Source: Kutzneria sp. 744 | GTDB lineage: Bacteria; Actinomycetota; Actinomycetes; Mycobacteriales; Pseudonocardiaceae | Length of the DNA stretch: 36,469 nucleotides | Reading direction: 5' to 3' | Assembly (NCBI RefSeq): GCF_000568255.1 | Contig: NZ_KK037166.1 | Location: 450,494 to 486,962 of the forward strand | Shown: piece by piece, positions 1 through 36,469 of the stretch | How positions within the stretch are numbered: the first letter of the stretch is position 1 | Layout: every line of letters starts with the position of its first letter | Made by a program: the position numbers and the translations under genes | The notes under the pieces: model-generated | Seen by the model: only the letters and a program-made list of their open reading frames with translations | Databases searched by the model: none | What the model was told of the DNA's origin: nothing

Positions 1-73
1 TCGTAGTGCGCGTCTTCGGGGACTGTCACGCGAGCCGCGCAGTGGCCGGGCAAGTTTGGAAAGCGCTTACCGG
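1..73 (-). promoter_or_regulatory. Upstream region of a minus-strand gene lying left of the window
   Basis: This stretch aligns with 4169-4241, the leader and operator upstream of the GH53 gene, at roughly 80% identity by eye with two compensating one-base indels. Both end in the same 14-base operator. By the same geometry, the start codon of the unseen gene should lie about 11 bases left of position 1. That gene is inferred, not seen. Confidence 0.6.
58..71. promoter_or_regulatory. LacI-type operator, copy 1 (GGAAAGCGCTTACC)
   Basis: A near-palindrome with a central AGCGCT. The identical 14 bases recur at 4226-4239 and 15021-15034, each upstream of secreted wall-degrading enzyme genes. LacI-family operators typically have a central CG and this symmetry. 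The cognate regulator is not identified. Confidence 0.6.
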
Positions 74-176
74 ACCCGGGAGGATGGTCCTGGACGGCCG
101 TGGCGGGCGCGGTGGCGTCGCCGCGCTTCCATTGCCGGTAGCTGCCGCCGGCGCGGGGTGTGATCAAGCGCCGTGG

Positions 177-1475
177 TCACGGGCTGGTGCAGGTGAGAGT
201 CGGCGTGGAGGCGGCGCCGGTGGCGGTGAACCCGAACGTGGCTGACGCCCCGGCGGCCAGCGATCCGTTGTAGGAGGCATTCTTGACCGTCACCGCTGAT
301 CCGCTGGTGGTGAGGTTGCCGCTCCACAGCTGGGTAATGGCTTGCCCGCCGCTCAGCGCCCACGTCACGGTCCAGCCGCTGACGGGCGAGCTGCCCGCGG
401 TCACCGTCACCAGGCCCTGGAACCCGCCGGGCCAGGAGTTCTGAGGCTGATACACCGCCTGGCACGCCCCGGCCGGCGGCGGAGGCGTCGTCGTCGTCGA
501 CGTCGGTCCACCACCCGGCGGCACGTACGGGCACTTGGAACGGTAGATGGAGATCTGGGACGGGTCCGGCAGCGTCGGGCACAGGAACTGCTCGTACCGG
601 TTGTCGCTGTCCACGAAGACCTTCAGCCACGGGATGGCCAGCTTCATCATGACGTTGTTCGGGCTCGTGTAGAACCCGTGTCCGGCCCCCGCGATCTGGG
701 CGAACGCGCTCTGCGTGGCAGCGGGCATCGTCGCGTACAGGCCGCTGAGGTACGACGGCGTGACGGTTGAGTCGTTCTGTCCGCCGAGGATCAAGGTCGG
801 GACCTTGTCGCCGGCCATGTTCTGCGACGGGGAGAACGGCGCCAGCCCGATGCCGGCCCGCAGCGAGGGCTGGTGCTCGACCGCGTAGACCACGCCGCCA
901 CCGCCCATCGAGTGCCCCATCACCGACAGCCGGTTCGGGTCCACCTCGCCGCGCACCGGACTGGCGGTGGTCAGCCAGTTCAGCGCCGCCAGCGCCTCCT
1001 GGCCGCGCGCGGTGTCGAAGTCGTTGGGACTGTTGGTCTCCATGCACAACACCACGAACCCGAACGACGACAGCCACGGCCCCATCCACGCCTCCTCGGG
1101 CGCGGGCTGGTTGACGCACCGCGCGGTGTACCCGGGGATGATCACCAACGCGCCCCAGGTGCCCTGGCTGGTGTCGGTCGGATAGTAGATCTCCCCGCCG
1201 TTGAAGCCGTTGCCCGGCGCCACGCCCTGCTGCGCGGTGGCGAACGGGCCCCGGGACGCCTCGATCATCGCCAGCGTCGGGTCGGGGCCGCGCTGCGTGC
1301 TGTGCGGCGTGACCGCCGTCGGCGCGGGCTGGGCCGACACCGGACCGACCGCGAGCATCGCGGCGATCATCGTGACCACGGCCGCGATTGCGGCGACCGC
1401 GAGCCCGATCAGCCGCGGCGGCCGCGCACCGGACGGCATTCGACCGCCGGACATTGCGTCTTCGTGTTCTCGCAT
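177..1475 (-). CDS. Secreted polyester hydrolase/cutinase-like enzyme with C-terminal CBM2
   Basis: An alpha/beta hydrolase of the bacterial cutinase / PET-hydrolase-like family. A hydrophobic signal segment (about residues 21-48, cut near VSA-QP) precedes the catalytic domain (about 65-317). The lid motif GYT (Tyr116, oxyanion hole), the nucleophile elbow GHSMGGGG (Ser189), Asp235 in GGQND and His266 in GAGHGF form the expected triad. Cys299 and Cys315 match the family's C-terminal disulfide. A Pro/Thr linker (about 318-335) leads to a CBM2 (about 337-432) with Trp in SWPGG, GWTVTW and LWSG, which binds cellulose or similar surfaces. The substrate is probably cutin- or suberin-like polyester; activity on synthetic polyester is untested. 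The Trp seen in known PET hydrolases (APW) is Phe214 here. The start has AAGGAG 11 bases upstream. It is the last gene of a likely GH53-GH5-esterase operon, 43 bases after GH5. Confidence 0.85.
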   Translation of the reverse strand: MREHEDAMSGGRMPSGARPPRLIGLAVAAIAAVVTMIAAMLAVGPVSAQPAPTAVTPHSTQRGPDPTLAMIEASRGPFATAQQGVAPGNGFNGGEIYYPTDTSQGTWGALVIIPGYTARCVNQPAPEEAWMGPWLSSFGFVVLCMETNSPNDFDTARGQEALAALNWLTTASPVRGEVDPNRLSVMGHSMGGGGVVYAVEHQPSLRAGIGLAPFSPSQNMAGDKVPTLILGGQNDSTVTPSYLSGLYATMPAATQSAFAQIAGAGHGFYTSPNNVMMKLAIPWLKVFVDSDNRYEQFLCPTLPDPSQISIYRSKCPYVPPGGGPTSTTTTPPPPAGACQAVYQPQNSWPGGFQGLVTVTAGSSPVSGWTVTWALSGGQAITQLWSGNLTTSGSAVTVKNASYNGSLAAGASATFGFTATGAASTPTLTCTSP

Positions 1476-1518
1476 TGCCTCGCCATCTCCTTGATGTGCG
1501 CCCCACGCGCCGGATGTG

Positions 1519-3051
1519 TTAGCCGAGGGTCCAACGTTGGTTGGATCCGCCGTTGCAGGTCCACAGTTCGACCAGGGCGCCGTTGGCCGTCGAGGCCCCG
1601 GTCACGTCGAGGCATAGTCCGGACTGGACGCCGGTGACGGAGCCGTTGGCGTTGACGTTCCATTGCTGGTTCGCCCCGCCGCCGCACGGCCGGATCACGG
1701 CCTTCGTGCCGGCCGTGGTCTGGCTGTTGTTGGCGTCCAGACACATCTGGCCGCTGCCGGAGTACACGGTCAGCCGGCCCGACGAGGTGTGGGTCCACTG
1801 CTGGTTCGTCCCACCGTTGCAGTCTCGGATGTCCAGCTGCGTGCCGGCCGTGGTCGACTGGTTCGGCACGTCCAGGCACTTGCCCGCGCCGACCGCGTGC
1901 AGCGGACCGGACGTGCCGCCGCCGGGGCCGCCGCCCAGAGACGCCAGGTGCGCCTTGTAGGCGGCGCCGTAGTTGGTCGGCGTGCCGTTGTAGTCGGTGA
2001 TCAGAGTGGGTCCGCTTGAGCAGCTGCCGGACCAGTTGTTCCAGGTCCACGCCAGGTAGCTGGTGTGCTGCGAGTCCAACCACGACATCAGCGGGTTGAT
2101 GTAGGCGCCGGCGCAGTCGCTCTCGCCGATCTCGCCCGCGACGAGCGGCACCTTGGCGATGACCGGGGCGATCTGGCTGTTCCAACAGGACTGGTTGGCG
2201 CAGGCGTTGAAGTTGTACGAGTGCCAGGAGGCGACCAGGTTGTGGTCCGGGTCGGTGGGCTCGTAGGCCAGCCACTGGGTCAGGTCGTTGGAGTACTCCT
2301 CGCCGCCAAGCATCAACACGTTGGACGCGTCGGTGGCACGCACCGCGTTGACCATGCCCTGCATGCCTGCGACCTGGTAGCCGATGCCGTTGCAGGTGCC
2401 GCCGTTCTTCCAACACTGCCAGCCGCTCGTGGTGTTGCCGGTGGCGCGCGACGCGTAGGGCTCGTTGAACAGGTCGAACACGACCGCGTTGTCGCCCTTG
2501 AAGGTGCTGGCCACCGAAGTCCAGAACGGGATGGCCTGCGCGGCGTCCGGCATCGGCTTCTGACAGGTGGCCTGTGCTGAGGAGCAGCTGGCGGAGTTGC
2601 CGGTGTAGGTGCCGTCGGTCCAGTGCAGATCCAGGATCGCCACCAGGCCGTTCGAGTTCAGCAGATTGACATAGGCCTTGATGGCGTTGATGTAGTTGAC
2701 GCCGGCGTACGCGGAGCTCACATATGACTCGCCGTTCCAGCACGCCTCGTTCAGCGGCACGCGCACCGCGTTGACCGCCGCGCCCCAGCTCTTGATCGCG
2801 TTGACCGACGCCTGGTCGTTCGGCCCGTCGAAGATGCCTTTGCCCTGGACACAAGCAAACTCGGCGCCGGAGCGGTCCATGCCGTGCAGGACCACCCGGC
2901 CGCCGCTGGAGTCCACCAGGTGGTTGCCCGACACGTGCAGCTGCGGCGCGGCCGGCGCCGCGTGGGCGCCGGGCGCGGCGATCAGGCACGCGGCCAAGGC
3001 CGCGGCCAGGATGGCCGCCTTGGCGCTACGGCGAGGCAGTGGGAGCCTCAT
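1519..3051 (-). CDS. Secreted GH5 glycoside hydrolase with ricin-type CBM13
   Basis: An endo-acting family 5 retaining beta-glycosidase of 510 residues. The Arg-rich start and hydrophobic segment to about residue 31 (AHA-AP) form a signal peptide. The TIM barrel spans about 37-372, with the acid/base in FNEPY (Glu197) and the nucleophile in AGEIGE (Glu307). A Gly-rich linker leads to a beta-trefoil CBM13 (about 382-510) with three Q-x-W repeats (QQWTH, QQWNV, QRWTL). GH5 is broad (cellulase, mannanase and others) and the exact substrate cannot be read from this. ATG 3051 is chosen because GGAAGGAGGA lies just upstream, and the longer frame would add a tail without a signal. It follows GH53 by 101 bases. 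Confidence 0.88.
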   Translation of the reverse strand: MRLPLPRRSAKAAILAAALAACLIAAPGAHAAPAAPQLHVSGNHLVDSSGGRVVLHGMDRSGAEFACVQGKGIFDGPNDQASVNAIKSWGAAVNAVRVPLNEACWNGESYVSSAYAGVNYINAIKAYVNLLNSNGLVAILDLHWTDGTYTGNSASCSSAQATCQKPMPDAAQAIPFWTSVASTFKGDNAVVFDLFNEPYASRATGNTTSGWQCWKNGGTCNGIGYQVAGMQGMVNAVRATDASNVLMLGGEEYSNDLTQWLAYEPTDPDHNLVASWHSYNFNACANQSCWNSQIAPVIAKVPLVAGEIGESDCAGAYINPLMSWLDSQHTSYLAWTWNNWSGSCSSGPTLITDYNGTPTNYGAAYKAHLASLGGGPGGGTSGPLHAVGAGKCLDVPNQSTTAGTQLDIRDCNGGTNQQWTHTSSGRLTVYSGSGQMCLDANNSQTTAGTKAVIRPCGGGANQQWNVNANGSVTGVQSGLCLDVTGASTANGALVELWTCNGGSNQRWTLG

Positions 3052-3152
3052 CGTCCTCCTTCCCACAGGATTACCAACGTCCAACCGGACTGGGGTTTCG
3101 CCATTCGCCGCGGGCGCCATGATGACCACGCACGCGGGCGCCACGGTTCGAT

Positions 3153-4157
3153 TCACACGGCGGTGAAGCCGTTCATGATTGCGGTCGGCTCATGAGTGGC
3201 GGAGTTCCAGGCGCCGTTGCCGTAGCCGACCTCGGGTTCCCAGTACAGCAGTCCCTGTCCGCCGTCGTTCTTGAGCGCGGTCAGGTACGCCTTGAGCGTG
3301 GCTTCCGTGCTGCTCACCTTGCTGACCGGCCCGCCGAACTCGACCTGCATGTACGGCTTGCCGTACGCGTTCGAGATCGACTTCATGTTGGCCACGATGC
3401 TCGGCGCGAGGCTGGCGCTGCCGTAGGAGGAGAATCCGTTCATGTCCCACTTGCCGCCGTGCCCGCTGAAGCCGCTGTAGAAGGTCGTCATGGAGGGGTA
3501 CTTCTGCGGCTGCGCCAGGTGGATCATGACCAGGGCTTTGGGGAAGACCTGCTTGACCTCGTCGTGTGCGGCGTTGAGCAGCCCGGTCATCTGCGCCGGG
3601 TTCGTCACGCTGCCCACCGGGTGGCAGATGCCCGAGTTGATCTCGTTGCCGATCTGCACCCAGGTCGGGGTCACCCCGGCGTTCTTGATCACCGTCATGC
3701 TGCTGTTCACGTAGCTCTTCATCGCGCTGAGCATCTGGCTGTAGGACATGTTCTTCCACGCCGCCGGCGGATTCTGCACGCCGACCGAGTTCCACGTGTC
3801 ACCGAAGTGGTAGTCGATGTTCACCGCCATCCCTGCGTTCTTCGCGCGCACCGCCATCGCGGCGGTCTCGGCGATGCCGCAGTGCCCGCCGGCCGGGTTG
3901 ACCCAGGTGCGCAAGCGGATCGCGGACAACCCATAGCCCTTGAGGATCGTGAAGATGTCCTGGCGCACCCCACTGGCATTGCGCCAGTAGGTGCCCTGGG
4001 ACTCCAACTGCGGCACCCAGCTGATGTCCGCGCCCTTGTAGAACGTGGTCGCCGCCGCGGCGGGCTGTGCTGCGGCGAGCTGGCCGACCGCCAGCGCGGC
4101 GGCGCCGACCGCGGTGGCCTGAAGGAAAGCGCGCCTGCCGATCAGTTGTTCGCTCAT
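3153..4157 (-). CDS. Secreted GH53 arabinogalactan endo-beta-1,4-galactanase
   Basis: Cleaves beta-1,4-galactan side chains of pectin (RG-I). A twin-arginine signal (GRRAFLQ, cut near residue 35) suggests Tat export. The GH53 landmarks follow: KGADISWVPQLE (41-52), IRLRTWVNP (80-88), DYHFGDTW (115-122), the acid/base in QIGNEI (Glu172) and the nucleophile in MQVEFG (Glu273). At 334 residues it is a bare catalytic domain. The start ATG 4157 has GAAAGGAAC about 7 bases upstream; a longer in-frame extension to 4265 would run through the operator at 4226-4239 and is rejected. It is the first gene of the minus-strand cluster. Confidence 0.92.
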   Translation of the reverse strand: MSEQLIGRRAFLQATAVGAAALAVGQLAAAQPAAAATTFYKGADISWVPQLESQGTYWRNASGVRQDIFTILKGYGLSAIRLRTWVNPAGGHCGIAETAAMAVRAKNAGMAVNIDYHFGDTWNSVGVQNPPAAWKNMSYSQMLSAMKSYVNSSMTVIKNAGVTPTWVQIGNEINSGICHPVGSVTNPAQMTGLLNAAHDEVKQVFPKALVMIHLAQPQKYPSMTTFYSGFSGHGGKWDMNGFSSYGSASLAPSIVANMKSISNAYGKPYMQVEFGGPVSKVSSTEATLKAYLTALKNDGGQGLLYWEPEVGYGNGAWNSATHEPTAIMNGFTAV

Positions 4158-4225
4158 CGTTGTTCCTTTCGTGGTGCGCGTCTCCGGGGAAAGCGCGCGA
4201 GTCGCGCAGTGACCGGACGCGAGCT

Positions 4226-4239
4226 GGAAAGCGCTTACC
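4226..4239. promoter_or_regulatory. LacI-type operator, copy 2 (GGAAAGCGCTTACC)
   Basis: Lies 68 bases upstream of the GH53 start and is identical to 58-71 and 15021-15034. It probably controls the GH53-GH5-esterase operon. Confidence 0.65.
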
Positions 4240-4330
4240 TGGTTCAGGGAGATGGAAGCCCGCATCGAAGATCAGTTCAAGGGGCGACGCGTTCCGGTCG
4301 AGAACCGGCGAGGTCACCCGGGACATTCAC

Positions 4331-4343
4331 CTGAAAATTTCAG
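4331..4343. promoter_or_regulatory. Palindrome CTGAAAATTTCAG (GAAANTTTC class)
   Basis: A perfect six-base inverted repeat around one central base, between the divergent GH53 and GH43 genes. GAAANTTTC-type repeats are known upstream of actinomycete xylanase genes. Related copies here are at 15113-15123 and 35848-35858. Confidence 0.5.
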
Positions 4344-4373
4344 TGTGCCGCCGCGGGCGGGCGATGCCGACGA

Positions 4374-4500
4374 CCGTCGCACCGGCGGCGTCAGCAGCAC
4401 CGGGATGCCGCCGCGGTCACGCACACGGGTTGACCATCGTCGTACCGTTGCCGCGGAGGGCGGTCTCCGTGGTGTCCTTGTCGTTGTGCCCGAACCACAT
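4374..4500 (-). pseudogene. Relic of a CE12 rhamnogalacturonan acetylesterase
   Basis: Read on the minus strand, this gives FGHNDKDTTETA, then MVN, then, after a frame change, VRDRGGIPVLLTPPVRR. The same order occurs at residues 210-249 of the intact CE12 protein encoded at 15421-16473 (FGHNDKDTSESA, MVNGV, RERGGIPVLVTPPVRR). Only the SGNH block III region survives. The start, the catalytic Ser block and the end are missing, and there is at least one indel. It lies between GH53 and GH43, so an esterase gene was probably lost here. Confidence 0.75.
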
Positions 4501-4576
4501 ACCGCTCCGCTGTGAAACCGTCATGAGCGGATGCCGCGATCCGACGGTGCCCCAGCGCAGGAAGGTTGTCCAATCC

Positions 4577-4590
4577 TGGGAGCGTCCACA
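4577..4590. promoter_or_regulatory. Possible CebR-like half site upstream of GH43
   Basis: TGGGAGCGTCCACA matches 11 of 14 positions of the known actinomycete CebR/CelR box TGGGAGCGCTCCCA; the left half is exact and the right half degenerate. It lies about 80 bases before the GH43 start. This is weak evidence on its own. Confidence 0.25.
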
Positions 4591-4671
4591 ATGGACAAAT
4601 TCACCGCGCCGCCGGGCGGCTCCCCCGGCAGCGTCCTCACTCCCCTCCCGACTCGGCATGGAGGCATGCTC

Positions 4672-5664
4672 GTGACTTCCATCCTTCGACGTCGCACCGG
4701 CGTGCTGTTGCTGGCCGCCCTGGTGCTGGCCATGATCACCGCCTTCGCCCCGGACGCCCCGGCGGCGACCTATCCGAACCCTGAGACGATCAGCGGCGCC
4801 ACCTACGCGCACGACCCGTCCATGATCAGGACCGCTTCCGGCCGCTACTACCTGTTCTACACCGGCGGCGGCATCCGGATCAGCACCTCCACGGACCGGG
4901 TGCACTGGACCGCCACCGGGCAGGCGCTGCCCGGTGGTGCGACCTGGGCCACCGCGTACAAGGGCTGGAAGGACCTGTGGGCGCCGGACGTCTCCTTCCA
5001 CAACGGCGTGTACTGGCTCTACTACGCCGTCTCCTCCTTCGGCTCCAACCACTCCGCCATCGGCCTGGCCACCAGCACCACCGCCGCACCCGGCTCATGG
5101 ACCGATCACGGTCTGGTCTACTCCTCGCAGAGCAGCGGCGACTACAACGCGATCGACCCAGCGCTGACGGTGGACGCGGCCGGGCGCTGGTGGCTGTCGT
5201 TCGGGTCGTTCTGGTCCGGCATCAAGATGATCCAGCTCGACCCGGCCACCGGAAAGCAGCCGGCGAGCAACACCACCCGCTACGGCATCGCCCAGCGGCC
5301 CAGCCCCGACGCGATCGAGGGGGCCTACGTCTACCCGCACGGCGGCTACTACTACCTGTTCACCTCGTTCGACTACTGCTGCCGCGGCACCAACAGCACC
5401 TATCGGATCATGGTCGCCCGCGCCACCAGCCCCACCGGCCCGTACGTGGACGAGAACGGCGTGAGCGCGACTTCCGGCGGCGGCACCCAGATCCTCGGCA
5501 CCCACGGCTACGTGATCGGCCCCGGCGGGCAGACCGTGCTGCACGACAACGACGGCGATGTGCTCGTCTACCACTACTACAACGGAAATCAGGGTGGCAC
5601 CGCCCAACTCGGGCTCAACCACCTGTCCTGGAGTGCCAACGGCTGGCCCACCGTCGTGAGCTGA
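4672..5664 (+). CDS. Secreted GH43 endo-alpha-1,5-L-arabinanase
   Basis: Cleaves alpha-1,5-arabinan side chains of pectin. The start is taken as GTG 4672, because GGAGG (4660-4664) is 7 bases upstream; the ATG at 4666 would leave only one base. A signal peptide runs to about residue 32 (APAA). The five-bladed propeller shows the three inverting GH43 carboxylates: Asp48 in AHDPSM, Asp162 in AIDPAL and Glu216 in IEGAYV. The motifs KDLWAPDV and SFDYCCRG are typical of the endo-arabinanase subfamilies. It has 330 residues and no binding module. It is divergent from the GH53 cluster and probably acts with it on RG-I side chains. Confidence 0.9.
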   Translation: MTSILRRRTGVLLLAALVLAMITAFAPDAPAATYPNPETISGATYAHDPSMIRTASGRYYLFYTGGGIRISTSTDRVHWTATGQALPGGATWATAYKGWKDLWAPDVSFHNGVYWLYYAVSSFGSNHSAIGLATSTTAAPGSWTDHGLVYSSQSSGDYNAIDPALTVDAAGRWWLSFGSFWSGIKMIQLDPATGKQPASNTTRYGIAQRPSPDAIEGAYVYPHGGYYYLFTSFDYCCRGTNSTYRIMVARATSPTGPYVDENGVSATSGGGTQILGTHGYVIGPGGQTVLHDNDGDVLVYHYYNGNQGGTAQLGLNHLSWSANGWPTVVS

Positions 5665-5709
5665 GCCGGGTCGTCGAGCACGACGTCGTCCGGACACCCC
5701 GAGGGCGTG

Positions 5710-5741
5710 CGAACCACCGCTGGCGTGCCAGCGGTGGTTCG
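5710..5741. terminator. Bidirectional terminator hairpin between convergent genes
   Basis: A perfect 15-base inverted repeat with a two-base centre (CGAACCACCGCTGGC / GCCAGCGGTGGTTCG). It sits between the stop of GH43 (5664) and the stop of the convergent beta-mannosidase (5755). There is no long T-run, as is usual in actinomycetes. Confidence 0.8.
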
Positions 5742-5754
5742 GCGACGTGGACGG

Positions 5755-8181
5755 TCACTGCTGTTGGCCGAGCTGATTCGCGCACCGCAGCACCGTCGGG
5801 TCGAGCAGCCGCGCCGGATCGAGTTCGGCGGAAGTCCGCACCAGGAAAGAAGTTTTCTCGCCCGGCAGCAAGGTCGTCAGCATGTCGCTGACCTCCGCGT
5901 CCCCGGCCACCCGGTCGGCGAGCACCGCGAGATCTCGCAACAGGGTCTCGGCGGTGACGGTGAGCAGGTAGCCGGTGGGCGCCGGCACGGCCTCCACATC
6001 GAACCGCGGCGCCGGCAACGACAGCAGCCGGTCGGGCCGGTAGAACCAGGTCGCCCGGACGTCGGCGGCGTCGGCGTCGGCGACCAGCAGCTCGGACTCC
6101 GGGCGCTGGGCGTCGACCAGGCCCGCCGGCAACACCGTGGTCACGGTTTGCCTTGCCGCGGCGTCGAAATCAACCCGAAGATCATCGAGCACGACGCCGT
6201 CGAAGGACATCCGCCGCACGTGCACGCTCGCGGTCCAGTCGCGGTCGCTGTCGTTGACGGCGACCAACGCCAGATCGGCCCCGCGCGGCTGCACGGTCAG
6301 CAGCCGGTCGGCGTAGGCGTTGCGTAAGGCGTACCAGGCCGGCTTGCGACCGCCGTCGCCGTCGATCACCGCCCAGGACGTCACCGGCCAGCAGTCGTTG
6401 AGCTGCCACACAATCGTGCCGGCGCACCGCGGTGCCCACGACCGGAAGTGCTCGATCCCCACGGTCAGCGCCCGCGCCTGGTTCAGCTGTGTCGCCCAGT
6501 GCCAGTCCTCGACCGTGAGCGGCGGCGGGAAGTGCTCCGCCAGCCTCGTTTCGAGCTTGTCGGCGCCGTCCTCCGCCTTCTGGTGCGCCAGCATGTGCGG
6601 CGAACGCGGAGTCAACGGTTCGTCATGCACCGCTCGCACCAGGGTCGACCATCTTGGCGGCCCCTGGAAGCCGAACTCGGCGGCGAACCGGGGGATGTGG
6701 TCGCGGTAGGCCAGATAGTCACGGTGGTTCCAGACGTCCCAGATATGCATGCTGCCGTGGTCGGGATCGTCGGGGTCCACGTCGGGGGACATCGACCAGG
6801 GACTGTGCGGCGTGTAGGGCCGGGTCGGGTCCAGTTCGGACAGCAACTTGGGCAGCAGGTCGAGGTAGTAGCCGACGCCCCAGCTGAGCTCGCCGAGCCG
6901 CTGCTGCCAGCCCCAGTTGTGGTAGCCGGACGCGCACTCGTTGCCGCCGTTCCACACCGCGAGACTGGGATGCGGGCACAGTCGGGTGATTGCCTCCCGC
7001 GCCTCGGCCGCGACCTCGTCGTAGAGCGGCTGTTCCTCGGGATACGCGGCGCACGCGAACAGGAAGTCCTGCCACACCAACAATCCCATCCGGTCACACA
7101 GGCCGTAGAAGTCCTCGCTCTCGTAGATCCCGCCGCCCCACACCCGGACGAGGTTGACGCCCGCGTCGCACGCCTGCGTCAGCCGGTCGCGGTAGCGGTG
7201 CTCGTCGACCCGGTGCGGGAAACAGTCGTCGGGGATCCAGTTGACACCGCGGGCGAAAATCGGCTTCCCGTTGACCACCAGGGTGAACGAGGTGCCGAGC
7301 TCGTCGGGCTCGCTGCGCACCTCGACCGTGCGGAAGCCGATCTCTCCCGCCCAGGTGTCGATCACGCCCTGCGCGCCGATCAGCTCGACCCGAACCGGGT
7401 AGAGCGGCTGCGCGCCGTGACCACGTGGCCACCACAGCCGCGGATTGTCCACCGCGACCTCGACGACGGTGCTGTGCACCCCCTCAGGGAGCGTGCTCTG
7501 CGACACTGTGTCGCCGACCTGCACCGCCACAAGCAGGTGATCGTCCACTGTGGCCCCTGAGCGCCGCACGTCCAGATGCACGGCGACACCTGCGTTCTCC
7601 ACCGAGGCCAGCGGACGCACCGCCGCCAGCCGGGCCGTCGACCAGGACTCCAGGGCGATCGGCCGCCAGATGCCGGCCGTCACCAGCTCCGGCCCCCAGT
7701 CCCAGCCGAAGTTGCAGGCCATCTTGCGCAGGTAGTTGTACGGGAAGCGGTTGACGTGCGGCCGGTCACCGAGTTCCGCCCGCGCCTTCTCGACGTGATC
7801 GAGTGCGGACGCGAACGTCACGATCAGCGTGTTGACACCGACCCGCAGCAGCTCCCGCACCTCGAACCGGTAGGTGCGGTGCATGTTGTGGGTTTCACCG
7901 ACGATCGTGCCGTTCAGTTCGATCGTGGCGATGGTGTCCAGTCCCTCGCATACGAGGTCGACATGGTCGTGGCCGTCGGGTTCCCAGTCGAACACGGTCG
8001 CGTAGCACCAGTCGGTGCGGCCGATCCAGGCCAGGTCCGCCTCGTTGCCGTCCAGGTAGGGATCGGGAATCCGCCCGGCGGCCAACAGATCGGTGTGCAC
8101 GCAGCCGGGAACGGCGGCGTCGATGACCGGTCCCCCGGATGCGGGACGCAGTGTCCATCCTTGCGACAGGGGTTTCCTCAC
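5755..8181 (-). CDS. Cytoplasmic GH2 beta-mannosidase
   Basis: Releases mannose from the non-reducing end of imported manno-oligosaccharides. It has 808 residues, no signal peptide and full GH2 architecture: a sugar-binding jelly roll (about 1-180), an Ig-like domain, a TIM barrel (about 300-620) and C-terminal sandwich domains. The acid/base is in WNGGNECASG (Glu415) and the nucleophile in AAEFGFQG (Glu502); MACNFGWDWGP (154-164) is typical of beta-mannosidases. It starts with GTG at 8181 without a clear Shine-Dalgarno site, so a leaderless message is possible. The operator at 8201-8212 lies 19 bases upstream. The LacI gene ends 32 bases before it on the same strand. Confidence 0.92.
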   Translation of the reverse strand: MRKPLSQGWTLRPASGGPVIDAAVPGCVHTDLLAAGRIPDPYLDGNEADLAWIGRTDWCYATVFDWEPDGHDHVDLVCEGLDTIATIELNGTIVGETHNMHRTYRFEVRELLRVGVNTLIVTFASALDHVEKARAELGDRPHVNRFPYNYLRKMACNFGWDWGPELVTAGIWRPIALESWSTARLAAVRPLASVENAGVAVHLDVRRSGATVDDHLLVAVQVGDTVSQSTLPEGVHSTVVEVAVDNPRLWWPRGHGAQPLYPVRVELIGAQGVIDTWAGEIGFRTVEVRSEPDELGTSFTLVVNGKPIFARGVNWIPDDCFPHRVDEHRYRDRLTQACDAGVNLVRVWGGGIYESEDFYGLCDRMGLLVWQDFLFACAAYPEEQPLYDEVAAEAREAITRLCPHPSLAVWNGGNECASGYHNWGWQQRLGELSWGVGYYLDLLPKLLSELDPTRPYTPHSPWSMSPDVDPDDPDHGSMHIWDVWNHRDYLAYRDHIPRFAAEFGFQGPPRWSTLVRAVHDEPLTPRSPHMLAHQKAEDGADKLETRLAEHFPPPLTVEDWHWATQLNQARALTVGIEHFRSWAPRCAGTIVWQLNDCWPVTSWAVIDGDGGRKPAWYALRNAYADRLLTVQPRGADLALVAVNDSDRDWTASVHVRRMSFDGVVLDDLRVDFDAAARQTVTTVLPAGLVDAQRPESELLVADADAADVRATWFYRPDRLLSLPAPRFDVEAVPAPTGYLLTVTAETLLRDLAVLADRVAGDAEVSDMLTTLLPGEKTSFLVRTSAELDPARLLDPTVLRCANQLGQQQ

Positions 8182-8200
8182 CCGGATGTTTCTACGGTGA

Positions 8201-8212
8201 TTAACCGGTTAA
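8201..8212. promoter_or_regulatory. Operator TTAACCGGTTAA, perfect palindrome
   Basis: A perfect 12-base palindrome with a central CG, between the end of the LacI gene and the GTG of the beta-mannosidase. Three further ACCGGT-cored sites (9259-9270, 9355-9366, 9400-9411) flank the divergent LacI/transporter promoters. Together they form a local regulon for the neighbouring LacI protein. Confidence 0.8.
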
Positions 8213-8213
8213 G

Positions 8214-9237
8214 TCAACGCTCCGTTCGGGGTGGCCCGGTGCTGCCCCGGACGACCAACGTCGGCTGCGCGGCGGCCTGGTCCTCGACCGCCTCGCCGTC
8301 CAGCAGCCGCAGCAGCATGGACACCGCCAGCTCGCCGTAGTCCACCACCGGCCTGCGCAGCGCGCTCAACGCCGGTCGGACCAGCCGGCACAGCACCGAA
8401 ATCGTCCCAAGCCACCAGGGAGAGGTCGCCGGGCACCGACAGGCCCAACTCCTGGGCGACGCCGAGCGCGGCCGTGGCCATCACGTCGTTGTCGAACACC
8501 AGCGCGGTCGGCGGGCGCTCAGCCACCAGCGCACGCCGGACCGCGCTGGCGCCGCCCTCGTCGGAGTAGTCGGTGTGCACGGTCCGCGACTCGGTCATTC
8601 CCAGCCGGGCAGTGGCCGCGGCGAACGCCTGCGCGCGAACGCTGGTGTGCACGAACTCCGCCGGGCCGGCGACGTGCACCACCCGTCGGTGCCCCAGCGC
8701 GGCGAGGTAGTCGAGCACCTCGGTCATGCCGGCGGCGTCGTCGGTCCAGGCACACGGCAGGTCGGCGCGGCCCAGTGGACCGCCGATCACCACCGCCGGC
8801 AAGCCGAGCCCGGTGACGAGGTCCAGCCTGGCGTCCTCCACGCGCAGGTCGACCAGCAGCACGCCGTCGACTCGACGCTCGGCGTGCCAGCGCCGGTAGA
8901 TGTCCAACTCGACGGCCTGATGGGAGGACACCTGCATGAGCAGCGAGGTCTGCCCCTCGCCGAGGCCGTTCTGGATGCCCGCCATCAGCCGCATGAAGAA
9001 GGGCTCCACGCCCAGCACCTCGGCGGGCCGGTCGACGACGACGCCGATGGCGCCCGCCTTGCCGTCCGACAGCGCCCTGGCCGCACTGCTGGGCGCCCAG
9101 CCCAACTGCCGGGCGATGGCCGCGATGCGCCGCCTGGTCTCGTCGGAGACGCCGGGCCGGCCGTTGAGCGCGTAGGAGACCGCCACCTTGGAGACTCCGG
9201 CCTCCCTGGCGATGTCCGCGATGGTAGGACGTCTCAC
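8214..9237 (-). CDS. LacI-family regulator of the mannoside module, frameshifted near the C-terminus
   Basis: A DNA-binding repressor with an N-terminal HTH (PTIADIAREAGVSKVAVSYALNG, described by its ends) and a periplasmic-binding-like sensor domain. GTG 9237 is chosen because GGAGG lies 8 bases upstream and the operator 9259-9270 lies just before it; a longer reading from 9288 would cross that operator. The frame breaks at 8399-8401: after AWDD it reads into nonsense, whereas removing one base from the A-run (plus strand) restores SVLCRLVRP, LRRPVVDYGELA and LVVRGSTGP to a stop at 8214, the standard LacI ending. As written, the open frame ends at 8209, inside the operator. This is either a real mutation or a sequencing indel. 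Confidence 0.85.
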
Positions 9238-9258
9238 CAAGATTGCCTCCGAACGCGC

Positions 9259-9270
9259 TGAACCGGTTAG
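9259..9270. promoter_or_regulatory. ACCGGT operator at the lacI promoter
   Basis: TGAACCGGTTAG lies 21 bases upstream of the LacI start and suggests autoregulation. Confidence 0.7.
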
Positions 9271-9354
9271 GCCGAGCTTAGCAATCAAGGCCGCGACGCA
9301 GCCGCCACCAGGAACGATGCCGATCCGACCCGACGCCTCTCATGGCAGCGGACT

Positions 9355-9366
9355 GTACCGGTTAAC
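9355..9366. promoter_or_regulatory. ACCGGT operator between lacI and the transporter operon
   Basis: GTACCGGTTAAC is a perfect match to the right half of the TTAACCGGTTAA palindrome, with GT in place of TA on the left. It is midway between the divergent genes. Confidence 0.65.
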
Positions 9367-9399
9367 AGCACTTCAGCGACGGGCCTCAACCATTGACGC

Positions 9400-9411
9400 T
9401 TAACCGGTTCC
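9400..9411. promoter_or_regulatory. ACCGGT operator upstream of the transporter operon
   Basis: TTAACCGGTTCC lies 34 bases before a possible small leader ORF (9446) and about 230 bases before the lipoprotein gene. It is the operator closest to the ABC transporter genes. Confidence 0.7.
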
Positions 9412-9445
9412 GTGTTTGGCTTGCCAGCTCATGGGAGGGGTTGCC

Positions 9446-9601
9446 ATGGACGCCAGGGCACACACGCCTTTCCCCGCTGGACGCCGCGGCGGCGCCAGCG
9501 GCACCGGCCTCGCCACCGGGTCCCCTGCCGCCGCTCGACCGAACGGTTTCGTCACCGCCCATCTGCTCTGCGAGGACGCCGAGGCGATGGCCGGCAGCTA
9601 G
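9446..9601 (+). CDS. Possible small leader ORF before the ABC operon
   Basis: An ATG with a strong GGGAGGGG 5 bases upstream opens a 51-residue frame ending at 9601, 38 bases before the transporter lipoprotein. The product is polar and low in complexity (Ala, Gly, Arg, Pro) with no signal, membrane segment or recognised domain. The good ribosome site is the only support; it may be a leader peptide or chance. Confidence 0.3.
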   Translation: MDARAHTPFPAGRRGGASGTGLATGSPAAARPNGFVTAHLLCEDAEAMAGS

Positions 9602-9639
9602 CCACCCGCACGGAAGCCGGAGCCAGGAGAGGATCAACG

Positions 9640-11319
9640 ATGTTCCCACAGGCACGTCGTGGCCACGCACGCGCAGCCGTCGTCGCAGTGGTCGCGGTCG
9701 CCGCGCTCGCCACCGGATGCGCGAGCGGCAAGAGCGCCGCCGACACCGGCACGCTCGTCGTCTACACCGGACAGGCCGGCGACTACCAGGTCAACTTCAA
9801 CCCGTTCTCGCCGAGCCCGATCGAGGGCCCCGGCACGATCTTCGAGCCGCTGTTCTACTTCAACCAGGTGCGAACCGACCCGCCCAAGCCCCTGCTCGGC
9901 ACCGCGTACAGCTGGAACGCCGACGGCACCCAGCTGTCGATCACGTTGCGCGACAACGCCACCTGGACCGACGGCCAGAAATTCACCGCCGACGACGTGG
10001 TGTTCACCCTGGACATGGTCGCGGCCAACAAGTCCATCAACGCCACCGGCTACGACGGACAGGCCAAGGCGGTCGACCCCGCCCACGTCGTGATCACGTT
10101 CCCCGAGCCGGCCTACATGCAGGGGCCGCAGGTGCTCGGCCGGCTGTACATCGTGCCGCAACATCTGTGGAAGGACGTCAAGGACCCGGCCACCGACGTG
10201 GTGGCCAAACCGGTGGGCACCGGTGCGTACGAGCTCGCGGAGTTCAAGCCGCAGGCCTTCACGCTCAAGGCCAACCCGCACTACTGGGGCGGCGAGCCCG
10301 CCGTGAAGCAGCTGCGCTACCTGGCGCTGTCGGGCAACCAGTCCGGCGCCGACGCGCTGGCGGCCGGTCAGATCGACTGGCAGACCGGGCCGGTGCCCGA
10401 CATCAAGAACGTGGCCAAGAACTATCCCGGCTACCAGGCGATCACCGTGCCGATGAACCAGATGGCGCTGTTCACCTGCGCCAACGCCCAGCTGGGCTGC
10501 ACCGGCCCGCAGACCGATCCGGCCGTGCGCCAGGCGATCTACTACGCGATCAACCGCAAGCAGCTCAACTCACTCGCCTTCGAGGACACCGCGAGCCCCA
10601 TCTCCCCCGGCTTCGCGCTGGCCGGCCGCGACGACAAGCTGATTTCGGGCAAGCTGCGGAACAAGCTGGCGCCGGACGCGCCGGACACCGCCAAGGCCGA
10701 GCAGCTGCTCCAGCAGGCCGGCTACCGCAAGGGCGCCGACGGCGGGTACGCCAAGGACGGCACGCCGCTGACGCTGACCGTGCAGGTGGTGTCCGGCTGG
10801 ACCGACTACATCACCGCGGTGAACACGATGGCCCAGCAGCTGCAGAAGGTCGGCATCAAGCTGACCGCCCAGCAGGAGTCCTGGAACCAGTGGTCCGACT
10901 CGCGCGGCCGGGGCCAGTTCCAGCTGCTGATCGACTCGCTCTACCAGGGCCCGGCCGCCGACCCGTACTACCTCTGGAACTACTTCTTCGACAGCGCCAA
11001 CACCGCACCGGTCGGCCAGACCGCCAACCCCGACTTCGCCCGGTTCTCCGACCCCGACGTGGACAAGGCGCTGGCCGAGCTGCGCAAGACGCAGACCGGC
11101 GACACGGCCGCCCGGCAGCCGTACTACGACACCATCCAGTCCCACATCGAGGACCAGCTGCCCTACATCCCCATCCTGACCGGCGGCACCACCAGCGAGT
11201 ACAACGCGAAGAAGTTCACCGGCTGGCCGAGCAAGGACAACCTGTACGCCTTCCCAGCGGTATGGGGACGGCCGGACGCGGCGCAGGTCTTCACCGCGCT
11301 CAAGCCCACCGGGCAGTGA
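9640..11319 (+). CDS. ABC transporter substrate-binding lipoprotein, peptide/oligosaccharide (SBP_bac_5) type
   Basis: Captures the substrate outside the membrane. The N-terminus has Arg residues, a hydrophobic stretch and a lipobox LATGC (Cys27). The mature protein shows family-5 solute-binding features: LRDNATWTDGQKFTADDVVFTL, PVGTGAY, VRQAIYYAINRK and NPDFARFSDPDVDKAL (given as landmarks). It has 559 residues, normal for the family. ATG 9640 follows AGGAGAGGA at good spacing. Although the family is called peptide-binding, actinobacterial and Thermotoga members carry oligosaccharides. The neighbouring beta-mannosidase and shared operators suggest manno-oligosaccharides (inference). Confidence 0.88.
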   Translation: MFPQARRGHARAAVVAVVAVAALATGCASGKSAADTGTLVVYTGQAGDYQVNFNPFSPSPIEGPGTIFEPLFYFNQVRTDPPKPLLGTAYSWNADGTQLSITLRDNATWTDGQKFTADDVVFTLDMVAANKSINATGYDGQAKAVDPAHVVITFPEPAYMQGPQVLGRLYIVPQHLWKDVKDPATDVVAKPVGTGAYELAEFKPQAFTLKANPHYWGGEPAVKQLRYLALSGNQSGADALAAGQIDWQTGPVPDIKNVAKNYPGYQAITVPMNQMALFTCANAQLGCTGPQTDPAVRQAIYYAINRKQLNSLAFEDTASPISPGFALAGRDDKLISGKLRNKLAPDAPDTAKAEQLLQQAGYRKGADGGYAKDGTPLTLTVQVVSGWTDYITAVNTMAQQLQKVGIKLTAQQESWNQWSDSRGRGQFQLLIDSLYQGPAADPYYLWNYFFDSANTAPVGQTANPDFARFSDPDVDKALAELRKTQTGDTAARQPYYDTIQSHIEDQLPYIPILTGGTTSEYNAKKFTGWPSKDNLYAFPAVWGRPDAAQVFTALKPTGQ

Positions 11320-11320
11320 C

Positions 11321-12310
11321 ATGGCGTACTACGCGCGCAAGATCGGCTTCTACGTGGTCGCGCTCTGGGCGGCGGTCACGCTGAACTTCCTCATCCCCAG
11401 GCTGATGCCCGGCAATCCGGTGGACACCCTGATGGCGAAGCTGGCGCAGCGGGGCGGCGCCGTCGATCCGTCGGTGCGCCGGGCCTACGCGCTGATGCTC
11501 GGCACGAACGACGGCCAGTCGCTGCCCCAGCAGTACTTCGGCTATCTCGGCAACCTGCTGCACGGGGAGTTCGGCATCTCGGTCAGCGAGTTCCCGGCCA
11601 AGGTGTCCGACGTGATCATGCAGTCGCTGCCGTGGACCGTCGTCCTGGTCGGCGTGGCGACGGTCATCTCGTTCGTGCTCGGGGTCGGGCTGGGTGCGGT
11701 GGTCGGTTGGAAGCGTGGCAGCTGGCTGGACACCCTGGTGCCGGCGACCACCGTGCTGGCCGCGGTGCCGTACTTCTGGCTGGCGCTGATCCTGGTGGCG
11801 CTGTTCGCGTCGGCACTCGGCTGGTTCCCCCTCAACGGCGGCTACGACGTCACGCTCACGCCCGGCTTCGATGCCGACTTCCTGTCCTCGGCCGTCTACC
11901 ACGCGGCGCTGCCGGCGCTGACGATCGTGATCTCCTCGGTCGGCGGCTGGCTGCTGGGCATGCGGAACATGATGGTGTCGGCCGGTTCGGAGGACTACGT
12001 GCTGACCGCCCAGGCCAAGGGGCTGCGCGACGCCAGGGTGATGATCCGCTACGCCGCCCGCAACGCCGTGCTGCCCTCGGTCGCCGGGTTCGCGATCTCG
12101 CTGGGCTTCGTGGTGTCCGGGTCCATCGTCACCGAGCAGGTCTTCTCCTATCCGGGCATCGGATCCAAGCTGCTGCAGGCCGTCCAGAACAACGACTACG
12201 CGCTGATGCAGGGGGTCTTCCTGGTGATCACGGTCGCCGTGCTGGGCGCCAACCTCGTCGTCGACCTGCTCTACGGCCTGCTCGACGCCCGTACCCGCGT
12301 GAGCCACTGA
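11321..12310 (+). CDS. ABC transporter permease, DppB/OppB type
   Basis: An inner-membrane subunit of 329 residues with an N-terminal membrane segment (KIGFYVVALWAAVTLNFLIPRLMPGNP, spanning about residues 6-32), about five more segments and the coupling loop near AQAKGLRDARVM. The ATG is one base after the stop of the binding protein, so the two are translationally coupled. It pairs with the permease half of the next gene. Confidence 0.9.
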   Translation: MAYYARKIGFYVVALWAAVTLNFLIPRLMPGNPVDTLMAKLAQRGGAVDPSVRRAYALMLGTNDGQSLPQQYFGYLGNLLHGEFGISVSEFPAKVSDVIMQSLPWTVVLVGVATVISFVLGVGLGAVVGWKRGSWLDTLVPATTVLAAVPYFWLALILVALFASALGWFPLNGGYDVTLTPGFDADFLSSAVYHAALPALTIVISSVGGWLLGMRNMMVSAGSEDYVLTAQAKGLRDARVMIRYAARNAVLPSVAGFAISLGFVVSGSIVTEQVFSYPGIGSKLLQAVQNNDYALMQGVFLVITVAVLGANLVVDLLYGLLDARTRVSH

Positions 12311-12320
12311 GGAGAGTGCC

Positions 12321-14027
12321 GTGAACCTGCTGCTCCCCCGCTGGTCCGCCAAGCTCGGTGTCGGTTTGGGCCTGGTGCTCGCGATCGCGCTGTTCGGACT
12401 CGTCGCCCCGCTGTTCGCCGGCGACCCCGACGCCATCCGCGACATCGGCATGACCCCGCCCGGTGGCGGGCATCTGCTCGGCACGACGCAGACGGGCCAG
12501 GACGTGTTCGCCCAGCTGGCCGCCGCCACCCGCGGCTCACTGCAGATCGGTCTGTTGGTCGGGCTGATGGCCACGCTGCTGTCCGGCGCCTTCGGCATCG
12601 TCGGCGGTTACGTCGGCAGCGTCGTCGACGAACTGTTCTCCTTGTTCACCAACGTGATGCTGGTGATCCCGGGCCTGCCGCTGGTGATCGTGATCGCCGG
12701 TTTCGTGCCGCCCGAACAGCGTGGCTCGTGGACGATCGCCATCGTGCTCGCGGTCACCGGCTGGGCGGCGTCGGCCCGCGTGCTGCGGGCGCAGACGCTC
12801 TCGCTGCGCAACCGGGACTACGTGGCGGCGGCCAAGGTCGCCGACGAGAAGACCTGGCGGATCGTCGTCGTGGAGATCCTGCCGAACCTGGCGCCGTTGC
12901 TGGCCTCGCAGTTCGTGTTCTCGGTGCTGCTGGCGATCCTGAGCGAGGCGGGCCTGTCCTTCGTCGGACTGGGTTCGTCGAACGCCTCGACACTGGGCAC
13001 GATGCTGTACTACGCGCAGAACGGCTTCGCGCTGCAACGCGGCGCGTGGTGGTGGTTCGTGCCGCCCGGGCTGCTGATCGCGCTGTTCGGCTGCGGTCTG
13101 TCGCTGATCAACTTCAGCATCGACGAGATCATCAATCCCCGGCTGCGCTCGGCCGCGGCCCGATCCGGCGCCACCAGGATCGAGCCCGACGCGCCGGCCG
13201 TGCGCCCAGCCCCGGACGCCGTCCTGACCGTTCGGGACCTGACCGTGGTCTACGGCACGCACGCGGCCGCCGTCCGCAATGTCTCCATGACGCTGCGCCG
13301 CGGCGAGATCCTCGGCCTGGCCGGCGAATCCGGCTGCGGCAAGACGACGCTGGCCTATGCGGTCAACCGCCTGCACCGCCCGCCGGCCGAGGTCGCCTCC
13401 GGCTCCGTGCTGTTCCACGACCGAGACGGCGCGACCGTCGACGTGCTGCGGCTGTCACCGGAGCAGCTGCGAGCGTTCCGCTGGACCAAGCTGTCCATGG
13501 TGTTCCAGGGCGCGATGAACTCGCTGAATCCAGTGACCCCGGTCGGCCGCCAGCTCGACGACGTGCTGCGCACCCACCGCCCGCGGTTGCGCCGCGAAGA
13601 ACGCCGCGCCCGCTGCGTCGAGGTGCTGCGTCTGGTCGGCATCGACCCCGAGCGACTCGGCTCGTACGCGCACGAGCTGTCCGGCGGCATGCGCCAGCGG
13701 GTGATGATCGCGATGGCGCTGCTGCTCGACCCGCAGGTGATGATCATGGACGAGCCGACAACAGCCCTGGACGTCGTGGTGCAGCGGGAGATCCTGCGCC
13801 AGCTCCTGCGGTTCCGCGACGAGTTGGGCTTCGCGGTCCTGCTCATCACCCACGACCTGCCGCTGCTGCTGGAGATCAGCGACCACATCGCGGTGATGCG
13901 AGACGGTGAGATCGTCGAGTACGGCGCCGCCGACGATATCCGCACGGCCGCACGGCACCCGTACAGCCAGCAGCTGCTGCGTTCGTTTCCCAGCCTCACC
14001 GAATCGGCGGTCGGAGGAGTGCAGTGA
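12321..14027 (+). CDS. ABC permease (DppC type) fused to ATPase (DppD type)
   Basis: Residues 1 to about 280 are a DppC-like permease ([15 protein letters not shown], six membrane segments, coupling loop near [11 protein letters not shown]). Residues from about 295 to 568 are a complete ATPase: Walker [10 protein letters not shown] (about 335-343), Q-loop [12 protein letters not shown], signature LSGGMRQR, Walker B VMIMDEP and H-loop LITHDL. Permease-ATPase fusions of this kind are common in actinobacteria. GTG 12321 has GAGGAG just upstream, and the gene overlaps the next by 4 bases (GTGA). This ATPase half is intact, unlike its partner downstream. Confidence 0.9.
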
Positions 14028-14986
14028 CCACGATGCACGTACGCAACCTGGTCAAGGACTTCACCGTCCGGTCGGGGCTGCGGCGCGGCACGCTGCGCGC
14101 GGTCGACGACGTGTCGTTCACCCTCAGCGCCGGCCGGACACTGGGCCTGGTCGGCGAGTCCGGGTCGGGCAAGTCCACGGTGGCCCGGCTGATCGCCCGC
14201 CTCGACCGGCCGACGTCGGGCACGATCAGCATCAGCGCCGACCACCCGGACCGGTCCTACCGGGACCTGGTGCAGATGGTGTTCCAGGACCCGTTCGCCT
14301 CGCTCAACCCGATGCACACCGTCGGCCACCACCTGGCCCGACCGCTGCTGCTGCATGGCCGGGCCCAGCGCGGCCGGGACGTCCAGCAGAAGGTGGCGGA
14401 GCTGCTGGAGCGGGTGAGCCTGCGGCCGGCGGCGGAGTTCGCGCGGCGGCGGCCGCACGAGCTGTCCGGGACTCCAGGAATGCCCGTAAATCGACGGCTC
14501 CTTACACTGCACTCTATGCAGACAATGTACAGCTGGTTCCACTTGGAGACGTCTTCGGATTCCAATGATACTCATAGTGTAAGCTCGGTTCTAGTACGAA
14601 GGATGTTCGCAGCGTCTCTTAAGAGCCTTCACTACGTATCGTTTCGAATTTATCACTCCGTCAGCCAACTCTGATTGTACTTCGCGAATCGGGGCTTCTC
14701 CAATATTGTTTGGCATTATGCGCTAGGATCCACCACCTTAGTGATCACTCACGACCTGGCGACCGCCCGGCACTTCTCCGACGACATCATCGTGATGTAC
14801 CGGGGCAGGGTCGTCGAGCGTGGCCCCGCCGACCAGGTGATCCTGACCCCGCGGCACCCTTACACGCAGCTGCTCGCCGCCTCGGTGCCCGATCCGGACG
14901 CCCGAGGCCGCGAGTTGCCGGCGGCCACGGAGATCGCCGGGAGCTCGACCCGTGCCTACGACCACTACGCAGGCGCCTGGCAGTGA
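14024..14986 (+). pseudogene. ABC transporter ATPase (DppF type), catalytic core replaced
   Basis: The 5' part (14024-14470) encodes Walker A GESGSGKST, Q-loop MVFQDPFASLNP and the beginning of the signature HELSG. The 3' part (from about 14741 to 14986) resumes with VITHDLATARHFSD (H-loop), then PRHPYTQLL and the C-terminus. Between them, where about 54 codons (rest of the signature, Walker B, D-loop) are expected, are about 270 bases of unrelated low-GC sequence. Both halves are in the same frame, with a single in-frame TGA at 14672-14674. As written the product cannot bind and hydrolyse ATP. Since the fused ATPase normally needs this partner, the transporter would be crippled unless the sequence is wrong here. 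Confidence 0.85.
14471..14740. other. Low-GC block of unknown origin inside the ATPase gene
   Basis: GC is about 47% by count against about 70% on both sides, with abrupt edges after 14470 and near 14740. It carries no convincing gene, no terminal inverted repeats and no target duplication. It replaces coding sequence rather than interrupting it. It contains nine six-base palindromes (for example TGTACA, CAGCTG, GACGTC, CTTAAG, TACGTA, TTCGAA, TCGCGA, AATATT, GGATCC) where about four would be expected by chance. It looks like random or synthetic filler, or an assembly error, more than actinomycete DNA. Confidence 0.8.
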
Positions 14987-15020
14987 CCAGGGCAGTCAGG
15001 GAGCGGTCCCCATGAGCTCA

Positions 15021-15034
15021 GGAAAGCGCTTACC
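15021..15034. promoter_or_regulatory. LacI-type operator, copy 3 (GGAAAGCGCTTACC)
   Basis: Identical to the sites at 58-71 and 4226-4239. It links the RG-I operon to the GH53 cluster and to the unseen gene left of the window. Confidence 0.6.
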
Positions 15035-15112
15035 GCCATATGGCGCACTGCGTTTCTCGCCGGTGTCTCCGCGCGACCATCGCAATGGGACATGACACTC
15101 GTCTCGATCTCG

Positions 15113-15123
15113 TGAAATTTTCA
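15113..15123. promoter_or_regulatory. Palindrome TGAAATTTTCA (GAAANTTTC class)
   Basis: A perfect five-base inverted repeat around one base. The same 11 bases occur at 35848-35858, and a close variant at 4332-4342. Confidence 0.5.
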
Positions 15124-15173
15124 TCGACCAAAACGGGCCGGACACCTGTCGTCGATCGTGCCGGCGGTAGCCC

Positions 15174-15185
15174 GAAACCGGTTCC
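15174..15185. promoter_or_regulatory. ACCGGT-cored site in the RG-I promoter
   Basis: GAAACCGGTTCC shares the AACCGGTT core of the mannoside-module operators but has different flanks. It may allow cross-regulation; it could also be chance. Confidence 0.35.
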
Positions 15186-15267
15186 CTACCGGCAAGAACG
15201 GCGATAGCCGCGGAAGCGACCGACAGCCGATGGGCTCGCCGTTCCGGAGCCGCGGAACGTCAGCTTT

Positions 15268-15279
15268 TGAAACGTTTTT
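15268..15279. promoter_or_regulatory. AACGTT-cored site in the RG-I promoter
   Basis: TGAAACGTTTTT has the AAACGTTT core seen in many LacI-family operators. It is the closest such site to the operon start, about 140 bases upstream. Confidence 0.4.
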
Positions 15280-15420
15280 GGCGACGAAGCGGGCCGGCAG
15301 TAACCTCCTCCGAGCGGCCCTGCCTCACGTGACTGATCAAGTGCCCTTGCGCGACAACAACTTCACCGACTCCGCCGCGACCACGCGCCTCCGCCCGGAC
15401 AGGCACGACAGGAGAAGCCC

Positions 15421-16473
15421 ATGTCCCTCATGCGTCAAGTGATCCTCATGACCGGCGTGACCGCGGCCGTGCTGGTTCCCACGCCGGTCGCGACAGCCGC
15501 ACCGCACGCCCTGCCCGCGCAGTGCTCGGGGACCGCACCGATCAAGTGCCACTTCGATGTGTCGCCGGGCAACTACGACGTCACCGTGGGCCTCGGCAGT
15601 GCCACCAAGGCAGCCAACACGTCGATGTCGGTCGAGGCTCGCAGGCAGATCCTGACCGCCGTCTCGACCGCCACGGGCCAGGTCGTCCCGACCACCGTCA
15701 CGGTCAACGTGCGCAGTCCGGAGGGGCAGCCCACGGGCCAGGGCGGCACCGGAACACCGGGGTTGGACATCACTTTCGCGGGCAGCTCCCCGGCGATCAG
15801 CTCCCTGACGGTGACCAAGGCCAACTCACCGCTGGTGGCGTACCTGGCCGGCGACTCGACCGTCTGCGACCAGCCGGTGGCCCCCTACACGGGCTGGGGC
15901 CAGATCCTGCCTACGGACGTCCGCAACGGCGCCGTGATCGCCAACTACGCCGACTCCGGCGAGAGCTCCGGCAGCTTCCTGGCCAACAAGGCGCTGTTTC
16001 CGACGCTCAAGGCATTGATCAAGCCCAAGGACCTGGTGTTCATCCAGTTCGGGCACAACGACAAGGACACGTCGGAAAGCGCTTTCCATAACAACCTGGC
16101 CGCGATGGTCAACGGTGTGCGGGAGCGCGGCGGCATCCCGGTGCTGGTGACGCCGCCGGTACGGCGGCTGTTCAACGGCACCACGCTCACGCCGACCGCC
16201 TTGCACGTCAACACCAAGGGCGTCGACCTGCCCGCGGTGATCCGCGCGCTCGGCAAGAGCGCGAACGTGCCGGTGGTCGACCTGACCGCCAAGAGCAAGA
16301 ACCTCGTGCAGGGCCTGGGCCCGGCCGGCTCACAGAAGATCTATCTCAGCAAGGCCAGCGACGGCGTCAGCGACAACACGCACTTCTCGCAGTACGGCGC
16401 GACGCAGATGGCCAATCTCGTCGTGCAGGGCATCCGCGAGCTGAACCTGCCGCTGGTCGGCTACCTGCGCTGA
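15421..16473 (+). CDS. Secreted CE12 rhamnogalacturonan acetylesterase
   Basis: Removes acetyl groups from the RG-I backbone so that lyases can act. A signal peptide runs to about residue 27 (ATA-AP), then a beta-rich N-terminal domain (about 38-125), then an SGNH hydrolase (about 138-350). Block I is AGDSTV (Ser146), block III is FGHNDKD (Asn213) and block V is SDNTHFSQYG (Asp318, His321); the DNTHF form is typical of CE12. ATG 15421 follows AGGAGAA at 6-base spacing. It is the first gene of a six-gene operon with gaps of 13-65 bases. A broken copy lies at 4374-4500. Confidence 0.9.
   Translation: MSLMRQVILMTGVTAAVLVPTPVATAAPHALPAQCSGTAPIKCHFDVSPGNYDVTVGLGSATKAANTSMSVEARRQILTAVSTATGQVVPTTVTVNVRSPEGQPTGQGGTGTPGLDITFAGSSPAISSLTVTKANSPLVAYLAGDSTVCDQPVAPYTGWGQILPTDVRNGAVIANYADSGESSGSFLANKALFPTLKALIKPKDLVFIQFGHNDKDTSESAFHNNLAAMVNGVRERGGIPVLVTPPVRRLFNGTTLTPTALHVNTKGVDLPAVIRALGKSANVPVVDLTAKSKNLVQGLGPAGSQKIYLSKASDGVSDNTHFSQYGATQMANLVVQGIRELNLPLVGYLR
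16074..16087. promoter_or_regulatory. Perfect palindrome GGAAAGCGCTTTCC inside the CE12 coding region
   Basis: A perfectly symmetric version of the GGAAAGCGCTTACC operator, within codons for Ser-Glu-Ser-Ala-Phe. It may be an internal operator or a chance result of coding; the codon choice does not decide. Confidence 0.3.
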
Positions 16474-16504
16474 CCGTTCACACTGGACAGAGACGAGGAA
16501 GGCC

Positions 16505-17515
16505 ATGCCCCTCAGCACAAGGTCGCGAGCAGTGGCCGTCGTCGTGGCGGTCGTGGCCGCGGTGACCACCGCGGTGCAGCCGGCCTCGGCGGCCACCGGT
16601 GACGGCTCGCCCACCGACTCCAACATCCGGTACTTCGGACGCTGGGACACCCGGTCGCCGAGCACGTACGTGTCCGAATGGGCCGGCGCGTACGCGGTGC
16701 TCGGCTTCACCGGCACCACGGTGCAACTGCGCCAGCGCAACAGCGTCGACCTGTACACAAGCATCGACAACGGCGGCTGGGTGACGCACCCGAACGTTCA
16801 TGGAACGGTGAACCTGACCCCGACCCGGCTGCCGTCCGGCACACACACGCTGCGTGTGGCCTACCGCCAGGACGCCGGCTCCTATCACGGCGACGGGGTG
16901 TTCCAGGGCGTGACCCTGGACTCCGGCGCGCACACCGTGGCACCGAGCGTGCCGTCCCGGATCATCGAGTTCGTCGGCGACTCGATCACGGCCGGCTACA
17001 AATCGTCCAAGGAGGCGCTGACCGCGTACGGCTGGCTGACCGCGGAGAAGCTCGGCGCCGCGCACACCGAGATCGCCCGCCCCAGTGTCTGCCTCTCCCC
17101 GTCCTCCGGGTGCATCGGCATGCGCGACCGGTACTTCAAGACGGGAGTGGACACCAGCACACCGGACTGGGACTTCTCCCGCTACCAGGCCAGCGAGGTG
17201 GTGATCAACCTCGGCACCAACGACGTCGGCCACGGCGTCTCCGGCTCCCAGTTCCAGACCGCGTACACCACGCTGCTGGCCCGGATCCGTGCGAAGTACC
17301 CGAACGCCACCATCTACGCGATGGAGACCTTCCACAAGTTGTACGTCAACGAGACCAAGGCCGCGGTCGCCGCCCGCACCAAGGCCGGCGACGGCAAGGT
17401 CCGGTTCATCGACACCGAGGGCTGGATCACCGCCTCCGACACCGCGGACGGCACGCATCCCACCGACGGCGGACACCAGAAGATCGCCGCCCGGCTCGCA
17501 CAGATCATCGGGTGA
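16505..17515 (+). CDS. Secreted CE2-type acetylesterase (jelly roll plus SGNH domain)
   Basis: Probably deacetylates wall polysaccharides or their oligosaccharides. A signal peptide (to about residue 30) is followed by a small beta-sandwich (about 40-140, YFGRWDTRSPSTY) and an SGNH domain with EFVGDSITAG (Ser160), NLGTNDVG (Asn239) and ADGTHPTDGGH (Asp315, His318). This two-domain order is that of carbohydrate esterase family 2. It is a bare enzyme of 336 residues. GAGGAAGG precedes the ATG; it is 31 bases downstream of CE12. Confidence 0.85.
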   Translation: MPLSTRSRAVAVVVAVVAAVTTAVQPASAATGDGSPTDSNIRYFGRWDTRSPSTYVSEWAGAYAVLGFTGTTVQLRQRNSVDLYTSIDNGGWVTHPNVHGTVNLTPTRLPSGTHTLRVAYRQDAGSYHGDGVFQGVTLDSGAHTVAPSVPSRIIEFVGDSITAGYKSSKEALTAYGWLTAEKLGAAHTEIARPSVCLSPSSGCIGMRDRYFKTGVDTSTPDWDFSRYQASEVVINLGTNDVGHGVSGSQFQTAYTTLLARIRAKYPNATIYAMETFHKLYVNETKAAVAARTKAGDGKVRFIDTEGWITASDTADGTHPTDGGHQKIAARLAQIIG

Positions 17516-17553
17516 GCCGCCCGCCGTCACGAACCCCTGGAGAAGGGAGTGCC

Positions 17554-19785
17554 ATGCGTAGGTTCGCCATCAGCCGGCGGTTGGCCGTCGCCGCCGCGAG
17601 CATCGTGGCGGTGGCGCTGGCCCCGAGCACGGTGGAAGCGGTCACGCCGGCCGCCCCGCACGTGGCCGGCGCCGCCTCCGCGGACGCCGCCAACCGGTTC
17701 CGCACGGTCACCGACTTCGACCCCGGTTGGCTGTTCCACTACGGCGACGCGAGCGGCGCCGGCGGCGGCGCCTATCCCGACGGCAACTGGCGCACCCTCA
17801 GCGTTCCGCACGACTGGAGCATCGAAGGCCCGAACCCACCGTCCGACCCGTTCTCCCAGTCGGCCCCGAGCACCGGCCGCGGCGGTTACGCGCCGTCGGG
17901 AATCGGCTGGTACCGCAAGCACTTCTCGCTGGCCAGTGTGCCCAGCACCCGCAAGGTGTACATCGAGTTCGACGGTGTGATGGCCAACGCGAGCGTGTAC
18001 GTGAACGGCGCGCTCATCGGCACCCGTCCCGACGGCTACACCAGCTTCCGCTACGACATCACGGCGGCGGCGAAGTTCGGCGGCGCCGACAACGTCATCG
18101 CCGTCAAGACCGACACCAGCCTGCAACCGGCGTCCCGGTACTACACCGGCGCCGGGATCTACCGCGACGTCCGTCTCATCGCGACGGATCCGGTGCACGT
18201 CGACCAGTGGGCCACCTACGTCACGACACCGAACCTCGCCACGGTCCACGCGCAGACCACCGTGGTCAACAGCGGCAACGCGACAGCGAACGTGAGCGTG
18301 CAGGGGGTGCTCACCGATCCGGACGGCATGACACTGTCCCCGGTCACCACCGCCGCGAAAACCATCGCCGCCGGCGCCTCGGCGACCTTCGGCTATGACG
18401 TGCCGGTGAGCAGCCCCAAGCTCTGGAGCCTGACTACGCCGAACCTGTACTCGTTGGCCACCAACGTGATCGCCGGCGGCTCGGCGGTCGACGACGACGT
18501 CACCCCGGTCGGCATCCGCAGCCTGACGTTCAGCGCGTCGGACGGGATGAAGCTGAACGGCAAGAGCGTGAAGTTCCAAGGCGTCGCGCTGCACCAGGAC
18601 TACCACGGGCTCGGCATGGCGGCCCCGCAGCGGGCCGTGCAACGGCGGCTGGCCGAGCTCAAGGCGTTGGGCGTGAACGCGATCCGGACCGCGCACGACC
18701 CGCCGAGTCCAGCCTTCCTGGAGCTCACGGATCGGATGGGTTTCCTGGTGCTGGACGAGTTCTTCGACGTCTGGACCCAGCACAAGTACTCCGACGTCGG
18801 CGACTACGCGACGTACTTCAACCGCACCGCGTCCTCGCCCACCGGCGCCCCACCAGTACCTGCCGCGACCGGCTCGACGCCGTGGTACCAGGTCGACGCC
18901 ACCAGCATCGTCGCCCGCGACCGCAACCACCCCAGCGTGGCGATGTGGAGCGCCGGCAACGAGATCCGCGACTCGCTGTCGACCCGCACGCCGCTGCTGA
19001 CCAGGATGGTGTCGATCTCGCACGCGCTGGACCCGAGTCGCCCGGTCACCCAGGCCCTGTTCCGGCCGGCCGACAGCGGCGACGTCACCGGCGCCACCCG
19101 CACCACCCTCGACGTCTTCGGCGGCAACTACCGGCCCGACGACGTCATCAAGGCCATGAAGACGTCGCCCGCGCGGCCCGGACTGTTCACCGAGATGGGC
19201 ACCGACACGTCGGCGTGGACGACGGTGAAGAACAACCCGGGTGTCACGGGCCTGTTCATCTGGACGGGCGCGGCCTACCTCGGCGAGGCCGACAAGTTGT
19301 GGCCCGATGTCGAGAGCGGTTTCGGCCTGATGGACGCGGTCGGCACGGTGCGGCCGATCGGGTACTCCTGGCAGAGCACATGGGGTGCGCCCCGGACTTC
19401 GCCGCCGCCGACCGGCACCACGGCCACCAAGGTGCTACTCGCTCCGGACGAGACCACGGTGTCCACGGACGTCAACGACGTCTCGTACGTGAAGGCGACC
19501 ATCGCGGACGCCTCCGGCCGAATCGTGACCAGTTCGTCCGCGCCGATCACCTACAGCATCAGCGGACCCGGCGTGATCGTGGCGGTCGACAGCGGCAGCC
19601 CGGTCCAGGAGAGCTTCCGCGGCACCGTCCGCAAGGCTTACCAGGGCGTGGCGTACGCCCTGGTACGAGCGACCGGACCGGGCGTCATCACGGTGACGGC
19701 GAGCGCCGGCGGGCTGACGTTGGGCAAGACCACTCTGACCGGCGCCATCACGCCGTTCGTGCCCTGCTCGGGCAGCTGCGACTGA
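17554..19785 (+). CDS. Secreted GH2 beta-glycosidase (beta-galactosidase-like)
   Basis: A retaining exo-enzyme of 743 residues that acts outside the cell, unlike the cytoplasmic beta-mannosidase. A signal peptide (to about residue 30) precedes the GH2 sugar-binding domain (FDGVMANASVYVNG, SRYYTGAGIYRDV), an Ig-like domain, a TIM barrel with LGVNAIRTAHDPPSP, the acid/base in WSAGNE (Glu470) and the probable nucleophile in FTEMGTD (Glu547), and C-terminal Ig-like domains. Beta-galactosidase is the nearest general description. In this operon the substrate could equally be a galactan or uronic-acid-linked fragment. The frame stays open far upstream (from 16678), but only ATG 17554 has a ribosome site (GGGAG) and a signal. 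Confidence 0.85.
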   Translation: MRRFAISRRLAVAAASIVAVALAPSTVEAVTPAAPHVAGAASADAANRFRTVTDFDPGWLFHYGDASGAGGGAYPDGNWRTLSVPHDWSIEGPNPPSDPFSQSAPSTGRGGYAPSGIGWYRKHFSLASVPSTRKVYIEFDGVMANASVYVNGALIGTRPDGYTSFRYDITAAAKFGGADNVIAVKTDTSLQPASRYYTGAGIYRDVRLIATDPVHVDQWATYVTTPNLATVHAQTTVVNSGNATANVSVQGVLTDPDGMTLSPVTTAAKTIAAGASATFGYDVPVSSPKLWSLTTPNLYSLATNVIAGGSAVDDDVTPVGIRSLTFSASDGMKLNGKSVKFQGVALHQDYHGLGMAAPQRAVQRRLAELKALGVNAIRTAHDPPSPAFLELTDRMGFLVLDEFFDVWTQHKYSDVGDYATYFNRTASSPTGAPPVPAATGSTPWYQVDATSIVARDRNHPSVAMWSAGNEIRDSLSTRTPLLTRMVSISHALDPSRPVTQALFRPADSGDVTGATRTTLDVFGGNYRPDDVIKAMKTSPARPGLFTEMGTDTSAWTTVKNNPGVTGLFIWTGAAYLGEADKLWPDVESGFGLMDAVGTVRPIGYSWQSTWGAPRTSPPPTGTTATKVLLAPDETTVSTDVNDVSYVKATIADASGRIVTSSSAPITYSISGPGVIVAVDSGSPVQESFRGTVRKAYQGVAYALVRATGPGVITVTASAGGLTLGKTTLTGAITPFVPCSGSCD

Positions 19786-19798
19786 GGGAGAAGTGAGC

Positions 19799-21124
19799 AT
19801 GAAACGTTCTCTGGTGATCTCCGCGGTGACCGCGATCGCGGTCACCGTCCTCGGCAGTGCGGCGGCCGTGGCCGGTCCAGCGGCCGGCCGGACCTACTAC
19901 GTCGCCCCCGCCGGCAGCGACAGCGCGGCGGGAACCCCGGCCGCCCCCTGGGCCTCGATCGCCCACGCCCAGTCCGTCGTCCAGCCGGGCGACACGGTGT
20001 ACTTCCGCAGCGGCACCTACGGCTACTCGCACGCGAACAGCGGCTGCAAGAGCCAGACCGACCGGGTGGACGCGATCACGCTGAGCCGCAGCGGCAGCTC
20101 GGGCAACCTGATCACCTACGCCGCCTACCCCGGTGAGCGGCCGGTCTTCGACTTCTCGAAGGTCAAGGACAACTGCCGCATCAAGGGCTTCGACGTCACC
20201 GGGAACTGGATCCACCTCAAGGGGCTGGAAGTCCAGGGCGTGCCCCAGAACAACAACCTCAACCACGAGTCGTGGGGCATCTGGATCTCGGGCAGCGACA
20301 ACGTGTTCGAGCTGATCAACGCCCACAACAACATGGGTCCCGGCCTGTTCATCCAGGACGGCGGCGACAACCTCGTGCTCAACTGCGACTCGCACGACAA
20401 CTACGACCCGCACACCTCCAACGGGGCCGGCCAGAGCGCCGACGGCTTCGGCGCGCACATCTCGGCCAACCACCCGGGCAACGTGTTCCGCGGCGACCGC
20501 GCCTGGTGGAACTCCGACGACGGCTTCGACCTCATCAACGCCTTCTCCTCGGTGACCATCGAGAACTCCTGGACCTGGCGCAACGGCTACCTGCCCGAGT
20601 CGACCACGCCCGCGCCGGCCGGCAACGGCAACGGCTTCAAGGCGGGCGGCTACGGCGGCGTCTACGTCTCGAACGGCGCCAAGCACACGGTCCGCGACTC
20701 GGTGGCGTTCGACAACAAGGTCTCGGGCTTCTACGCCAACCACCACACGATCGCCAACGACTACTTCAACAACACCGCCTACGGCAACCACCCGGACTTC
20801 AACATGCTCGGGATCAACTCCAGCGGCAAGGCGGTCGGTCTGGGCAACCTGCGCAACAACATCGCCTACACCGGCACCCTGCTGTCGAACATGTCCGGCA
20901 CCAACGCCTCCTACAACTCCTGGAACCTGGGCGTGTCCCTGTCGGACTCGCAGTTCCGCAGCGTGTCGACGTCAGGCTGGGACGGGCCGCGCCAGGCCGA
21001 CGGCAGCCTGCCCGTGCTGCCCAACCTCCGCCTCGCCGCGAACAGCTCCCTCATCGACAAGGGCACCAACGTCGGCCTGCCGTACAACGGGAAGGCGCCG
21101 GATCTCGGCGCCTTCGAGTTCTGA
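19799..21124 (+). CDS. Secreted PL9 pectate/rhamnogalacturonan lyase
   Basis: A right-handed parallel beta-helix lyase that cleaves the polygalacturonate or RG-I backbone by beta-elimination. A signal peptide precedes RTYYVAPAGSDSAAGT (31-46), a PL9 start. The catalytic base is Lys281 in GNGFKAGG. Asp215, Asp240, Asp241 and Asp244 (SADGFG and NSDDGFDLIN) match the spacing of the calcium ligands known in PL9 Pel9A. ATG 19799 is chosen over GTG 19793 because GAGGGAG is 8 bases before it and only 2 before the GTG. It has 441 residues and no binding module. It lies 13 bases after GH2. Confidence 0.9.
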   Translation: MKRSLVISAVTAIAVTVLGSAAAVAGPAAGRTYYVAPAGSDSAAGTPAAPWASIAHAQSVVQPGDTVYFRSGTYGYSHANSGCKSQTDRVDAITLSRSGSSGNLITYAAYPGERPVFDFSKVKDNCRIKGFDVTGNWIHLKGLEVQGVPQNNNLNHESWGIWISGSDNVFELINAHNNMGPGLFIQDGGDNLVLNCDSHDNYDPHTSNGAGQSADGFGAHISANHPGNVFRGDRAWWNSDDGFDLINAFSSVTIENSWTWRNGYLPESTTPAPAGNGNGFKAGGYGGVYVSNGAKHTVRDSVAFDNKVSGFYANHHTIANDYFNNTAYGNHPDFNMLGINSSGKAVGLGNLRNNIAYTGTLLSNMSGTNASYNSWNLGVSLSDSQFRSVSTSGWDGPRQADGSLPVLPNLRLAANSSLIDKGTNVGLPYNGKAPDLGAFEF

Positions 21125-21142
21125 CACCGGAGGACCAAGGAC

Positions 21143-22357
21143 GTGAACAGAACACTTGCGGCACTGCTGGCAGCGGCCGGCCTCGCGCTGACGGCGCCCG
21201 GCACCGCGACGGCCGCCACCGCCTGGGTCGCCGGCTGGTCCGTCAGCCCGGTCGTGGGATCCACCATCCCCGGCAACACCTGCCCGGCCGGTGCCGGGCT
21301 CACCAACCAGACCGTGCGCAACGTCGTGTTCCTCAGCGCCGGCGGCGACCACGTGCGGGTACGGCTGACCAACACCTTCGGCACCAAGCCACTGGCCGTC
21401 GACCACGCCTCGGTCGCGGTGCAGGGCAACGGCGCCTCCCCGGCCGCCGGCACCCTGCGGGAGCTGACCTTCCAGGGCCGGCGTGCGGTGACCGTGCCGG
21501 CGGGCGCGCAGGAGTACAGCGACCCGGTGTCGCTGCGGGTCGCGGCGCTGTCCACGCTGCTGGTCAGCGCACACGTGGCCGGTCCGACCGGGCCGCTGAT
21601 CAACCACCCGTTCACCGCCCAGGGCAACTATCTGGCCGGCGGGGACGCAACCCTCGCCGCGGACAGCGGACGGTTCGGGACCACCCCGTGCTGGATGCTG
21701 GCCGACGGGGTGGACGTGGCACCGGCGGCCGCGGTGACGGGCACCGTCGTGGCCTTCGGCGACTCGATCACCGACACCGCCAACACGACCGGCAACGCCA
21801 ACCACCGCTGGCCGGACTTCCTGGCCCGGCGGCTGGCCGCGCAGCCCGGCAGGACCCTGTCGGTGGCCAACGCGGGCCTGGGCGGCAACCGCGTCATCGC
21901 CGACCGGCCCGGCCAGCCGTACTACGGGGTCGCCGGGGTGACCCGGTTCCAGCGCGACGCGCTGGGCGTCACCGGCGTGCGGACCGTGGTGCTCCTGGAA
22001 GGCGTCAACGACATCGGCTACGACGCCACCGCCACCGCCATCATCGGCGGCTACCGCCAGATGATCACCGCCGCGCACGCCCGTGGCGTCCGAATCGTCG
22101 GCGCGACCCTCACCCCGTTCGGCGGGTCGGGCATCGACACCCCGGCGCGCCGCCAGACCTGGCAGCAGCTCAACGACTGGATCCGGCACAGCGGCATGTT
22201 CGACGGAGTGGTCGACTTCGACGCCGCCACCGCGGACCCCACCGACTCGTTCCGTCTGCGCCCCGCCTACGACTCCGGCGATCACCTGCATCCCGGCGAC
22301 GCCGGCACCCGGGCGATGGCCAACGCAGTCGACCTGGCCGCTCTGCTCCGCACCTGA
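21143..22357 (+). CDS. Secreted SGNH/GDSL hydrolase, probable carbohydrate acetylesterase
   Basis: The third SGNH enzyme of the operon and of a different subfamily from its neighbours. A signal peptide (to about residue 25) is followed by an N-terminal beta-rich region (VRVRLTNTFGTKPL) and the SGNH blocks: AFGDSITD (Ser208), NAGLGGNRV (Gly248/Asn249), LLEGVNDIG (Asn289) and SGDHLHPGDAG (Asp380, His383). The substrate is not visible; the operon context suggests O-acetyl or other ester groups on pectin. It has a GTG start with GGAGGACCAAGGA upstream, and is 404 residues long. Confidence 0.82.
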   Translation: MNRTLAALLAAAGLALTAPGTATAATAWVAGWSVSPVVGSTIPGNTCPAGAGLTNQTVRNVVFLSAGGDHVRVRLTNTFGTKPLAVDHASVAVQGNGASPAAGTLRELTFQGRRAVTVPAGAQEYSDPVSLRVAALSTLLVSAHVAGPTGPLINHPFTAQGNYLAGGDATLAADSGRFGTTPCWMLADGVDVAPAAAVTGTVVAFGDSITDTANTTGNANHRWPDFLARRLAAQPGRTLSVANAGLGGNRVIADRPGQPYYGVAGVTRFQRDALGVTGVRTVVLLEGVNDIGYDATATAIIGGYRQMITAAHARGVRIVGATLTPFGGSGIDTPARRQTWQQLNDWIRHSGMFDGVVDFDAATADPTDSFRLRPAYDSGDHLHPGDAGTRAMANAVDLAALLRT

Positions 22358-22422
22358 CGCGCCACGACATGGGCACCGGGAACTTCACCCCACACCTCGA
22401 TCACGGACGGATTCACACAGGC

Positions 22423-24573
22423 ATGAGCTCTATGACCAGGTTCGGCACGCGCGCGGCCGTGCTCCTCGTCGGCGGCCTCCTCGTGACCGCGGGGACGACG
22501 GGCGCCCAGTCCGCCTCCGCCGCGGCCACGGCGTCCGGCGTCACCGCGACCGTGAACGCCGACGGCAGCTACCAGATCCACACCCAGCAGCCCGCGGACT
22601 GGACCTTCAACGGATCCGTCGGCCACGCGCTGACCAGCAGGAGCAGCACCACCGGGCGCGACGCCGTCGGCGAGTTCCAGCAGGTCACCTTCGGCTACAC
22701 CGACGGCGTACCGCGCAGTGGGAGCATCCGGGTGTACCAGAACGTGCCGGTGGTGGTCTTCGGCGCCACCAACCAGACCGCGGCGGCCAACAGCAGCGCG
22801 GCCGCCTTCCCGGCTCTGACCACACCGTCGCTGCCCTACCGAGAGTCGTTCCAGCACGCACCGTTCGCGCCGTACCAGTTCAACGGCTCGCTGGCCGCCG
22901 ACAGCCCGCTGCTCAACTTCGACAGCCACAACAACGGCTTCCTCGTCTCACCGGCGGACAACTTCGCGGTGTCGAACATGACCCGCGGCGCCAACACCGT
23001 GTCTGACGGGATCGCGTCCGGCGTGGCGACGCTGCCGGCCGGCTTCACCCACCGCACGATCCTGGTGGTGGGCCAGGGCGTCAACTCCACCTTCGCCACC
23101 TGGGGCTCGGCGCTGATGGCGCTGGGCGGCAAGCACCCCATTCCCAACGACGCCAACGCCACCCTCGACAAACTGGGCTACTGGACCGACAACGGCGCCA
23201 GCTACTACTACAAGTACGACACGTCCAAGGGGTACGCGGGCACCCTCGCCGCGGTCACCAAGGACTTCGCGGCGCACGGGGTTCCGCTGGGCTATCTGCA
23301 GCTGGACAGCTGGTGGTATCCGAAGGGATCGTCGAACACCTGGCAGGGCAACGGGACCGACCGCGGCGGCGAGTACACGTACCAGGCGGCGCCGGAGCTG
23401 TTCCCGAGCGGGCTGGCGGCCTTCCACCAGCAGGTCGGTCTGCCGCTGGTGACCCACGCACGCTGGATCGACTCCGCCAGCCCGTATCGGCGGCAGTACC
23501 AGATGTCCGGCAACGTGGTGACCGACCCGAAGTTCTGGAACAGCACCATGAACTACCTGTCGGCCGCCGGGGTGACCGCCTTCGAGCAGGACTGGCTGGG
23601 GCAGGACGCGCAGCCCAAGTACAACCTCACCGATCCCAACGCGTTCATGGACGGCATGGGGAACGCCGCGGCGGCGAACAACGTCGCCATGCAGTACTGC
23701 ATGGCGCTGCCGTGGAACACGTTGCAGAGCACGCTGTACCAGAACCTCCAGACCACGCGCGTCAGTCAGGACCGGTTCGAGCGGTCCAAGTGGGACTCGT
23801 TCCTGTTCGACTCGCGGCTGGCCAGCGCGCTCGGCGAGTGGCCGTGGACCGACGTGTTCATGAGCACCGAGACCACCAACCTGCTGTTGGCGACGCTCTC
23901 CGGCGGGATGGTCGGCGTCGGCGACGCGATCGGCAAGGAGAACGCCGCGAACCTGCTGCGCAGCGTCCGCGCGGACGGTGTGATCGTCAAGCCGGACGTG
24001 CCGATCGTGCCCGTGGACTCGGTGTACACGGCGACGGCGCAGGGTGGTACGCCGCCGATGGTCGCCGAGACGCACACCGACCACGACGGGCTGCGCGACG
24101 GGTACTTCTTCGCCTACGCCCGCAACGGCGGTTCCCAGTCGATCAGCTTCCGCCCCGATGACCAGGGGATCGCCGGACCGTCCTATGTGTACAACTACCT
24201 CACCGGAGCCGGCAAACTGGTACCGGCCGCCGGCACGTACACCGACACCGTCAACGCCGACGGCTCGTACTACGTGGTCGCGCCGGTCGGCTCGTCCGGC
24301 ATCGCGTTGCTCGGTGACGCGGGCAAGTTCGTGTCGCTGGGCAGCAAGCGAATCTCCCAGCTGTCCGACGACGGGACCGTGCACACCAGGGTCACGTTTG
24401 CCACCAATGAGAAGTCGGTGACGCTGCACGGCTACGCGCCGAGCGCACCGAGGGCGACCGCGACCGACGGCACGGTCGGCGCGGTGCACTACGACACGAC
24501 GACCCACCTGTTCACGGCGACCGTCACGCCGGGTTCCGACCACGACGCCGCCGTCTCGTTCGCCGGTCACTAG
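22423..24573 (+). CDS. Large secreted TIM-barrel protein, clan GH-D-like, family not assigned
   Basis: 716 residues with a signal peptide to about residue 35. An N-terminal beta-sandwich (about 40-240) leads to a probable TIM barrel (about 250-530) and a C-terminal beta domain. Motifs resemble alpha-galactosidase-type clan GH-D enzymes: LGYLQLDSWWYPKG (Asp295), TAFEQDWLG (Asp390, candidate nucleophile) and TTRVSQDRF (Asp450, candidate acid/base), then LSGGMVGVGDAIG. I do not recognise the CAZy family, and the roles of these Asp residues are inferred. As last gene of an RG-I operon it probably removes an alpha-linked side-chain sugar. The start ATG 22423 has only a weak ribosome site; the open frame upstream of it is a shadow of the two preceding genes. 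Confidence 0.8.
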   Translation: MSSMTRFGTRAAVLLVGGLLVTAGTTGAQSASAAATASGVTATVNADGSYQIHTQQPADWTFNGSVGHALTSRSSTTGRDAVGEFQQVTFGYTDGVPRSGSIRVYQNVPVVVFGATNQTAAANSSAAAFPALTTPSLPYRESFQHAPFAPYQFNGSLAADSPLLNFDSHNNGFLVSPADNFAVSNMTRGANTVSDGIASGVATLPAGFTHRTILVVGQGVNSTFATWGSALMALGGKHPIPNDANATLDKLGYWTDNGASYYYKYDTSKGYAGTLAAVTKDFAAHGVPLGYLQLDSWWYPKGSSNTWQGNGTDRGGEYTYQAAPELFPSGLAAFHQQVGLPLVTHARWIDSASPYRRQYQMSGNVVTDPKFWNSTMNYLSAAGVTAFEQDWLGQDAQPKYNLTDPNAFMDGMGNAAAANNVAMQYCMALPWNTLQSTLYQNLQTTRVSQDRFERSKWDSFLFDSRLASALGEWPWTDVFMSTETTNLLLATLSGGMVGVGDAIGKENAANLLRSVRADGVIVKPDVPIVPVDSVYTATAQGGTPPMVAETHTDHDGLRDGYFFAYARNGGSQSISFRPDDQGIAGPSYVYNYLTGAGKLVPAAGTYTDTVNADGSYYVVAPVGSSGIALLGDAGKFVSLGSKRISQLSDDGTVHTRVTFATNEKSVTLHGYAPSAPRATATDGTVGAVHYDTTTHLFTATVTPGSDHDAAVSFAGH

Positions 24574-24585
24574 GGGAGGTTGTCG

Positions 24586-25052
24586 GCGTCCTTTCCGGAC
24601 GAGCATTCCTCGTCTCCAGCACCGGCGGTGCCTGGGGTGTGCCGTGGGCCCGGGCCCACGTCGCCACGAACGCCACCTTCGCGCTGGCCGTCGCAGACGG
24701 CACACCGGTGCCAGTGCAGTCGTGGCCGCTCGCGTACTGACCGGACGGCAGTCTCCAGTGGACCGGTCACGTCGTCAGCTCCGAAACGCCGATGGCGCAT
24801 GGAATCCACCTCACCACCGGCCGGTCCGACAACGCCCACGTAGTCATGCCCTTCGGCCGGATCGTGGCCGCCACCAAGGCCAGCGGCTGGACCGACTGGA
24901 CCCAGGTGGTCGGCCCCGACCGGCCGGGAGCTTTCGGCGAGGTCGACGTGGGCACCTCGCGGACACGCGGCGAAGGTGTGATGTCTGCCGTGCTGTTCCA
25001 GCGGGCATCGACCGGGACCACACCGGTGCGCGCTCGGGAACCGTGCGGTTGA
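24586..25052 (+). pseudogene. Relic of a PL26/YetA-like exo-rhamnogalacturonan lyase N-terminus
   Basis: One frame reads GAWGVPWARAHV, FALAVADGTPVPVQSWPLAY, a TGA at 24738-24740, then PDGSLQWTGHVVSSE and GRIVAATKASGW to a stop at 25052. The pattern WGVPW, VPxQSWPLAYWPDGSxxW is what I recall of the N-terminal barrel of PcRGLX/YetA-like lyases; the TGA stands exactly where Trp (TGG) is expected. There is no start codon or signal and the catalytic part is absent, so the piece is dead. It lies directly downstream of the intact RG-I operon and was probably its seventh gene. The family call is from memory of the motif. Confidence 0.6.
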
Positions 25053-25174
25053 GCGAACTCGTCGACAAGCCCGGCGTCACGCCGGTAGCCGTGCGCCGCG
25101 ACGTCAACGCCCTGGCCGACCGCGGGTTGGTGGTGCGGGTGCACAGTGGAATCCGCCTCCCCCATCACGGCATC
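25034..25174 (+). pseudogene. Relic of a DeoR-type HTH regulator
   Basis: In a second frame, overlapping the end of the lyase relic, the sequence reads GTVRLSELVDKPGVTPVAV then RRDVNALADRGLVVRVHSG, the winged-HTH core of DeoR/periplasmic-sensor regulators. The first 15 or so residues and the whole sensor domain are missing. The two relics meet at 25034-25052, which looks like a deletion junction. Confidence 0.6.
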
Positions 25175-25296
25175 GCGCAAGGCGCGCCCGCCGGCGCCCG
25201 CTCGACGTTCGGCAGGGTCACCAGGTTCGGCGAGGTGCTTGTCCTCACAGCGTCGGCGGTGATTCATCTACCGGCCGCATGTCGGCCGTGTTCGGT

Positions 25297-25310
25297 TCGA
25301 TTCGTTTCGA
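25297..25310. promoter_or_regulatory. Operator-like TCGATTCGTTTCGA upstream of the two small secreted proteins
   Basis: Differs by one base from TCGATTCGCTTCGA at 35662-35675 in the GH3/LacI promoter. It has a central CG as in LacI operators. It is 143 bases before the start at 25453. Confidence 0.4.
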
Positions 25311-25452
25311 CTCCCACCGAAAAGTGTGGTGTACGCATGGACAGGTGATGCGAGCGAAAAGTACCTGAGGCATGCTTGCGACCTCGGCACCCCACCGGGA
25401 ACGGCCCTACGCTCGCCCCGCACCAGAACATCTCCTCGGATCGGGGTCACAA

Positions 25453-25896
25453 ATGAGACGTACTGTCGCGACCTTAATCGCACTCGTCGCCGGTCTCGCG
25501 ATATGCACGCCCGCGACAGCCAGTGCCGCGCCCGCCACCCACTGCACCTTGCGGCTGGAAACCGGCGTGGTGACCTGTGGCGCGCGGTTGGCCGCCGTGA
25601 CGAACAACGACGTGATCATCGGTCGAGTCTTCGACGACCAGAACTACGGCGGTTCCTCATTCACCATCACCGGATCGCACCCGTGCAAGAACGGCAACGG
25701 ACGCGACTTCGGCGTCCAGCTCGCCAAGTACGGCTGGGCGAACCGGATCTCCTCGTTGCAGGCTTGGGGCAACTGCTGGCTCAACCTGTACTCCGGTCCG
25801 AACTACAACGGTGACCACGACGGCGAGTTCAAGGCCGACACCCCGTACGTCGGCCCGCTGATGGACAAGCGGACCCAGTCCATCGGATTTGACTGA
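25453..25896 (+). CDS. Small secreted beta/gamma-crystallin-like protein (peptidase inhibitor I36-like)
   Basis: A 147-residue protein with a signal peptide (to about residue 26, ASA-AP). The mature part has crystallin-like strands: GRVFDDQNYGGSSFTITG, WANRISSLQAWGNCWLNLYSGPNYNG and MDKRTQSIGF (described by landmarks), similar to the Streptomyces metalloproteinase-inhibitor fold (MEROPS I36). Cys residues suggest disulfides. ATG 25453 begins a clean signal; the 27-residue extension upstream does not. It has only a weak ribosome site. The function could be protease inhibition or surface binding. It lies 32 bases before the next gene, and the two may be cotranscribed. Confidence 0.7.
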   Translation: MRRTVATLIALVAGLAICTPATASAAPATHCTLRLETGVVTCGARLAAVTNNDVIIGRVFDDQNYGGSSFTITGSHPCKNGNGRDFGVQLAKYGWANRISSLQAWGNCWLNLYSGPNYNGDHDGEFKADTPYVGPLMDKRTQSIGFD

Positions 25897-25928
25897 TCCC
25901 TTTACTCAGAAGGAATGGTCCCACCGCC

Positions 25929-26615
25929 ATGCGCATCCGATCCACACTGACCTTCGTCGTGGCCGCTGTCGCCGCCCTCGGCATCGTCACGCCCGCCGCA
26001 CACGCCGACTCGACGCCCACCGTCCGCGAACTGCTGGACAAGTGCGACAACGGCACGGACTCCTGTGTCTTCCACCCGTCGTCGCGCACGGAGTTCGGCG
26101 GCGCACGCCACCAGGTCGGCCGCAACGCCAACAACTGCAGCACCGTCAATCAGAACGAGTCGATCGCGTGGTCCGACACCACCGGCGGCTCCAACAGCAT
26201 CGGTATCACGATCACCGCGGAGTACAAGTTCGGCGAGGAGTTTTCGGTCGCCGTTTCGGCCACCTACGAGCACACCTGGACCTGGTCGCACACCGTCACC
26301 CGCACCGACACCTTAACCACGCCACCGTGGAGCGTCGGCCAGATTTTCCACGCCCCGCAGATGCAGAGGGTGACCGGCACCTACGAACTGCACTTCGGCA
26401 AGAAGTTCTACGGCCACTACTACTGGTACGTCAACAACTTCTCGGCCACCGGCCCGGAGGACACCGACGATGCGGTCACCTTCTTCACCCGCGCCATGAC
26501 CGGCGACGAACGTAACCGCTGCCCGAAGTCGGTGTCGACCGCCAAGGAGTTCGTCAGCACTGAGAGCACGCCCGCACAGCCCGCCCTCGTCGCCTCGGTC
26601 CGCCCCGGCGACTGA
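25929..26615 (+). CDS. Secreted beta-rich protein, possibly ETX/MTX2 (aerolysin-like) fold
   Basis: 228 residues with a signal peptide to about residue 26 (AHA-DS). After VFHPSSRTEFGG the sequence becomes a run of alternating polar and non-polar residues (SIGITITAEYKF, FSVAVSATYEH, WSHTVTRTDTL) followed by TPPWSVGQIFHAP. This layout resembles the insertion hairpin and the PP-turn of ETX/MTX2 pore-forming proteins. It is a resemblance only, with no hallmark that proves it. An AGGA lies 14 bases before the ATG, longer than usual. With the crystallin-like gene before it, it forms an isolated two-gene unit. Confidence 0.55.
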   Translation: MRIRSTLTFVVAAVAALGIVTPAAHADSTPTVRELLDKCDNGTDSCVFHPSSRTEFGGARHQVGRNANNCSTVNQNESIAWSDTTGGSNSIGITITAEYKFGEEFSVAVSATYEHTWTWSHTVTRTDTLTTPPWSVGQIFHAPQMQRVTGTYELHFGKKFYGHYYWYVNNFSATGPEDTDDAVTFFTRAMTGDERNRCPKSVSTAKEFVSTESTPAQPALVASVRPGD

Positions 26616-26796
26616 CCCACCTGATGTCCCACCGGCGACGGCGGTATGTCCACAAAGGCAGATCGCCGAGGTGTCCGTGCCGGCACGACGTCAGCCGGTG
26701 ACCTTCCGGTGGTGGTACTGGGTGATCATCTGGTAGCTGCCGCTGGAGCAGTCTCCTCTGCGGCGTTGCCGGAGTCGAAGCGGATGTCGGCGTTGC

Positions 26797-26830
26797 CCGG
26801 CGCCGCCCAGGTCGACCTGGGCGGCGCCGG
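26797..26830. terminator. Strong hairpin at the 3' end of the LacI gene
   Basis: A perfect 34-base palindrome (arm CCGGCGCCGCCCAGGT, centre CG) begins 4 bases beyond the stop of the minus-strand LacI gene. It can also stop transcription from the plus-strand genes ending at 26615. The gap 26616-26796 holds nothing I recognise. Confidence 0.8.
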
Positions 26831-26833
26831 CCG

Positions 26834-27862
26834 TCATCTCACGCCGACTCGCGTAACAGCAGTTCCGTGTCCAGCTCGCTCCGTCAGGGTGCCGTCGATG
26901 TGCCCGAGCAGCTCACGCGCCGTCTGCGCGCCCAGCAGTTCGACCGGCTGGCCGATGGTGGTGAGCGGCGGCCCCATCGTGCCCGCGATGGGTGCGTTGT
27001 CGAAGCCGATCACGGCGACGTCGTCGGGAACGCGGCGGCCGGTACGCCGCAACGCCCGCAGCACGCCGATCGCCATCAGGTCGGACGCCACGAAGATGGC
27101 GTCCACGCCAGGTCTGCGATCCAGCAGCCGCAGCGTCGCATGCTCGCCCGATGCCTGCCCGAAGTCACCGTGCATCACCAGACCCGTGTCGTCTCGGCCG
27201 AACTCCGCGAGTGCGCAGCGATAGCCGGCAAGCCGGTCGAGGCCCGCAGTCATGTCCTGTGGCCCGGCCACCGTGGCGATACGGGTCCGGCCGGCCGCGA
27301 CCAGATGACGGACGGCGCGGACCGCCCCACCGCGGTTGTCCACGTCCACATAGGAGTGTCGGTCCGGATCCGCACACATCGGCCGGCCGACGCTGACCAC
27401 CGGTATCCCCACCCGTTCCAGGGCCGCCGCGTGCCGGGTGAGCATGCTGACCATCAGTGCGCCGTCGACATGGTCACCGCGCAGGAGCCGGAGGGCCGGC
27501 GACTGGCCGGCGTGGCCCTTTCCCGCCGTCAGCAACACGATCTGATGGTCGGCCGCGGTGAGTTCCCGGTTGATGCCCACCAGGAGCCGGCTGAAGTAGG
27601 GATCGGCGAACAGCCGCCCCCCGTCCTCGCACACGACCACGGCGATCAGACCGGTCCGCCGCGGGCCGCGCATCCGGCCGGCACGCTGCCGGACGTAGCC
27701 GAGGCTGCGCACCGCCTGCTCCACCTGCCGGCGCGTCTCCGGTCGAACCTGGTGAAATCCGCTCAGCACGCGCGAAGCCGTCGCCAGCGAGACGCCGGCG
27801 GCGTGGGCAACATCCGCCAGCGTCGGGCGGACCTCGGGCAAGTTCAGCACGACAACGTCCAT
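26834..27862 (-). CDS. LacI-family regulator with a probable C-terminal frameshift
   Basis: An HTH (RPTLADVAHAAGVSLATASR) and a sensor domain of usual length. It is closely similar to the LacI protein starting at 35966 (shared PTLADVA-AAGVS-ATASRVL, CE-G-RLF-DPYF and HVDGALLVSM pattern). The last codons read GHGTAVTRVGVR, unlike any LacI ending. The other frame from about 26880 reads ELDTELLLRESA and stops at 26839, the standard ending. A one-base indel near 26876-26882 is therefore likely. The start is uncertain: ATG 27862 is used because the HTH follows soon after, but there is no clear ribosome site and the frame continues to 27892. The target is unknown. Confidence 0.8.
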   Translation of the reverse strand: MDVVVLNLPEVRPTLADVAHAAGVSLATASRVLSGFHQVRPETRRQVEQAVRSLGYVRQRAGRMRGPRRTGLIAVVVCEDGGRLFADPYFSRLLVGINRELTAADHQIVLLTAGKGHAGQSPALRLLRGDHVDGALMVSMLTRHAAALERVGIPVVSVGRPMCADPDRHSYVDVDNRGGAVRAVRHLVAAGRTRIATVAGPQDMTAGLDRLAGYRCALAEFGRDDTGLVMHGDFGQASGEHATLRLLDRRPGVDAIFVASDLMAIGVLRALRRTGRRVPDDVAVIGFDNAPIAGTMGPPLTTIGQPVELLGAQTARELLGHIDGTLTERAGHGTAVTRVGVR

Positions 27863-28418
27863 CTCTGGAGAACAATGTGTGACCACGGCCAAGCGCGCCG
27901 ACCGGTGCCGTTTCCGACAGGCCGGTCAGGTCGGGCGAACGAGAAGCTGATCGTGGTGGAATTCAGCTAGTCGGACGGCATTCGCCGCCACGTCGCCCGG
28001 TCGTCGGCGTCATTGTTCCGAGAACTGCGGACAGTCACAGCGAAAAGCAGGGACTTTCGCATGACAGAGGTCCTTCCGAGCATCGTCGCGCGGGCTGTTC
28101 ACACGGGATCTGCCGAGCGACTTCTCCGGCCGCTCCTCGTGATCACGTGATGACGCAGTGTCAGACAACCGCACTTTCGCACGACGGTTGCGACCCGTCA
28201 AGAACTCGCTCGGAGGCCACCTTTCGGTCTAGACCAAAGCAGGCCCAAGTACCTGGGATTCGACGCGTTCGACGACCTCAGTCCCCTGTCGAATTTCGAC
28301 AGGCGAATCTCGTGCGGTGGAAGTCGTCGCTCGTCCCCGCCTTCGAACCGTATCGACGGATAACGCCGTCCGAAGGCCGGTTCGCCGCGTCACGAGCAAG
28401 GCATCAGCACGCGGCGGT
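27863..28418. promoter_or_regulatory. Gene-free stretch with palindromes upstream of the LacI gene
   Basis: About 556 bases with no supportable gene. It contains two palindromes, at 28227-28236 (GGTCTAGACC, flanked by CTTT/AAAG) and 28285-28303. No plus-strand gene starts nearby, so the sites would serve the minus-strand LacI gene or a lost gene. Confidence 0.5.
28285..28303. promoter_or_regulatory. Perfect 19-base palindrome CCTGTCGAATTTCGACAGG
   Basis: Two nine-base arms around a single T with a CGAANTTCG core, like known xylanolytic operators of Streptomyces (CGAAANTTTCG class). Its length makes chance unlikely, yet it is over 400 bases from the nearest start. Confidence 0.55.
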
Positions 28419-28509
28419 TCAGCCCAGGATCGGAACCTCCGCGCCGTCCCGCAGGAACACCGGAATCCGCCCCAACGGCGCCGCCAGCAGGCGCCCGGAC
28501 AACGATCAT
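28419..28509 (-). pseudogene. Relic of a GH31 alpha-xylosidase-like C-terminus
   Basis: Directly after the MalG stop, a GGGAGG ribosome site precedes an ATG (28509) that opens into a short frame. The neighbouring frame reads RLLAAPLGRIPVFLRDGA then EVPILG and stops at 28419. The pattern APLxRIPVFxRDGA is the usual C-terminal strand of GH31 alpha-glycosidases. The gene appears to have lost everything between its start and its last 30 codons. A GH31 gene after a sugar permease pair would be normal. The family call rests on this one motif. Confidence 0.5.
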
Positions 28510-28526
28510 GTCGCCTCCCGGAAGTC

Positions 28527-29336
28527 TCACTCCTTGACCGCCCCGCCGGTCATCCCGGCCACGACGTAACGCTGGGCCACCACCAGCAGAATCGCGGCCG
28601 GGATGGCGGCCAGCACCGCGGTGGCCATGATCCCGTTCCAGTCCGCGGTCTGGTTGCCGACGAAGCGGTAGATCCCGACCGTGACCGGCTCGATGCCCTG
28701 TCCGGTGGTCAACGTCATGGCGAACAGGAAGTCCGCCCACGCGAACAGGAATGCGAACACGCCGGCGGTGACCACCGCGTTGCGGCTGACCGGCACGATG
28801 ATCGAGACGAAAGTGCGCCAGTGCCCGGCGCCGTCCACCCTCGCCGCCTCGGACAGCTCGCGCGGGATCGCGACCATGAACGCCCGCAGCACCAGGATCG
28901 CGAACGGCACCGTCGCGGTGGAGTCCGCCAACACCAGCCCGAGATAGTTGTCGATCAGGCCAAGGTCACCGAACAGGGCGTACAGCGAGTTCGCCATCAC
29001 GATGCCCGGGATCATCTGCACGATCAGCAGTGCGAACACGAACACCGGGCCACCACGCCAGCGCAACTGCGCCAGCGAGTACGCCGCCGGCGTCGCGATC
29101 ACCAACGACACCACAACCGTGCCACCGGCCACCAACAGACTGGACAGCAGATGTCCGCCCTGCGTCGCCAACGCCTCACGATAGCCGTCCAGAGTCGCGG
29201 GCAGCGGCAAGAACTCCGGCGTCGGCCGCAGCAGTGCGCCACTGGGCTGCAACGACGCGTTGAGCATCCAGTACAACGGGAACAGCAGCACCAGCACGAT
29301 CAGCACGCCGACGCCGGTCCGTATCCAGCCCCTCAT
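28527..29336 (-). CDS. Sugar ABC transporter permease, MalG type
   Basis: An inner-membrane subunit of 269 residues with six membrane segments and the coupling loop EAARVDGAGHWRTF. Its ATG overlaps the MalF stop by 4 bases (ATGA). It ends the operon GH3 - LacI - binding protein - MalF - MalG. No ATPase gene follows, as is usual in actinomycetes, where a shared MsiK-type ATPase energises such systems (inference). Confidence 0.92.
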   Translation of the reverse strand: MRGWIRTGVGVLIVLVLLFPLYWMLNASLQPSGALLRPTPEFLPLPATLDGYREALATQGGHLLSSLLVAGGTVVVSLVIATPAAYSLAQLRWRGGPVFVFALLIVQMIPGIVMANSLYALFGDLGLIDNYLGLVLADSTATVPFAILVLRAFMVAIPRELSEAARVDGAGHWRTFVSIIVPVSRNAVVTAGVFAFLFAWADFLFAMTLTTGQGIEPVTVGIYRFVGNQTADWNGIMATAVLAAIPAAILLVVAQRYVVAGMTGGAVKE

Positions 29337-30202
29337 GTCAGCGACTCCCGGGCCGAGCGGAGGTACACGAACCCGAACACGGTGGACACGAGGATCAGCA
29401 CGTTCCCGATCGCCGCGCCCTGCCCGAAGGCGAAGTCGTGGAACGACAGGCTGTAGGAGAAGGTGGTCAGCGTCTGGGTGGCGTTGGCGGGGCCGCCGCC
29501 GGTGATCACCATGATCACGTCGAACACCTTGATCGTGTACACCAGACCCAGCATCAACACGATGCCGGTCACCGGCCGCAGCAGCGGCCAGGTGATGCTG
29601 CGGAACCGCTGCCAGCCCCCCGCGCCGTCCAGCGCCGCCGCCTCGTACAGCGAGCCGGGTATGGCGCGTAGGCCGCCGTGCAGCAGCACCAGGTTGAACG
29701 GGATGCCGATCCAGATGTTGGTCAGGATCACGGCCGGCAGCGCCCAACCGGTGTCGGTCAGCCACGGGATCGCGGGCAGGCCCACCAGGCGCAGGGCCGT
29801 GTTGAGCACGCCGTGGTCCTGGTCGAAGATCCACCGCCAGACCGCGCCGCTGACCACCAGCGGCAGCAGCCACGGCAGGAGCAACAACGCGCGCAACGTG
29901 GCACTGCCCAGGAAGCGGCCGTTGAAGAACACCGCCAGCGCCAGACCGATGCCGAACTGGAACACGATCGAGCCGACCGTGAACCACACGGTGTTGAGCG
30001 CCGCCCTGGCGAACACCGGATTGCCCAGGGCCGCCACGTAGTTGGCGACCCCGACGAACGGCGCCTGACCCGTGTAGAACGAGCGGACGCTGAAGTCCCG
30101 CAGGCTCATCAGGAGGTTGTAGACCAGCGGGTACCCGAAGAAGACCAGGACGTACAGCAGCGCGGGCAGCAGAAACGCGATGGCGGCCGCGCGTCGGCTC
30201 AC
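29333..30202 (-). CDS. Sugar ABC transporter permease, MalF type
   Basis: 289 residues with six membrane segments, starting LLPALLYVLVFFGYPLVYNL, and the coupling loop EAAALDGAGGWQRF. It starts with GTG 30202, overlapping the stop of the binding protein by 4 bases (GTGA). It forms the membrane channel with MalG. Confidence 0.92.
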   Translation of the reverse strand: MSRRAAAIAFLLPALLYVLVFFGYPLVYNLLMSLRDFSVRSFYTGQAPFVGVANYVAALGNPVFARAALNTVWFTVGSIVFQFGIGLALAVFFNGRFLGSATLRALLLLPWLLPLVVSGAVWRWIFDQDHGVLNTALRLVGLPAIPWLTDTGWALPAVILTNIWIGIPFNLVLLHGGLRAIPGSLYEAAALDGAGGWQRFRSITWPLLRPVTGIVLMLGLVYTIKVFDVIMVITGGGPANATQTLTTFSYSLSFHDFAFGQGAAIGNVLILVSTVFGFVYLRSARESLT

Positions 30203-31437
30203 GACCCGCCCGCCTGCTGTTGGGCCTGCCGGAGCGCCTGCTGCGGGGTCTGGCTGCCGGTGATCGCCGCCTGCACGGCGGTGGCGAGCGCCTGGGAGAT
30301 CTTGGGATACTTCTCCCCCAGGTCGGCCGAACGGGACCGGGCGGTGGCGACTTCTGTCACGAACGGCTGCATGTTCGGGTGCTGCTGGCCGAAGTTCTCC
30401 GCAACGTCCTTTTGAGACGGAACGTAGGCGTGGCCGGTGTCCCAACTCTGCATCACCTCCGGCGACAGGATGCAGGTCAGCACCTTCGCCGCGGACTGCT
30501 GGGTGGCCTGGCCGGTGGCCGGGATGACGCCGGTCTCCCCGCCCAGCGCCACGGTCGGGCTGCCGCCGGCGGCCGGCGTCGGAATCGGAACCACGCCGTA
30601 GTGCAGCGACTTCTCGCCGTCCAGCCGGGACAGGTTCCACGAGCCGTTGATCATCATCGCCGCGTTGCCGGCGACGAACTGGTCGGCCACATCGTTCTGG
30701 TTCCAGTTCAGCACCGACTTCGACACCGAGCCGCTGCCGACCAGCCCGGCGACGAAGCCCAACGCCCGCACCGCCTGGTCGGAGTCCAATCGAGACAGAT
30801 CGGCGCCGTTGCTCCAGAAGAACGGCAGGAACTGCCAGGTGCCCTCTTCCGACGGCACGGCCGAGAAGGCCAGGCCGTAGCGCTGTGCCTTGGTCAGCTT
30901 GGCGGCGGCGGCCGTCAGCTCGTCCCACGTCTTCGGCGGCTGAACACCGGCCTCGGCGAGCATGTCCTTGTTGTACAGCAGGGCAAGGCCGTTCACGCCG
31001 GGCGCGAGCCCGTACACCTTGCCCTGGTAGGTGCCGGCCTTGACGATGCCGTCGTAGTAGCCGCCGGTGGCGATGCCGTAGTCCGACAGCGGGGTGAGTG
31101 CCCCGGTGCTGGCGATCTGCTGCACGGTCGGGTTGTCGGTGAACACCAGGTTCGGCAGCGACCGTGAGGTCGCGCCCTGGAGGATCTTGGGCAGCATCTG
31201 GTCGGTGGGCACGGTCTGCCGTTGGATCGTCACGCCGGCCTTCTTCGAGCAGGTATCCAGCACCTTCTGCCAGGCGGCCGAGCCCTGCTGGTCGGTGTAG
31301 TAGTCCAACTCGGTGATCGAGCCCGGCGCGCCGCCACCGGGCGCGCCACAGGCCGCCAGTGCGAGTGCCAGGGTCAACACCGCTGGTCGGCCGAGGCTCT
31401 TGGTGAGGCGGGCAATCGTGGAGGACAACGCCGTCAT
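30199..31437 (-). CDS. Sugar-binding lipoprotein of the MalEFG-type transporter
   Basis: A family-1 extracellular sugar-binding protein with a lipobox LAACG (Cys30). It carries the features NGLALLYNKDML, PKTWDEL, GNAAMMINGSWNL and VIPATG. AAGGAG abuts ATG 31437 with no spacer, so the TTG at 31428 (9 bases from AAGGAG) may be the true start; the mature protein is unaffected. The substrate is unknown. The co-transcribed GH3 enzyme suggests xylo- or gluco-oligosaccharides. Confidence 0.88.
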   Translation of the reverse strand: MTALSSTIARLTKSLGRPAVLTLALALAACGAPGGGAPGSITELDYYTDQQGSAAWQKVLDTCSKKAGVTIQRQTVPTDQMLPKILQGATSRSLPNLVFTDNPTVQQIASTGALTPLSDYGIATGGYYDGIVKAGTYQGKVYGLAPGVNGLALLYNKDMLAEAGVQPPKTWDELTAAAAKLTKAQRYGLAFSAVPSEEGTWQFLPFFWSNGADLSRLDSDQAVRALGFVAGLVGSGSVSKSVLNWNQNDVADQFVAGNAAMMINGSWNLSRLDGEKSLHYGVVPIPTPAAGGSPTVALGGETGVIPATGQATQQSAAKVLTCILSPEVMQSWDTGHAYVPSQKDVAENFGQQHPNMQPFVTEVATARSRSADLGEKYPKISQALATAVQAAITGSQTPQQALRQAQQQAGGS

Positions 31438-31517
31438 CTCCTTTCGGTGTCGAGTGGTTTCGACGAACTGGTCGGCGACACACAGCGGTGCCGCGTCGGG
31501 CTGACTGAGGGGTGTGG

Positions 31518-32513
31518 CTACGCGGTGCTTTCCCGTCTCGTCAGCCGTGGCGAGAGCAACCGGATCTCGGGCAGCACCGGACCGTCGAGCTGCCGCAGGG
31601 TCATTTCGACCGCCAGCGTGCCCAAGTCCGCCGCGGGAATGGTGACCGAGGTCAACGCGATGAACTGTGCCATGGCGATGTCGTCCGGACAGACGGCCAC
31701 CACCGCGATGTCCCTGGGAATATCCAGGCCGCGGTGCCGCACCTCGGACAACAGCGCACCGAGCACCGCCTCGTTGTGCGCCACGATCGCCGTGATCGAC
31801 GGGTCGGCGCGCAGCGTGAGATCCAGGAAGGCGCGTACGCCCGGGTAGGATGGCACGCACGGATGCGACACCGCGTGCAGTCCACGCGCTGCCACCGTTT
31901 CGTTGAAGCCACGCAGGAAGCGGCCGGCATAGCTGGTGCCGCGCTCGTATACCGTGGGCGATGGGCCGAGCAGGGCGATGTGGCGGTGGCCCAGGTCGGC
32001 CAGGTGGTTCACCGTAAGCGTGCCGGCCGCCACGAAGTCGAGGTCCACGCAGGTGAGTGCCTGCGGCTCGTCCGGGACGCCGACCAGGACCGTCGGCCGC
32101 CGCAACGAGGCCAGCACCGGGATTCTCGGCTCGGCCGCCTCCACGTCCATCACGATCAGCGCGTCGGCGATCGCCGAGCCGACGACTCGGCGCAGTCCCG
32201 CCGGCCCCTCGTCCTTGGTCAGCAGCAGCAGGTCCTGGCCGTGAGCGCGGGCGGCGCTGACCATCGTCGCGACGAACTGCATCACCACCGGCATGTTGAG
32301 GTCGACGCGGAACGGGATGACCAGCGCGATCACGTTGGTGCGACTGCTGGCCAGCGCCCGGGCGCCGGCGTTGGGGTGGTACCCCAGCCTGCGGATGCTC
32401 TGCTGCACCCGTCGTTGTGTCTCCAGGGAGATCGCGCGCTTGCCGCTGAGCACATAGGACACCGTGCTCGGCGACACGCCGGCAGCCCTGGCGACATCGG
32501 TGATTGTCACCAT
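31518..32513 (-). CDS. LacI-family regulator of the GH3/sugar transporter operon
   Basis: A complete repressor of 331 residues: HTH TDVARAAGVSPSTVSYVLSG at the N-terminus, a sensor domain, and an intact ending RLTRRESTA. ATG 32513 has GGGGAGG 5 bases upstream; the longer frame from 32564 is not needed. It lies 89 bases after GH3 and 80 bases before the binding protein on the same strand, so it is probably part of the operon and controls it. The genes share a layout with the Streptomyces bxl (xylobiose) locus, which is a comparison only. Confidence 0.9.
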   Translation of the reverse strand: MVTITDVARAAGVSPSTVSYVLSGKRAISLETQRRVQQSIRRLGYHPNAGARALASSRTNVIALVIPFRVDLNMPVVMQFVATMVSAARAHGQDLLLLTKDEGPAGLRRVVGSAIADALIVMDVEAAEPRIPVLASLRRPTVLVGVPDEPQALTCVDLDFVAAGTLTVNHLADLGHRHIALLGPSPTVYERGTSYAGRFLRGFNETVAARGLHAVSHPCVPSYPGVRAFLDLTLRADPSITAIVAHNEAVLGALLSEVRHRGLDIPRDIAVVAVCPDDIAMAQFIALTSVTIPAADLGTLAVEMTLRQLDGPVLPEIRLLSPRLTRRESTA

Positions 32514-32602
32514 CACGCCCTCCCCTTGTCCGACTCCATCGACTGCACGCTCATGTCCACCCAACGCGCATTGCCTCGTCTCCTTCTCTTATGCGCTTCC
32601 CC

Positions 32603-35548
32603 TCAGCGGGAGATCCGGAACGAGTACAGGTCGGCCGGCCCGTCGAAGAAGAGGTACACGTCGTGCCGGCCGACGACCTTGGCCAGGCCGGCCGCGAGGC
32701 TGATGTACTTGTACTTGTCCCCCGTGCTCGGCACGGTCACCGTGCCCAGCACCTGCCCGGTGTCGAGCTTCACGGTGATGTGCGTGGGCGCGGCGTTCGG
32801 ATTGGACACCGATGCGGTGACCGTGCCGGCACCCGTGAGCTGAACGTTCTTGTATGCCAGCCATGATCCCGCTGTCGCGGCCACCGAGGTGCCGCTGGCC
32901 TTGCTCTGATCGGTCAGCGTCGTGCCCTGGTAGTCGTCGAAGTTCTGGGCGAGGGTGGTCTGAGACAGGTCACGCGGCGGAATGGTCTCGCCGGGCACGG
33001 CGATCGACGCCGACTGCCGGATGTCCTGCGAGGAGTTGCCCACCTGGAAGTCGTAGACGCCGGCCTCGACCACCGACCTGCTCCTCGTCACGTCCCAGGA
33101 CGCGAGGTCGCCGGCCTGCACCGTGAACGTCACGTTCTTGGTCTGGCCCGGCGCGACACTGACCCGCTGGAAGCCGCGCAACTGCCGGAGCGGTTGCTGC
33201 ACCTGGGACTGCTGCTCGTGCGTGTACAGCTGCACAACCTCGTCGCCGGCCCGCGCGCCCGTGTTCGTGACGTCCACGGTGACCCGGATCGCGGAGCCCT
33301 GCCGGCTCACGTGCAGGTTGTCGTACCTGAACGTGGTGTAGCTCAGGCCGTAGCCGAACGGGAACAGCACGGGTCCCTGGTGGTACAGGTACGTCATGCC
33401 GCTCTTGGCGATGTCGTAGTCCTGGATGCTCGGCAGCTGGGTGTCCGAGGCGTACCAGGTCTGGGGCAGCCGGCCGGCCGGGTTGACGTCGCCGAACAGC
33501 ACATCCGCCAGCGCGTGCCCGGTCTCCTCGCCGGCGTGGCTGGTCCACAGGACGCCGGGCGCGGTCTGTTTGTCCCAACCCGTCGTGGGATAGCTGTTCT
33601 CCACCACGACAACCGTGTGTGGGTTGGCCTTCTGCACCGCCTGCACCAACGCCTGCTGCGCCGGAGCGAGCTCGGTGCTCGTGCGGTCGTTGTCCTCGCG
33701 GCCGTTGATGAAGGGCATGCTGCCGACCACCACGACCGCCGTGTCCGCCCCGGTCACCGCGCTCACCGCGTTGGACACGCCACTGGTGATCACCTGCTTG
33801 GTGAACTTGGTGGCGGCCGCCGGGGTCGCCGCGGCCATCGTGACGGCCATGTTCGATCCGACGACCGCGTACTTGTCGCCCCCGTTGGCATCGTTGCCGG
33901 TGTACTCCAGCACATAGTTGCCGTCGGGTTGCTGGTCCAGCTTCAGCTGCTGCTGCACGAACCACCCGTTCGGCTGGGCGGCATTGTTGACCAGGCTGCG
34001 GTTGGCGCCCAGCGAAAGGTACTTGCCGTTGGCCACCGTGCGCAGCGTCAGTTTGCCGGCGCCCCAGTCGAACACGTCCATCGACTCATTGGCGCCGGCC
34101 GACGTCGACCCCTCGGTCAACGCGCCGTCGGCGGTGGGAGCGGTGAGATACTTGCCCGTCGCGTTGTCCTTCAGGGCAATCCGGTCCACACCCTCGGTCG
34201 CCGACACGTTCGCGCCTGACCCGAGCCGTTCCCTGATGCCCTGCACGGGCGTCACCTGGTACGGCAGGCTGCCGCTGTACCAGTCGGTGTAGAGCGTGTC
34301 GGCGAGCGGACCAACCACTGCGACCTTCTTGGCCGGATCGGCTGTCAACGGCAGCGCGCCGCTGTCGTTGCGGAGCAGCACGACCTGTTCGTCGGCGGCC
34401 TTGCGGGCCAGCGCCTGGTGCGCCGGCGAGTTGATGACGGCCGGGGTGATCCTGGCGTACGGGTTGCCGGCGCTGGGCGGGTCGAACTCGCCCAACCGGA
34501 ACCGCAGCGAGAGCAGGTGCCGGTCGGCACGCTCGATGTCGGCCACCGTCAGCAGCTTCTGGTCCACCGCGGCCTTGACGGCGCCGGTGATGATGCTGGG
34601 GTTGTTGTCATTGTCCGTGAAGCTGTCCAACCCCGCCTTGATCGCCGCGGCGACCGCCGCCGGCTTGGTGGCGTAGTACTGCTCGGGCCAGATCAGGTTG
34701 CTCGGCGCGCCCGCGTCGCTGACGATCGCCAGGTCCTTGGTGCTCCAGCTGCGCACGGTGTTGTCGAGATCGGTGCTCACGGTGTTCGGTCGACCGTTGA
34801 CCAGGTTGTAGGACGGCATCACGCCGGTGGCGGCGTTCGCGGTCAACGCCGGTTTGAACGCCTGCTCGTCGTAGTCGTGAAGGATCTTCGGTGGCACCGA
34901 GGAGTTACTGGTGACGCGGTTGGTCTCGTTGTTGTACGCGAGGTAGTGCTTGAGCGTGGGCGCCGCCTGTAGGTAGCGCGAGTCGTCACCCTCGATGCCC
35001 TTGCCGTACGCGGTGGCAATGCTCCCGGTCAGGTACGGGTCCTCGGAGTAGCCCTCTTCGTTGCGGCCCCACCGCGGGTCGCGCAGCAGGTTGGTCACCG
35101 GCGCCCACAGGTTGAGGTCCCACAGGGTGGGGTTCTCGGCGTTGTAGCCGCGCGCCTCTTGGCCCACCGCGTTGCCAACTTGTTTGATCAGCGCCGGGTC
35201 CCAGGTGCTGCCGAGGCCGACGGCTTGGGGGAAGACCGTGCCCTTGGCCGTGACGACCGCGCCGCCGTGGTAGAAGTCGGTGGTCCAGGCGACGCCGTGC
35301 AGCGCCTCGGTGCCGGTCTTGAAGAAGCCGATGCCCAGCCGTGGGATCGGCACCTCGTACTGGTGCAGCAGCGAGATCTTCTCGTCCAGGGTGAGCCGGG
35401 AGATCAGGTCGTCGAGCCGCGCGGACAGCGGCAGGCCGGGATCGCGGAACCGGTCGACGGCCGGCGCCGCGGCGGCGGCCGTCGTGGCGACCAGCACCAT
35501 GGCCAAGGCAGGTGCGACACTTCCCCACCACTGACGTAAACGCGCCAA
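32603..35548 (-). CDS. Secreted multidomain GH3 beta-glycosidase
   Basis: 981 residues. The start is taken as TTG 35548 because GGAGG lies 6 bases upstream and a signal peptide (MARLRQWWGSVAPALAMV, cut near AAA-AP) follows; longer in-frame starts would cross the operator at 35572. The GH3 TIM barrel (about 35-355) has LKHYLAYNNE and AIVSDAG (Asp278, probable nucleophile). The second GH3 domain (about 380-650) is split by a beta-trefoil, fascin-like insert (about 455-585: NATGKYLTA, NGKYLSLG, GNYVLEY). A fibronectin-III-like domain (about 700-790) and a C-terminal beta-sandwich, CBM6-like (about 850-981), follow. It is likely a beta-xylosidase or beta-glucosidase; the substrate is not decided. 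Confidence 0.88.
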   Translation of the reverse strand: MARLRQWWGSVAPALAMVLVATTAAAAAPAVDRFRDPGLPLSARLDDLISRLTLDEKISLLHQYEVPIPRLGIGFFKTGTEALHGVAWTTDFYHGGAVVTAKGTVFPQAVGLGSTWDPALIKQVGNAVGQEARGYNAENPTLWDLNLWAPVTNLLRDPRWGRNEEGYSEDPYLTGSIATAYGKGIEGDDSRYLQAAPTLKHYLAYNNETNRVTSNSSVPPKILHDYDEQAFKPALTANAATGVMPSYNLVNGRPNTVSTDLDNTVRSWSTKDLAIVSDAGAPSNLIWPEQYYATKPAAVAAAIKAGLDSFTDNDNNPSIITGAVKAAVDQKLLTVADIERADRHLLSLRFRLGEFDPPSAGNPYARITPAVINSPAHQALARKAADEQVVLLRNDSGALPLTADPAKKVAVVGPLADTLYTDWYSGSLPYQVTPVQGIRERLGSGANVSATEGVDRIALKDNATGKYLTAPTADGALTEGSTSAGANESMDVFDWGAGKLTLRTVANGKYLSLGANRSLVNNAAQPNGWFVQQQLKLDQQPDGNYVLEYTGNDANGGDKYAVVGSNMAVTMAAATPAAATKFTKQVITSGVSNAVSAVTGADTAVVVVGSMPFINGREDNDRTSTELAPAQQALVQAVQKANPHTVVVVENSYPTTGWDKQTAPGVLWTSHAGEETGHALADVLFGDVNPAGRLPQTWYASDTQLPSIQDYDIAKSGMTYLYHQGPVLFPFGYGLSYTTFRYDNLHVSRQGSAIRVTVDVTNTGARAGDEVVQLYTHEQQSQVQQPLRQLRGFQRVSVAPGQTKNVTFTVQAGDLASWDVTRSRSVVEAGVYDFQVGNSSQDIRQSASIAVPGETIPPRDLSQTTLAQNFDDYQGTTLTDQSKASGTSVAATAGSWLAYKNVQLTGAGTVTASVSNPNAAPTHITVKLDTGQVLGTVTVPSTGDKYKYISLAAGLAKVVGRHDVYLFFDGPADLYSFRISR

Positions 35549-35571
35549 GGCACACCTCCAGATCGGCATCC

Positions 35572-35585
35572 TCGAACCGCTTCGA
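35572..35585. promoter_or_regulatory. Operator-like TCGAACCGCTTCGA at the GH3 start
   Basis: A five-base inverted repeat (TCGAA/TTCGA) with a central CG, 12 bases upstream of the GH3 ribosome site. This position suits a LacI-family repressor, most simply the one encoded next in the operon. Confidence 0.6.
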
Positions 35586-35661
35586 CATTCAGCGCGTGAC
35601 ATCGGCTCACCTCGCCGACTCTTGTCAGGACTATGTCGACGGACGCGATGGAGGGTCAAGG

Positions 35662-35675
35662 TCGATTCGCTTCGA
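35662..35675. promoter_or_regulatory. Operator-like TCGATTCGCTTCGA
   Basis: Shares 12 of 14 bases with 35572-35585 and 13 of 14 with 25297-25310. It is a second site for the same kind of repressor. Confidence 0.5.
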
Positions 35676-35847
35676 CGGGCCCGTTGTCGGCGTTCGACGC
35701 CCTCCCTGCCACCCTCCGCCGTGGCGACGGACGCCGAAGCCGGCGTCGACTCCTCGCGCCTGACCTGCGGAACACCGGACCGCCGGCGAGCCGGCGAAGC
35801 CCGGAAGCGCGCGGCCGGCAACACCGGTCACCGAACATGCTCGGGAC

Positions 35848-35858
35848 TGAAATTTTCA
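35848..35858. promoter_or_regulatory. Palindrome TGAAATTTTCA (GAAANTTTC class)
   Basis: Identical to 15113-15123. It lies about 107 bases before the right-end LacI gene. Confidence 0.5.
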
Positions 35859-35965
35859 TTGCCACAGAACGAAAGACCGGCCGTCCGAGGCACTTCCTTG
35901 CCCTACCGGATGTTTGTCGCGAAACTGAAGTCCTCCGTTGACGACGCCGCGTTGTGAGGTTGAGC

Positions 35966-36469
35966 ATGACCGCTGCCGAGCCGCCTCCCGCGCGCCCGAC
36001 GCTCGCCGACGTCGCCCGCGCCGCCGGGGTGTCTCCGGCGACTGCGTCCCGTGTGCTCAACGGTGTTCCCCTGGTAGGCCCCGAGAAGTGCCGGCAGGTC
36101 GAGTCAGCGTTGGCCGCGCTGGGCTACGAACGCCAACGCGCCGCGTGGACCTCCGCGCAGCCACGCCCGCGGACGGCCGCGCTCGTGGTGTGCGAGAACG
36201 GCCCCCGCCTGTTCTCCGACCCGTACTTCGCGCGAATCGTGGCCGGCGCCAGCCCTGAGGCGGCGGCGGCCGGGATTCAGCTGGTGACGTTCGCCGCCGC
36301 GTCCACAACGGACCTTCGGATGCCGTCCGCGCCCTACCTGAGCAGTGGTCATGTCGACGGGGCGCTGTTGGTCAGCATGCACAGCCCTACAGACCTGGAC
36401 CGGATCGGCGTGCCCATTGTCGTCGCCGGGAGGCCAGTGCGCCGGGACGGCAACAGCCAGATTTCCTCC
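35966..36469 (+). CDS. LacI-family regulator, N-terminal part (cut by the window end)
   Basis: ATG 35966 follows GAGGT at 6-base spacing. The frame is open for 168 codons to the window edge: HTH RPTLADVARAAGVSPATASR, then the first half of the sensor domain (CENGPRLFSDPYFARIV, HVDGALLVSM). It is a close relative of the regulator at 26834-27862. Divergent from GH3, it may control a gene to the right. Confidence 0.9.
   Translation, partial: MTAAEPPPARPTLADVARAAGVSPATASRVLNGVPLVGPEKCRQVESALAALGYERQRAAWTSAQPRPRTAALVVCENGPRLFSDPYFARIVAGASPEAAAAGIQLVTFAAASTTDLRMPSAPYLSSGHVDGALLVSMHSPTDLDRIGVPIVVAGRPVRRDGNSQISS

What the first reader, a model, noticed from the sequence alone, without database searches (positions are those of the whole stretch)
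14471..14740. A low-GC block replaces the catalytic core of an ABC ATPase gene
Sequence: about 47% GC in about 70% GC surroundings, with sharp edges; the gene resumes in the same frame at VITHDLATARHFSD. About 54 expected codons (end of the signature, Walker B, D-loop) are gone and about 90 unrelated codons with one TGA stand in their place. There are no inverted repeats, target duplication or gene inside, and an excess of six-base palindromes (nine against about four expected). A mobile element would insert rather than replace. Likely explanations are an assembly or gap-filling artefact, synthetic filler, or an unusual recombination. If real, the mannoside transporter has lost one ATPase.
Basis: partly seen in the sequence, partly recalled or inferred. 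Interest (0 to 1): 0.75.

Follow-up and report, generated by a model that had tools for sequence, protein, structure and literature searches.

The report
Computer-generated random filler in assembly gap
The odd block in the transporter gene is not DNA of any organism but 274 letters from a computer's random-number routine, written into a gap of the genome assembly, as in many other places of the same genome sequence.

Summary
Window 14471-14744 (274 bases, 47% GC) stands where six related loci have 160 bases encoding the end of the signature, Walker B and the D-loop of an oligopeptide-type ABC ATPase. The letters are output of the additive-feedback generator of glibc/BSD random (lags 3 and 31, A,C,G,T = 0-3): 243 of 243 testable bases obey its rule. 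The next longest run in the window is 15; the longest in 151 loci (1.84 Mb) of other genomes is 23. The state solved from the block reproduces exactly 15 further stretches (3,888 bases) of the same genome. In the 1.6 Mb of it that I read there are 35 such runs, 23 forward and 12 reversed; the 30 solved lie on one stream. The genome is a gapped scaffold, and the window is the piece between two 100-N runs. So this is unmarked pseudo-random gap filler, most likely from the making of the assembly. The kept frame is coincidence, and whether the strain's ATPase is intact is unknown.

The parts
14471..14744 (+). 274 consecutive outputs of an additive-feedback random generator (glibc/BSD random() type) written as A,C,G,T: pseudo-random gap filler, no biological content
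   Evidence: 243 of 243 relations, zero full-model mismatches and failure at both neighbouring bases, 15 other stretches of the genome predicted from its state
14024..14470 (+). genuine 5' part of the second ABC ATPase gene of an oligopeptide-type transporter (Walker A to start of signature), cut by the gap
   Evidence: ABC_tran on 148 aa, E 6.6e-20; alignment to six relatives
14745..14986 (+). genuine 3' part of the same gene (ITHDLATARHFSD region and oligo_HPY tail)
   Evidence: oligo_HPY, E 6.7e-10; alignment to six relatives
12321..14027 (+). upstream gene: permease domain joined to the first ABC ATPase, one open frame
   Evidence: BPD_transp_1 and ABC_tran on one 568-aa frame
9412..11319 (+). 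family 5 solute-binding protein gene of the operon
   Evidence: SBP_bac_5, E 5.7e-69
11321..12310 (+). permease gene of the operon
   Evidence: BPD_transp_1, E 5e-37

Best explanation
The block is an assembly gap filled with pseudo-random letters. Shown: it is 274 consecutive outputs of the additive-feedback generator used by glibc/BSD random(), low two bits of the output written A,C,G,T = 0..3; the same generator run stands in many other places of the genome. Shown: position on the stream follows genome position in groups, forward in 0.2-5.65 Mb and reversed in 7.0-10.7 Mb. Inferred: a program turned runs of unknown bases of several scaffolds into random bases in file order, after which the scaffolds were ordered, some turned, and joined into one 11.6 Mb sequence with N gaps. 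Inferred: 274 was the estimated gap size and about 160 real bases are missing. The program is not identified.
For: 243 of 243 relations o[i]-o[i-3]-o[i-31] in {0,1} mod 4 hold in 14471-14744; next longest run in the window 15. The hidden low bit is solved without contradiction, carry frequency 0.25 as the generator demands, zero mismatches. 35 runs of 26 or more relations in 1.6 Mb of G000, 23 on + and 12 on -. 30 of 35 were solved; all 30 lie on one stream by their hidden bit, within 1.27 million draws. Of the 29 neighbouring pairs on the stream, 7 are consecutive or nearly so: -1, 0, 0, 0, 1, 10 and 28 draws between them. The state from the window block predicts 15 other stretches, 3,888 bases, letter for letter. 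Controls: 151 loci, 1.84 Mb of other genomes, both strands, longest run 23. 30 random-like segments pooled, 8,452 bases: composition p 0.73, dinucleotides p 0.71; 30 natural 270-mers of like GC: dinucleotide p 6e-32; 28 of these 30 segments hold a generator run. Gapped scaffold: 85 N runs in 1.6 Mb; window bounded by two 100-N runs. The six relatives compared have 160 bases and all motifs.
Against: None against the generator origin. Not explained: why most gaps are N runs (50 of 85 exactly 100; some N runs may be stretches withheld by the operators) while others are filled; why many draws are not found in the sequence. In the fully read 190-590 kb, 28,271 draws lie before and 21,719 after the window block to the next solved fills, of which one search finds only fills of 20 and 139 bases and perhaps 17. 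glibc seed 1 does not give the block within 6 million draws, so seed or seeding routine is unknown. Two of the 30 random-like segments have no generator run. That the fill lies in the public record and not in later handling is inferred, not seen.
Confidence: 0.99

Rival explanations
1. A natural low-GC insertion with deletion: mobile element remnant, or filler DNA captured by end joining.
For: Replaces rather than inserts, sharp edges, frame kept.
Against: The letters are predicted by a random-number generator. No match in plasmids, phages or E. coli genomes; in the 199 other related genomes only chance words, best E 0.02, 19 bases.
Confidence: 0.002
2. Contaminating vector, host or adaptor DNA in a chimeric read.
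For: GC near 47% resembles E. coli (recalled); no relation to the surroundings.
Against: No match in 20,395 E. coli records, in plasmids or in phages; generator rule holds. Eukaryote and vector databases were not at hand.
Confidence: 0.001
3. The random letters were written in when the genome was prepared for this scan, not by the makers of the assembly.
For: The window equals the held genome letter for letter, and no independent copy of the sequence could be read (the best 80 loci do not include the own genome).
Against: Fills occur from 0.2 to 10.7 Mb on one stream, forward in 0.2-5.65 Mb and reversed in 7.0-10.7 Mb, with stream order 3.24-5.65, 0.20-2.06, 10.61-7.01, 10.69 Mb: the fill preceded the ordering and turning of scaffolds. 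N runs elsewhere remain N.
Confidence: 0.02

Closest known systems
Replacement of ambiguous bases by random bases in sequence software: phyloFlash database step (PMC7593591, passages seen) and a gap-filling benchmark on human chromosome 17 (PMC5590988, passages seen); bwa index and some assembly toolkits (recalled, not checked)
   Same: Unknown letters become random A, C, G or T without a mark.
   Different: In the two papers this is a working copy for mapping or simulation; here it stands in a genome sequence. The generator is the lag 3/31 additive type; the low bits of lrand48, which I recall bwa using, did not fit. The responsible program is not identified.
N-run scaffold gaps
   Same: Same genome; GC of flanks raised in both (0.729 for 30 random-like segments, 0.715 for N gaps, 0.696 at random places).
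   Different: Not marked as unknown, so gene finders read through it.

Membership tests
glibc/BSD random() output mod 4 | o[i] = o[i-3] + o[i-31] + carry (0 or 1) mod 4 | tested here: met
   243 of 243 in 14471-14744; at most 23 in a row in 151 loci of other genomes
glibc/BSD random() output mod 4 | carry comes from a hidden low bit that follows its own lag 3/31 rule, frequency one quarter | tested here: met
   solved without contradiction, carry 0.25; zero mismatches
glibc/BSD random() output mod 4 | a known seeding, such as glibc seed 1 | tested here: inconclusive
   block not within the first 6 million draws of glibc seed 1; wider seed search timed out
mobile element | terminal inverted repeats and target duplication | tested here: not met
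   only 8-9 nt inverted repeats touch the block; it replaces 160 bases
mobile element | transposase or other gene inside | tested here: inconclusive
   longest stop-free stretch 61 codons in the 265-base core; no protein-family scan of the block (one search failed)
ABC transporter ATPase (oligopeptide type) | Walker A and N-terminal half | tested here: met
   ABC_tran E 6.6e-20 on 14024-14467
ABC transporter ATPase (oligopeptide type) | full signature, Walker B and D-loop | tested here: inconclusive
   present in the six relatives translated; in the window the stretch is filler, so the true sequence is unknown

The most novel reading that the evidence does not exclude
Unmarked pseudo-random filler from one assembly process stands in other public genomes too, so that part of the orphan or broken genes in databases are random-number output; the lag 3/31 test would find and delimit each case to within a few bases. 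My controls found none in the parts of other genomes that I held, which is a small sample.
Probability: 0.5. Interest if true: 0.45.

Novelty: not a real feature. Interest (0 to 1): 0.25.

Why it matters
It has no biology, but it is a warning. At the sampled density (35 runs in 1.6 Mb) this one genome would hold about 250 such fills, by extrapolation. Each can break or fake a gene or shift a frame, and none is marked N. A simple arithmetic test detects those longer than about 55 bases with near certainty and finds their ends, and can be run on any genome collection.

Tried and rejected
Foreign origin: blastn of the block against plasmids, phages and E. coli genomes gave nothing. Of 200 related genomes, own included, 38 had a match at E up to 1; apart from the own block the best was E 0.02 over 19 bases. 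Rfam: nothing. Palindrome excess as a sign of design: rejected on pooling. Random letters put only into this window: rejected, since the window lies between two N runs and fills are genome-wide. Low bits of lrand48, MSVC, ANSI and Borland rand: no hit in 30 segments. glibc seed 1: no. A wider seed search timed out without output and was not repeated.

Rows dropped or against the reading: the two-state scan gave 44 segments of 40 bits or more in 1.6 Mb of G000 against 6 in 400 kb of three same-genus genomes. Some of the 44 are natural low-GC DNA (for example L177:918-2310 with a 422-codon open stretch). Of 31 that passed 0.2 bits per base and 1 kb, I dropped one in the rRNA region L127 before pooling 30. 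Two of these 30 (L123:13878-14118, L156:18456-18628) hold no generator run and are probably natural. Of the 35 generator runs, five were not solved: four had too few equations, one (836925) had chance bases at its left edge; that one and the one at 534659 were recovered by prediction. In one search two 17-base matches are not counted, as about that many are expected by chance (my estimate); a 20-base one is counted because it lies in order.

Other fills against relatives: at 203998-204262 three genomes have 176-180 bases where G000 has 263-264; L196:12658-13024 had no related locus in 60 genomes, own included. Papers: 15 of 84 seen in the listing; 2; 1; none; no listed title or abstract start reports such fills in a deposited genome; passages of PMC7593591 and PMC5590988 were seen. 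One search, a search on the genus Kutzneria (my recalled guess at the organism), was not taken further.

Full report
What is there. The window is letter for letter the stretch 450494-486962 of G000, an 11,646,492-base single scaffold, and lies between two N runs of exactly 100. At 9.4-15.0 kb it carries an oligopeptide-type ABC transporter operon: a family 5 binding protein, a permease, a permease joined to an ATPase, and a second ATPase. The second ATPase gene starts at 14024. At 14471 the GC content falls from above 70% to about 47% and recovers at about 14745.

Comparison with relatives. Of 100 genomes searched with 13200-15000 (own included), 54 had a match at E up to 1e-30. I compared the six best loci besides the own (G002, G013, G026, G027, G056, G073). 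All six match on both sides of the block and have 160 bases at its place. Their translations have the complete signature, Walker B and D-loop (motif names recalled). The difference, 114, is a multiple of three, so the frame is kept, a 1-in-3 coincidence.

No source. The block has no match in the plasmid, phage or E. coli collections, only chance words in the 199 other related genomes searched, and no RNA family.

The same thing elsewhere in the genome. I read 80 stretches of 20 kb, 1.6 Mb or about 14% of G000. They hold 85 N runs, 50 of exactly 100 bases, so this is a gapped draft, though some N runs may be stretches withheld by the operators. A scan for segments better explained by uniform random letters than by the genome's own composition found 44 of 40 bits or more, the window block among them, against 6 in 400 kb of three same-genus genomes. 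Thirty of them, trimmed and pooled to 8,452 bases, are even in composition (p 0.73) and show no dinucleotide bias (p 0.71), while 30 natural 270-mers of like GC depart with p 6e-32. Of these 30, 28 later proved to hold generator output and two did not.

Proof of the source. Random-looking letters can be tested for particular generators. The glibc/BSD random generator adds the terms 3 and 31 steps back and drops the lowest bit (recalled; my script's seed-1 stream begins with 1804289383, 846930886), so that consecutive outputs mod 4 obey o[i] = o[i-3] + o[i-31] + 0 or 1. With A,C,G,T = 0,1,2,3 this holds for 243 of 243 testable bases of 14471-14744; chance would give half. The next longest run in the window is 15. 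In 151 loci of other genomes, 1.84 Mb on both strands, the longest is 23. The hidden low bit that makes the carry can be solved and is consistent. The full model has no mismatch in the block and fails at the first base on either side, 14470 and 14745.

One stream through the genome. In the 1.6 Mb there are 35 runs of 26 or more relations: 23 on the plus strand between 0.20 and 5.65 Mb and 12 on the minus strand between 7.0 and 10.7 Mb. Thirty were solved, and by their hidden bit all thirty lie on one stream within about 1.27 million draws. Stream order is 3.24 to 5.65 Mb, then 0.20 to 2.06 Mb, then 10.61 down to 7.01 Mb, then 10.69 Mb. Of the 29 neighbouring pairs, seven have -1 to 28 draws between them, three of these exactly 0; the other 22 have 163 to 327,776, much of it in parts that I did not read. 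Run forward and backward by 60,000 draws from the window block, the generator gives 15 other stretches in the 500 kb compared (plus strand), 3,888 bases in all and up to 731 in one, letter for letter. They include fills of 20, 46 and 48 bases, too short for the first test, and all 15 follow genome order. No other plus-strand match of 17 bases or more from that part of the stream lies in the window.

Reading. A program replaced runs of unknown bases by random bases while reading several scaffolds in file order; the scaffolds were then ordered, some reversed, and joined. This inference places the fill in the making of the assembly and not in the preparation of the window. I could not read an independent copy: the best 80 loci of the one genome-contig scan do not include the own genome, which may be left out there. 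Flanks of the 30 segments are richer in GC than random places (0.729 against 0.696; N-gap flanks 0.715) and fold more stably (-24.3 against -21.0; N-gap flanks -22.8 kcal/mol), as expected where sequencing failed.

What remains open. The program and seed are unknown. Many draws between fills are not found even in the fully read 190-590 kb, and most gaps are N runs; perhaps fills were later closed or marked again as N. Whether the strain's ATPase is intact cannot be told from this sequence; nothing shows that it is broken.

Noticed in passing
G000:C1:203998-204262 (L156:13598-13862): A second random fill, 263-265 bases, at a place where three same-genus genomes have 176-180 bases against 263-264.
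   Followed up: partly
L133:12107-12316: A random fill in the middle of a strong inverted repeat (GAGTCACGCTCT ... AGAGCGTGACTC), which looks like the loop of a terminator hairpin.
   Followed up: no
L127:11431-15839: A ribosomal RNA region (start of a 16S gene read by eye, no tool run) is broken by N runs of 411 and 424 bases.
   Followed up: no
between 5.65 and 7.0 Mb of G000: The strand of the random fills changes from plus to minus between these places, which points to a join of scaffolds of opposite orientation.
   Followed up: partly
window 1519-9288 and 15421-22357: The transporter operon lies among carbohydrate genes: GH5 with ricin-type lectin, GH43, two GH2-type enzymes, a LacI regulator, three GDSL esterase-like proteins and a Pel9A-like beta-helix protein (10 proteins scanned, one without a match).
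   Followed up: no
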